Shown here piece after piece: positions 1 through 64,000 of a stretch of DNA of 64,000 bases. Location: the NCBI GenBank assembly GCA_015227615.1, contig JAALGZ010000024.1, positions 124,001-188,000 of the forward strand, given 5' to 3'. The stretch comes from Labyrinthula sp. Ha. Lineage: Eukaryota > Sar > Bigyra > Labyrinthulida > Labyrinthulaceae. The notes under the pieces are model-generated. The model was given only the letters and a program-made list of their open reading frames with translations. It had not been told where the DNA came from and made no database searches. The first letter of the stretch is position 1. The number at the start of each line of letters is the position of its first letter. A program made the translations under genes and the position numbers.

Positions 1-1102
1 ACTAAAAAAATACCAAGATGACTTAACAGTTGAAGGATATAAGTTCATTGAAAAACTTGGTTGAGCTGACATTCGAGCTAGTGCTCTAATTCTTGCACTT
101 CATGAAAAATTTCTTGGGATTTGCTTCGAAAATCACCTTGTTAGAAGAGTCAAGAGAAAAGCTAGAGATGAAGGAAAGTTATCTGAAGATACCATTATGA
201 GTAGGTTGGTGAAATGCGGAACAAGTTGTCTCAGTAGAGGAGGCATGGTTGAATTATATCTTAACAAAATAACAACAGGTAAAGCTACAGTACAAGGCCT
301 ACCCTTTCAAGAACATTTACGCATATGATTAACAAAAGTCTACGAAGATTGGATTTAGATAGAAACGACGCATGGCCTTTCAAGATATCAACTGCTTGCG
401 ATTTTTCCATTTGGCATAGACTGTTGCACGCACTGTTAATTTTGACTGCACTTTTATCGAAACAGAGAATATTTTTAAAGTTGTTCTTACTCTCAGGGTT
501 CTTGGCCTAACTCATTCTTCCGTAGTTTTGAGTGGTAGAATTCCAGCTCTGCCTAGAGTTGCAGCAGTGTTAGAAGCTACCGACGTTCGATGTATTAAGC
601 ACATTGCGACTACATTTGGACTCAGTTTGAATCTGCCTTGCTTGCACTCTGCCCGCCTTTGCAACCTACAAAACCCAAAATACATTGCCCAGACTAGTCT
701 TCTTCATAGAAGGGATTTTCATCATCATCATCTGCCATTTGCTCCAGCTCTAAAAGGATTAAGGAGAATAGAAAGTTCAAACACCGAAGGACTGGGTTTA
801 GGGTCAACATTCATTTTTCAACACGTTGAGAGCGTCATCTTTACCATCAGCTAAGTATGGTCGATTGCTTTCTGCGTGCTAAGAACTATGCACGGAAGTA
901 AAGAGTAGTAAAGTAAGCATTCGCAACTGTTGTGAAGATGAGTGGTGCTTTAAAAAGCAATTCAGAAGCAGTGTGTTCAGCTTCTGATTTATCCTTATCA
1001 CTGGAATCATCAACTAGTTTGGACTCGTTTAGGAAAAGGAGACCAAGACGCAAACCAGATGAAGGAAGGTCACAGAACAGACTGAACTTAAGTTCAATGT
1101 AA
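1..1102 (+). pseudogene. decayed coding-like stretch, function not recognised
   Basis: The first 330 bases read on the plus strand as about 100 codons broken only by an in-frame TGA near 63. The peptide is basic and helical, with phrases such as LHEKFLGICFENHLVRR and EDTIMSRLVKC. Between about 420 and 850 a second frame stays open but starts after a TAG, and its antisense is also fairly open, so the true frame is unclear. At 938-1102 an ATG opens 54 codons rich in Ser and Arg. I recognise no family. It may be the 3' part of a gene running in from the left with small introns, or a decayed mobile element. No single intact gene is supported. Confidence 0.3.
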
Positions 1103-2182
1103 ATATATGATATTTCCTTTTATACTCATTCACACAATTGAAGTTCATAGTTAATACTATAATCCGTAACCCTAGCCACATTGAACTTTCCAGGGGTACT
1201 TTTTTAACTCACATACATTCTAGCAGCACATCTGAATAACACCATTTTCCATAAAAACACTCTTATAAGAGAAAGCACCATAACTTAGATAACTTGTGCC
1301 CCCCTTTCTTTTTTGCTAAGTAGCTAGACTTTAAGACAACTTACCCTTTTGAGCTAGAATTCCAAAGTTTATTATGTTTTAAGCAGTTTCCATTCTAACC
1401 ATATTTTCGGAAAATCTTAAAACGAGAAAATTCCTTCAACTGCCTGAAAATCACAGCTATATCTTTGAAAAGACTTTCTTTAAAGCTGCAAGATCCATAT
1501 TTCATAGCCCTTGGATCAATATCTTCATCAGCCGATATATCTTCATCAGCTTTTTTTCCCTTTCACAAGGTCTTACTTTCTTCAATCTTTCAACATTTTG
1601 TGATTTGTAATTAATTTTGATTTTGGGAAATTAATTCATCCAATCAAAAAAATGGACTAAGATACTCGGGAGTACAAAACCATATTCCAGTATATGGGAA
1701 TTCATAAGATCCAGGCCAAAAAAAGGATTTACCGAAACATGTTAAAGAAAAGGAAAAGAAAGAAGCTTAAAGGTTAAGGAAACAGTTTTAGAGTATAGGT
1801 TCTTTAGGAAAAAAAACTAATCTTAATGTGCCGATCGGTTGATTTTGCCTTGTTTACCTAACCAGACACCAAGAAAATTTGCTTCTCGCAGGTAGTTGTT
1901 CGGGAATAAACGTGCACCAACTCAAACTAACTATTGTTTGATTATTTTTTTCATTGAATTAAGTTAAAGTAACTTCATACAAGATTGTTTTCACTATTAT
2001 TGCCATTCTTCGTTATCATGTTTTGTGCTAGTTACTTATTTATTTCCTATTTGAGACGCATATTGCGCCCTCTTTCTCCATACACTGTTCAGGAACACCA
2101 AAGCAGCTCATTATCAAATCCTTTGACTGGATATTAGAATGAGATATAAATATTCAGCTCCTGAAGTAGAAGCAATACATAG

Positions 2183-2200
2183 TCATGAACATGTTCATGA
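2183..2200. repeat. perfect 18-bp palindrome
   Basis: TCATGAACATGTTCATGA reads the same on both strands. It lies about 265 bp upstream of the start codon of the LVIVD-repeat gene. It could be a dimeric transcription-factor site, but nothing else supports that. Confidence 0.4.
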
Positions 2201-2406
2201 GCATATGATTATTTTCAAGATCATTGAAATTTCCTACCTGTCCTCGTGAGTAAGATCATCGACAAGTATAACGATAGAATATAGACCCGCTTGTAACTCT
2301 CGTATAACTCTATATTAGCCACATAGAAAGCTCAATGAAAAGTATAACTTTTTGTTGACCGGTGTTCTAAGATAACTAGAAACTAACGTTCAACAAAGGG
2401 CGAGGT

Positions 2407-2418
2407 AACCGTTAAGCG
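2407..2418 (+). promoter_or_regulatory. Myb-like upstream motif AACCGTTAAGCG
   Basis: The motif starts 58 bp upstream of the ATG at 2465. The same core occurs close upstream of six other genes in the window: SMC1, CAF-1 p60, GH1, PAPS reductase, HMGR, and in a weaker form the gene at 10605. AACNG is the classical Myb-binding core. The role as a promoter element is inferred from recurrence and position. Confidence 0.5.
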
Positions 2419-2464
2419 TATATACCAAAACAAAAAATTAACAAAAACAAAACGAAATAGAAAG

Positions 2465-4177
2465 ATGAAAGAGTTTCTGCCAACATTTCTTCTAGGAGTA
2501 GCCTTTGCTAACAAAGATGTTATGGAAACTATTATAAAGAACCAAGACAACGCCCACGACTTCTACTTTGACAATCCTGCTGCTAGACCTGCTTCGTTCA
2601 AGCAGACCCAGGATGATCCGACCCCGATTCCTTGCGAGAATGGATATGCAGTTGTTGATGGAGAATCATTTCCTTGCAACAATGTGGATTTTTACTCATT
2701 CGTTGCGTATGCTGAGATGGAGATCACAAATAGAGCTCATACTGTTCGAATGTCCATGGCTGATATATGGGGTGCACAGTTAGAAGATGGAAGGGAGATC
2801 ACCATAGCTGGTATGGATAACGGATTTGCAACTGTGGATACTACTGATCCTTTTAACCCATGTGTGCTTGCAAAGTACCCATCCACTTTGAGAGATGACA
2901 GATGGGATGATGTAAAGGTTGTGAACAACTTGATAGTTCATGTGAAAGACTCTTCTCAGGCTGATGATGATAGAACACAGTTTTTCGGGATTGAAATGTA
3001 TGATTTACTAAAGTTAAATGATCTTGATTGTCATGAAGAAGGATACACGGTTAGACAATTCTTCCCTGATTTCATTACTAGTGAACACGGCCGCTCCCAC
3101 AATATCGTTACCAATGAAAAAACCAATAGAATGTATTCGGTTGGGTCACAAATATGCAGTGGGGGATTAGTCGCTTACGATGTCTCAGGAGAGTACAGGT
3201 TGAATCCAAGATACTTGGGTTGTGCCGATGCAGATGGGTACAGTCATGATGCGGCCTGTGTAGTCTACACAGGTCCAGATACCAGATTTACTGGTCGAGA
3301 GATCTGTTTTGGTTTCAATGAGGATACTTTGACTGTGTGGGATGTTACAGACATGGAGATTGACGTACCAGCAGTTATGCTCTCTCGAACTCCTTATAAT
3401 AACTCTGCTTATGCTCATCAAGGTTGGGTAAACAGAGATATGACAAAAGTCTTGTTAGATGATGAGCTTGATGAACTTTGTAATGAAGATTTTGAAGTTT
3501 CCAGAAGATGTAACTTAACTGGATTCAACTTGGATGGAACTCTTACCACAACTACGAACGTATTTGATATTACAGATCTAACTGCACCATTCAAGGAGTT
3601 CGCTTATCAGCACAATGACCCTTCCATTGACCACAACCTTTACGTTTGGGGTGCAATGTATGAACAAGGATTTCTTCAAGATAATCCAAGAGAGTATTTC
3701 CCTAACCCATACGTTGCATACATGAATAATTACCAAGCTGGGTTAAAGGTTGTAGATATTCGATCAGATGATCCCAGCGATTGGAGCGAGCTTGGCTACT
3801 TTGATGTTACCCCTGATAGCACTGCTCTTGTGTTCCTTGGGTCATGGAGTGGGTTCATGCATCCTTCTGGAGTCTATGCTCTCAACTCAATTGAACGTGG
3901 CCTTTTCTTGTTGAAACCAAATATGGCTTTTGATGCAGAGTTTCCTGCACCTCCAGCAAGTTCGGATGATGACGAGGAGGGAGAAGACAGTGATGAAAGT
4001 GAAGGAGGTTCGTATGTTTCCGTAGATGTAATTATTCTGGGAATAGCAATCTTACTTCTTTCTATGGTCATCTTGATTCTTAGTGGAAATTTAGTAAAGC
4101 AAGGTATCAGTCAGCAGAAAGTTCAGGTCTCTGAGGTAACAGCCAAAGAATTAACTGCTGGAAAACCACTGTTATAA
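2465..4177 (+). CDS. choice-of-anchor B / LVIVD-repeat ectodomain protein, single-pass membrane anchored
   Basis: A 570-residue protein whose body matches the choice-of-anchor B family, a beta-propeller-like domain of LVIVD-type repeats. Family landmarks are visible: an N-terminal C-NG...FPC-NVD segment, DIWG, a Ser-His-Asn-Ile-Val block, DGYSHDAACVVYTGPDTR, GREICFGFNEDTLTVWDVTD, AHQGW...LLDDELDE, IDHNLY and a final IERGLFLLKP. The first 15 or so residues look like a short signal peptide. An acidic Ser/Asp/Glu linker (about 499-515) leads to a hydrophobic helix (about 520-540) and a roughly 30-residue tail, giving type I topology. The family's molecular function is unknown. It converges on SMC1, with 344 bp between the stop codons. 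Confidence 0.85.
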   Translation: MKEFLPTFLLGVAFANKDVMETIIKNQDNAHDFYFDNPAARPASFKQTQDDPTPIPCENGYAVVDGESFPCNNVDFYSFVAYAEMEITNRAHTVRMSMADIWGAQLEDGREITIAGMDNGFATVDTTDPFNPCVLAKYPSTLRDDRWDDVKVVNNLIVHVKDSSQADDDRTQFFGIEMYDLLKLNDLDCHEEGYTVRQFFPDFITSEHGRSHNIVTNEKTNRMYSVGSQICSGGLVAYDVSGEYRLNPRYLGCADADGYSHDAACVVYTGPDTRFTGREICFGFNEDTLTVWDVTDMEIDVPAVMLSRTPYNNSAYAHQGWVNRDMTKVLLDDELDELCNEDFEVSRRCNLTGFNLDGTLTTTTNVFDITDLTAPFKEFAYQHNDPSIDHNLYVWGAMYEQGFLQDNPREYFPNPYVAYMNNYQAGLKVVDIRSDDPSDWSELGYFDVTPDSTALVFLGSWSGFMHPSGVYALNSIERGLFLLKPNMAFDAEFPAPPASSDDDEEGEDSDESEGGSYVSVDVIILGIAILLLSMVILILSGNLVKQGISQQKVQVSEVTAKELTAGKPLL

Positions 4178-4521
4178 ACTGGACTGAAGTTTGTAAGTCT
4201 AAGAAATATTTTTACGTGAAGCTTTGCAGTTTCTTGTTGGTTTATGGTTAAGGGTACTATTTAAGGAATAAGTTTGGATTATTAGATCATTGGTTGAAGC
4301 TAATTCTTACGAACCTTTATACAGTATTAGTCATAGGAACCCCTAAGAAAAAATTTTATTTCGTGTCCTGAAACAACCCGTTGATCAGGGTAAAGTGTTG
4401 AGTTGTTCATGCGAAAAATACTTAATTCAAAAATAAAAGCATTTTCATAGAATATTCTTGCCTTACAACGTAACAAATACACAACAAGAGCCTACAAACT
4501 ACTGCTATGATATTGAAGTCC
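4178..4521. other. convergent intergenic region
   Basis: Shared 3' region between the LVIVD gene and SMC1. An AATAAA-like signal (aaaaataaaagc near 4430) could serve the plus-strand gene. No other structure is seen. Confidence 0.5.
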
Positions 4522-7500
4522 CTAATTAGTCCTCAAGTCACAAGTTAAAGTTTGAGAAGACTCGCTATCTTGATCTCTTACAACACCAATCAACCCTTCT
4601 GCATATTGGAAGAAACCATGCTTCAATGAGATCACAATGCATTGAAAGTTCCTGGAATTTCTACGAATAAAGGTAGCAACTCTATTGAGGTTGATGTTGT
4701 CAAGTGCGGCATCAACTTCGTCCATGATAAAAAAGGGCGCCGGTCGAAAGCTGTGGATAGCAAAAAGAAGAGCAAGCGCTGCAACCGTTTTTTCTCCACC
4801 AGAAAGTTGTTCCATGCTTCTGTCCTTCTTTGCTGGAGGCATGGCACTATATATAATTCCCCCTTCAAGTGGATCAGATTCATTCTGTAAGCTTAATGAT
4901 GCCATTCCACCATCCTGCAACCTATCTTTTGTCAACTCGCGGTATATGAGTGGGAGCTGTTGTTCTACATGTTCGTACATTTCCATGAACTTCTCCCGCC
5001 GGTCGTTTCTTATGTTTTCGAAATCATCTTCAAGTTTCTTTGCAGCATTCGCAGCAGCACTTAAATCACGCGAACTATCTTGAAAGTTAGCTTCAACTTC
5101 CTTAAGGTCTTCCTCAACACGAAGATTCGGCTGTAAACGTCCCACCTCTTCTTCCAAACTTCTAATAATGCTTTCGAATTTGGCATCAATTTTAGCTCGC
5201 TCTTTCGTTGATCCAGGTTTCAAAACATTGGCGCTGGGTAGAACGGCGCTAATTGGATTAGTGTCCTCTGAATACTTTTCTTCAAAGCTCGAAAAGTCTA
5301 GATTCTTTGCGTGGTACGAGTCTTGTTGGACAACTCTAGAGCTTTCTTGACTAAATCGAAAAGAATCTAGCTGGCTACCCGTTGCAGAATCTGGATAGAA
5401 AATATCATTCGCCGAGGACTCAGTTTCTACGGTGTCCTCTGTATTGTCTTTCTGTTGCCCTGCACCACTGACAAATGGTTGAGACGACGCAACTATCAAG
5501 TTTCCCTGCTTGTTCTTGAAAGGAAGTGTAATTTTATCCATCAAAGCTTGTTGAAACACATCATGACGCTCAGACCTGAGGGCTTCAAGCTTAGCTTTAA
5601 CCTTATCCAATTCCGCATGAATTGTTCTTACTTTTGACTCACGTTCTTCGACCTCTTTCTGTAAAAACGTTACTTGGGATTCGTATTGTTTTTTTTCTTC
5701 GCGTAGTTTAGACAAGCTTTTCTTGGTTTCATTTTGATTATCAAGCAGCTCATGATGTCTTTCCGTCTGGCTTCGAAGCTTTTCTCTACGTTTTTCATTT
5801 TCTGCTGCCAGTTTTTCGCTTTGCCGAATTAACTCGACTTCTTCCTTTACTCTGTTCTCGTTCTGTTCATTGTAGAAACTTATTTGCTTTTCTAATCGAT
5901 TCATCATATTAGTCAGTTCAAACAAGCTTTCTCTCAACCCATTGACTCGCCGGTTAGTAACTTCCTCACTCTCAGCCAAGTTATTAATCCCATGTTTATT
6001 CTTAAACTCAGATTCCATGTCCCCTTTAGTTCTGGCAATGGTTTGCTCCAGTATATTTTTCTCGCCCTCCAAGTCTGCACCAACTTTTTCCACCTGTGGA
6101 ATCTCATCAGCAAGTTTTGACAAAACATCCTCCAATTTAAGAACAACTGAATTGTTTGATGTTATATTCTCCTCCAACCTAACATATTCGCTGTTAAGTT
6201 CCTTAATTTTGTAGCTACATTTTCTTAGTTCGACATCCTCGAGAACAACGATACTTTCTTCTCGTTCCTTGACCTCCTGATCCACGGCATAAATCTCATC
6301 CTGCAACGCTTTTTTCTTATTAATTAAATCCTCGATTTTCTTAATTTCAAACCTGTTAACTTTCTTCTCATCAATGAAACCTCCTGTCATATCACCATTG
6401 GACGTTATAATGTCTCCAGCCATTGTCACAACTTTTCCTTTAACTTTGTCTGATGATTTGTATTTAAGGAACTGCGCATCATCCAATGTTTTACAAACAA
6501 CGGTATCTGCAAGTAGAAAATTTACTAGCGGTTCAAACTTGCCATCTGCAAGCTTAGCAATATCATAAGCACAAGAAAACTTGTCAACCTGATTATGCTC
6601 TGTTGCCCAATTTCGAAATTTATCTCGCTCAGATTGGTTTCTGGAATTTGCTTGCAAATTATGCAAACAGAGAAAGTTTAGCTTTCCCAGATTATGATCC
6701 CTTAGCTCTTTAATGCACTGTGATGAAACCGCACGGTTAGTTACAACAACTGCATTCAAGTATTTTGAAGATATTGCTTTCGTCAAAGCTAGTCCATATG
6801 CTGTTTGTTTAGGCGATATTAAATCAACAACACGTCCAAACACGTCAGAAGGGAACATAGTTTCCAAATGTTTCAACGCCATTTGAGCTCTGGACTCACT
6901 CTTAGATTGCTTCTGAATTGCTGTCAAATTAGTGAGTTCCGTCTCCACTTCTTTTAGATTTACCCTGTGCTCTGTCACTTGTTTAACTTTCTTCTCAAGA
7001 AACTTACTTATGTTTCTTACTTCAATCTCAGCATCTTCTTTATTCCCTTCAACAATGTTTAAATGATCTTTAAGCTCCAAAATTTTCTCCTCAATTTGCC
7101 TTCCTTTTGACTTAAATTTCTCCAATTCTTTCTGGTTAGACTGCAATGTGTCCTTAAGTGCGGAAAGTTTTTCGTAGTTTGCCTCTAATTTTTCCTTCAC
7201 CTGAGATAATTTTATTGAATCTTCTCGAGTTGCAGCCTTGAGACGACTTCTCAGCATATCCAATTCTTCAATCTGCCCCTGGCCCAGGAAATTCGCATTT
7301 TCTGCAACAGCTTTGCCCGATGTTATTTCATGAAGTTTTCTCTCTACAACAGTTTTCTGTTTAACTTGCTTCCTCAATGCCTCCTGAAGTTTAGAAATAG
7401 TTGCTATTTTTTTCTCCCCTGCTTTTTTAACCTTTTTTCTTTTTTCGGTTAACTCTGCGATCTTATTTTCCTTAATGCTCATGCTGCTTTTAAAATTTTC

Positions 7501-8565
7501 AATATCTTGGGACATGGTTGTGATCCTCTTCTGATTTTCGTTCGTTGTTTTCTTCAGTTTCTTCTCCTCATTTGATAATTGTAACAGTTTTGAACGTTCC
7601 ATTTCAACAGCATCCTCTCTAGAACCAATCTCTCTCTGAATGTTAATGATCTCTTCATCAAAACTCTCTTTCTCCTGCTCATAACGAACAATATCATCTT
7701 TACTTTGAAAAAGTACCCATAAGCAATACTCAGTCCTCATCATCTCAAGTTCCTTGTTTTTCTTTACATACAACTCCATCTCATCTTTCTGCTTTTCAAC
7801 TTCCATCATTTCCTTTCTAACTTGCCGCTTTTTTTGTTTATTCATCAGTTGCTTCTTCTCTGCCTCTTCTTTTCTTTCTCTTATCTCTTCAAACTCTTCT
7901 TTAAATCTAGCACTGCCACTAATCTCCTCGAAAAAATCAAGTAACTCCTTTGCATTTTTATTCGCTATGCTTTCCACATCGCCTTGAAACACCAAACAAT
8001 TTCTAGCTTTTACCAAAACTCCAATCTTCTCCAACCAGTTCTTATACTCTTCCCAAGAACAAACCTGACCTTGAAATCTATAAGAACTACTCCCATTCGC
8101 AGATATAGTTCTTGTAAAAACAAGATCTCCTTCTTCAACACAATCCATATTTTTTTCAACTGAATTTTTAACATAGCTTCTTATTTTCTGGGGAGATTTA
8201 CGAGGTCTCTTTGACGGGGATGGACTTAAACTTGATCGAGTAGAACGTGCTGGAGTTGAAGGAGGGTTTTTCTTCACAGGAGAGTTCCTTGAAGTTAAAA
8301 TCTCTGAATCAGACGGTGTATAAATTAATGAAACCATCGCTCTTCTTTTTTGCTCTGTTGATGAGTGATATATTAGGTTCATCAACTTATCCGAACGCAA
8401 CTGTCTACTGTGTATTCCAAGAACGAAAGAAATGGCGTCCATTAGGTTACTCTTTCCTGTTCCATTACATCCAATGATAGCAGAGAAATTAAGAAATGGA
8501 CCAACACGTTGAGTTCCTTTGTAAGTTTTGAAATCTGTTATTTCTAGCACTTTTATCTTTCCCAT
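4522..8565 (-). CDS. SMC1: cohesin subunit SMC1 (structural maintenance of chromosomes 1)
   Basis: A 1347-residue intron-free SMC ATPase, the cohesin subunit that pairs with SMC3 to hold sister chromatids. The N-terminal head carries Walker A (GCNGTGKS, about 32-39). Long coiled coils follow, interrupted near 560-720 by an SMC hinge (SDVFGRVVDLI; GDIITSNGDMTGGF). The C-terminal head has the signature QLSGGEKT (about 1253) and Walker B FFIMDEVDAALDN (about 1278). SMC1 rather than SMC2-4 is indicated by the N-terminal FKTYKGTQRVGPF-NFSAIIG and by LVFQGDVESIANKNAKEL...FEEISGS. It is about 110 residues longer than the usual 1230, partly from a basic Ser-Pro-rich insert at about 88-143 in the N-terminal head. 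The start codon lies directly before the canonical beta-strand. It is transcribed away from an upstream ACCGTTAA motif 12 bp from the ATG. Confidence 0.95.
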   Translation of the reverse strand: MGKIKVLEITDFKTYKGTQRVGPFLNFSAIIGCNGTGKSNLMDAISFVLGIHSRQLRSDKLMNLIYHSSTEQKRRAMVSLIYTPSDSEILTSRNSPVKKNPPSTPARSTRSSLSPSPSKRPRKSPQKIRSYVKNSVEKNMDCVEEGDLVFTRTISANGSSSYRFQGQVCSWEEYKNWLEKIGVLVKARNCLVFQGDVESIANKNAKELLDFFEEISGSARFKEEFEEIRERKEEAEKKQLMNKQKKRQVRKEMMEVEKQKDEMELYVKKNKELEMMRTEYCLWVLFQSKDDIVRYEQEKESFDEEIINIQREIGSREDAVEMERSKLLQLSNEEKKLKKTTNENQKRITTMSQDIENFKSSMSIKENKIAELTEKRKKVKKAGEKKIATISKLQEALRKQVKQKTVVERKLHEITSGKAVAENANFLGQGQIEELDMLRSRLKAATREDSIKLSQVKEKLEANYEKLSALKDTLQSNQKELEKFKSKGRQIEEKILELKDHLNIVEGNKEDAEIEVRNISKFLEKKVKQVTEHRVNLKEVETELTNLTAIQKQSKSESRAQMALKHLETMFPSDVFGRVVDLISPKQTAYGLALTKAISSKYLNAVVVTNRAVSSQCIKELRDHNLGKLNFLCLHNLQANSRNQSERDKFRNWATEHNQVDKFSCAYDIAKLADGKFEPLVNFLLADTVVCKTLDDAQFLKYKSSDKVKGKVVTMAGDIITSNGDMTGGFIDEKKVNRFEIKKIEDLINKKKALQDEIYAVDQEVKEREESIVVLEDVELRKCSYKIKELNSEYVRLEENITSNNSVVLKLEDVLSKLADEIPQVEKVGADLEGEKNILEQTIARTKGDMESEFKNKHGINNLAESEEVTNRRVNGLRESLFELTNMMNRLEKQISFYNEQNENRVKEEVELIRQSEKLAAENEKRREKLRSQTERHHELLDNQNETKKSLSKLREEKKQYESQVTFLQKEVEERESKVRTIHAELDKVKAKLEALRSERHDVFQQALMDKITLPFKNKQGNLIVASSQPFVSGAGQQKDNTEDTVETESSANDIFYPDSATGSQLDSFRFSQESSRVVQQDSYHAKNLDFSSFEEKYSEDTNPISAVLPSANVLKPGSTKERAKIDAKFESIIRSLEEEVGRLQPNLRVEEDLKEVEANFQDSSRDLSAAANAAKKLEDDFENIRNDRREKFMEMYEHVEQQLPLIYRELTKDRLQDGGMASLSLQNESDPLEGGIIYSAMPPAKKDRSMEQLSGGEKTVAALALLFAIHSFRPAPFFIMDEVDAALDNINLNRVATFIRRNSRNFQCIVISLKHGFFQYAEGLIGVVRDQDSESSQTLTCDLRTN

Positions 8566-8576
8566 TCTGTTTTTCC

Positions 8577-8585
8577 TTAACGGTT
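8577..8585 (-). promoter_or_regulatory. Myb-like upstream motif AACCGTTAA
   Basis: On the gene strand this reads AACCGTTAAGG and ends 12 bp before the SMC1 start codon. That close spacing implies either a very short 5' leader or an initiator-type element. Confidence 0.5.
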
Positions 8586-9215
8586 TCTAGATTAGGAAAA
8601 ATTTTGATGACGTGGCGTCATGAATATAATCATTGATTAGTATTCCAGATTGGATGCCTTTTCTAAGTCTTAGAGTGTAGTTGGTATATTTCTTATCATT
8701 TGTTATTACACGATGTAATATATGTAAAAGGAAGTTTTAAACTTTAATTTAAAACATATAATGGAATTAAAACAAAAGTATAAGCATTTTTCACAATTCA
8801 TATTCTTTATTTGAGTAATTGTTTGATTGTAATAATCCTGTAGAACCAACAGATTATGAGCATACCAAATGGAAGTCTCAAAGGATACGAAATGATTTCC
8901 AAGGAAGTTCACTCCATATACTATCAAGTTCATTTCAAGAGCTCGTTACAGATTTTAACAAATCTTTGGTTATGCTTGTTTGTGCAATATTCTGTTATAC
9001 TTGGACTAACTGCAATTAAACAAGGAATTAACTCTACAACGATATGTTTATTTGCCGGTTATAGCTAGCAATCTCTCCGATCAAGGAGATTCATAGCGCC
9101 TTGAACGCAAAGGTCACAAATATTCTTGATCATCATAGCGTAAGTTGGAGCACCTCCAGAATAACACAAATCATTTCATTTCAGCATGTTGACCGAAGAC
9201 AACTTCTAATTAGGC

Positions 9216-9680
9216 ATTGGATTTGATGAAAGTTATCAACAACTATTTGATAATTGGTATGATTTTGATTATCAACAATAGAATTAAGATTTTGATGTCA
9301 TCAAATCTTTCTGATTTTATTCTGATTATCAATACAAAACTGGGCCACACCACCTTTTGCAAAACGGCCTAAAAATAAATGTTTTGTTTATGCACCGTAG
9401 GAACATTCGCAAAAAATGCGACATGGATTCGAAATAACCCGTTAAGAGTATGCAGTAGTGCCATACACCCCGTATTTTGAAGAACTTTATAAGTTGTCAG
9501 AATAAAATATAGAGTTCTTGGCGGCTTGGTCCAAGGCCGTGTGGCGAAAATTATTGCTGAACATCAAGTGACTATTGATAGTCAATAAAAATGGTTGGGA
9601 ATTATAAAAATCAATCAATAAGAAAAATATAGACAAAATTTTTATTGATAAGTTATCAATAAATCAAATCTGATCCCTAT
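9216..9680 (+). repeat. dispersed repeat family, copy 1 (split)
   Basis: The left half (about 9216-9334, ending TTCTGATTATCAAT) and right half (about 9570-9680, with CAATCAATAAGAAAAATAT and TGATAAGTTATCAATAA) both align to the contiguous copy at 42375-42585. About 235 bp of unrelated sequence separates them here, either an insertion or internal sequence lost from the other copy. Confidence 0.55.
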
Positions 9681-10593
9681 TCCTAATACAAAACCCATTT
9701 GCAAAAGCTCTATCTGTTCAGATTTATTTGTATAGTACAACATTATGAAGTCGGCTAGCTTCAACTTGGATATATAGTCTTTCCGCGATATTAAATTCGT
9801 TGCAGTGAGAGTTCAGTTGTAACCACCCAACCCTCAGAAAGGTTATCAGTTTCTTAACCCTCACTATTTATCTCAAAATTCTTCATTTCAGGAGACCGAC
9901 CTCCGTGACATAACCAAAAGGATTTAGAAGACAGCTTACTTCGTATTTGCTATAGTTATTCATTCAATTGCGATTCATACTTCTTTCAAGAGACGGTGTT
10001 GATATGTGAGATTCTTACAGAATAATAATGTGATAAATAGTAATTTCTCTAGAGCCTGTGCTTTTATGAACCTTAAAACATGAAATAATTTTTGATATAC
10101 TTCCTGATTATTTTTGCTTCGGGTATAAAATATGAACTATTTTCTTCATGACTAAGCTAAATCCATTAACGCTGATTTGAGCAAATCTAAATTTTTGAAT
10201 GGCCTCTGTATTCTTTTTGTGGGTGCAACAAGCTCTATGATTAAAAGTCATTGTACCATTTGCTATGCAAATTTTTAAATAATACATATGGGTAAATTCT
10301 ATCTATTACCTAGCTGAAACTATTCCCCTTCGTCACTTCAGAGTTAGAGAAGCTCTGATGCTGGTATTCAACAAAAAAATACTCTCTTCTCGCACGAGAA
10401 AAAATTCTTTAGCGACAGAGTATTTTATGGAAGATACATTTCGTAAAAAAGTAACCAACTGTTTTTGAAGTTTCTGGAAAAATCTATAACTCGATCTACC
10501 AAGTTTCGTGTCAGTTTTTCTTTTGTAATTATTCATGGTAATGCAATATTCTATTCCAAAATATTCTTACCGATACCTGCCATATCAGAATAT

Positions 10594-10598
10594 AACGG
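10594..10598 (+). promoter_or_regulatory. weak AACGG upstream motif
   Basis: AACGG followed by CTAC, ending 6 bp before the ATG at 10605. It shares only the five-base Myb core with the other upstream motifs, so support is weaker. Confidence 0.25.
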
Positions 10599-10604
10599 CT
10601 ACAA

Positions 10605-11423
10605 ATGAAAACGACAACAACTCTCGCTTTGATTAGTATCCTTTACTCATTAACCTTCCTTCCATTTATCTTTTCCTCACTAGAATCCTACAGTGGAGAA
10701 CTGGATAGCTACAAACCGCTCCTAAGGGTCATCTTGTCAACTTTTCTCTCCGTTTCGTTTATTGATGAAAAACTTTACGCCGCTTTTTTCGTTTTTCTCC
10801 AAGTTGCTTTTTCAACTTTATTACTTAACCTATTTTTCACCTATAACATCCTTGGAGGTAGCTATCCTTTAAGAGTTTTTCTTGAATTTCTAGAAGACTC
10901 AAATTTGTCAAGAAGTACGATAGAAGCGTTGCCCTTCCTGCTGTTATGTGTTTACATCTTAAGAGTGGATGAAGAAGAAGAGTTGGCAAATTGGGAGCCA
11001 CCAACATTTGAGAATTTGTCCGAAAACATCAGACAGAGAAGGTTATCAGTGCAGAAGAATTTAGAAGAGTTTACGGAAGAAGCCAAGCATGCGTTTGAGG
11101 AAAAGTCGAGAGAGGCGAAGGAAACTCTGGAAGAAGCTCGTGAACGGGTTGAAAAGAATTTAGAAGAGGCTAAGGAAAGCTTCGAGAAGAATATAGATGA
11201 AGCAAAGAAGTTTGTTAAGGATAAGATTGACAACATTGATCTAGAAAAAATGAACCATGATTTAATTCCAGAGGCTCTAAACGTTCCAGATGCAGAAAGT
11301 CCAATTACTCCGCAGTATAAAAAACCAGAGAAGAAAATGAGTGCTGTTGAAAGAGCAAAGTTAAAGGCAAAGCAAGACATGGAAAAAAGATTATCTGAAC
11401 GTGTGAAACAGCTAAAAAAGTAA
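10605..11423 (+). CDS. orphan multi-pass membrane protein with a long charged amphipathic helix
   Basis: A 272-residue protein of no family I recognise. The first 120 residues are very hydrophobic, with roughly four potential membrane segments (about 5-25, 38-55, 58-85 and 105-118). From about residue 140 to 215 it becomes a highly charged, proline-free helix in which EEA(K/R) blocks recur every 11 residues or so (EEAKHAFEEK, EEARERVEKN, EEAKESFEKN, DEAKKFVKDK), resembling apolipoprotein, LEA or perilipin amphipathic repeats. A basic tail ends in KKMSAVERAKLKAKQ...QLKK. An organelle-membrane or lipid-surface protein is a plausible inference only. Its stop codon is 5 bp from that of the convergent CAF-1 p60 gene. 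Confidence 0.75.
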   Translation: MKTTTTLALISILYSLTFLPFIFSSLESYSGELDSYKPLLRVILSTFLSVSFIDEKLYAAFFVFLQVAFSTLLLNLFFTYNILGGSYPLRVFLEFLEDSNLSRSTIEALPFLLLCVYILRVDEEEELANWEPPTFENLSENIRQRRLSVQKNLEEFTEEAKHAFEEKSREAKETLEEARERVEKNLEEAKESFEKNIDEAKKFVKDKIDNIDLEKMNHDLIPEALNVPDAESPITPQYKKPEKKMSAVERAKLKAKQDMEKRLSERVKQLKK

Positions 11424-11428
11424 CAGAC

Positions 11429-12676
11429 TTACTCGCTTACTTTAATCAACTCGACCCTTCGTTTTTTCTTGCTTGGTGGATGAGGCTTAGAAATAATTTT
11501 AGGTTGAACCTTCTTCTTAACTTCTACTTTACTCTTCTTAGGCACTAACACTTCCTTTGGAGCAGGGATTGGATTTTTTTTTGGCGAGAAGTCAACTCCT
11601 AACTTTTCGCAAAGTCTTGATGATAGGGATATGAAAGACATGTACCCATCAGAAGAAGTTACATTGACAGTTACTTGGAGTTCAATCCTATCTACAAAGA
11701 CTGAAACATCAGTAATTTGTGCAAGATGAACGTCTCCAACATATCCAACACAGCTCAATTTGTCTTCAATGGTTGCGAAAATGAATATGGATTTTAGAGT
11801 AGCAACAAGCAATGTATTCTTCTCCGATGGAAGTGTCTTGATGCAAATCACATGCGCATCAAATCCAGTTAAAACATTCCATGGGACTTTCCACTTACCT
11901 ACTTTATAAATTTTCAAGCTAATTTCTTTGTCATAGACAGTTGATGGAACAAAAAGCAGATCACCATCATCACTAAAACAAAGCCTTCGAAAAAATGTAG
12001 GTAGAAGATCATCAACTTGTTCCCGTTTCTTATTTCGAACAAGCCTAAATAAACTTCTAGATTGGCATTTCTTACTCTTCTTTGATGTATAAATCTTCAG
12101 TGTTCTATCCGATGAAACACTAGCAAAATACTCTGGAAGATAATTTGATTGCTCGAAACAAATTCCTTGTACTGAATTTACGTGATCTCGAAAGGTATCT
12201 ATGATTTTATAAAACTTTGTTCCAAATGGCTTGTCAAGGCTCAACTTCCACAAAATTATACTGGAATCTATGGATCCTGTAAGTAAATAGCTAGCTGCAG
12301 CTGACCACTCAAGCGAATAGATATCTGAAGGATGACCTCGTAGAATTTGACTCTGGATGTGGTTAGAAGACTCGACAGTGTTCCATGAATAATTTAGTTT
12401 AGGTCTGTGTATCCAAAGAGATCCAGAATCACCAGCCGAAGCTAAAAATTTTCCACATGGACTGAATCGGATGCAATTTACAGGGGATAAGTGATTGTCC
12501 AAATCAAACTTGAATGCAACTGTCTTTTCTTTGTCCAGTTTCCAAAATTTTACCTTTGAATCTGCACCTCCTGTAGCAAGAATTGCACAATTTGGATGAA
12601 AGGAAGATGAGAGAATTCTGATGTTTTTTCCTTTTTCATTCGTATGGTATCGAAGTTGTGGAATCTTAACCTCCAT
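11429..12676 (-). CDS. CHAF1B: chromatin assembly factor 1 subunit B (CAF-1 p60 / Cac2 / FAS2), WD40
   Basis: A 415-residue WD40 propeller, with repeats such as HPNCAILATGGADSKVKFWKL, SPVNCIRFSPCGKFLASAGD and HPSDIYSLEWS...LLTGSIDSSIILWKL. The diagnostic block of this subunit is TFFRRLCFSDDGDLLFVPS (about residue 230), which parallels SFFRRLSF-PDG-LL in animal p60. A later SSDGYMSFISLS parallels the STDGYCSFV strand. The last 50 residues are a Lys/Pro-rich basic tail (PKKNPIP...SKKKRRVEL), a likely nuclear signal. CAF-1 deposits H3-H4 at replication forks. The start is the Met before the first propeller strand (IPQLRYHTNEKG). The gene is intron-free. An AACGG motif and a 14-bp tandem CCCGGTATT repeat lie upstream. 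Confidence 0.85.
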   Translation of the reverse strand: MEVKIPQLRYHTNEKGKNIRILSSSFHPNCAILATGGADSKVKFWKLDKEKTVAFKFDLDNHLSPVNCIRFSPCGKFLASAGDSGSLWIHRPKLNYSWNTVESSNHIQSQILRGHPSDIYSLEWSAAASYLLTGSIDSSIILWKLSLDKPFGTKFYKIIDTFRDHVNSVQGICFEQSNYLPEYFASVSSDRTLKIYTSKKSKKCQSRSLFRLVRNKKREQVDDLLPTFFRRLCFSDDGDLLFVPSTVYDKEISLKIYKVGKWKVPWNVLTGFDAHVICIKTLPSEKNTLLVATLKSIFIFATIEDKLSCVGYVGDVHLAQITDVSVFVDRIELQVTVNVTSSDGYMSFISLSSRLCEKLGVDFSPKKNPIPAPKEVLVPKKSKVEVKKKVQPKIISKPHPPSKKKRRVELIKVSE

Positions 12677-12693
12677 ATTGATCTTTTAAGTTT

Positions 12694-12700
12694 AACCGTT
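12694..12700 (-). promoter_or_regulatory. Myb-like upstream motif AACGGTT
   Basis: It lies 18 bp upstream of the CAF-1 p60 ATG. On the gene strand it reads AACGGTTAAAC, the inverse of the usual AACCGTT orientation. Confidence 0.4.
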
Positions 12701-12763
12701 TTATTATGCGATGAAGATGCCAATGGTGAATTACCATAGATTAATTCCAAGTCTATACCAAGG

Positions 12764-12818
12764 CCCGGTATTGGTTTCCCGGTATTAGTTTCCCGGTATC
12801 TTAAATCGGGTTTCCGGG
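12764..12818. repeat. 14-bp tandem repeat CCCGGTATTRGTTT upstream of CAF-1 p60
   Basis: Two exact-period units (12764-12777 and 12778-12791) are followed by a third partial unit and a related CGGGTTTCCGGGTT. Each unit junction makes TTTCCCGG, which resembles an E2F site. The array starts 88 bp upstream of the CAF-1 p60 start. A cell-cycle regulatory role is inferred. Confidence 0.45.
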
Positions 12819-12849
12819 TTCTCGAGTTTTCTTTCTTGAATCCAGCCAC

Positions 12850-15800
12850 TTACCCATGTCGTTACTATCTTGTAAGTTCTCCATGGCAGGTAGTTTCCAC
12901 AATATCAAAACACAAATGTGATTCTAAATTTGAACAAAACTCTTCTTTCAAGGAAATGATTTTCCGAAATTTTTGCCCTTCCCAGATTTTAATCTGAGTA
13001 GCTTCCAGCCGATTGCAACCCTACCCTGGAACAAAATAGTCAAACCACTTGGATGCCTGACTTTTTTCGATATTGAAAGCATTATTCCAGTCGATGTTCT
13101 TTTCTCAGATTTGATTGCCCTTTGAAAAATTCCAACCCATGATTTTTTAGCAGATTTAGTTGTCTAAAATCACTATTTCCATCGAGAAACAGTTCACAAG
13201 AGAAAAGACACAAAGAATAAGTAATCATCTTGGAACCTGTCGAGCATTGGAGCATCTGATAAGCCTCAAGGGAGTGTGAAGAACTTGAGGGAGAGAAAGT
13301 GGCTCTTTCCTGCTTAGTCTACATTTTCTTTCCATATATATGGTTGAGCGTCTGGGTGTGTTTCACGAGCTCAATGAAGATATTATTCTTTTGGATATGG
13401 AGAAAATCTTAGAGTTGCGTATGAACGTGCAGGAAATGGCATTCATGGATATATTCTACATGGGTGAGTTGCGGAAGTTCCAGGGTTCGCAGTATTGACA
13501 CGACCAGAAGACAAAGTCTAACTTGGATTCCTGAGTCTTGTTGTCTTCATATCCGCAGCCCAGATAATTATTTCATGCTGCGTGAATCTCTGTACTTCAA
13601 GCTAGAATATTTTGTTTCTTTGATATATTCAGGTCAGAAAGCAAGTTTCCAGTGGCCTTCAAGATCATCTGTTGTGTAGCCATAATTTCGAGTTTATGAT
13701 GGGGAGGTTGATTTTCAGATGGATCGGTATTGTGTGTGATTTCTTATTATGTTTCAGGTACTGTATCATCTACTACACGAAATTTAGATGCAACTGCAGC
13801 TTTTGTTGTTGGTTTGAAGTCGTTCCGATTTATATTTTGTCCAGGGTCTAGCTGCGATGTGGGCACCCTGGTTACATTTAGTATACTTAGCCAGCCCGAT
13901 GTGTTTCGTTTCGCTGATCACAGCTTAGGTATATGCGGTGCACGTACGACTCTAACTTGTTGCGAGAAATATGCGGTTGAATGGTCTGCATTCTCAATCA
14001 GATGATATTGTTCTGGGGGCAATTGTTTTTAGCTCTCCTGTATAGAAGCTATTAGTTTTGGATGCACTTGTATCTCTACCGTTGATACAAAGGTTGAAAT
14101 TGTATTAAGACTTAGTTTCAGTGGACGGAGTATATGTCCATATATAACTTCATTTCCACTTTACTTGCGTGCTCTTTCCTTTACCATCTTGGAGACATCT
14201 ATATAATTCCTCCCATACAAACCTGTTATCGCCAATACTATCTACGAGCTTTTATTTTCTCTAAATCACAGGTCCACTGTCTCTTTATTTTTTTTGTTTA
14301 TACTCCAGTTCTTCCCGTTATGTAGGATTTGGGCTAGAACCATGGATTATACCGCTACAAACCTTACCTTTGTTTTCAAGAAGTTATGACTTATAGCATG
14401 TTCTACATGGTGGGGAAAAGGCTCAACATTTTAATTTTAAAAGGATTCTTTCCATGTCGTTACCAGGAATATGCTACACAGCCAAGATGTTTCAACAGAG
14501 TTACTCCAATGACCTTTACTCAACAAGGCATAATATCCTCCCTAGTTGAAAGCAGTATATTCGCCACTTCTCGGGCGTAAGGTGATAGAAGTGGTTAAAT
14601 TATGAAGCTGTTCCTGGTCTCATCAACATATTTTGATGTTGTATTACGTTTATATCATGCCTCTTCCTTAAAATACCCGCCACAACGTACACAGCAGAGC
14701 TTTTTTAGAAGTTTATTATTACACTCTCTAAACATCTCAGTGCGTGCTTGCATAGAACTTCCCATCTTGGAAACTGTTGTTTTTCTTATAAATAGTTAGT
14801 GTCTAATAGCCACTTCTGTCTTCATGAATTCAAAAACTATTTTTTAGAGCTATTGCAGATTTACTTAGGAACTTATTGCTCCATCAGCAGAGAACCAAAG
14901 TTCCATTTCCGGTATTTTGAGCGAAATAGATTATATGGTATTTTCTTACTCTATTTACCATAATGTCTAAGCTTAAGGCAATTCGAATGCGAGATAGAGT
15001 AAATCCTTGTATAACACCCTGCATATACTTCGCTCAAAGGGTACGAAGTATTATGCTATCTTCACCGAAAAAAAATTAAGCTCTATCACCTAAATAAGTT
15101 GAAAATATTAGAGGGCAAGATCAGGTCCAACGAATTTTTTATAAACGAGCCGTACACGGAGTCAAGAGCTATGGGTGTCCATCTAGAATCCAGAATGGGC
15201 CTAATTTTCTAGATTCTAGATACTTCATATTCATTCATATTTCTCATCAATTTTAGCAAAACTCTTCACAGAAATGATTAGTAAACATAAATTAAATTGG
15301 TTTTATAAATAGTAGAAATGTAATGGAGTTGGTAACTGTGCTTAAACTGTCCTATCCCCAAATAATTTCGTAACTTCAGGAATTTCCAGGTCGGTACTCA
15401 GGAAATTAAGCAACAAAAAAAATGGAGAAAAGTGTGGGGGACTCTTAGAAGTACCAAAAAAATACCTAGAATCTCCAGTGAGAGTCGCGAATTCGGTGCC
15501 TATAATCCATGGGCAAAAAAAAAGAAAATTATAGCTCAATATCCCTGATGTATATCCGACTTGATAGCATGTTTATGATTATCGAAGCAAAGTTTAGTGC
15601 ATCATAATTTTTTGAAAGTTTTCTTCGTCATCATCTCTAGTATTTTTATCTCCTGGATTGTGTATATCTTTGATCAGAGCCCAGTTTGATATGAGGATAG
15701 TTGTTCCACTATATGCAAAGGCTTCTTTTTTATTGTCTTCATTTCTTCGTTGGAGCAGAGTTATGATTCGGCAAGCGAGAAATAAAATATTTCCAAGAAA

Positions 15801-18800
15801 TCTGTTGGGAGCAAAATTTTCTCGAAAAATTTGAACTCTGTAAGAGTCCACTTATTTTTGTTTTCTTTATATATGTTTTTTCAATACTGTTTTTGGTTCC
15901 TGAGATTCTAGGTTTGGGGAAGCTCTTAAAATGGAAAATATGGATAACATTAAGACTATGAAGCATGCTCCTTTTATTTCTCATCTCCTGTCAGAATCTT
16001 CAAAGAAATAAGATATCTTTTTGTTTTCTTCTGATTTTTAGCAACTATAATCCCATGTATATACAATAGAGTGTGAGAACAAAAAATTTGCCAGAGTGTT
16101 AACTTTCCATTCAACATATGAAGAGAATGATAGTGTGGTAAATGCTTAGAAATCTATTGTTTTACTAAATTAGAGTGTAAAAAACTGATTTACTTGCCAT
16201 GTTGGGTTTTAATTTCGCTCTTCAGTGTCCAGATTTGTTGCTAATCTATGTGTGGTCTTAATTTAAACTGAAAATATTGTTTATACTAGTAGTTAAAATG
16301 TTAAGTTGGATAAGAATACTTGGAAGAAATTTCATCGTCGAAAAGCATAACACACTTATCGATTTCATAGTATACCTTCTATGTCTTAACCCTGAATATC
16401 ATTTACATATTTGTACCAGCTCACTCGCACCTCGTGTTACGTGCGAAAAATTATAGGAAAGTTGGAATAACTCAAAAAATCATGGAATAGAAAGTGATGG
16501 AAACAAAGTGTGAAGGTTAACCGAGAATGTAAGTAGAGGTTTGTGAACAATATTTCGCAAAAAAACTTCCGAAAGTCTTGTCCTTCTTTGAAGGGGAAAT
16601 TAGATAATGTCATTGGCTTATAATTCATTGGATAATAAGAGTTATCCTTACCACTTAATATGATAATAATATTTCGTTTGTAGAACTTTCTTTCATCCTT
16701 ATTTCCAATGCTCTGTTTTCTGAAAGAGTTTTGGATAGTTCTGATAAGATAATTTAGGGACTTTTCTCAACACTTTAAGACTTTGTCGGGTACTGCATAT
16801 TCTTCTTGCCTTTCTCTGATCCCTTAGTTGCTCTAAGTTTTTTAGAATTTTGTCGCTTGTCTGATGTATCCACTGTTATCTAGATTCAAGGCGAATATTT
16901 GGCTCTACGACTAGATAAGAACCATCCATTCGATATTTGGGGAAAATATTTACTTCAATAGTGAAATATTTGTGCGTAATTTCAACATGTTTTCGAAATA
17001 TATTTGATCTCTTCTCAATTTGAACCAGCTGAGGTATTAGTATTTTTGACATTTTGATCTTATTAAATTTATGCTCACTGATCTCTTATTTTCTTATTGT
17101 ACTATCTAGTGTTGCTAACATCTTAATTTTGTTATATAGTTTTGGTTAATTCCTTGTTATTGTTTTGAATTTGCTCACAGCTGTGAAAATTTCTCCCGAT
17201 AGCTTGAAATTTTCCAGTGCTTTAGTTCTGAAGCTTAGCCTTTCCCCCTAGTAAACACCATTTATTTTGGGTAATGATTCTAAGGAGAAATCCTATTTTT
17301 CTTCTATAATTTGCTGCTCCATCAAATTGATGGTAGCTTCTCAGAGTATTTTATGATCAAATTTCCTTTATTTATGATCGGCATATTTCCTTTAAATATT
17401 TAGCTGAGATTTCTTTCTGTTGTTTGTATGTGTTAGTATACTCTTCTGTTTCATTTTATTACCTCTTGTTACTGTAAACTATTGAGAGGGCAGTCAGTTT
17501 ACTTAATTATGATTCAAGAACTCGAAGTGAATTCCCTTTTCTATTTCTTATTCATGGAGTTTCCAGGTTTTTATGATTGTATTATATTTTTATGTGAACT
17601 TGTGTATTGAATTACTTCCTAAGAGTAAAGGTCTCTCATAATTACTTTTCTAATACCTTTCTTGTGTGCCCCCCAAGAATTTCGTGTATTTTGCCATATA
17701 TTCTACAGCGCCCGGACACATTTGATGACAACTAGAAAATTTCTCCTAACAGTTAACATAATACATAGGCCCAACATATCGGCAATTACTTTGAAAGCTA
17801 TCTGAGGAGAAGTTGAAAAGTCGAAACAAGCTAAATAGCTAGACAAGAATATGCAATAGGGTAGATGTCTTTAGAGATCAACTCCAAGTTGTATGGCCTA
17901 AAACTATAAACAAGTCAATATTGTTTTTCAATCATAAATGGATTCTCCAGAGTCATTCACATATTCAAAAATTGGGTAGTACAATCGTTGTTTACAAGAG
18001 TATGAATTTTATGTTAAGCAAGACCACCAATGTTCAGAGAAATTTCATTGAGTAAGAAGTCGTGTTTCCATTGGCTTGTAAGATGTAAAGACCCATTTGG
18101 TCGTTTTAATTACACACTCCCAGAGTCAAATATTTGTTTTTAATCAACCATCACCCGATTTTCCCAGGATTTTCCGAAACCTCTGTTATCGGTAGCCATA
18201 TGTGATCTGCCTTCCTACTTCCTTTTTGGTGTCGACCCCAATTTCTTATTTTCTTAAACTATAGTCTAATCCCTTGATCAAGTGAAATTCTGGCAGGCTA
18301 AAATTATACTGAACCGTTGATTTGTTTCTATAAGATGAAAGTTAACCTTCATTATCAGTTCTAATTCTTACATCAATGCACTAGAGTTTCATCAATTGAC
18401 AGTTATACAAGCTAGAGGGGCTTCTTCCTGTAACCATATTGCCGGAATTATCAATGCTAGTCAGCACAAAATTGTTCTAATCTGAAGAAAATTCAAGCTA
18501 TATAAGTAACACCCCAAGGAAAGCAAGAATTAGTTATTTGTTGATATCTTAATTTATTGGATGACTCCTAGTACACTCCAATGCACTAAAACTCTGCATG
18601 CTCAAGAACATGGGCCAGCCCTTGTGCAATAACTTTGCAACTAATGGATGCTTTGATAGAGAATACAGATCTATCAATCTTCCAGCCTAACCGAGAATTA
18701 ATTCAAGTTTGTTTTGCTCTAGAATTACACATCAAAAGCATTGAGATCAATATAGTAATGAATATTCTCCAAGGGAATAAACTCTATTAATAAGTAATAT

Positions 18801-20174
18801 ATAACTAGAATGTTATCTTATCATTTCTTTAAAGGAAGGGGTGGTAAATGTAATGAGAAGGACAATTTAAGCAGAAAAGATATATTCTCAAGTTCAGATT
18901 TCCTAACCTGATACTGCTTTGGTGATGGCACTATATTGTGAAGAGAGAAAGTTCCGGTAACCGGAAGATATAACTGAGCATAATAAATTAGCCTGCTGTA
19001 GAAAATATTAGCTCTTCACATAATCAAGCTAACAGGCGTTCAGTATACCTATTTCATCTAAACAATAAACCTTATTACAACTAGGATTAATAAATAGTCT
19101 CATTAGAGAAAAGCGTGGAAACAAATCTAATATTTTTAAGATTTTTCTTATCCGCCAAGAACAGAAACTGCCTGTTTAACCAAAGGAGGGAAACTTTCTA
19201 CTCTCATTGGCACCAAACAATGCAACAATTTTTGAGAAAATGTCAAAGATTCATATTCTTCAAGATCATCTGTTCCATAAAAGGTAATGTCATGTTATAG
19301 TAATAGAATCATGCTCCCAACTAGCATCAGCATCGGCACTACTATGACCGCAATAGGGTCTGCATGTTCAACAATTATAATAATAGCCGACACAAACCTT
19401 TTCCTGATTAGCTCTGTACATTCAAAACAATCATCAAGATTTGCAAGCTTTGTACAAAATTTCTAGTTTATAGTGTTTGTCTTAGACATTAGCATGATGT
19501 GAACTATTGAAATCAGGTCACCCTAACATCAAGGACTGCAGACCTAAAAACGAACCTGTTGTTGCATTTAGTATTAGCTATTGAACTAACTAATGGTGCT
19601 CGTTTTGGTTGACCTTTAAGTTGAACAGAATTCAGAAACTTGATTCTAAGATAAAACAACACCTCTCGTCATAAATTTTAACTTCTTGCATGACACATCA
19701 ATTATAAATCCTTGCATTCGATCTCATACAGTAAATCAGTGTAATTACCAGTAAAACCGTTATTTTACTTAAGGATGCGACATATCAAGGAAGCGCTGAA
19801 GACAATAAGATGATAAAGTCAGTTAGCTGTTTTTCCTTCGGTAGTTCTGCCGCACAGAAATTTTGTTTGACAGGTTTTTCAGTTACATTCTTCTGCCTTG
19901 AACTAGATCTTCTGAACGGAGATAGATACTTTCCCCTAAATAGTGGTCTCAAAACATAATAATTTTAACTCGCTGGGAGCAGTTAATTTGTCACTGGTAT
20001 TCGGATGGAAGCTTTGAATTAGCAACATAAGCAGTTCCCAAGTTACTTTATAGGTTTCCGAGGCTTCTTGAGGAGAGAAACAAATGGCAAGTTTGGTAGC
20101 AAGACCATGCCATCATGCTCTGTTAGTACCACATATCATCTCCCAAACTTAATTTTTAAGGCTGGTTCAGCTTT
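12850..20174. other. 7.3 kb gene-poor A+T-rich stretch
   Basis: No conserved gene seen on either strand. The part from 13300 to 14100 is less A+T-rich and coding-like: an ATG at 13340 opens 52 codons (MVERLGVFHELNEDIILLDM...) and further short frames follow, but no family is recognisable. The rest (14100-20170) shows only short chance frames. Confidence 0.6.
13340..13498 (+). CDS. short ORF or decayed exon, unrecognised
   Basis: ATG to TGA, 52 residues (begins MVERLGVFHELNED, contains ILELRMNVQEMAFMDIF). Composition is more coding-like than the surroundings. A GTGAGT inside it could be a donor, but no joined frame extends usefully, so a relic of a mobile element or dead gene is at least as likely. 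Confidence 0.2.
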   Translation: MVERLGVFHELNEDIILLDMEKILELRMNVQEMAFMDIFYMGELRKFQGSQY

Positions 20175-23100
20175 TTATACACTGGCTTTTGCATCTACCT
20201 CTACATCCACTTTTTTTGCAGCTAACTCACTGGATTTATCCTGAACCTCCGCAATATGAGCCTGGTTTCTGTCACGGAAGATTGACAGTGCCAATACTAC
20301 TGCTAGAGCAATCGTAGCACCGATGAAAGTAAATAACGTCCTCTCTAGAGCATCATTGTCATCACTTGAGTTTTCTTGTTCTTCATCGCCTTCAATGTCA
20401 GTTTCCACAGCTGTTGATAATCTTTGAATCGTATCATGGTAAAAATCAAATACAGGTTTTGGTTCTCTCTCTAGAGTTTCGTAGTTGACATGGAGCAAAC
20501 CAAATCTAATCTCATATCCGGTATGCCATTCAAAATTATCCATCAAACTCCAGGCAAAATATCCCTGCATGTTCACTCCACTTTCTACTGCTAGCGTCAT
20601 GTTACCAATGTACTCTCTATAGTAGTCAATTCTTAAATCATCTTGGCCTTCAACCTCATCTAAATATCCAACCCCATTTTCGGTGCAAATAATTCCTCCG
20701 GGCGGATTGTATCTTTCCTGGATATATTTTAGCAACTCTCCAAAACCATATGGAACAACTCTTAACCAATCTAATGATGCTACTCCAGTAATCAAGTCGC
20801 CCCCAGCAGCGTTGTTTGTTTCACCTTCCGAAATAAACTCTGTAGTATAATGGTTTAACCCAAAGAAATCAGAAGCTCCTTTGAGAGCTGCCTTTTCTGC
20901 CTCAGTAAAAACAACACCTTCCAACCCTTCTGTAGTTTCAAAGTGTTCTTTCATAACATCAGGATAGTCATTGTTCTCTCCCCAGATAGGATCTGCCCAC
21001 CATCCAAAGCGGAAGTCAAATGCATTTCTCTGAGCAATTAAATTTTCCTCAGTGTCTTCCATTATCTGAAACCACGGTCCATCCAAAGTAATTCCAATCT
21101 TGCCATCTTCGGCATCGTTATATTCGTTGTGGTATAAGTGGTAGACTTCTGCATGAGCACGCAACATTTGATGGCCTACCAAGTACTGATCTACATCGAA
21201 TCTCTCATTCAATCCAGGTGCATGGTCACCTGTAGCGTATCCGAGAAATGAGATAACCCAGGGTTCGTTAAATGTGATCCAGTGTTTAACACGATCACCA
21301 AGTGCATCAAAAACAATATCAGCATAATAAGCAAAGTGTTCAGGAAAATCTTCGGAAAACATCCCACCCGTTTCATTGTACAAAGTTGCGGGTAAATCCC
21401 AGTGATATAAAGTCACGAAGGGAGTTATTCCATTTTCGATCAACTCATCCACAAGGTTGCTATAAAAGTCTATACCAGCTTGATTAATTTCACTACCTGC
21501 AAATCCAGTGGGTACAATCCTAGTCCATGCAACACTGAATCTGTAAGCATTTATTCCAAGATCCTTCATGTGTTGTACATCTTCCTCATATCTATGATAA
21601 TGATCGCAAGCAACATCTCCAGTATCCCCATTTACCACATTCCCTGGCACTCTAACAAAGTCATCCCAGATGGAAGGTCCTTTCCCATCCTCATTCCAAG
21701 CACCTTCTATCTGATATGCAGAAGTTGCAGTCCCCCAGAGGAAGTCTTTAGGATACGGACTCTCAGCAGGTTCCTCAGTTTCAACCACTATATCAAAAGG
21801 AACTTCTTGAAACTCGGAAATCAAATCACGGTAAAAGTCAAAAACTGGCTTCGGTTCTCTCTCTAGTGTTTCATAATCAACATGAAGCAAACCAAATCTA
21901 ATCTCATACCCAGTGTGCCACTCGAAGTTATCCATCAAACTCCATGCGAAGTAGCCTCTCATGTCTACACCCTCTGCAACGGCAAGAGTCATATTCCCAA
22001 TGTACTCTCTATAGTAGTCAATTCTCAGTTGCTCTTGACCTTCAACCTCATCTAAATAACCCACCCCATTCTCTGTACAATAAATTCCACCAGGTGGGTT
22101 GTATCTATCCTGTATATATTTTAGCAGCTGCCTGAAGCCAAATGGAACAACTCTCAACCAGCTCAAAGATGCAACTCCATTTGTTAAATCCGAGCCTGCT
22201 GTGTTATTCGTAGCACCGTCAGAGATGAATTCAGTTGTGTAGAAGTTCAGGCCCCAGAAGTCAGAAGACCCCTTCAAAGCTGCTTTCTGGGTTTCCGTGA
22301 ACGTAAGATTTTCCAAACCTTCTGTTGCACGAAAATGTTCCTTCAATACAGCTGGATAATCATTGTTTTCTCCCCAAATTGGGTCCGCCCACCATCCAAA
22401 CCTACTATCAAATGCATCAGTCTGAGCTTGTAAGTTTTCTGGTGTATCTTCCATCATGTGGAACCAAGGCCCGTCCAATGTAATACCAATCTGACCAGTT
22501 TTATCGTCATTATAGAAGTTATGGTACAAATGATACACTTCAGCATGGGCCAAAAGCATTTGGTGTCCCACAAGGTATGGCTCCACATTTGGATTAGAGT
22601 TTCTTCCAGGAGCATGATCGCCATTGTTATATCCCAACCAGGATATAACCCAAGGTTCATTGAACGTGATCCAGTGTTTAACACGATCACCAAGTGCATC
22701 AAAAACAATATCAGCATAATAAGCAAAGTGTTCAGGGAAATCTTCGGAAAACATCCCACCCGTTTCATTGTACAGAATTGCGGGTAAATCCCAGTGATAT
22801 AAAGTCACGAAGGGAGTTATTCCATTTTCGATCAACTCGTCCACAAGGTTACTATAGAAATCTATACCAGCTTGGTTAATTTCGCTTCCTGCAATTCCTG
22901 ATGGGACAATACGAGTCCAAGCAACACTGAATCTGTATGCAGTTACTCCAAGATTCTTCAAGTGTTGTACATCTTCCTCATATCTGTGATAGTGATCGCA
23001 AGCTACATCGCCTGTATCTCCGTTGGCCACATTACCTGGAATTCTCACGAAATCATCCCAAATGGAAGGCCCTTTTCCATCTTCATTCCAAGCACCTTCA

Positions 23101-24587
23101 ATTTGATAAGCAGAAGTCGCAGTTCCCCAAAGGAAGTTTTTCGGATAAGGATTTTCTTCCGGAAGCTCCGTAACAATAAGGTCGTCAGATTCTTCCTGAA
23201 AGTTTGATATCAAATCACGATAATAATTAAATACAGGTTTTGGTTCTCTCTCTAGAGTTTCGTAGTTGACATGGAGCAAACCAAATCTAATCTCATATCC
23301 GGTATGCCATTCAAAATTATCCATCAAACTCCAGGCAAAATATCCCTGCATGTTCACTCCACTTTCTACTGCTAGCGTCATGTTACCAATGTACTCTCTA
23401 TAGTAGTCAATTCTTAAATCATCTTGGCCTTCAACCTCATCTAAATATCCAACCCCATTTTCGGTGCAAATAATTCCTCCGGGCGGATTGTATCTTTCCT
23501 GGATATATTTTAGCAACTCTCCAAAACCATATGGAACAACTCTTAACCAATCTAATGATGCTACTCCAGTAATCAAGTCGCCCCCAGCAGCGTTGTTTGT
23601 TTCACCTTCCGAAATAAACTCTGTAGTATAATGGTTTAACCCAAAGAAATCAGAAGCTCCTTTGAGAGCTGCCTTTTCTGCCTCAGTAAAAACAACACCT
23701 TCCAACCCTTCTGTAGTTTCAAAGTGTTCTTTCATAACATCAGGATAGTCATTGTTCTCTCCCCAGATAGGATCTGCCCACCATCCAAAGCGGAAGTCAA
23801 ATGCATTTCTCTGAGCAATTAAATTTTCCTCAGTGTCTTCCATTATCTGAAACCACGGTCCATCCAAAGTAATTCCAATCTTGCCATCTTCGGCATCGTT
23901 ATATTCGTTGTGGTATAAGTGGTAGACTTCTGCATGAGCACGCAACATTTGATGGCCTACCAAGTACTGATCTACATCGAATCTCTCATTCAATCCAGGT
24001 GCATGGTCACCTGTAGCGTATCCGAGAAATGAGATAACCCAGGGTTCGTTAAATGTGATCCAGTGTTTAACACGATCACCAAGTGCATCAAAAACAATAT
24101 CAGCATAATAAGCAAAGTGTTCAGGAAAATCTTCGGAAAACATCCCACCCGTTTCATTGTACAAAGTTGCGGGTAAATCCCAGTGATATAAAGTCACGAA
24201 GGGAGTTATTCCATTTTCGATCAACTCATCCACAAGGTTGCTATAAAAGTCTATACCAGCTTGATTAATTTCACTACCTGCAAATCCAGTGGGTACAATC
24301 CTAGTCCATGCAACACTGAATCTGTAAGCATTTATTCCAAGATCCTTCATGTGTTGTACATCTTCCTCATATCTATGATAATGATCGCAAGCAACATCTC
24401 CAGTATCCCCATTTACCACATTCCCTGGCACTCTAACAAAGTCATCCCAGATGGAAGGTCCTTTCCCATCCTCATTCCAAGCACCTTCTATCTGATATGC
24501 AGAAGTTGCAGTCCCCCAGAGGAAGTCTTTAGGATATTGACCCTGCGCAATTCCAAATGCGGCTGCAAGAAACCAACCAAACTTCAT
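20175..24587 (-). CDS. membrane-anchored triple-domain GH1 beta-glucosidase (lactase-phlorizin-hydrolase-like layout)
   Basis: With the Met at 24587 as start, the protein is 1470 residues: signal peptide MKFGWFLAAAFGIAQG, three complete glycoside hydrolase family 1 domains (about 18-480, 487-940, 945-1395), an acidic linker, one membrane helix (about 1418-1437) and a 33-residue tail. An in-frame Met 20 codons upstream would bury the signal peptide, so the inner start is preferred. Every domain starts YPK(D/N)FLWGTATSAYQIEGAW and keeps the acid/base Glu (TFNEPW), the nucleophile Glu (CTENGVGY) and a WSLMDNFEW block, so all three look active on beta-glucosides at the cell surface or in the secretory lumen. 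Domains 1 and 3 are identical in protein and in DNA; domain 2 is clearly diverged. Animal lactase has four such domains and the same topology, but independent duplication is likely here. Confidence 0.92.
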   Translation of the reverse strand: MKFGWFLAAAFGIAQGQYPKDFLWGTATSAYQIEGAWNEDGKGPSIWDDFVRVPGNVVNGDTGDVACDHYHRYEEDVQHMKDLGINAYRFSVAWTRIVPTGFAGSEINQAGIDFYSNLVDELIENGITPFVTLYHWDLPATLYNETGGMFSEDFPEHFAYYADIVFDALGDRVKHWITFNEPWVISFLGYATGDHAPGLNERFDVDQYLVGHQMLRAHAEVYHLYHNEYNDAEDGKIGITLDGPWFQIMEDTEENLIAQRNAFDFRFGWWADPIWGENNDYPDVMKEHFETTEGLEGVVFTEAEKAALKGASDFFGLNHYTTEFISEGETNNAAGGDLITGVASLDWLRVVPYGFGELLKYIQERYNPPGGIICTENGVGYLDEVEGQDDLRIDYYREYIGNMTLAVESGVNMQGYFAWSLMDNFEWHTGYEIRFGLLHVNYETLEREPKPVFNYYRDLISNFQEESDDLIVTELPEENPYPKNFLWGTATSAYQIEGAWNEDGKGPSIWDDFVRIPGNVANGDTGDVACDHYHRYEEDVQHLKNLGVTAYRFSVAWTRIVPSGIAGSEINQAGIDFYSNLVDELIENGITPFVTLYHWDLPAILYNETGGMFSEDFPEHFAYYADIVFDALGDRVKHWITFNEPWVISWLGYNNGDHAPGRNSNPNVEPYLVGHQMLLAHAEVYHLYHNFYNDDKTGQIGITLDGPWFHMMEDTPENLQAQTDAFDSRFGWWADPIWGENNDYPAVLKEHFRATEGLENLTFTETQKAALKGSSDFWGLNFYTTEFISDGATNNTAGSDLTNGVASLSWLRVVPFGFRQLLKYIQDRYNPPGGIYCTENGVGYLDEVEGQEQLRIDYYREYIGNMTLAVAEGVDMRGYFAWSLMDNFEWHTGYEIRFGLLHVDYETLEREPKPVFDFYRDLISEFQEVPFDIVVETEEPAESPYPKDFLWGTATSAYQIEGAWNEDGKGPSIWDDFVRVPGNVVNGDTGDVACDHYHRYEEDVQHMKDLGINAYRFSVAWTRIVPTGFAGSEINQAGIDFYSNLVDELIENGITPFVTLYHWDLPATLYNETGGMFSEDFPEHFAYYADIVFDALGDRVKHWITFNEPWVISFLGYATGDHAPGLNERFDVDQYLVGHQMLRAHAEVYHLYHNEYNDAEDGKIGITLDGPWFQIMEDTEENLIAQRNAFDFRFGWWADPIWGENNDYPDVMKEHFETTEGLEGVVFTEAEKAALKGASDFFGLNHYTTEFISEGETNNAAGGDLITGVASLDWLRVVPYGFGELLKYIQERYNPPGGIICTENGVGYLDEVEGQDDLRIDYYREYIGNMTLAVESGVNMQGYFAWSLMDNFEWHTGYEIRFGLLHVNYETLEREPKPVFDFYHDTIQRLSTAVETDIEGDEEQENSSDDNDALERTLFTFIGATIALAVVLALSIFRDRNQAHIAEVQDKSSELAAKKVDVEVDAKASV
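20448..21755 (-). repeat. GH1 domain 3 repeat unit, identical to 23229-24536
   Basis: 1308 bp matching the domain 1 unit at an offset of 2781 bp, with no difference found on line-by-line reading. Identity stops at both edges: mismatches begin at 20447, and C versus T at 21756/24537. Silent sites are identical, so homogenisation or duplication is very recent, or the copy is an assembly artefact. Confidence 0.85.
23229..24536 (-). repeat. GH1 domain 1 repeat unit, identical to 20448-21755
   Basis: Partner of the domain 3 unit. Between the two lies domain 2, which differs at many silent and replacement sites except for one nearly identical patch at about 22664-22838. Confidence 0.85.
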
Positions 24588-24647
24588 ATCTCCGTGCTCT
24601 TGTTTTATCTTTTCAAGTTGAGTTTGTCTTTCCGTGTAATACAGCAA

Positions 24648-24657
24648 AAACGGTAAC
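24648..24657 (-). promoter_or_regulatory. Myb-like upstream motif (gene strand GTTACCGTTT)
   Basis: It starts 61 bp upstream of the preferred GH1 start at 24587, matching the ACCGTT core seen upstream of SMC1, LVIVD and HMGR. Confidence 0.4.
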
Positions 24658-27318
24658 CCATCGTTGCAAATCCTTCAAGGACACAATACCATTTCAAACC
24701 AGTAACACTAGAATTAAGATTTCTAACTCTTTATTTTCATCGTTTTACATCTCATTAAACGGTCATTGAAACTGGCCAATACAGCCACATTGCAAAATCG
24801 AATCTCAAATTTCCGATATTTGGCTTTATTTGGCAAAAGAGTTATTCGGCTTAACAAAGGAGATAAATTGTACTTGGTAGAAATATGAATCACAAAAAAA
24901 CCAGAGTGTTATACTCCTACCAAATATTAGCTTTACACTATAAGTTTTATATAGTAAGTTATATAATAACTATTTACCTATATTTCTTTTATAACTGGAT
25001 TTAAAGCAACCTCCTAGTAGATCTTTATCATCTCTCACCTTTTTTTTTAGAACGGGAATATTTATAGGACTTTTCGTTTAAGAATATTTCTTAGTCGCCA
25101 TTCAATTATCCCATTATATCACCAGAAAGGATTTACCTTCCTCAGAACTTATTTGAAAATATGTGAGGTAGAAGGACTTCAGAGGCAAAAACATGATTTA
25201 TTCTTCAAAGATCAGTTCGCCGATATAACTCTAGTCCTACTACGCTAGAACGAAAGACTGCTCTCCTTCTTGGTAGATTATGAAGAAGGGTAATAAAGAT
25301 TGTATAGCATTGATATATATATAAGTCGGAGAAGATTATCATGTGTACCCTTGTCAAGAACTAAATAGTACCAATATGCAACAACTCAAGAGACTTGAGT
25401 AAAATCTTACACAATCTTGGAGCCTGTTGCAGGACAAAAACCAAAATCGCTATGGATCCACGGATAGGAAAGCTACATACAGAAAAAACTATTTTCAAGG
25501 GAATCAAACCCTTGAGCAAATTTATGTATGGAAATTCGATCTACTCTCAGCGAACTAAGTACTTATACTTGGGCTATGAGAGTATAGTTCGTATCAACAG
25601 TGTTCAGATTAAAACATTAACCCGTATAACTTCGCCTCATTATTTCAGTGAATTAAGGTAGAATCATTTTAATAATATAGACTGTACTGGTACCTGCAAA
25701 AACTTTAAATGGGAGTATGCTACAATGTGTTTATCGTAAGAAGGTTTCTATCTAGAGCTTCAACTCGCTTAACCTCCATCCACTTCAAGATTGTTACTGG
25801 TAATCACGCCCTCATAATTCTGGATCTAGGTTGGTAGACGATTAGGGTTGTTGATACCGTTGTGTCATGTTTGAAAAATGAGAAAATACGCTACATTAGC
25901 ATCTTGCCATGAGGTTCTCAAAAAAATGCGGAAATAAAGTAATTAGGCTTTGCAAAATAATATCACAATAAATAATTTTTTATGACTGCTCACTGAGTTA
26001 CCAGTGTGTTCTGCATAGCAATATTTAATAATCCAAAAAATATAGAAATCAATGTTTATATGACTTCTCAACCCTCGTTATGGTCTCATTTATGAATGTT
26101 CTTTTCGATGACGGTGCCATAGGCCAGTTTGTTTAAAATTGTACTGAAGCTCAAAGAGGACAGTACGGGTTATAAACTCTGGGAAGAAATATCAAATATA
26201 ATGAAGAGGAACGTCAGAAATCCAACTATGACTACTTATGCAATTGTAAGTGATATGAAACAAGCTTGAAGGGTAGTGAAAATGTTTGAGATTGATAATT
26301 CAATGTAAGTTAGTGTGCTTATGCCCACAGAATCAGATAGGTGAAACCTCGTTAATCGCAGCAGCATCTAGCCACTAGGCAAAGAAGTTGCAGTTTTTTC
26401 TTCAGAAGTTACTTACACTTTATCGTCTTCGAGTCGATAAGTAAGAGGTATTTAACGTGTTATTGGAACCTAGTACTAATTCTTCCCATATATTTGACTA
26501 GGTAAAAGGGATTCTTCTAGCACAGCGTCTTATAAACCCATCTTACCAATTCCTTAGAGGCTACTGGTGTAGCAGAGATTCATATGACATAACCTATGTC
26601 AATTGTTCCCATGATTAATTTCTAAAATAGATTGTTTGTATGTTGCAGAGATGCTGGAGGAGTAATGCAACCTTGCACCTTCTTCTATCAAGTCCTAGAA
26701 TTCATATATCTATAACACTCTCAATATAACAACCTCATCACTGTTATCAATATTGGTTTTGTATGTGTGGTGTTTTCTGGAGAGAGCCAAGATGCCCAGC
26801 TGTTGTTATTCCAAGATTAAGATTCTTATAGTTCATTGCTTTGGCAATAAGTTAAACTATATCAATAACAAGACTCCATCAGTTATGTTGCTGGAGGGTG
26901 CTATCTACTTTTAAGAACTCGAAGCTAAATCTGGTACTCAGCTTCTAAAATTAGCTGTGTAACACTTAATCCCTGGGATATTTTACATCTTCCTGTTTTT
27001 CATGAGTTTCTGAAGCATGGATCACACATAGAACTAAAACCCAATTAATTTGTTTTGGGTACTGTTTGAGGAGAAAAAATCAAAATTAAAATGATAGTAT
27101 TAAAAAAACTAACTTCTTAAATTTGGATTGCACTATGATATTCCTAGAATGGCATTTCATTTTCTATATATCACAATACCACAAGTGTTACTGGGACCAT
27201 ATGCGGAAGCGCTAAACCAGCCTGATACTTTCTATTATTCATTTACAACGTGCTGAAACCACAAGAACATTGGCCAGGTGGTCCAATAATATTTCAGGAA
27301 TAGGTGCAATCGGAGATT

Positions 27319-27463
27319 TATTTGCCAGTAGGCGTGTTTAACGAGAGAATCTTAACGAGAGCTTCTCGAGAAGAGCTCTCTCGTTATCTCGCAAAATAAA
27401 TATTTAGGTAAAATCCTTCTCGAGAAGCTTTCGTTATCTCGATAAACAGGCCTATTTGCCAGT
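27319..27463. mobile_element. 122 bp foldback MITE with 11-bp target duplication
   Basis: The direct repeat TATTTGCCAGT occurs at 27319-27329 and 27453-27463. The enclosed 122-123 bp starts GGCGTGTTTAACGAGAG and ends with the imperfect inverse CTCGATAAACAGGCC. Inside, CTTCTCGAGAAG occurs twice, followed both times by a TCGTTATCTCG block, so the whole element can fold. Terminal GG and a 9-11 bp duplication are typical of Mutator-like elements. There is no coding capacity. Confidence 0.65.
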
Positions 27464-27689
27464 CATGGTTGTTATCTCAGGTGTTCTTACTGGAACAAAA
27501 CTTTGATACGGACAATCGTGTAATGTGCTTAAAATAGGTTAGAGTCATATTACCGTTAGACAGTTGTTAATATTAATTGGGGTGACTCAGTGGGTAAAAT
27601 AATACATAAGAAGAAACTAGAGCAACGGGATTGAATTCCACAAACTGGCGAATAATAACAGAAAAAAAGTTTGATACCAGAAAGCTACG

Positions 27690-27850
27690 CAAAAACAGAT
27701 TTTGGGTTTATTTCTGGATAACTTATCAATTTATTTATTTCCTACATTTTTCTCATTTATAATTATTAATATTTCCACAACCTTTTGAATTGATTGTTGA
27801 CAATCAATAGATTGCTATTATAATTTTGGACCATATGGCTAAAAAATTTG
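27690..27850 (-). repeat. dispersed repeat family, inverted copy
   Basis: The reverse complement contains GGTTGTGGAAATATTAAT, AATGAGAAAAATGTAGG and AATTGATAAGTTATC in the same order as the right half of the copy at 9570-9680. It is diverged but collinear. Confidence 0.4.
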
Positions 27851-29737
27851 TTATCTGATATTTGCATCGTGTACAGATATACATAAAGCATTCAAGTAAC
27901 CCAGGATTAGCCTGACAGTACAATGAAATTTGGTCACGTGATCCATTTCTTTTAGATTCTTACACAGTTTAAGAATGAAATATATATTTTGATCGTTTGA
28001 GGTAAGACCATTTGGAACAGTTCTATATTGAATGTCAATTGAAGATTAATATTAATGCAGAATAGTTTTGTATGGAACAAAATCCCAACCCTCTTGTTGA
28101 TAATCAGAGTCAAAAAAATTTTTAATAATTATTGATAAATTTCATAATATTCAACGCCTACCGAAAACTAAGGAAGTATAAGAAATCTAATTATAAATAA
28201 TACGGGCCATTCGACCAAATCCTTAACTGATGCTCATGACATTGCCATAGCTCACTAAAAGTGACTGGAAAAACCCTTAGTATTGCTCAAACTAAATTCA
28301 AGAACCCCCGGAATCGTATGTTAAATCTATTTATTATGAAACCATATCTTTAATTCCAAAATTATTTAAGTTGTTTAACCGACTTATTCTTTTTATTGGG
28401 TTAAGATATTTAAACTGGTTTGAATTTATTGAGTTTTATTTGAGATCTCGTTTTAGAAGGTTACCAGTTCATAAGTTCCTTATGACACTATTTCAAGAAC
28501 TAAAACCCGTTATTTCATCTTAATATATATAAGTTCTCATGCAAAATTGGATAGAGTAAAAAGTCCGACTGAAGCTACCGCTATTAAGGACATAGGCTAA
28601 TGGAATCCAAACCGACAATCAGTTGAAGGCCTGGTTAATACACCGGTCTGTCGGTTCCCATAATTTTCTTTGCTCTGTAACTTGTGTTTGTTTGTATTTC
28701 CATATATTTGTAAAGGTGCCAAGACTGTATGCTGATTAAACACAAGTTACACCTTTCATAGAAAACGTACCAGATTCATTTTACTGTAATTCTAATATTT
28801 ATAAGCCAATACTAAGAAGTTAAGCATTCTCAGAGCTGATATAATATGGCATACTGTGCTAAGTACTTGATAATAGGGTTTAAGCTCAGTTCCCAAGATT
28901 TCACTCATGAAAGACAGTTAAAGCGCATAAGATCTCGTGGAAGTTTAGCTAATTATATTGATTGTATTTCCTTTTATTAGTATATATGTAAACAGTCAGA
29001 AGGTGCCCAGGTGTAAAATCGGGACTAGGTGATTGTGTTGATAGAAAAGTTACAATATTTGTAGTTTAAATTAATATCTTTTCATCAATAGCTCTATCAC
29101 ATTATAGGAATAGTAGTCTCAACAGTATTTCAAATTCTTGGTAACTTATTTCTCTTTCAATTTTGTGGTATTTCTTTCTCATTAGAGGATACGAACTTTC
29201 CTGGATATTTGCATGACTCAACTTCTCACATAGCGCAAAGGCATGACTTAGTCCATGTGCTTACAACTTCTTATTATGAATTTCTAACTTCTCACAATTT
29301 CCTAAAACAAGATGTATAATTTTCTTTCAGACAAATATATAATTTTCAATCGTTGTTTCTATGAGTCTTAGAGTTGGATTTGGTAATTTCTTGTCAAAAT
29401 CTGTTTCTAATCCTATCTCTATTAATATAAGAAGTATAATTTTTTCGTAAATAATTATTTCACAAAAGAAAAAATAAGTCATTCACTCAACTCTAAAACA
29501 ATTTTCTTATTTATTGAAGAAACTCTGACATGTACCCTATTTCAAAAGATGGTATTCGTAGCCCCACCTCGCATATTCATGATTTCAAGTCTCTATCAAG
29601 AGTAAATCCGTACTTCATGTAAATTTTTACTCAAAGTTGGTACTAACCATTGGACTAATTTGTTGTTATCCGTCCTGAAAACGAAAGGACATACTCTAAA
29701 CTTTGGAAGGAGTACTTAATGCTCCATCTCACGATGA

Positions 29738-30716
29738 CACATGCTTAGGGTTCTTTATCGTAACGGAACACACGATAGTTAACGTTAAATTTCCTGATAA
29801 TTTTCCTTACCGTTATTAACGGTAAGCAAAGTTGGAGTCTTATCGTTTAACGGAAAAAAGCTAAAGTTAACGGAAAACACGATAAGCACGATAAGTAACA
29901 GTACGTACTGCTATATTTTGGAAAACTCAACAAACACCAAATTTTCTCTTCCTGGTTAAAGTCAAAACAAAACAAGTCCAGAAAACACTCCTTGTGTGAA
30001 CAAAAAAGGCAGTGCAAAGAAACGTAAAAGTAGTTGTTGAACATGAACAAAGAACAATTTGCTCGCCGAAGCTTCAAAATTAGCTGTCTTCTACTTGTTA
30101 GAGATTTTGCTTAGCTGAACTGTCTGAGAGACTTTCTGTTTGTAAGGGGAAACACTAAGATTGGGATGAAACAAAAAACTGACCAACTAAACTAATCTCG
30201 CGTTAAATTAATTTCTCCAAAGTAAAATTTTAGATTTTTCTATGTTGAATTTTCATTGTTGCCAAGGTAATACCTATGTTTTCCTAGTTGCATTTTCTCT
30301 CAGAGAGTAGAATTAGTTCTTTAAAATTATATAAAAAAATGTATTTGGAACATTTACCTACTCTCTAGGACTTAATTTTGAGCTTAGATTGAGATAAGTG
30401 TAAAGGTAAGGTTAGTAGTCAAAAGAAGATGTTCATATAAAATAATTTGCAAATGATGTTAATTCTTTGTTGCATTTACTTCTAAGTCAGCCTTTGCTTC
30501 ACTTTTATTCCTTTACAGGAATAATTTAGATATAATATATTATGGAGATATGATTTGGGACAGAATATTAAATTGTGAATAATTTTTGGAACATCAAAAG
30601 CTATTGTTCTTATCGCGCTTATCGTGGTTAACGCAAAAATTTTCTTTAGTTTCCAATCCGTTAAGGATTCCTTGCCTTTCATAACGGTAAGCACGATAGA
30701 AAACCCTGCACATGCT
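29738..30716. mobile_element. non-autonomous hAT-type DNA transposon (963 bp) with 8-bp target duplication
   Basis: CACATGCT is duplicated exactly at 29738-29745 and 30709-30716. The element (29746-30708) starts TAGGGTTCTTTATCGTAACGG, and its right end read inward is CAGGGTTTTCTATCGTGCTTACCG. Both arms continue for about 100-150 bp with shared GTTAACG, CTAAAG and CGATAAGCRCGATAAG blocks. An 8-bp duplication with (C/T)AGGG termini is the hAT signature. The interior has no frame longer than 76 codons, so no transposase is encoded. Confidence 0.8.
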
Positions 30717-33700
30717 CTCCAAAAAAAGAAATGTTTTTGATACGGATTAAAGGTTGTGTTATTTCCTTCAACTATTTACCATCTTAGGCTTAACGATTTA
30801 AATAACAACAGTAATATATATATGAACTATCTTCAATGTATGAGGAGTTAATGAGATCTTATTACCAGGTGGAGGTATAACGGTGACTTCACTGCAATCG
30901 CAAGCGAGTTCTAAGAAATACCCGGTGGCTGAGAGATAACTGAGAAACGTCACAGGCACTTTGACTGAATACTAAGAAGTTATATGTAACTTACTAAGAA
31001 CCTGGACATCTGGTCCATTTCTGAAATCCCTTAAGTACTATGCTTTACTGCTAAAACAATTATGTCCTAATGCTATTATGGAAATAACTTAATATTTATG
31101 AATTGGTTTTAGAAGATAAAATACTCTCGAACCCCTCTAAGACCTAAATGAATTTTTTGAAAATATGTTGGTTTATTTAGTAAGTGTGGCATATGGCACT
31201 TGTGCTAGGTTTGCAGTAATTCTACAGTTCTTTTTAGGTTTGGCGATGAATATTTATTGAACTTTTGAAAATAGATATTCTATTTCTATGTGTGAGTTTG
31301 AAAAATCTAAAAAAATAAAATTCTCAGTAATAGAAATAAGTTTTGTCAATTGAAAACATTCCCCTCAATAAGTTTTAAAAGAATTCGTTTCTCTTATGTT
31401 TAAAAAGAATATAGGCATTGCACAAGCTCAGCAGCGATATTTTAGTTTCTCTAAGAAGCTACAATCAACAGAATACCAGACAATACATATACAACATATT
31501 AGATTCAGCTGCCGCCTCGAGAAGTAATATAGGTTCTCCGTGAAACAATGTCTTGACAGCCGCCGCTGGTGGTACTAGATCAGTATATACTAACTCCGTT
31601 ATAACTGGGTGATGCTTGAAGCAGAATAAAACGGTGTTTACTGGACCTTGTTAGAGAACGAACAGAGAACTTAGATGCATATAACATAATTAAGTACTCT
31701 GGAAACAATGGAATCAAACTCAATAAAGACTGAGAGTATAACTGGTTATCTTCTCAATTATTCCATCCATGGCAAGGGGGCGAGGTGAGGATAATATAGT
31801 CCTATATCCAATTGAAAACATAGAGAAGAAGTTAACACTTAACAGTCTTCTCAAGAACCAACCTTCAAAAATTCTCCATAAAGCCAAAACCCGTCTAAAA
31901 CCCAACGAAGGAATTCTTAAAGCCTATATACATTATCGAAGCGTACATGAGTGTTATTAACGTACTAAATCAAAATTATTAGAAATATACTTTGGGGCAA
32001 AGAAATGGAAAAAATTAGAAGAATTGTATAATGTATTTAAAAAATACAAAACATCTATGGTAAGCATTTTGCTGCAACAAGAACATAAGAAACATAGGAA
32101 GCTGGCTCTTAAAGTAAGCTACAGTTAATATTCCTGCAAAGGAATACAACTATATTTTAAAGAAAGCTTAGTATTTAATTAAGCAAGCAAATAAAATACA
32201 AGAATTGCTCAATACGAAATATATCTCTATTTGGAAGATATAGTAACTATGTATAAACAGAATAATTGCAATGAATACCAATGTGATCCTATTTTTCAAG
32301 ATTTTAGCTGCTGTGGAACAGAATTGAAAAACTAAGAACTTATTGTTACAGGTTATGCCAAAATATCCGGTCTTGATTGTTAAGGATTACTAAAAGGGTC
32401 CCTAACATTTCTATTTGGATTTCATGTGGTATGTTAATCATGTGGCCCGACTTAGCTCATACAGTGTTGTTCATAGAAACGAGAAGCTGTCAACAGGTTG
32501 CTCAATGTAAATCAAATGTGGTTCTCAAGCTTCCAGATCCTTCTGTTAAAATTTTCAACTGGGGATGTTTCTAAGGTTTGTGAAATCATGGCACCATTCA
32601 CTGGGCCCTAATACAGGTATTTAGATTAATCCTCGTAAAATTTCAATTCAATGACAATATGTCTAGTAGACTTCTCAATCTTATTCCAGTTTTTGGATAC
32701 TTAGCAAAGTTTGGCAGGGTTCCCAAAACAATTTACAGAAAAGTGCGAGCTAGGGTATTTGAAATACCGAAGATCTCTAGAAATTTTTTTTTATCCTAGT
32801 CTTTATGTAAGGCGGGTTTATACAGGAGTGTATGATATACGATGCGAAGTGGTACAACACTGCGGATATAAAATCCTAGAGGCTACATTAGCAAGACAAT
32901 AAATAAAACTTAGACTTATAATCACCACAGCTCAACGAATTCATCAATTTTGGGTCATTCGTGTATAAATATTTCAAAATTGTTCGAATTATTATATCTA
33001 CTCAATTTAATAGTATCGCAGTTTCTGGAAGAAGTTTAATATCAACTAAAAAGACCGGAAACCTATCCTATATAGAGTTAACTCTAAGAGAAATTATTCA
33101 ATAAAATTTAGAATAAATAAAACAAACAAAATTAACCTGTTTTAAAAAGCCCAGCTTTTTCTAGGTTAACGAATGAGTTAATTTGCCTGGAAGAGTTGCA
33201 GTACTACTTCAACACAACAAGTGTCAAATGTCCCATGTGTAGTTTTTCCAGTGTCATCACAACAAAACCAGTTGCATTCTTAAAGAAAAATATACTTTTC
33301 AATATTTGGCAATATTTTTGAAGGCTTCTTCAAAAGAATTATGCCTAGCAAGGAATGAAACATGTCGATGAATGAAACAGCAAAGATTAAGTCAACATCA
33401 TTCTTAAGCAGTCTACATGTATTCACAAGTGAAATTAGACCTTGAAATCATGTTTTGATTAAATTAATAATGCCCTTATTAATATTTTAGCAGTTATTTG
33501 CTTCCATTTCTGTTGATTCTATGCGTTCTTCCGATGATATAAAAGATTTGGTACAGATGACGCGAGGTCTTAGTATTTTTTACATTGTAAGTATGTCTCT
33601 AGAGTCAAAATATATGATGAGGTCTGGGCATTTAAAACAAAAGATGATAAAAATTGATGAAATCAACTAGATAAAAGGATTATAGTTTTGGACCCTACCT

Positions 33701-35456
33701 ATTTTCCTGGTTGTGTATTTTTCAGAATATGAATCATGCAGTTATAAACCACTTCATACCGTACATCATACGCACGTGTCTCAAAATTGTTACCTCTTCA
33801 TACATATGGCATTTGTCTTGGCAGTGTAGAAAATATACATACTTAAGTGAGACACTATTTCTGTGTAAATTGAATTAGGTAATAATAATTTTGTGAGTTA
33901 GACGAGCGATTTTGCACTCAACAAGGCAATCTATTTAGCGATCCTTATAGCTAAAAACCCAATATCGGGTAGGAATTTAGTATATGAAGTAATAAAGACT
34001 CATTTAACCGAGCATTTGTAAGGGAATTAAATACTTTAAAAAGAACATACAACTAAAGCAAGCATACAACTCACTGACTAAGAATTTACTGCATGGATAT
34101 GAAACCTACTTCGCTTATTAGTCCTCAAGCTAACTTGCCAAGCCTTGCAGCTGGAATCAATATTTGTATTGCGGATGTAGTAAAAGTCACCCAGTGAATC
34201 TCATCAGGTAGTTTAAGTTTGAGAATGGTTGTAGCCAACATATTGCTGAGGAACAAGCAAACTTACACAAAAGATAAACAATTTTGTATCAGCTCTTTTT
34301 TTTAACATTCTGCTATCTCTGATGATGTTATCAATGAATGGGCTCATAAATGATAGATTCACTCCGCCTGCAAGAATAAATTACCATATCACTTCAAAGC
34401 TTTGCTCTGATGAAATTAATATGAAATAGTCAACTCAAAACCACCAGTATTAGAAGTTGCTATCCTTATATTATATTGTCCACACTTGGTTCAATCTGGA
34501 GTTAACGCTGAACAAAAAGTGTGTATTGGATTCTAACATCAAGTTTTTCAACAGGAGCCTATAATGCTTAGATTGTTTCTAAAGGGGTACGTTCGTGTAC
34601 TAAAGAAGAAATAATGATAATATGCTTCTTCCTGTGGATAACCTACTTCTGGTGCTAGTACTCTGGGGCAGGTATACCTGGAACATGGTATCCTAGTTTC
34701 ACCTTAGGAAAAAAAGTGGAAAACCAGAAAAAAAGAAAGAAAGAAGGTCTAGCACCTGTGAATGTCTCCTAAGTACAGAGACCTCTGACTGGGACAGCAC
34801 TAAAACAAGATTGGACTACTGGCAGACCTATGAACTAGAGTAAGAAAAACATAGCTCCTACGTTTTTATCTTTTATAAATCCATGATTATAGATAGAATC
34901 TCAGAGGTTAGATCATAATTATGCGCTTTACTCAAGAAAAGTTATTTCATAAGACATCACATCCACACAGAGACTTTCCTTAGTACATGTTTCTCTGACA
35001 CCACCCCATTTTCAATTATTTATGAAGCCCTTTTTCTGTCTTTCTGCTTAAGAGTTTCCGTGACACTGATTGCTAGGAATTGCTCCATTGGGTATTGAAT
35101 AATATCTAGCTTTTTTTTAGAGCTGCTTCATCACCTTAACGATCATAAATAACTAATGCAGCATTGTCCATTAAACGAAAGCGGCAGTTGGACCTGCTGC
35201 TTATACTCAAGGTAAGAACTGTAGATGTCCAAATATTCTGCTCAGGAGAAAGTTAGATTTTGCAGTGTAACTCTTAGTTTCTCTTAATATATCTATTACA
35301 TCCCTGAAAATAGTATTATTCAATGAGTTTGAAGTTAAGAGAATTCCTGCAATTAGAGCACGTCCATGGCAACTAAATAGTCTTGAAAATAAAGTATATA
35401 AAATAATTTGGGATTAAGTTAACAAAAATTAGGGCTGCAGAAAAAGTCAATATCAA

Positions 35457-36728
35457 CTAGTTCTTTTTCTGCTTACTAGCTTTTTCTAGCATTTTCCTTA
35501 ACTGCAAATAAGACTTCACAGGTTTCCAATTTTCCTCAGAACTTTTTCGTACTAAGAAGAATGGTGCAGTAGCTACTTCGAAATATTTCGCTAACGTTTT
35601 TCCTTCACTAACCGTCTCTCTCATGTCAGCATACAAAGTAGATCCGATCCATTTCTCTACGTTATCCTTCACAAGCTTTTCGCCTACATCTGCACATTTT
35701 CGGCACAACGCTCCATCTTCCATCAACTTCTTTACTAGAATTACTGCATACCCGGTTTCTGGGTTGATGTCTGTTTCTTTCAGAGCAGCTACATGAGTAG
35801 CTTCATAGGCTTTTTCCCCTTCGCTCACTTCCTTCACTGCTTCAGAGCTTTCAACCTCCTCTGATTCATCTGCGTGGAGACCACACTCTTGAAATTTACC
35901 ACCAAACCTAGTGTTTCTAGCATCTTCGCCTTCCTCAACAGGCCTACTAGAGTGCCAATCCCCTACGGTAACATATCCTTTACTCTGTAACGGATGTCTA
36001 GGCAAATCGTTCATATCGATATACTTTTCCACATCATCATCAGTCATTTTCAGCATAGGCAGTACCTTAAACCTACCATTTTGAAACCCTACGGTTTGCA
36101 TCCCTGCCCTTGCTTTAGTTTGTGCAGCTCGTAATCCAGACAATAGAGCTAAGGGACTTTCTTCAATTGAGTCCAGACCTTTTTGCAGAGGATCAACTTT
36201 TCTCATTTTTCCATATATTTGGTGACTCTTTGCATCATCTTTTTCCCAAAGTTTACCATAGATTGCTTCCATTCTAGCTGGACTCCATTCTTCATTTGTT
36301 TTCACAATGAGATTCAAGTTAAGAGTTTCTCTAAGCTCTTCAGCATACTGATACGTTTCTTTCGGAAGGTATCCTGTATCAACCCACACTACGGGTATCT
36401 CAGGCTTTACCTGTGTCGCAAGATGCAGTAAGACGCTTGCTTGAACACCAAAGCTTGTACTCATAGCAACTTTTCCATCAAACTGCCTCATAGTCCACCT
36501 CAATACATCAAGTGGATCAGTTAAATTTTTTCTTTCCAAAGTTGAGTTCATCTTCTCCAAAACACCTGGCAAATCTGAATAAGAGTCAATCTCAGCACCC
36601 AACTCTTTCTGCTGAACAGAGGACGCTGCGGCACTTACACCACGTGCAAACTCTTTTGTTGTAGAAAAATTCCTCCAATTCAATGCTCTTTGTACATTAT
36701 TTCTGCGTAATAAGGTAATCAATGACAT
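35457..36728 (-). CDS. PAPS reductase with C-terminal CxxC thioredoxin/glutaredoxin-like domain
   Basis: A 423-residue sulfate-assimilation enzyme reducing 3'-phosphoadenylyl sulfate to sulfite. Residues 70-285 form the CysH-type domain: PP-loop STSFG (about 90-94), WVDTGYLPKET, MRKVDPLQ, LLSGLRAAQT, VGDWHSSRP and the catalytic ECGLH (Cys282). The paired cysteines that bind 4Fe-4S in APS reductases are absent (YGKMRKV, not CC-xRKV), so PAPS is the expected substrate. An acidic linker leads to residues 325-395, a redox domain with CRKC (342-345) and an ATAPFF cis-Pro loop, which could supply electrons in cis. The first 30 residues (LLRRNNVQRALNWRNFSTT) are Arg-rich, fitting a mitochondrial or plastid presequence. 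Plant-type APR shares the layout but not the Fe-S ligands. Confidence 0.88.
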   Translation of the reverse strand: MSLITLLRRNNVQRALNWRNFSTTKEFARGVSAAASSVQQKELGAEIDSYSDLPGVLEKMNSTLERKNLTDPLDVLRWTMRQFDGKVAMSTSFGVQASVLLHLATQVKPEIPVVWVDTGYLPKETYQYAEELRETLNLNLIVKTNEEWSPARMEAIYGKLWEKDDAKSHQIYGKMRKVDPLQKGLDSIEESPLALLSGLRAAQTKARAGMQTVGFQNGRFKVLPMLKMTDDDVEKYIDMNDLPRHPLQSKGYVTVGDWHSSRPVEEGEDARNTRFGGKFQECGLHADESEEVESSEAVKEVSEGEKAYEATHVAALKETDINPETGYAVILVKKLMEDGALCRKCADVGEKLVKDNVEKWIGSTLYADMRETVSEGKTLAKYFEVATAPFFLVRKSSEENWKPVKSYLQLRKMLEKASKQKKN

Positions 36729-39700
36729 TTTCTTCTTTTTTCAATCTCTCAAATTTTTTGTTGTTTGGTTTTGCTTAACGGGTAAATTATGATTCTAAGC
36801 GAAATAATCCGTTAGTACGAAATTGAGCAATTTGATTGGTAGACAGGTTTTTGTAAGAGCTGTCTTTGGAATCGTCATCGGAGCAATTTGTGGATTCGGG
36901 GAATATAGCCGTTCTAGACATTTCTACGGGATTTCTCGGATATTAGACCAAAATAAGGATAAAAGGGTGAAACAGTAGGTGGTATATCTTCGGACAATTT
37001 CGAGCTATACGAACAAAGAAGATGCAAAGAAAAGAATTGCATTACGTTATAAGAATAAATTGTATATTCTGTTAATTATAAAAGAATATAACCGAAGGAG
37101 CAACCAGATTTGATATTGCGGTTTCTGGTGTGTGTTTCTGCACTGATTCAAACAAGGTTTGTTGGTTTGCTATATGAAATACTTGAAGGTAGAAGAAAAA
37201 CCTTGGGAGTTTTGCTCCCTACCAACTTTATTGTAGTGTTAATAGATAGTTTTTGCTTTCTGTTGCACTTGATCTATTACCAAATATTGTGTTCAGGTAT
37301 ATCATGCACTTTGGAGAATGCCCTATTTCTTACCAAACCCTAGTGGCCAAGGTCTTAAGGCTTGTCCTTGTCTACAAGAATAGTTTTAACTTGTTTCCGT
37401 AGATCAAGATGTCTTTCATAGGTGCTACAAAGTTTTCCCCTAGGTACAAGATGGTTCATAACCTTTTCGCACAGATATTGATCTGAGCTTACGGTGTTTG
37501 GTTAATCCACTCAAAGATCATGGATTTTTTCCCTTAGACCTGAAAGCAGACCAGTACCGTGAAACCTGCTGATTAACTGGTAGAAAATATAAATTAAAAA
37601 AAGTGCAACTTGGATTATCTAGAGAGTTTAAATTAGAATGAATGGAATCCCTTAGTTTGAACTAGAGTTGTATGGGCACCGTGTTTAAATGCGCTATTTC
37701 GATCGGCAAGCTCCTTTTGGAAAAATATGAAACTGTATTTTGAAAAACACAGCACCTTTGCCACACATGGGTAACCTATGCTAATAAGAACTCAACTCTG
37801 ATTAGCGTGATTAACAGTGCTGTTGTTACTAGGGAGCTCCAGATTTTTCTGTTATTTAGTCATGTAAACATTATGTTTCTGTCGGACTTCTCGCCCAATA
37901 ATTTACAAGCTTTGGTTTATGTAGTAGCTTAGTTAGTCAATGCGTAACTCTTTGCAAAGGGTGGCGCTATGTAATTTTAAAACTAAAGATATATTGTTCT
38001 TCATAGGTTATTTATTCTTCTTTAGCTCTGTCATGCTACCCTACGAAGTTACCCGCAAGGAGATAGTTTAACAACTTGATCATGAATGAATAGTGCCCTT
38101 TAGTACTCATTATGAAGTCTTACACTTATGCCCTGGACATCTTTTACCCAGCGCAAGTAACCTTTTTTAATTTTCATAGGGCCCTAATTGCCTTATAGGG
38201 AAGTTGTACTAAATACGTGGAGATAACTTGATCCCGAAGACTTAATGGATAAACGTGACTTCATTGATTAGTATAATCATAAGGAGAGTCATAAGTAAAC
38301 ATTACGTTTGAAAGTTTGTTGATGGTATTTATTGCCAAACAAGAGCGCTAGAATCACTAACTTTATCAGAGCAACTTGCCGTAACTATCGGCTGTAAAAC
38401 AAATTTAGTGCGGTATTGTTCAAAACTTGTTGACTCTAGAAGTAAAGCAATTTGTGATACAAACACAGAATAAAGACATGAAAGTTCAATTCAAAGAAAA
38501 ATTTGTCTGTAGAAAACTTCATTAGTACCTGCAGAGCCAACATTGTGATACCGTATTAAACCCGAGTGTGGTTTTCTTGTGTTTACTTATATATCATCTG
38601 TACAACTTAGGGTGAGTTCTTCTTGGTATTAGATTGTTGGCACCAATAGAGTAGCACATAACATGCAATAAGTTATTAAAGTTAAAATGAATAATCAGAT
38701 CAGCCAATTCCTAATTTAGTATAGATTTCCTATTAACTTTATTTATAATATTATAGTCTTAGTCACAGCATAGAGCAATTCCTTTGCAGGCATACTTAGA
38801 AGAATTATCAATAATCATTTCATTTTTATGTTGATTCTGATAAGGAATACTTAATTTGCTAGTTTCTTATCAAGTTATTTTACTATTTCATGGAATAGAC
38901 TTGATTATTAACAGCAGATTAAAATGGGCCGAGATTATTTATTAAGTAAAATTCAAAATAATGTCACAAAAAAATGCCAATTAATCAATGTGCAACAGTA
39001 AGAGTATGTTTTCTCCGCAGGCCTCATATTTGCGAGGTGGATGAATCAGGCAGAGTGTGGGAACAGAGCCTCATTTATGATTAACAATAAAATTGGATGA
39101 ACTGCTTTTTTTTTGATCCTATGCGTGAAAAAAAGAGGAAAAAGCATTTAAGCTAGGGTTGAGGTGTTTCTTAGATTGGATTTAGCTTATGTGGACGTCC
39201 TAATTGAAAGAAAGAAATTCTTGAAACCATTATAAAAAAAGAACTCTGAGGTTATATATCTTTCTGTTGGTGGTAATTTCTTACTCTTTGGCACAAGAAG
39301 ATGATTTCTCCACTGACCATGACTTTGGATATGGCGTCAATGTGTTTTCTTCACTATTAGATGTTTGTTTTATGGATTTTGCCCTGTCCAAAATCTAGAT
39401 GAGAGAGAAAATGGAGTCCGGAGATTCTTAGATGGTGGATACATTTCTAGTTCTTTTAGTGACTGAGGTATCTTTCAGATATACTGGAGATAATGAAATC
39501 AAGACACCTTTGAGTTGAGCTTAGATTGGAGATATGTAAGAAAAAAGAAGGGCTGTGAAAAGACAAAAACACTATTCTTGGAAAAATATTAAAAAATGCC
39601 AGGAGAAGAGTATTTATTTAACAAAAGTCTTGCACCTGCTACAGAACAGAGAATATAGAGTATGCACCATGTAAGAACATTTTGGCTTTTCATTCATGCT

Positions 39701-39861
39701 AAAGACATGGTGGGAAGAATTAGACCTTAACGAAATCCATCGTTCCAGACTGTGATTAGCACCAGGTCTACGTGTGCTTCAGACGCAGATTCGCATTAGG
39801 ACAAAGTGTGACCTTAACATATAAACAAAACAAGGTTTGCAAGCACTGCTTGCTGACAAAC
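36729..39861. other. 3.1 kb intergenic region
   Basis: It holds the PAPS reductase upstream motif. Otherwise A+T-rich with short chance frames; no gene, RNA or transposon is recognised. Confidence 0.55.
36773..36783 (-). promoter_or_regulatory. Myb-like upstream motif (gene strand ACCCGTTAAGC)
   Basis: It lies 45 bp upstream of the PAPS reductase ATG. It matches the LVIVD motif over CCGTTAAGC in the same orientation relative to the gene. Confidence 0.45.
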
Positions 39862-41334
39862 TTATGGAACAGGTAGTCTGTTATCCATATACTGATCACT
39901 GTATTCCAAATACATTTCAGCTACGCCTGCAACTGTACCAAAACCGCGCTTGTTTGTTTGTTCATATTTAGCAAAACTGTAAGGTGGTGTTGGTTTGGGT
40001 TGAGCTTCAATTGTCTCAGTTTTTGGAGTATCATCCTTCTTTCGGTTAAGATCCATATGTGCAGAGATCAAATGATCGCTCGCTAAAGCTGAGTTCAAAC
40101 TTAGTTCCCCAGCCAACACAGTTGCGGCAATGATCTCAGCCAGCTTGGAGGCATTATCCCCAGATACTTGACTGGCTCCTTGCACACCCAACATCTTTAA
40201 ACAACTAGCCTGCACCTTTAAGGAAGTTCCTCCACCAATTGTTCCAACTTCAATACAAGGCAGTGTAACTGACACGTTCAAACTAGATCCGTGTTCCCCA
40301 GACTCCTGTTTCTCCATGTGCAACAAACATTGGGAGCTCTCCACATTTTGTGCAGGATCTTGGCCAGTAGCCAGAAAAAGGGCAGTAACAATATTACTAG
40401 CGTGAGCATTGTTACCTCCTAAGCTTCCAGCAAGTGCACTGCCTACTAAATTCTTTGACACATGAACTTTTAGTAAATCATCAATGTTAGTTTTCAAAGT
40501 TTGTTTAAGGACAGCTTCAGGGACGTTGACTTCAGACACAACACTTCTTCCTCGGCCTTCAATCCAATTTACAGCCGCGGACTTCTTATCTGTGCAATAA
40601 TTACTAGATAAAGCAACAGACTTAATCTTTCCAAATACTTCTATCTCACCGCTAGTTAAAGTCTTAACTATTAAATCACATCCTTTGCCTATCATATTCA
40701 TTCCCATAGCGTCCCCTGTATGTGCAGTGATTCTCATATAAACATTTCTCCCAGCCAACGCGCACTTAATCCCCTTTATCTTACCAAATCTAGTTGTCTT
40801 CTCAAAGATACGGCTCAACTTTTCAATCCCATCCTCTGATTCGGCCCATTGAGAAAACTCTACAGCTTTAGATACGTCTTCAAACTCCATAACAGGAGCT
40901 CTAGTCATTCCATTTCGAAACACCCTGGATGTACACCCACCAGACTTTCTAATAGCACTCATTCCACGATTAATTGAAGCAATCAACGCACCCTCAGTAG
41001 TAGCCAAAGGTACATAAACTTCCTTATCATCCAACACAAGAGGCCCGGCAACTCCAATTGGAATAGGAAGAAAGGAAACTACATTCTCAGCATTCACGTT
41101 ATGAATTTGTTCATAAAACTGTTGCGTATCAAAATCGGCTCCAGTTTCCGGCAAGTTCTGCAAGGCTGATGAAGCATTTGGACTCATCTGTGCTAACAAG
41201 GACCTTCGGATGGTAACAGCTGACGAAGGACCGGCTAATTTATCCGCGTGATGAAGTTTATGCATAGGTTTAGATGCTGGTTTCTGTTTTAACAGCGCTG
41301 CAGCAGAGTTTCCAAGGGTTCTGAATTTTTTCAT
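39862..41334 (-). CDS. HMGR: HMG-CoA reductase, soluble catalytic domain only
   Basis: A 490-residue class I HMG-CoA reductase, converting HMG-CoA to mevalonate with NADPH. The catalytic set is complete: Glu114 in TTEGALIAS, Lys250/251 in NYCTDKKSAAVNW, Asp326 in TGQDPAQN and His426 in SAHMDLNR; cofactor-binding DAMGMNM and the GTIGGGT loop are present. Animal, plant and fungal enzymes carry two to eight N-terminal membrane helices. Here the protein starts with about 45 basic, non-acidic, non-hydrophobic residues (MKKFRTLGNSAAALLKQKPA), and an in-frame stop lies 21 bp upstream of the ATG. A mitochondrial presequence, as for trypanosomatid HMGR, is one reading. The Ser targeted by AMPK/SnRK1 after HMxxNR is Lys. 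There is an unusual Lys/Thr/Pro tail near 432-450. Confidence 0.95.
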   Translation of the reverse strand: MKKFRTLGNSAAALLKQKPASKPMHKLHHADKLAGPSSAVTIRRSLLAQMSPNASSALQNLPETGADFDTQQFYEQIHNVNAENVVSFLPIPIGVAGPLVLDDKEVYVPLATTEGALIASINRGMSAIRKSGGCTSRVFRNGMTRAPVMEFEDVSKAVEFSQWAESEDGIEKLSRIFEKTTRFGKIKGIKCALAGRNVYMRITAHTGDAMGMNMIGKGCDLIVKTLTSGEIEVFGKIKSVALSSNYCTDKKSAAVNWIEGRGRSVVSEVNVPEAVLKQTLKTNIDDLLKVHVSKNLVGSALAGSLGGNNAHASNIVTALFLATGQDPAQNVESSQCLLHMEKQESGEHGSSLNVSVTLPCIEVGTIGGGTSLKVQASCLKMLGVQGASQVSGDNASKLAEIIAATVLAGELSLNSALASDHLISAHMDLNRKKDDTPKTETIEAQPKPTPPYSFAKYEQTNKRGFGTVAGVAEMYLEYSDQYMDNRLPVP

Positions 41335-41398
41335 CTTCTTTTGTTTTAGTTTTTAACGTGTATATTTTTGTTTGCTTTTGAAGATTGCGTCACATTTA

Positions 41399-41405
41399 AA
41401 CGGTT
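41399..41405 (-). promoter_or_regulatory. Myb-like upstream motif AACCGTT (gene strand)
   Basis: It starts 65 bp upstream of the HMGR ATG; the gene strand reads GAACCGTTTAAA. Confidence 0.45.
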
Positions 41406-42374
41406 CTGCTGATTGCGCGAGTAGTACCAAAAATTTCAGTTTCTAGCCAGTGTGGTAATTCCGAATTGTAAAAGAAAAAAAAAGAGAACATATTTTGCTG
41501 ACGTATGTTTCTTGGCGCATAAAAAAATCATATTTCACAAATAAAATATTAGAAAATAAATATAAAAGTATTTTGTTTTTATTAGTTTAAATTTAGTTTG
41601 ACCATCATAGAGTATCATGGTTGGGTGGTCAACATTGTCACGTGAAGAGGGCTTCTCTTCAAATTGCTAAGAGAAATTAAAATCCCAGGTAAATGTTGGG
41701 GTAATATAGACATTGTATGCTAACTAAAACTTAAGTCCAACCATACACGAGCTGATGAAGAAAATCATAGACTTACAACTCTTTTCTGGAAGGAACAGGG
41801 TTTCTTCTGGTAATAGTTTTTTTTCCTACGTTACAGGCTTTGTCAGATGAACTATAATTATTAGGTTCTTAGATATTCCCGCGCTTCGTGCCAGTTAATT
41901 AAAAAAAATAACCTTGATCCCATCCTAGGGCAGCTTCAGAGTGAGTTCTATATCAACGAGTGCTAAGGCTGATATTATGGATTTAACGGTGTCTCTTTGT
42001 CGAAACATACCTCTCTACGTTGAAGAGATGATAAAATTAACATATTTTAGGCTAGATTCTAACGCACTTCAGTTATACTGCAGTAGGAAGTGGCGAGTGT
42101 AGTTTCGCCTGCTGGTAAGAAGAAGAACGCTTTGATTGTTTCGCACTTATTAACTTGGTTACCCAACCCTACTAGATTTGCGTGAACATATTCTCATTTC
42201 CCGAATTTCGACTGTCAAAGTCTTAACCAATCTGCTAGTTGCTAAAGTACGGGATCGCACCGATTGTTTTGAGTGCATGAACTCCTGTTCATAATACCGA
42301 TATCTATTGGTGTAAATCAGAGTTATCTCTGGAAGAACCTGCTTTAATAGGACTAGGCACCGGATTTTATAGGA

Positions 42375-42585
42375 ATTCTGAATAATTAATTGATATTTGT
42401 TTTGTTTCCGATAATCAATGAAGGAATTTGGATTTTGATTTTATCAAATGATTCTAAAATTTTTTCTGATTATCAATTGATCATCATTAATCAACCAAAA
42501 TGATTCGGGAGTTAACAGGACCAATCAATAAGGAAAATATTGGCAAAATCTTTTTTGATAAATTATCAATAACTCAAATACGCCC
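42375..42585 (+). repeat. dispersed A+T-rich repeat family, most complete contiguous copy
   Basis: About 210 bp. The left half has GGATTTTGATTTTATCAAAT and TTTTCTGATTATCAATTGAT. The right half has CATTAATCAACCAAAATGAT, CCAATCAATAAGGAAAATAT and TTTTGATAAATTATCAATAA. Both halves recur at 9216-9680 and at 49155-49290 plus 50115-50240, with a partial inverted copy at 27690-27850. It is rich in short palindromes built on TTGATAATTATCAA. Probably an old non-autonomous transposon. Confidence 0.6.
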
Positions 42586-44178
42586 CAAAATGGAAGCAAC
42601 TGCAGCCAACACTTATTAGCAGAGTTGTACCAATTAAAAGTTAGAACATTAATTCATAACGCCTTAAGAAGGTTCCTTCGTATCTACTCCATTAATAGAT
42701 CAAGTTTTCGGTTATTAGCTACATATTCTACTAAATTGATACGCTTGGAATCAGTAAAGCTATATTTTTCCGCTCATAGAATGCTCTGTAAAGCTGATAC
42801 AATGATTTGCCATTCTCAAAGCAAAGCAATCCCACACTAAACCGAACAACTAAGTAGCATCAGAAAAATATACTGCCATAGTGGAGAATTCCCAATACTA
42901 AGGCCAGGTAAAGTCCTAGCAAAGGGTACAGCTTCTAGTCAACTGGTTTCAAGAAAGAAAGAGTTGTGCACTTAAGACACAAAGACAAGCATCAAATACA
43001 ATTTGCTGAAAAGACTAAAAGGATATCCTAACTTTGACCCCCTTTTCACAACGTGCCGACATTTGGGCAATCTACAGTAAGTATAGTCATGAGAATCTTC
43101 TTGTTTCAATTTACATTGTTCCTCAGCATTATCCCACTCAATCTTAGTGCTTTTAGCCATTCTCAGCGGAATAATTAGTTTATTGAATTTGTATTGTAAT
43201 AGAAATTTTTTGGCAGGCTCCTAGAGAAGAAACCTAGAAGAAATGATGCTTCATCCATTTGACCTACAAGACTACTACTCATTTTCAACATGTAGAACTG
43301 AGCGAAGTTAGGAGTTAACAGTCTTGGGATTGAATCAAGCTGCCTCTTCTCAATCCCAACAAAATGTTTCAGAATTTTTAGATTTTGTTGTATTGAGGCT
43401 TCGTAGTTCTTTCCTATTTGAAAATGTAAAATTAACAAGAAAACAAATCCTTAAGACCGCATTCTTATCAATAAATTAATTTGACTTCAACTATGCGAGA
43501 TTATTAGTTGTAGACTGCACTACATCTCCAGGCCAAATTTCGTACATGTCAACTTAGGATGCAATTGCTGTACTGTTTCAAAATAAATTCGGTGAAAAGC
43601 TCAGAATGATGACATTCAGAAAAAATACGAGCAAGAAATGACGTAGTTTAGCGCTTCTTCAGACTCAAGCCGTGACTCTCAGTGGATGTCAGCGTGATCA
43701 GTCTATCTACACGAGGTTCTGAATTTCAGAGAAATCCATAGACGTAATAAGCGGCTTCGCAGCCATGAAGCGTTCCATTGTAGCCTGTAACTAGTTGCTA
43801 CCTACCAGCGAAGATGGCGGACCTCAAGATATGCGGTAGATATTTTACTATTTATTGTTTAGGCATTATTACTGGCCCAGCATTAGAATCAGCAACGCGA
43901 CCTCGGTAAGATTATTAGCCAAGACACATTGACCAGGAAACATGTTTATTTTGAGGCTTTAGTACCTCTTTCGTTGAGTGTTTATGAAAGCCCAGGCAAC
44001 TACAGAGCAAATTAGCTTATTCTACATCATCTACGAAGGAAATACGGAAACACGAGGGTCTTCTGACAAGACAATCTCGACACTAAACACCATTTGCACA
44101 TGCACCAATACAATGTTGAAATTGGCCCTACTAAAGGTATCACTGAAAATGACCACATGAACTTATGTTCAGGAGCTA

Positions 44179-45759
44179 CTACCGCTTCTTCCTAGATTTA
44201 AGCAAATGGAGCGCAGCTGAATAGTTAGTTTGTATTGCTTGAGTTGGCCGACTTAATTCTAGCTCTGTTGCCAGAACGCCTGCTCTAGCAAGCATCTCGG
44301 AATACTCTAGCTTTAAATCTTCTGCGACAAACGATATAACATCTCCTTTATTCCCCGCGCGACCTGTCCTGCCAGATCTATGTACCAAAGACTTCAAATC
44401 CAAAGGAAGATCATAGTTAATAACTATTTCTAAACCTTCGATATCCAAACCACGACCAGTTAAATCAGTCGAAACGACTATCCATTCTCTAGCATCCTTC
44501 AAGCGAAGCAATAACTTTGACCTTTTCATAGGAGTAATATTAGAAGAGATAGAATGAATATTTTCTTTCCCGTCCTTTTCAAAATAAAGCTGAAGAAGCA
44601 TTTGAAGACGCGACGCGACTTGCACACTGTTAGCGAATATCAAAACCTTCTTTTGATTACAATGCTTTGACAAGTAATCTACTAAAAACAGCGGCCTTTC
44701 TTCTTCGTCACATATAAGAAGAAATTGTTTAATCGTGTCGGGGATAAGATACTTTTTGCGACCATCGCCTACTTCCCGAGTGCTTACATGAATTGGATTG
44801 ACTAAACGCAACTTCTTTAGCTTTTCGGGATTTCTTGTTACCGTAGCACTACAGATAATTTTTCGCAGTTGTCTTGTAAAGGAGGACCTTGATTTCCATA
44901 TTTGTTCTACAGAGGATCCAGGAGGGTAGCGAATTGTGTACTGTCTCGAATGCGTCGAAGGTTGCACTCCAAACTGATGTTTGTATATTGCGTCAAAAAT
45001 AGTATTAGTAATATCATGGTACTTATCTACGATAAGCTTATCCACTTCATCAAACACCAGCCACTCAAGATGCTCCAAGGTAAATCCAGTAAGGTCAGCT
45101 TCTCTTATATTTGAAACCAATAAGCCGGGTGTGCTAATAATTATATCAGACTTTATATAACTACCAACATTCTTTATAATGCTTACATTTAGCAGGCTAC
45201 AATTTAACTTCTCCAGGACATTGTATACTTGTATGGCTAAGTCAGATGTTGGAACAATTACAAGTCCACGAACCCTCGGAATAATTCTTGTTGACAGGGA
45301 ATTAAGCATTGGAATGAGGTAACATATTGTCTTTCCTGAGCCTGTGGGCGAAGAAATTGATACATCCTGACTTGTATTAGCAAAGACAGCCCTTAGGGCT
45401 CTGCGTTGAATTTCAAATAATGAAGCTATTCCTAACTTGTTCTGAAGATTCTTGATAATAAAATCCTTCAAATCAAACTCCTTCTGATCTTGACTCAGAT
45501 TACTAGTGATCTTTAATGTTGTATCTGGGAATATATCCTCTTTTCGTTTCTTTGTCTCATAACCAGAGAATTCTTCATGCGTCAATTGCGCAAACGCCCT
45601 TTTCAAAGTAACCCCATTATTCTCAACATTTTGTTTTAAATTCCTTTGCTCCAAAAGTTCTGCATTTTCAGCTCTTCTTCTTATCTGCGCAAAAAATTTG
45701 TTGACTGAAAACCTTTGATTTAACGGTTCTCTTCCTTCATATCTCTTAATTTGAAACAT
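44179..45759 (-). CDS. DDX51/Dbp6-like DEAD-box RNA helicase
   Basis: A 526-residue SF2 helicase when started at the Met at 45759 (MFQIKRYEGREPLNQRF). An upstream in-frame Met at 45906 would add a hydrophobic, atypical 49-residue leader and leave only 37 bp to the divergent P450 start. Motifs in order: Q motif (LFEIQRRAL), motif I SPTGSGKT (about 138), STPGLL, motif II DEVD (about 237), motif III SAT, motif V STDLTGRGLDI and motif VI HRSGRTGRAG. CSATVTRNPEKL and the long insert after motif II resemble DDX51/Dbp6, a nucleolar factor for 60S subunit assembly. Motif II is DEVD rather than DEAD. The basic C-terminus (LLKSRKKR) fits a nucleolar protein. Confidence 0.85.
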   Translation of the reverse strand: MFQIKRYEGREPLNQRFSVNKFFAQIRRRAENAELLEQRNLKQNVENNGVTLKRAFAQLTHEEFSGYETKKRKEDIFPDTTLKITSNLSQDQKEFDLKDFIIKNLQNKLGIASLFEIQRRALRAVFANTSQDVSISSPTGSGKTICYLIPMLNSLSTRIIPRVRGLVIVPTSDLAIQVYNVLEKLNCSLLNVSIIKNVGSYIKSDIIISTPGLLVSNIREADLTGFTLEHLEWLVFDEVDKLIVDKYHDITNTIFDAIYKHQFGVQPSTHSRQYTIRYPPGSSVEQIWKSRSSFTRQLRKIICSATVTRNPEKLKKLRLVNPIHVSTREVGDGRKKYLIPDTIKQFLLICDEEERPLFLVDYLSKHCNQKKVLIFANSVQVASRLQMLLQLYFEKDGKENIHSISSNITPMKRSKLLLRLKDAREWIVVSTDLTGRGLDIEGLEIVINYDLPLDLKSLVHRSGRTGRAGNKGDVISFVAEDLKLEYSEMLARAGVLATELELSRPTQAIQTNYSAALHLLKSRKKR

Positions 45760-45943
45760 GCTTTCTAATTGCCCAAAATATATTTTGGATAGTGGGGACC
45801 AAAATCTCTTTCCTACCTTAAAGAAACCAAAGTAAAAAGATAAGTAAGAAAGAAAAGATCGCAAAGATTTTCGAGAAAAACTTAATTCTAGTTTGAATAT
45901 ACTCACCCTGAAAGTTGAAATAAAGTTAAAATTTCTATAATCA
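45760..45943. promoter_or_regulatory. bidirectional promoter region, helicase / P450
   Basis: 184 bp separate the preferred helicase start from the P450 start, with the two genes diverging. No AACCGTT motif is present, unlike most single promoters in the window. Shared control is inferred from spacing only. Confidence 0.45.
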
Positions 45944-47653
45944 ATGAGTTCTGATAAGAAGGAAAGAGTTTATCGACTGCAGAAGGTTAAGTCACATCTG
46001 GGAGCAAATCCTTTGAGCAGTAGTAGCGCACACACAACTAGCAACGAGGTTGGGGATGTAAAGATCATTGACATGCTAGAAAAGAGAGTATACTCTGCAG
46101 ATAGATTAGCACTAAGAAAGAAGTTTCCTTACCCAGTGTACACGGAGGATGAAGACATTACGATTCTCTCGGACTTCTCTGAATTTGGTCAATTTGGAGA
46201 TCTGCACACGGAAATTCTTCGCCTTTCACGCCTCTTTTCCTCTCGATCAATAGAGTCAAAGAAGTCTGGGGACTCCTCCGGAGCTAATTTTATAGTTCCC
46301 TTTGTGTTTAGTCCACGTGGCAAAGCCGGATATGTTGATTACTTGTTTGTAATTGGGGATCCAGAAGATATGAGAAGAGTTGCACGAAATCATGTTAAAA
46401 AATCTCCTTTGTACGATGGATTTGCGATTGGAAATGGGGTCTTGTCAACCAAGGATAACGAACTGTGGAAAGAGCAAAGACGACATTTGGTTGACACGTT
46501 TCTTCCTCATAAAATGCTGTCTACAATTTTTCCAATTAGTAGAAATCGAGCTAAGTTTGCTGTTGAAGAGCGACTTCCAACTCTTTTAAAAAATGAGAGG
46601 ACTGATTTAAATGAATTCTTTTTATATGAAGCAATGGCTCAGCTTCAATTGGCCCTTCTGGGTGAAGATAGGGAAACGATGGACAAGACAAACAAGCCGC
46701 TACGAGATGCGTTTAAGATTCCATTAGGGAATGATCTCGAATCTCTAGAGAAAAGAAGAAACTGTCCAGCTTCAATTCCTCTTCCGGAACGAAAAATTAG
46801 CGACATGATGCAGCGAAACTCAAAGGTGACTGCTGCTAGAAGGTTGATTCACAGCTATTCAAATGCAGTTTTGGAACGGGGAGAAAAGAAGGAACATCCA
46901 GGACCACTGACAAAGAATGTAATGGAACTTTGTCCATTTGGAAAACAAATGCCAAAGGTGAAGAGGGATACAACTAGTACGTTTTTGTTTGCGGGACATG
47001 ATACTACTGCTAATTTGATGACACATTTTGTTTATGCAATGTGCATGTTCCCAGAATGGCAGAAAAAAGTTCATGCAGAAGTTGATCTGCTTTTTGAAAA
47101 GTTGAAGCGAGAAGAAAGGGATTTAGAGTACGGGGATTTGAAGGACCTGCAGGTAATGAAACGATGCATTAACGAAACACTCAGAGTTTGGCCTAGTGTA
47201 CCAAATGGGACATTTAGAGAGTTGGAGCGTGACGAAGAACTTTCTGTTGTCAACCAGGAAACTGGGGAAGTTGAAAAAGTACGGGTTCCAGCAAGTGCCC
47301 AGGTTATGCTTTCCCCTTACTTGTTGCATCATAATGAAAAACTTTGGGGAAAAGATGTGGACCGGTTTGATCCTGATCGGAAATGGACTACTGAGGAAGA
47401 TTGGGGTGGTCAGGGTTTCTTGGGGATTAACCCTGAGAGTTATAGATATAGCCCATTCACATTTTCACCTAGAGATTGTATTGGGCGAAATTTTGCACAG
47501 ATGGAAGCAAGGGTAATTCTAGCGCATTTAATGAATAGATACACTGTGGATTTATCTGACAAAGTTAAGAATACTCCATTCGAAGATATTAGTAAGAATT
47601 ATGGGACTCTTGGACCACTATATGGGTTGGAGGTGATTTGCAAGAGGAGATAA
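45944..47653 (+). CDS. cytochrome P450 monooxygenase, family unassigned
   Basis: A 569-residue P450. The I-helix oxygen motif FAGHDTTANL (about 347-356), K-helix ExxR (ETLRVWP, about 411), the meander DRFDPDRKW and the heme loop FTFSPRDCIGRNFA with Cys512 are all present. In the heme loop the usual Gly of FxxGxRxCxG is Ser. Overall it is closer to CYP4/CYP97-type eukaryotic P450s (a fatty-acid or carotenoid hydroxylase is possible) than to sterol CYP51. The N-terminus is hydrophilic (MSSDKKERVYRLQKVK) with no membrane anchor or clear presequence, so either it is soluble or it associates with membranes peripherally. Substrate unknown. Confidence 0.9.
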   Translation: MSSDKKERVYRLQKVKSHLGANPLSSSSAHTTSNEVGDVKIIDMLEKRVYSADRLALRKKFPYPVYTEDEDITILSDFSEFGQFGDLHTEILRLSRLFSSRSIESKKSGDSSGANFIVPFVFSPRGKAGYVDYLFVIGDPEDMRRVARNHVKKSPLYDGFAIGNGVLSTKDNELWKEQRRHLVDTFLPHKMLSTIFPISRNRAKFAVEERLPTLLKNERTDLNEFFLYEAMAQLQLALLGEDRETMDKTNKPLRDAFKIPLGNDLESLEKRRNCPASIPLPERKISDMMQRNSKVTAARRLIHSYSNAVLERGEKKEHPGPLTKNVMELCPFGKQMPKVKRDTTSTFLFAGHDTTANLMTHFVYAMCMFPEWQKKVHAEVDLLFEKLKREERDLEYGDLKDLQVMKRCINETLRVWPSVPNGTFRELERDEELSVVNQETGEVEKVRVPASAQVMLSPYLLHHNEKLWGKDVDRFDPDRKWTTEEDWGGQGFLGINPESYRYSPFTFSPRDCIGRNFAQMEARVILAHLMNRYTVDLSDKVKNTPFEDISKNYGTLGPLYGLEVICKRR

Positions 47654-49154
47654 TTGTCTATACTTGTTTTATTTTGGTTACGAAATATACTGGTTATGAT
47701 TCTTTATCGAATATTTATAAGTATAACTATTTTAGGGTTTTATACCCTCTGTATACCCATTTCGTACTGTTTGAAGTCAATTTCATTTTTGAACATTTGG
47801 TGTAAAAGGATTTCTGACGGATTTTTTTTGCCATTTAATTTGATTATGTTTTTCCTTTTCTACCCATTGTAGAAAACAAGTTCAGTTATTCTAATCAGCT
47901 CTATTACCACCAAAAAAAAAGCACAATTTCAAGATCAAAAGGCGTCTACATCTACCACAACCGCAAAATAAAGTGGATTTTGAGTAAAGAAGTGCATTGA
48001 CATGTGATATTTTAATCAAAAAGGGTTGAAGAAGATGATAAGAATCAGAGGAGCTTCTTCTCTACATACAGATCCTAGGTATGGTACCATGGCTATGATT
48101 GGTAAACATCAAAGTTATTATTATCCCCGAAATAGATACTGATATTCAAACTGGACTCCCGAATAAGAGGCAGCCTTCTAAGAAGATAGAAGGCAATATT
48201 ATTTAACTACGTTAGACCAGTTGAGGCTTTGGTTTCTGGTGAGTGTTTTATTAAGGAAATAATCCTCAGGCAGGAGTACGGCTAACTCTCATATTAATTT
48301 TGACTCGCATGACGGAAAGGAATGAAGCGGCGGAACATGTTGATAAAGTAGATAATCGTAATACGATAAGGTGGATGAATTAGTCTTAAGCATTTATAAC
48401 ATCGTTTGAGTTGATATACTGGAGTCTATGGTTCGAAAAACTTTTTGTGCCATACTGGGGCTTCTGCTGTTCCTTGAGTGAGAAGGTGAGATAATTCAGC
48501 AAGGTGAAGAATTCAAACTCTTTATAAACTTAAGAATAAAATACCCATAAGTCAAACTAAAAAAAAGAAAACCAATAATTCCATGAGAGTTATAATCTAA
48601 TTCTAAGCTTGATGCGCTTTTCAATGACAAGGTTCATAATGAAAATAAATTCAACATGAATTAATGTTTACCTTGAAACAAATCTACCATCCGAAGAGGA
48701 AGTCCGAGTAAAGTGCTAAAACAACAATGAATCCATAATTGTTAGTGGAAAAAAATGCTGTCTACACTCATTTAAAGATCTCTGTAAATTAAAATATATA
48801 ACCATCCAGACATAGTTGTGAAAAGCACAAAGATTTTTTTAAGTTCTTGGGAAGTAGGAGACCTGTTTGATTTTGTGATACTTTAAGCAAGCATTGCTTA
48901 GATATATCTATCATGTTAGTTGTTTCTGGCACCTTCATAGTTAATTTAGTGGTTGATGCTTAATTAATTGCAAAAATAAAATCAGCACGATATGAATCAA
49001 ACTTCTAAAGTTCTTACTGATAACCAGAATCTAAATTAGAACACTCTTATAATGACAATTTAGAGCACAACGGAGTTATGGAAAGCAGTGAGAGCATTGT
49101 AGAGCATTACAGGTTTTGGCGAGGGTTACGGAGTACTAGTTATAGGATTTAATA

Positions 49155-49290
49155 AGTTTTCTCAATAATTAGTTGATGGTCGTTGTTATTTAGATTATAA
49201 GCAAAAGAGTTGGAGTTTAAATTTGTATGAAATCATTCTGATTTAAATCTTATTATCAATCAATTATAGTTGGACTGACCTAGATGGTCT
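49155..49290 (+). repeat. dispersed repeat family, left half
   Basis: AGTTGATGGTCGTTGTTATT, GAGTTGGAGTTTAAATT, AAATCATTCTGATTTAAATC and TTATTATCAATCAATTAT align in order to the left half of the 42375 copy. Confidence 0.45.
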
Positions 49291-50114
49291 AGGCTCAAAT
49301 GGGAAAAACGATTATATTTCATTAATACACAATATGAAACCTTTTAGAATGAGCCGTGAGGGCAAATAGTATCATACTCCCAGGATGTTTCCAGTGTCTT
49401 AGCAGTTTTACCTCCATGGTCGGGTAATGTATTACTCAGATGGACATAAATTTTAGTGATATCCGGATATCGGGCTATTTTGCTTCTGCGGGTATTACAT
49501 TTCTCAGTTATTTCTGAAGAACGCACGTACGTGTAGAACTAGGTGTTGCCCAATCAAATTTGTTACAAGAGCACTAAGATTTATGTTGCAGAATATCACA
49601 CGTCGAAAGTCAGTATCAGTAACATATTCAGTATTGAACTAACAAGTTTACATCCAAAATGAATCTAAGTAATTGTTTAGATTAAATTCATGCCAATCAT
49701 GAATTACTGATAGAGTGGATACTGTATGTATATTTTTTTGATGAACCGTGTCCCTCACCAAAATTAACGCACCCCCAGAAATCACCAACCCCAACCAAGA
49801 CATAAGTTCAAGACAACAAGTGACTAACATTACGTTACCCGACAGGTGATTTACAACTAGATGCGAGTTGTTTGTATATTTAAATATCACCGTTAACGCG
49901 TTACCTATGGCTGAAGATTCGTTATTTGAATAAGAAATCCTAAATTTTTCCTGCACAGTCTGATATAGTAGTTTTTTCTCTATATATCCAGGCTATATTT
50001 GTTTTGCACGAAAATAGTGATTAGTTTCTGTTCATATGAACATTATACTTAGATTCTCTACGGTGGAAAAACAAAATTTTAATTATTTCACCCAGGGTGC
50101 CATGGCTGAACCAT

Positions 50115-50240
50115 TTGATGATAATCAGTTGATCATCAATAATCAATCAAAATGACTTCGTCGATCTTAATGATTGTCAAGGAGAATATATGAGCAATAA
50201 ATTAATAAATATTAATTATCAATAGACTAAATCTGACGAT
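50115..50240 (+). repeat. dispersed repeat family, right half
   Basis: GATAATCAGTTGATCATCAA, TAATCAATCAAAATGACTTC, AAGGAGAATATATG and ATTAATTATCAATAGAC align to the right half of the 42375 copy. Together with 49155-49290 it may be one element with about 830 bp of internal sequence. Confidence 0.5.
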
Positions 50241-51941
50241 CAAGAATAACCCATAGCTGGAACTAAAGCGACCGTCTCTTAACTTTCTGTGTGGCTGCTA
50301 AGAGCTTCAGAATAGTAAGTTCCTGTGCCGCTATAACCGGATTGGTTGGAACTCAATATGCTAGGTACAAAGTTTACATAGTATGTTAAGAAACTAAACC
50401 AACCCTAGTTTTCGCATTAAAAGTAAGAACACAATAAAATAAGAATTTCTCTTGGAGGATAAATGATCTACCAGCATCAGTATGGGTAATATGAGCCAGT
50501 TGCCAGAGTTGTTTTTCAGTAAATATTAGCTTAAAATCTATTGAAATAATTTACCCATCACATCTAAACGATACTTAAGTTTTCTTCTGTATTCTGCAGA
50601 TTATTAGTAACACCTCTACAGTTAGAGGGGGTCATGATAGAAAAATTTCACAATAAAGAGTTTTAACAAACGTTGAATGAGTAATTGGAAGTTTTACGTT
50701 TTCATCGCATCACCCATGTTATTTCATGTACATTCTTCCAGGCATTGCACTTTCCCAAGGATCAATGTAGCAGTTTGACCATGCAATATTCTTTTAACTT
50801 GTAACTAGAATGTAAAAGAGACATGTTGCTATGGGGGCACGATGAGGCCCTGTTCTTTTCCTGTACCACGAGGTAAATTTGCCGTGTTCAAGGTATTCCA
50901 TGCAAATAGCTCAATCAAATGGCATTTGTTCGATTATGTTCAGATTATTTATCCAATTGTTCTACTAACAATGTCTAATAAAATATTCACTAGAATAAAA
51001 TCGAAGGGATTTGTCATGTTGCCAATACTATTATAGTATTCTGAGCTTGCTACGGAGCTAAATTTGTTCCTCGGTTTATCGGTAATGGATCTCCTGTGTG
51101 AAAAATTCGTTAAACACTGACTTAACTGGTATCAAATTTGCGCTTAGTTTCATGTTAGCTAAAATGTACAATTCTCATGAAAAACACGGAATTATCTACT
51201 TAGTTCGCTCAAGTCTAATGGTATTTGTCTTTTTGAAAGATAAATTTCATACAGTATCAGTCAAGACTCAATCATTTTCAAACTGATGCATCAAATGCAG
51301 CTACCGCTCAGAATTCAAATTGAAAACACCAATTATAATCAACGTAAACAATATCCTTTATTGCAAAGATAGAAAGTAAGCAACCAACGAAAATGGAGGT
51401 AAAAAGTTTTATCAAAGAGTACGAATGATGAAAATATAATATATATTTGCTTGAAACCATAGTCTCATTCGTAATATGATTCAAGATGAAGACAGTAAGA
51501 GTAGTTTCACGTCGTGTGATATATAACTATTTTATCATATAGAGTCATATGTAGCAAATAATCAATTGTGCACCGAGTAAAAGAGTATGCTAAGCACTAC
51601 TTTGGTTGCAGAATCCTTCAGCCAACAAACTTAAGTTATTATGTGATCAGGGACAAAGTATGAACTTCAATATTTTATTATTCAAGTTACTATACATATT
51701 TCTAACTGCTAATTAAAGAAAAGGATTTAGAACTCTATCGGTGATTATTCTCGTAAGGCTCGAGCGTATAGTTGAAACCAAAGTGATTTCTCTTTTGCAG
51801 AATCTCGGTAACAGAGGATATGTATAACTAGGTATGAAGTTTTTTAATTTTATGTTAGATGGATGATAAAATAACAATCCTTATTCAATTAAAACTGTAT
51901 ACATCTTCATAAATCTCATGATTTACTATGATTGACAGAGA

Positions 51942-52339
51942 TTGTGGTACTTGCCAAATAGGTAGTATTTCCCCGAGATGCTATGATATTCCATTGCCCA
52001 AGATTTCTATTTCACGCACTGGCTATAGCTCGGTGCCAACTTTTTTTCCTTGCTGAGGGTTTGAACATTTTCCTCGATAAGTTCGAGGATATTTATAGGA
52101 ATATTATGCAGCTCAGAGTCCATGTTTCCAGGTTCTCTGTTTTTCCAGTATATCAGATAGTTTGTTGCGCATCCTCCTGATGTCTATGACGTGCCTCAGC
52201 TCTAGAGGTTGCACAGTAGCGTAGAAAGCGCCAACATTATCGCGACCGTTTTCTTGATTTTCCTGTCCAAAATAGCCGATTTGAGTAGGTAGTTGAATTG
52301 GTTCTATTCTCCTTTAGGGCCCGTTATTTTCACCATGAC
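51942..52339. repeat. direct duplication, copy 1 of 2
   Basis: 398 bp matching 52787-53185 at roughly 90% by eye, both running from TTGTGGTACTTG to TTTTCACCATGAC. On the minus strand both copies retain a coding-like peptide (IGYF-QENQENGRDNVG; LRHVIDIRRM-NKLSDILEKQRTW). Confidence 0.75.
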
Positions 52340-52786
52340 AATTCTAAGTATATATTGATTTTGGCTATACCCTTGAGCGGTCTAGCAAGTATCATCTAAT
52401 TTATTATTGTCATCAAAGTCCAAGGATACTGCTTTCCAGCTTTATGACGCGTGTTTGTGTCTTGAATCGTAGTCTGACTGTTTTCCTCTTACTAAGTTTG
52501 GGATTTTTCTTCTCGTTCAAGCTGTCACGCACTCTATTACGGCATGGACAGACTCTGTATATTGTCGCTGCTATTGGGGGATAAGAGGAAGTATGCCAGA
52601 GTTACTTTTCTCAGAAAATGGTCAGAAAGTGAGGAGGCTTGAATATAAGTAGTGCTTTGAGTGGATGGATGGTAGGTTGATAGTGATGTTTCCCTAGCTC
52701 TGTTCGGAGTGTTGTGGTGATGTAGGTGGATAGTCGGATGGTATGAGTTTGTTATGTTATTATGGGTAATCCATGGCTTTATCTTG

Positions 52787-53185
52787 TTGTGGTACTTGTC
52801 ACATAGGTAGTATTTCCCTGAGATGCTATGATATTTCATTGCCCAAGATTTCTGTTTCACACACTGGCTATAGCTTGGTGTCAAACTTTCCTTGCTTGCT
52901 GAGGGTTTGAATACTTTCTTCGATAAGTTCGAGGATATTTATAGGAATATCATGCAGCTCAGAGTCCATGTTTCCAGGTTCTCTGTTTTTCCAATATATC
53001 AGATAGTTTGTTGCACATCCTCCTGATGTCTATGACGTGCCTCAGTTCTAGAGATTGTACAGTAGTGGAGAAAGTACCGACATTATCGCGACCGTTTTCT
53101 TGATTTTCCTGTTCAAAATAGCCGATTTGAGTAGGTAGTTGAATTGGTTCCATTCTCTTTTAGGGCCCGTTATTTTCACCATGAC
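52787..53185. repeat. direct duplication, copy 2 of 2
   Basis: Partner of 51942-52339, offset about 845 bp. The minus-strand frame is open over 52959-53153 (64 codons), then needs a frameshift to continue as MDSELHDIPINILELIEES before in-frame stops. It is probably part of a decayed mobile-element gene. Confidence 0.75.
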
Positions 53186-53449
53186 TGCTGCTTCATAGAA
53201 TCCCTAAGTAATGAGAACTACGCCTTGTTATCTCAACTTGATGGCTTCCTATATTGTTCTTTCTTTTTTTCTTTATATCTGGGACTTTGTTTCTCTGCAA
53301 GATTGGTCATTATGTCTTATAGATGAGAAACTACAAGGGTTCTTGTTGTTTGTAGGCAATGTGATCTATTATAGTATTCATAAAGCAGGTAGGGGTTTCA
53401 GGACCTTGTGAATTGAAAGAACTGATGAAATCATTGTTAATAAAACTTA

Positions 53450-55560
53450 CCTACATATTTATTTATCAGAGTAACAGGATCATTTTCCTGAAGTTTACGT
53501 ACTTTATCTATTAACATCACTCTTCTTTTGCTGATGTTTATCCCGTGTGCATCATGGTAGTGCAGTTTTTATTTGTTGGATCAGATCCAATACCTGAAGT
53601 TATCGTTCACAAAGGTAACTACATATTCGGGGAATGACATGAATTGCACTTGGTTAGTCCATATCTTCACTTTTTATGCTTATTGTTTCTAAGGCGCTGT
53701 ATGGTGAAGTTTAAAGCTACAATAAACAGGCTTGGTAATAAGCTTTTATTCTATAACACCTCTTTTAGAATTATTTTGATTTGTATTTTTTTCACTTCTA
53801 ACTATTTTCAATTTCTCTAGGGTGTAAAGGTGTATAATCTTTTTTATTATTGCTTTAGGAACCCCAAGTTCTCTGAACTAAAGGCAGATAAAGCCGTGCA
53901 AATTTGATTGGAACGCTTTGTGAAATAAGAAAAGGTAGCTTAAGTCCAAGCTTTTGTGTAGTATTATTAGTAATTGTTTGCTTCAGTATTTTGATCTTGT
54001 GAGTCTTGGCACGATATATACAAAAGCGAGTCTTATACAAATGTATTCCTTCTACTATGTTTTCTAGCCAGATATTGATAATCTTTGTTAGGACCTTGAA
54101 ACATTTCAAAAGGTCGTTTTGGGTCTGTAGGAAGGAGATTTAGCTTTTATTCTTCTCCCTTGCAAAAGAATATTGGCTTTCCCTGACAGAAAACCATTTC
54201 TTAATTTTTGTTGAACCTGTTTTCGCTGAAGAATTTTTGGAAAATTCTTACTAGATGTTTTTAGAATAGGCTAGAGTACTTCAAACCTTCGTTTAGCACA
54301 CCACTACAAGCAAAGTTGCTTTTGGTTACTTTCGGGGTGTTCATGATATCATTTTCCATTGGAGTATCCCAGAAAAATGTTTCGCCAGTTTGGTAGTCTA
54401 AGTTGAGTAGTCTATGGTAATGTTCTATTTCCTCTGCAGTCATGTTAACAGGTTATTGATTTGATTACTCTTGGGTCTTGTGGCTATGTCTCCGCGATGT
54501 TTTCAGTATCTTTTCATTGATACGGTATTACCTTTTCGTTCTAAGTCATTCTTCCGGATTTACTTCTTTTCTGGAACTTTTTTATTATTCTGTAGGTTTG
54601 ACAGGAGTTAATGGTGTTAAAGTTATTCTCTGCAACTTTTCTGATCTCGGCAAGGTATGTGTTGCGGTCAGCAATTGCAGTATTCCTGACTTCTCTAGAC
54701 ACCCTTGTTCTTTCTCTTGCTAAAGCTGAGTTTCATCTTTCATGTTTTACCTTGGTGAATTCAGCAGTGCTAGGAGAAGCCTTTCAATGAAAAACTTTGC
54801 ATTTCTTTGAGGGTGCCAACTTTTTTATTCTCCCTGTTGCCTTTGTGATGTGGATATAATCCACCACTTCGGACTCAAGTTTCTTATTTTGCAATTTTCG
54901 CTTGAGTGTTTAATTGAACAGTTTGACATTTGTTTCTAAATATGTTAATACATCTTTTTCGGTGCTATCTTCAGGTTTCACGTTGTGGGGTGTAAGGTTG
55001 AGGGCTATTTTCATGCCCATGTGGTCTTTTCATTTGTCCTTCCAGATGCCTTTTCTCATTTTTCTGTTTATTCTGAAGGATGTGACTGGTGTACTTTTAT
55101 TGGAAAAAAAGAAGCCTATGTCTGAGATTTTTGCATGACTGTTCTACGCCATAAAGGTAGTATGGCTTATGGATTTTTTTTTCCTATCTTGTAGCTCTTG
55201 TTTATGATACCCCCCTCATTGTGTTATAGGAATTGTTCAGGATCTTTCCATGTTACCTTGACCTCTGTAATCTTGTCTATACCATTAACTAATAATCTTC
55301 TCATGTTTACCTTCTCTAGGATCTTTCTCTGTAGCGTCTGAACGAATTGTTGATATTCTTGGGCTGGGGGTATACTGTGGGTGCCATAGATGCTTATTTG
55401 TAGCAGTGTTCTATTTTTTTACCTGATCTTAGTACCTATCATGTTTTCACTCTTTGTGAAGGTATCAGTTGCCTCCTGAGGGAATCTCTAACACACAAAG
55501 ATTGATCCGCGAATGGAGATGGAGTTCGCTTCTAAAACAAACCATCTTCCTTTACCGTTT
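53450..55560 (-). mobile_element. decayed non-LTR retrotransposon (LINE) ORF2 relic
   Basis: Reading the minus strand from 55560 downward, broken frames follow ORF2 order. An endonuclease-like part (ISIYGTHSIPPAQEYQQFV, about 55330-55400) comes first, then a linker with TYRIIKKFQKRSKSGRM (about 54560). Reverse-transcriptase finger remnants follow (CFKVLTKIINIW...RAKTHK, about 53970-54107), then PSLFIVALNFTIQRLRNN (about 53680-53745), which matches the SPxLFxLALE block. A mutated catalytic box, VVTFVNDNF in place of the YADD-type motif, lies at about 53595-53630. The last piece is HGINISKRRVML (about 53520-53560), matching SGLxIN-xKS. Many stops and frameshifts make it dead. Confidence 0.6.
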
Positions 55561-56383
55561 TAACTTGCATTATCAGTTTCTCTTACGACTATCTCAAGAA
55601 TATTCTATTAATTTTTTTAATTAAGGTCATTAGGCACGGAAGGTCTTGTGTAAGTTCTATTATTGTAGAAAGTTTGTATCGAGTAAGACCACCAACGTTC
55701 AGAGAAGGTATGTGTACAAACTCGTTGCATCGGCTATCGGAGTAGGGAAATCTGTTAAAGCATTACGTCAAGTTAGGCTCAGTGCGATAAATAAACTATG
55801 TCGTTTCTTCTGTTCACCTAAACTTTACTTATTATATTCTGTATTTAGCCTGAATTTGGCACTGGAATATTATGATGACCAGGAGTTTTGTTTAGTGATG
55901 TTACGTTTTACCTAACCTCTTCACATTTGTTCTTGCAAAGAATTAAATTATTTTTTTTCAAGAACTTTAAATGAGCTTTGATAATACCATGAGTTTCGTT
56001 AAAGGATTCTAATACGACAAAACCACTTGAAGGAGGATCGAGACCATATTATTATGATTAATTTAACCCTGGTTTACCCTCTAAGTGACGTACAAGGCCG
56101 ATTCCAGTAGCTTATGAACCATACTTTTTCTTTCTTTCTTGAGAACTCTGAGAAAAAAAGTTCGTCTTTACGGAATTTCATTGCCCTTCAATCTCTTGGT
56201 GATTAGCATAATTAAGAATATGACCATCTAGGGTAATGTCATATTGAAGAATTTCTTTGATATAGGATTAGTTAAACTATTCCAGGTAGAAAATAAACCT
56301 TTAAAGATAAACTTGTAGACAGGTCAAATATATATAATTAATCTTGAGTAATTTCTAAGAAAATATCCCCCCCGAAAGTTATT

Positions 56384-59300
56384 ATGGAATCTAAAAGTGT
56401 TCATTGGGCCAAATATGTATTTTTTGCTCTATTTTTATCGAATTAGGTAACAACGCCTTCACCTAAGGGAAATGGAGAGGAGATTAAGCTTGAAATGCTG
56501 GAAGATACTTCTCTCCTAAGAAGAAAGAGAGTTAAATATCCTAAGTTCAATAAACCTCTTTCTCCTTCAAAACTCAAGTATTCATTAAAATACATAAAGA
56601 AACGATTAGACGTGGATGCATTAACATCCCTTCTACACTCAGAAAACGCTTCTCTAGTTTCACAACAATTTCTCGAAGTTATTATTGGAAAATGTCTTAT
56701 TTCAGATGATCTTGAAAAAGCAAAGTTTGTACTGGATTTGGGAAAAGAAACGTATAAAAATATATCCGTTTCAAATGAGTACTTTGATGAGTTTAACCGT
56801 TTAGGAAAAAGAAGTTTTAAGAAAATGATTAAAGGAAGTTCTGGAAATTTATTATTTATGAGTATTGTAAGGCAAGGTAAGTATGAAAATGTAGAATTTA
56901 TGATTAAAAATATGCACAAAAGTATGTTGGTACCAGTTAGTGTGGTTTTGGATAAAGCAGTTGTGTATGATGGGAACATGTTGCATGCAGAGTGGAGGAA
57001 GGACTTGGTGAATGAGAAGTTGGAGGAGATTGAAGATGAGTTAGATAAGGAGATGCTCAAAGCTATGCATAAGCTGGATTTACCCCCACAGAAGAAGTAT
57101 TTAATAACTCATTTTGAAGGTGAGACACTTTTGTCTGCTGCGTTGAAATTACTGAAGGATACCAAGGATGCTGCAAGTTTTGATATTGTCAAATTACTGG
57201 TCGAAAGTGGGTGTCAGGTCAAAACTGAAAGGTTTAAAGCTGCTCAGGTATGTGCAGAGTTAGATTTTCCTTTTCAGTTGGAATACTTGAGAACCAAGTA
57301 TTTGAAGCAAAATAAGAAAGAAAACAACCAAAAGCAGTTCTTTCGGATAATTGCTATGCATGCTGCAATGGAGAATAATCAGAGAATTCTAAAGTACATT
57401 AGATTGCGTTTATTTCCTCGTAAGAGACCCAGTTTACAAAAGGAAGATGATAAATTCGATCTTGAAATAGACTTCCGGAATGCTTTGGAATCTAGCATCA
57501 AGAAACTTGTCGATTACGGTACTGAACGGATATGTACTTATAGACATCGGATTCTCTATGGCATCTTTGTATTGTTGCAGTGGAGAAGCCAATTACAATT
57601 AGAATGGGGAAAGACAAAGATGGCGAAAAGCGTCAAAGGTAAATTTGGAAAAATTACCTTCGTTGATGATAGCGTAACTACTACAGCTACTCAGGCATTG
57701 AAGAAGAATTACGTTGCCTGGAAAAGAAAGGACAAAGGAATCCTGGCAGTAAACGATACTACGGATTATATAAGCAATGTGATCAAGCTTCTCGGGCCTG
57801 GTGAGGGTGATGATCCTGATTTTGTAGGTTCTGAAGAAAAACCTGAAATTTTTTGCGATAAATCTCTTGGTAATAGTTCCACCGGTCAAGCTTCAAATAA
57901 ATCAAACTTAAGTTTCCGTTCTAATAAAAAATATCATCAATTGGTCAGCAAAAGGGCTTTGTTTAACTGGCTCCTGGCAATTCTGCAGCAGCAAGACTAT
58001 CATGGTGATCAGTTATTTGAAGTGTTGCTAGGGTTAGGTTTGAAAGATTTTTTTTTGGGTGGGGTACCGAGTGATGAACAATCAGAAGTTTCCTCCTCTT
58101 TAGGCGAAAGTACTACAACATATGAATCAGATCAGGATTCAAGCAGTGTGTACTCAAAAAAGAGTGGTACAAGTATGACTTCAAGATGGAGTGGATCCAG
58201 TATAGCTTCCTCACTTGGAAGTATGGCTAAAGGGGTTAAGAAAGTTGCTTCAGAGATACGCCGGAAGAGCTCTTTGGCAGGTTTAAAAGAACTCTTAGAA
58301 ACAGCTGGAATGCAGCTTCAAAATTTGGCCACTGGAAAAAAAGTTAAGACAAAAAACAAAGCCGATTCGGATGATAAAACGCAGGCCCTTGAACTTGCGA
58401 GTGACTTTGGCAATAAGCAAGTTATGGAGCAGCTGTTAGATTTAATCGCCCCTGAATGGAACCAAAATGTGCTGAAATGTTTGCATATTGCTATCTCCAA
58501 AAATAGAGCCGGAAGTACTCGGGCACTTTATTCCCGGCTATGGATTATGTATGAAAGCGTAGAACACAAAGCCTCTCTTGGGGACAAACCTGGTACCAGA
58601 ACTGTTTTGAAGAATTATGCAAAAGGTGTGGAAGGTTATTTTAGTTTAGTGGAAGCTAGACAGCGAACTATTAAGAATGAAATATTACTGAAAAAGAAAA
58701 AAATTAAGACTAAAGCAACTGAAATTAAACACAAGAGGAGAAAAAGCATTTCGCAGCACAGGAAAGAGTTCGTGCGTAAGTTGAGTAGAAAGTTTTCCTG
58801 GAAAAGTGGAAGAGATTCTGACTCTGATTTTGGGAATGATGAGGAGCAGGAATCTAATCGCATTCTTAAGGGTGCAACTAGAGGGTTAAGAAGAGCAAAA
58901 AAAAGCATTTCGGATGCAGTGCTTGGCTTACGTACTGGTAAGAGCTCCAGGGGCCTTGGTATCCAAAAGCAAGATTCTTTACGATCTAAAGGCATGTATG
59001 GTGCAAAGCATTTATTCTACAAGCTTAATAAAGATAACCGAGACTCAAAGAACTTGAGGAGAACGGTTTCTACCTCTAAAACTGATGGAGAAGAATCTTT
59101 AACTAGTAACACCTATAACTTACCAAACGACCCTAAGAATTATGTCAAGTTTGTGCAAGACATCGGTCGATTATATTTTGAATACATGTATAAGACAGCA
59201 ACAAAAGGTGATAGGATTCAGGCCCTAATGGCACTTAATGAGGAAATAAATCTAACCTTGGGAAAAAAAATGCTTCACAATGATGTGAGACGTAGAATGA

Positions 59301-59929
59301 TTCTAGATCGCCTCAGGTCACTCTGCAGCGCAAAATCTAGAGTTAGCTTGAAAGACGAGAAAGTTAAGGCTGTAACGAAATATATGTCCATGATAACCAA
59401 TGATTTGACACTGAAGAAGTACCACAAGGAAACACTTCAGTCCCTTATCTCTGATATTGTGAAGAATCTTGGCTTTGATGGCTTAAAACACCGCCACGTT
59501 GAAGTGTTTGAGGTAATTGTAACAGAAAGTGAGGAACATATTGTTAGCAGCACCGACCTAGATACAAAGATAAACAAAGGTATCTTAACAATAGACCACA
59601 TTCTAACTATCTTGGAAACCGTTGGAGTTGAATTTGATAGAGAAAGGAGCGAGTACCCTGACGACCCTACAGTTGATGCTAGGTTCTGGAGCCAAGGAGA
59701 GATCTTATTAGACTTCATTGTTGAGCATCTGAACGATGCTTCTTTGCTCAAATATCCAACGATTGCGATTCAGATAGATAAGAGGAATCTCCAAGGCAGA
59801 TTACCACACAGAATAATTTCTCACCTGCGAGGACTTGCTATTCTTATTTGCTCACCAGAACAAATACCTTTGGTGGAGAATAGCTTTAGTCAACTCTATA
59901 GAGAAGACGAACAGGAAGAAGTGCTTTGA
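56384..59929 (+). CDS. large orphan helical-repeat protein, two exons
   Basis: Exon 1 is 56384-56416 (11 codons, MESKSVHWAKY), followed by a 30-nt intron (56417-56446) and one long exon, giving 1171 residues. The first Met of the long exon is at 56495, but the frame is open upstream to a TTAG acceptor, and splicing joins it in frame to the tiny first exon. I recognise no family. The N-terminal third has helix pairs somewhat like degenerate ankyrin repeats (GKYENVEFMIKNM; AASFDIVKLLVESGCQV). A Ser/Thr-rich segment near 560-610 follows, then a strongly basic region (KKKKIKTKATEIKHKRRKS) and a helical C-terminal domain. There is no signal peptide or membrane helix. A scaffold protein is only a guess. 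Confidence 0.85.
56417..56446 (+). other. 30-nt spliceosomal micro-intron
   Basis: It starts GTATTTTTTG, ends CGAATTAG and is T-rich. Its length is a multiple of three, but it ends in an in-frame TAG, so retention would terminate translation after 20 codons. Confidence 0.75.
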
Positions 59930-60275
59930 GAAGCTTCGAACTAACACTGAAACTTTTTAACTGTGAACAGCGCAACTGAATATGAATCTGATATTAAGCT
60001 TTAATTTTCTATTTATTTGAGTTCAAGATGTATTTCATTTTTACCGATTTATTTTGAATTCAAGCGAAAGAAACTGTAATCAAGACAGGAAGCTGTGAAT
60101 AAACTTGCTTGAAACAGATAAGAAGTAGATTTAATTTAAACATCTCCCAGAATTCTGAATTTCAGAAGAAACGTCGACATTGAAAAGGATATCTCTATTT
60201 CGCTCTAAAGCACTGAGAACCTTGTCTCCATTTTCTTGAACCCAACCATTTGAGGTGACATTAAGTCCGCAATAA
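59930..60275. other. convergent intergenic region with a small minus-strand ORF
   Basis: Shared 3' region of the orphan gene and OSGEP. The minus-strand ORF at 60131-60283 is listed separately; the rest is A+T-rich. Confidence 0.5.
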
Positions 60276-60283
60276 TCAGTCAT
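60131..60283 (-). CDS. possible 50-residue ORF overlapping the OSGEP stop codon
   Basis: An ATG 5 nt before the OSGEP stop, in another frame, opens 50 codons ([20 protein letters not shown]...). The peptide looks protein-like ([20 protein letters not shown]) and ends in TAA. OSGEP itself ends at the family's usual place (IWRDD), so this is not a needed extension. It may be a piece of another gene or chance. Confidence 0.2.
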
Positions 60284-61397
60284 CCCTCCAAATCACGTTT
60301 ACCTCATCAGTTCTAAATCTCTGCGTACAAACCGTATTACCTAAATTGAAAAAATCCATCGGAATCCCTTTTTCAACACTCGCTTTATATTCCAATAACC
60401 CCGCCTGCGCTATCATTGCTCCATTATCAATACAGTATCTAAAGTCCATATCAAACGTCTTTGCCCCTCGATCTTTCGCCATCTGGCTCATCATACCCTG
60501 TAAGCGTTTGTTACATCCAACTCCACCAACAATCAGCACCTCATTAGCATCACAATGCGCCATTGCCCTTTCAGTAACCTCGACAAGCATTGCAAAAACA
60601 GTTTCTTGCAAGCTATAACACAGATGTGACTTCAAATAACATTTCTTTTCTATTCGTATCTTCTTCAAGGGCGGAATTTCAAGCTTTGCAGTTTCTTTCT
60701 TGTACTCTTCAATAGATTCGACAACATTCGATCTCTTCACCAAACTTTGAACAGAGGTTAAGATTCCAGACAAGCTTATATCCATTCCTTTAACAACATA
60801 TGGAAGATCTATCAATTCTCTTTTAAGTTCCTTTGGAACTGTTTCTGCACATTTTTCAATATTGAATCCAGGAGAAGGGTCATTGCTCAACCCAATTGTT
60901 CGTGCGAATCTATCCAAGCAATTTCCAACTGCAATATCAATAGTTTCTCCAAAGATTCTATACTTATTTTTCTCATATACTATAACTTGTGTATTCCCTC
61001 CACTTACATACAACACAACTGGATTCTTGCTTTTTTCTAGAACTCTTCCCATTTCGATGTGCCCAATGCAATGATTGACAGGAACCAAAGGTTTTTTTAA
61101 TAAAAGACTTAACATACGAGCACAGACCGCTGCAGATGTAAGAGGACCTCCCATACCAGGTCCTTTTGTAAAGGCAATACAGGTTAAATCTTCCGCTTTC
61201 AAACCAGCAAGTTGCAAAGCCTTCTTCACCAAAGGAACTACGTGATTTTGATGATGCCACGCGGTTTCTCGAGGTAAAAATCCAGTTCCAGGCTTAGTGA
61301 TGAAAGTTTTGCGTGGATTAGATAATATTTCCCCGTTTTCATTGATTATTCCAACACCAAGTTTATTTGCACTTCCCTCTATCGCCAAGCATATCAT
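60276..61397 (-). CDS. OSGEP: OSGEP/Kae1, KEOPS subunit for tRNA t6A37 synthesis
   Basis: A 373-residue member of the TsaD/Kae1/Qri7 family, which transfers threonylcarbamoyl to A37 of ANN-decoding tRNAs. The start is taken at the second Met ([16 protein letters not shown]), where the family normally begins; an upstream Met would add nine residues. Landmarks are GPGMGGPL, the metal-binding [10 protein letters not shown] (His109, His113), [23 protein letters not shown] and [12 protein letters not shown] with the third metal ligand. The N-terminus lacks a presequence and the eukaryote-specific ending ([11 protein letters not shown]) is kept, so this is the cytosolic KEOPS protein, not mitochondrial Qri7. 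It has an extra Lys-rich segment of about 30 residues ([19 protein letters not shown]) near 235-265. Confidence 0.93.
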
Positions 61398-61464
61398 AAT
61401 TGCCCTTAAAAAGGGTAATGTCATATTATGTTAAAATAATATCAACAGATTTCGGAAGATTCTA
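61398..61464. promoter_or_regulatory. 67 bp bidirectional promoter, OSGEP / TPM-RING gene
   Basis: The two start codons are 67 bp apart in divergent orientation. The space is A+T-rich and lacks the AACCGTT motif. Both leaders must be very short, or overlap the partner gene. Confidence 0.5.
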
Positions 61465-62972
61465 ATGAGCAGTTTGAAGAGAGTGTTGTCCGTTTATATA
61501 TTAATTAAATCAACAAAATCAATTTCTCCAGGCGATCTTCCGAATCCAATATTACATTATTCTGGATGTGGCAGAGAGGAACCTTCATATATATGTGATC
61601 CCTATAATTATATCGATAAAGACGAGTACGAAAAGTTGGATGAAATTTTGGATTCGTTGCGGGAAGGGTTTCAGGGGCCTAAAGTATGTGACAATGAGAG
61701 TATTGGATATGAGGTATAAGCTTTTATTAGTGTGTTATATAGGTTGGTGTGGCTGTTATTGACCAGATGCCGCGAATATATTCTCCACAGAGTTATGCAC
61801 ACACAGTATACGCGAATTGGGGAGTTGGAGATGCCACCTGTCACAACGGGCTGTTGTTGTTTCTTTCAATAGAAGACCGAGAAATGTATGTTGTAACAGG
61901 CTCGGCAACTAGGAAAAGAGTATCTGACTCGAGAACCCTATATGTGCTAGATTCGATGAAGCCTTTTTTGAAGAAAAAAGAATATGGAAATGCTGTCTAC
62001 GCGGGATTAATGAAGATTGAAGGATACTTGTTGCAAGAAAGTGAGGCCTCTAGGTAATTATTTTTTCTTCGATAAGTTATTAGTGGTTGGGATATTTTCT
62101 TGACATTTGTTGTTGCATCTAGTTTCTTAGGTATAATTGGCTACGGCTTATATGCAGAATATATGGGAGCTCGGAATCTGAGATTAGCGAGGGAAAAACT
62201 CGAGAAGTTGGAAAACGATAGAGATATGTTGTCTCGTAATGTTTATGTCGCGGATACGTGCCCAATCTGTCTAGAGAAGCTTATCTTTGACGAGGATGGA
62301 ACCAGTTCTGAAACAGTGAATATAAGTCGTAGAATCTCTGGCGAGGAGAACTGGGTTGTCAAAAAAGTTAAAGAATTTATTGCGAGAATCCGAGTACGGT
62401 TGAAGTGGCTTGCGACGAAGGTGCTTGATTTTTTTAAAGTTAGGCACAGCTTTACTTATGACGCAGTGAGGACAAACGATGTGACAATTTCATCCTCAAA
62501 AGCAGCCTTTGCTGTAAAGTGTGGTCATATTTTCTGTGAAAGTTGCATCAAGAATTGGTTTGTCAAGAGCAACTTATGTCCAATCTGTAGAAAAAACCTC
62601 TCTGACGTTGATCACCCTAGACAAGATCAAAGGGCCGATTTGAACCAAGGAAATCGAACTACGCCAGCGATGGAAAGACTCAGTAATCGAAATACATTGG
62701 TCAGGCACATGAGGGCCCTGGAAGATCATCTTTGGTGGGATTCATTCAGATATAGAATGACTAGATTAAATCATTACTATCCAAGGTATGTAAACCAACG
62801 CATGGTGAGAGAATTTAGTCAAGAACCGCGATCTACTTATCTTACTAGACACCATCATTTCATTCGACAACAGCAAGCCATGGCCGCAAGTAGAAGTTCC
62901 TCCTCTCATACTAATACAAGAACTAATTTTGGAGGTGGAGTGGCATCTGGTGGTGGCGGGGGTAGTTGGTAG
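61465..62972 (+). CDS. TPM-domain membrane protein with C-terminal RING finger (MOLO1-like), three exons
   Basis: Exons 61465-61713, 61743-62053 and 62084-62972 join in frame to 482 residues; introns are 29 and 30 nt. The ectodomain-like part is a TPM domain of the MOLO1 type: PNP...SGCGREEPSYICDP, then IGYEVGVAVIDQMPR, YANWGVGDATCHNGLLLFL, and REMYVVTGSATRKRV across the splice sites, which supports both introns. A membrane helix (about 192-210) follows, then a C3HC4 RING: CPIC (246-249), CGHIFCESC (333-341), CPIC (352-355), so ubiquitin-ligase activity is expected. The loop between the second and third zinc ligands is 83 residues, far longer than usual, with a basic amphipathic helix. The tail is Ser/Gly-rich. 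Confidence 0.88.
61714..61742 (+). other. 29-nt spliceosomal micro-intron
   Basis: It starts GTATAAGC and ends TTATATAG. Removal joins GAG to GTT and restores the continuous TPM domain strand (YEVGVAVIDQ). Retention gives GAG GTA TAA, an immediate stop. Confidence 0.85.
62054..62083 (+). other. 30-nt spliceosomal micro-intron
   Basis: It starts GTAATTATTT and ends AAGTTATTAG. Splicing joins AG to T (Ser) and leads into the membrane helix. Retention gives AGG TAA, a stop. Confidence 0.85.
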
Positions 62973-64000
62973 GGTTTCGTCCAACTACTATATCGATGAA
63001 TGTCTGTTTTTTTGTTTGTTTGACCGTCTCATAGGCTTTCCTTGGCATGTTATTGTGACCATCTAAGTTTGTCCCTGATGATGAGGAATTAATGACTGTG
63101 TCCAAGGTTAGGGGGAGAATTTTTCCTGAAGTAAGCTCGAACCAGTAATGCTGAGTTCTTTCCTCTTGTAGAATTACAGTGATTACAATGGTTTTAACAC
63201 TGAAACAGGGGTTTTCTTTGCTGCTCTATTTAATTTCATTTGTCAAGAATGTTTCTTGCCTCAAGAATTCAATATTTTATAAATTTTATGTTGATTTATT
63301 GCTTGGATGTTTTCCATTGAATATCATTTCTGTGAATACTTTTCCCAATGTTGTTGAAGCAACTTCTTTTGTATTTGAAAACTCGTTTCCTAGCAGTGAA
63401 AGATGTAGCTATTTGTGCAAAAGTCTCGACACTGAGCGATCATTGCTAGCTATTTCTTGCTACCAACTTTTGTTTTGTAGATAGTGAAGAATTCAGCTTT
63501 TCTTGTTATATCTTATTGTGCAAGTTGCAGTGTGTTTTGGTTCTTGTTTGAATACAAACCGAATGAGCTACTGTTAACTGGATTTAAATTGCAAAGTGTT
63601 GTCTAGAGTAGTTAAAAATTCTAGGACAAAGTCTATACCTGCGCAAACAATTCTTGGCCCAGCTTTTGTACCTTTCAGAATAACCTAAAACTATATTTTT
63701 TGTTTATTGAGCAAGAAGAGAAAGTGAGACATCCGTGTCCTAAAAGGTTTTTCAAGTTGTTGTGCCTTCAAGGTACCAAGAATACAAAGCCTGGAAACCT
63801 GAAAAAGGAAAAGTGAACTTTTTGGGGGTAAAAGAATCTGGTGATATCTTTGAAAATCAAGTCTGCACCTGCAGAGGAGCTAGCTTTAGCAGAGTTTCCT
63901 TGCGATGACTGCAGTATTACCAGAGTGGTTGTATTCATGAAACTAACTTCTAACCAAAGTTATATCTTGAAAAAAGAACAATCGAGAAAACAACCCAGGA
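62973..64000. other. intergenic to window end
   Basis: No recognisable gene. A plus-strand frame at 63179-63484 is hydrophobic and Phe/Leu/Ser-rich without a domain and is probably chance. Confidence 0.5.

Follow-up and report, generated by a model that had tools for sequence, protein, structure and literature searches.

Very short introns have been described in several eukaryotic lineages. According to extracts of PMC10245619, they measure 16-17 nt in mikrocytids, whose spliceosomes are highly reduced, 15-16 nt in heterotrich ciliates and 18-21 nt in one nucleomorph, and an extract of PMC12316389 gives 23 nt for the shortest intron of Trichomonas. In Blastocystis the intron mode is 30 bp, with 18,200-35,412 introns in 13-19 Mb and U12-type introns as well (PMC5608401, excerpt). 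The ultra-short introns of Paramecium span 25-45 bp, and those with a length that is a multiple of three (3n) are stop-rich and under strong selection (PMC5014332, excerpt). For intron-poor eukaryotes, the accessible part of PMC2483917 describes conserved 3' intron structures with the branch consensus WCTRAYN. Nothing relevant to labyrinthulomycete introns was among the matches listed in the open-licence PubMed Central literature, and the available portion of PMC10016063 does not mention introns.

Three introns in the window

The window, the whole stretch of 64,000 nucleotides that was analysed, carries introns of 30, 29 and 30 nt, all beginning with GTA and ending with TAG. Their removal leaves open frames of 1171 codons for an ankyrin-like gene and of 482 codons for a gene with TPM and RING domains. 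Direct re-reading of the sequence bore out the positions, lengths and terminal bases given for them in an earlier note, as well as the stop that each produces on retention, and we are nearly certain that the three introns are real. The features, all on the forward strand, are as follows.

56384..56416, + strand: exon 1 of the 1171-aa ankyrin-like gene, 11 codons; first exon likewise 33 nt in the paralogue; also in deposited model P0019
56417..56446, + strand: intron 1, 30 nt, phase 0, 3n; retention gives a terminal in-frame TAG
56447..59929, + strand: exon 2 of the 1171-aa gene, open frame; Ank_2 match under the curated cut-off
61465..61713, + strand: exon 1 of the TPM-RING gene, 83 codons, from homologue alignment
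61714..61742, + strand: intron 2, 29 nt, phase 0; retention gives a frameshift and TAA as second codon
61743..62053, + strand: exon 2 of the TPM-RING gene, carrying the TPM domain (Pfam TPM, 62.3 bits)
62054..62083, + strand: intron 3, 30 nt, phase 2, 3n; retention gives TAA as second codon
62084..62972, + strand: exon 3 of the TPM-RING gene, with a Pfam RING finger and a hydrophobic stretch, by eye a putative membrane helix

In the spliced TPM-RING protein, Pfam places MOLO1 at residues 25-129 and TPM at residues 80-177. The claim that introns 2 and 3 restore a continuous TPM domain stood in part: the intron 2 junction follows residue 83, inside the TPM/MOLO1 region, and the intron 3 junction lies at codon 187, ten residues beyond the TPM match and ahead of the hydrophobic stretch. 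When exons were scored separately, the first being entered with one residue belonging to exon 2, splicing brought MOLO1 up from 35.6 bits to 58.7 and left TPM unchanged, at 61.8 bits compared with 62.3 for exon 2 by itself. The homologue P0002 aligns without gaps across both junctions, and we consider this protein alignment stronger proof of introns 2 and 3 than the domain scores. The deposited gene model P0001 has identical splices at both introns; its annotation includes a transcript-evidence field and a MAKER quality value of 0.66, which we read as the fraction of splice sites with transcript confirmation. Close to intron 3, P0001 also lacks three residues (9 nt), which shows that the deposited models contain errors.

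Since intron 2 is frame-shifting, like an erroneous indel, one could put introns 2 and 3 down to indels made in sequencing or assembly, or take the TPM-RING gene for a decaying pseudogene, with GT-AG ends arising by chance. The probability of this is negligible, given the fit of P0002 once the introns are removed, the same splices in the annotated P0001, and the repeated occurrence in chaperonin genes of AT-rich inserts, 28-36 nt long, that have GT-AG ends.

For intron 1 the evidence comes from a paralogue at C71:553377-556889, 49% identical to the 1171-aa protein. It has an intron at the same codon and in the same phase as intron 1, which is 28 nt long, not 3n, and different in sequence. The deposited model P0019 (EukProt SNAP) contains the intron 1 splice and is 100% identical over its length; its AED is 1.00, i.e., the model is without support. 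This value, together with an ATG at 56495 that would open a frame of 1144 codons, speaks for another reading, in which there is no intron here and the 33 nt upstream are untranslated. The paralogue makes that reading highly improbable, because an 11-codon exon with similar residues precedes its own frame and the intron at the identical point differs in both length and sequence.

Lengths and branch-site-like motif of the tiny introns

Among 23 introns sampled from nine genes, 22 are 28-36 nt long (mean 29.8, mode 30), and all of these except one fall within 28-32 nt (21 of 22). The lone long intron, of 127 nt, lies in a chaperonin gene, and GT-AG ends are found in it and in all 22 tiny introns. 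Nineteen of the 23 belong to one gene family, the chaperonins, of which nine genes were examined, and three chaperonin frames joined via tiny introns match Cpn60_TCP1 at nearly full length. A 253-nt proposal at C121 was replaced by two shorter introns, read from the frames and the protein, and a poor 28-nt proposal at C90 was set aside. Counted outside the 23 are a 29-nt intron in a third relative on C90, five introns of 28-31 nt proposed by a gene-model scan of C71, and a stop-free 30-nt candidate at C71:99568-99597.

The gene-model scan covered 258 kb with no length preference and no splice-site model, GT-AG being a search condition; at 28-31 nt it yielded five introns when the ends were GT-AG, versus 0, 2 and 0 with decoy ends. 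It can overlook introns that follow very short first exons, and did overlook intron 1 of the window. The scan also proposed introns of 117-249 nt; because of these and the 127-nt chaperonin intron, not all introns of this genome are tiny. A frame-join scan without gene models returned about equal counts for real and decoy ends, its coding model being too weak. The 28-32 nt introns are probably a wider class across the genome, which is 50.8 Mb in size and in which several conserved genes have no intron; all 14 proteasome matches are without an inner stop.

The spliceosomal nature of the introns, as proposed in the earlier note, was upheld by the GT-AG ends, the homologous proteins restored on their removal, the position kept in the paralogue and a core gene of the spliceosome, Prp8, found by genome profile search (PROCN 759 bits, in an open frame of 2434 aa). 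The Prp8, UPF1, proteasome and kinase loci entered the analysis by their coordinates. An Rfam scan of the window gave no matches at the gathering threshold.

Many of the tiny introns share a branch-site-like motif at a preferred place near their 3' end. An A at position -8 is present in 14 of 22 (P 0.0004 against a best-position null) and in 4 of 5 introns kept out of motif discovery; none of the three window introns has it. TTNAY with its A at -8 occurs in 9 of 22, a count that none of 5000 shuffles reached. In the whole genome, the motif set was counted 232 times at 28-31 nt, 160 times at 38-41 nt and 147 times at 21-24 nt, and a backward-pattern control gave 190 versus 232 (two-sample z 2.0), a small excess. 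Repeats inflate the 232, with at least six recurring strings and at least nine extra copies among the matches listed, and this lowered our confidence in the whole explanation given below. The preferred TTNAY at -8 in tiny introns and the modest genome-wide excess at 28-31 nt, partly from repeats, are new.

We think it very likely that all three are U2-type spliceosomal introns of the ordinary GT-AG kind, and that the nuclear introns of this labyrinthulomycete, mostly 28-32 nt in the sample, follow a -8 branch geometry. The GTA-type donor would be recognised by U1 and U6, and the branch site paired with U2 would be degenerate and TTNAY-like; its A, most often at -8, is likely the branch point. 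This A would lie 20-23 nt past the first intron base, with a T-rich stretch filling the gap and TAG serving as acceptor. Such a preferred geometry would fix both the floor and the optimum of intron length, so that introns may have converged near 30 nt; the tiny class would then extend through the genome, with its members spliced out of the RNA.

Stops on retention

The earlier note had also read the stops on retention as a sign of surveillance by nonsense-mediated decay (NMD), which the counts did not sustain. Retention gives a stop in 19 of the 22 tiny introns. With six donor and eleven acceptor bases kept constant, the expected number is 18.4 (P 0.33), and the 3n class, 8 of the 22, shows no depletion. 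Seven of these eight carry a stop, compared with 6.5 expected with three bases fixed at each end (P 0.51) or 5.0 with two (P 0.12), on small numbers in both cases. Among introns of other lengths the figure is 12 of 14 versus 7.9 or 9.4 expected (P 0.015 and 0.043), a weak excess that is biased upward because many introns were noticed through frame breakage, frame-breaking introns being easier to detect. Part of a UPF1 zinc-binding domain was found in the genome, so NMD may operate in this organism. A 3n intron in CCT-beta lacks a stop on retention, as does the C71 candidate mentioned above. That the tiny introns are under NMD surveillance, with stops on retention selected, agrees with the high raw count, the UPF1 domain and the weak excess, and we still judge it unlikely against the match with expectation, the undepleted 3n class, the stop-free cases and the detection bias. 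Stop-free 3n introns may get read as protein.

Placement of the organism and comparison with known systems

Within the best 120 of 5274 CCT-beta matches (7997 candidates scored), the closest named relatives of normal length are from Aplanochytrium, at 73% and 70% identity, and two longer plant entries outscore them at 61% and 59%. A tree of 23 hand-picked sequences, from which these plant entries were left out, gave 100/100 support to a clade of nine rows and 94/98, slightly below the tool's mark, to a four-row group including Aplanochytrium; the nearest row is P0026. By these protein sequences the organism is placed as a labyrinthulomycete near Aplanochytrium. A red alga, which the matches of the TPM-RING protein had pointed to, is rejected on the CCT-beta relatives and this tree. 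The SSU rRNA of the organism is short and divergent, and a Labyrinthula-like genus is a tentative guess.

A labyrinthulomycete with a 50.8-Mb genome joins the short list of lineages with introns clustered near the minimum, and extreme genome reduction is therefore not required for tiny introns. The proposed geometry, which puts the branch A at -8 and about 20-23 nt past the first intron base, is concrete and testable. Gene finders that apply a customary lower limit to intron length may split genes of this organism or extend them wrongly.

The description of these introns as near the lower limit known was overstated, as extracts of PMC10245619 report shorter ones and an extract of PMC5608401 gives Blastocystis the same mode of 30 bp. 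Mikrocytids and Trichomonas, so far as those extracts and that of PMC12316389 describe them, likewise have tiny introns, which differ in being shorter and in belonging to parasites. The short introns in a narrow range resemble those of Paramecium as presented in the excerpt of PMC5014332, whereas neither the selection on 3n introns nor the stop richness was seen in our 22. A parallel to the putative branch motif, with its favoured spacing from the 3' splice site, exists in the intron-poor eukaryotes of PMC2483917, in its accessible part; the motif is weaker here (TTNAY at -8 in 9 of 22, and in none of the three window introns) and differs from WCTRAYN. Another mark of that fixed-branch-point class is a low intron density, about 0.15 per gene or less.

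NCBI puts Blastocystis and Aplanochytrium both in Bigyra. An optimum of about 30 nt might be a property of the bigyran spliceosome, with a geometry either inherited or produced by the same change of machinery in labyrinthulids and Blastocystis, and with introns lost from many other labyrinthulid genes; we hold this to be unlikely. As far as the excerpt of PMC5608401 goes, Blastocystis is alike in its modal length of 30 and GT-AG ends, and unlike in packing its 18,200-35,412 introns into 13-19 Mb, compared with 50.8 Mb and several intron-free conserved genes here.

The three introns of the window and their genes

The three introns proposed in the earlier note lie at 56417-56446, 61714-61742 and 62054-62083; they measure 30, 29 and 30 nt and all start with GTA and end with TAG, as it had stated. 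Their removal joins the reading frames into 1171 codons for the gene carrying intron 1 and 482 codons for the single gene carrying introns 2 and 3, whose product has domain matches to MOLO1/TPM and to a RING finger, besides a membrane helix and an N-terminus resembling a signal peptide, both read by eye. Removal of two of the introns had been described as restoring a continuous TPM domain; intron 2 alone is inside the domain, and intron 3 falls ten residues past the TPM match. A protein database relative (P0002; 35% identity, 93% query coverage) aligns gap-free across both junctions, and a near-identical EukProt protein (P0001, a MAKER gene of 'scaffold_24') carries both splices. The MAKER quality field of P0001 is 0.66, which would be the fraction of its splice sites that transcripts confirm. 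This model lacks three residues, FLG (9 nt, in the region 62115-62130 of the window), for which the genome encodes the equivalent, GTTTCTTAG; since P0002 aligns without a gap there too, the 9-nt 'intron' of P0001 is probably an annotation artefact.

Intron 1 was the weakest case of the three, as an ATG further downstream could also open the long frame. The deposited model P0019 contains exactly this splice, but is evidence-free (AED 1.00). The paralogue P0020, 49% identical along the whole length, has an 11-codon first exon matching that of the intron 1 gene, followed by a 28-nt intron, GTAAAACTTCCAACTTTATAAATTTCAG, with codon and phase conserved. A conserved place with differing length and sequence has the look of an old intron, and the paralogue is thereby the proof of intron 1. 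Among 7989 scored candidates, the protein search hit nothing beyond the model of the window gene itself and a single paralogue from the same scaffold; the genome search added a third relative. This family of about 1170 aa, with weak ankyrin similarity, looks lineage-restricted:

window 56384-59929: the gene carrying intron 1
C71:553377-556889: the paralogue P0020
C90:238194-240607: the third relative

Other long frames were observed at window 20175-24647 (1490 codons, in a region with a repeated open-frame set) and at C71:73630-76375 and 91427-94172 (two of 915 codons, about 18 kb apart); these are probable mobile elements or repeat proteins.

Intron lengths and splice signals across the genome

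A Cpn60_TCP1 search of the 50.8-Mb genome gave 19 matches in nine chaperonin genes. Reading frames, a gene-model scan and protein conservation served to place introns, which were found in six of these and in none of the remaining three; all three spliced chaperonins tested match Cpn60_TCP1 along nearly the full length. Adding the paralogue and both genes of the window to these six makes a nine-gene sample of 23 introns, 19 of them in chaperonins. Twenty-two are 28-36 nt long, with a mean of 29.8, a mode of 30 and all but one within 28-32, six of 28-31 nt occurring in CCT-beta, and one, in the HSP60 gene, is 127 nt. The window's three introns are not exceptional within the genome. When 258 kb of contig C71 were scanned with gene models, using neither a length preference nor a splice-site model, GT-AG ends yielded five introns of 28-31 nt and three decoy end pairs yielded 0, 2 and 0; for the remaining length classes the GT-AG run was not clearly above the decoys, and the longer introns proposed (117-249 nt) are unproven candidates. 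Prp8 is encoded as a single 2434-aa open frame and all 14 proteasome matches are free of an inner stop, so several conserved genes seem to lack introns.

The 22 tiny introns have 72% AT, with a GTA donor in 19 and a TAG acceptor in 21. An A stands at -8 from the 3′ end in 14 (background 0.22; best-position shuffled null, P 0.0004), 20-23 nt from the first intron base, and in 9 of the 22 it belongs to TTNAY, a count reached in 0 of 5000 shuffles. The same A occurs in four of five gene-model introns that played no part in motif discovery and in none of the window's three. A preferred geometry of donor, branch-site-like motif and acceptor is suggested and worth testing. Across the whole genome, GTAANT...TTNAYNNNTAG was counted 232 times at 28-31 nt, 160 at 38-41 and 147 at 21-24 (backward-pattern controls 190, 163 and 184), a clear excess over the other two classes (two-sample z 3.6 and 4.4) and a modest one over its own control (z 2.0). 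Repeats inflate the count of 232, six strings being recurrent, with at least nine extra copies, among the matches listed. One identical 31-nt string fitting the motif, seen at no fewer than five places on four contigs (C65, C66, C70, C72) among those matches, probably belongs to a dispersed repeat. As the pattern fits 3 of the 22 sample introns and the excess is perhaps 50-75, a rough inference would put the genome-wide number of tiny introns between some hundreds and a few thousand.

Stops on retention

Retained introns 2 and 3 give TAA as second codon and intron 1 its own terminal TAG, as described previously. The reading of these stops as a sign of nonsense-mediated decay (NMD) is not supported: 19 of the 22 tiny introns carry one vs 18.4 expected (P 0.33) with six donor and eleven acceptor bases fixed and the remainder shuffled. 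The splice signals alone supply stops, through a GTAA donor in phase 2 or the terminal TAG of a phase-0 intron of length divisible by three (3n). Nor did the 3n introns, 8 of the 22, speak for NMD, one in CCT-beta being stop-free. Among non-3n introns the excess is weak, 12 of 14 giving a stop (P 0.015 to 0.043), and is to be weighed against frame-based detection, which can inflate stop counts, as illustrated by one candidate that an annotation would turn into ten additional residues:

C71:99568-99597: stop-free 30-nt 3n intron candidate in an acyl-CoA dehydrogenase gene, inside an open frame

The organism may have an NMD pathway, because part of the UPF1 zinc-binding domain (profile positions 16-93 of 152) was found.

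Placement of the organism and known short introns

CCT-beta is closest to Aplanochytrium (73% and 70%) among the named entries of normal length in the matches listed, and groups with it in the tree (94/98; nine-row clade 100/100). NCBI taxonomy places Aplanochytrium and Blastocystis within Bigyra. The rDNA locus, on contig C56, has a weakly matching 5.8S between two very short spacers, ITS1 and ITS2, each about 72 nt long:

L047 55-1946 (C56): SSU rRNA of about 1603 nt, short, AT-rich and divergent

The window introns had been placed near the lower known limit, which is an overstatement, as shorter ones are described in PMC10245619 (15-21 nt) and PMC12316389 (23 nt, Trichomonas). The type is already known; among the open-licence PubMed Central matches listed, no report for labyrinthulomycetes was found. 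In intron-poor genomes the branch-site distance is conserved, according to PMC2483917, and the Labyrinthula sample shares its mode of 30 with Blastocystis, whose intron mode is given as 30 bp in PMC5608401.
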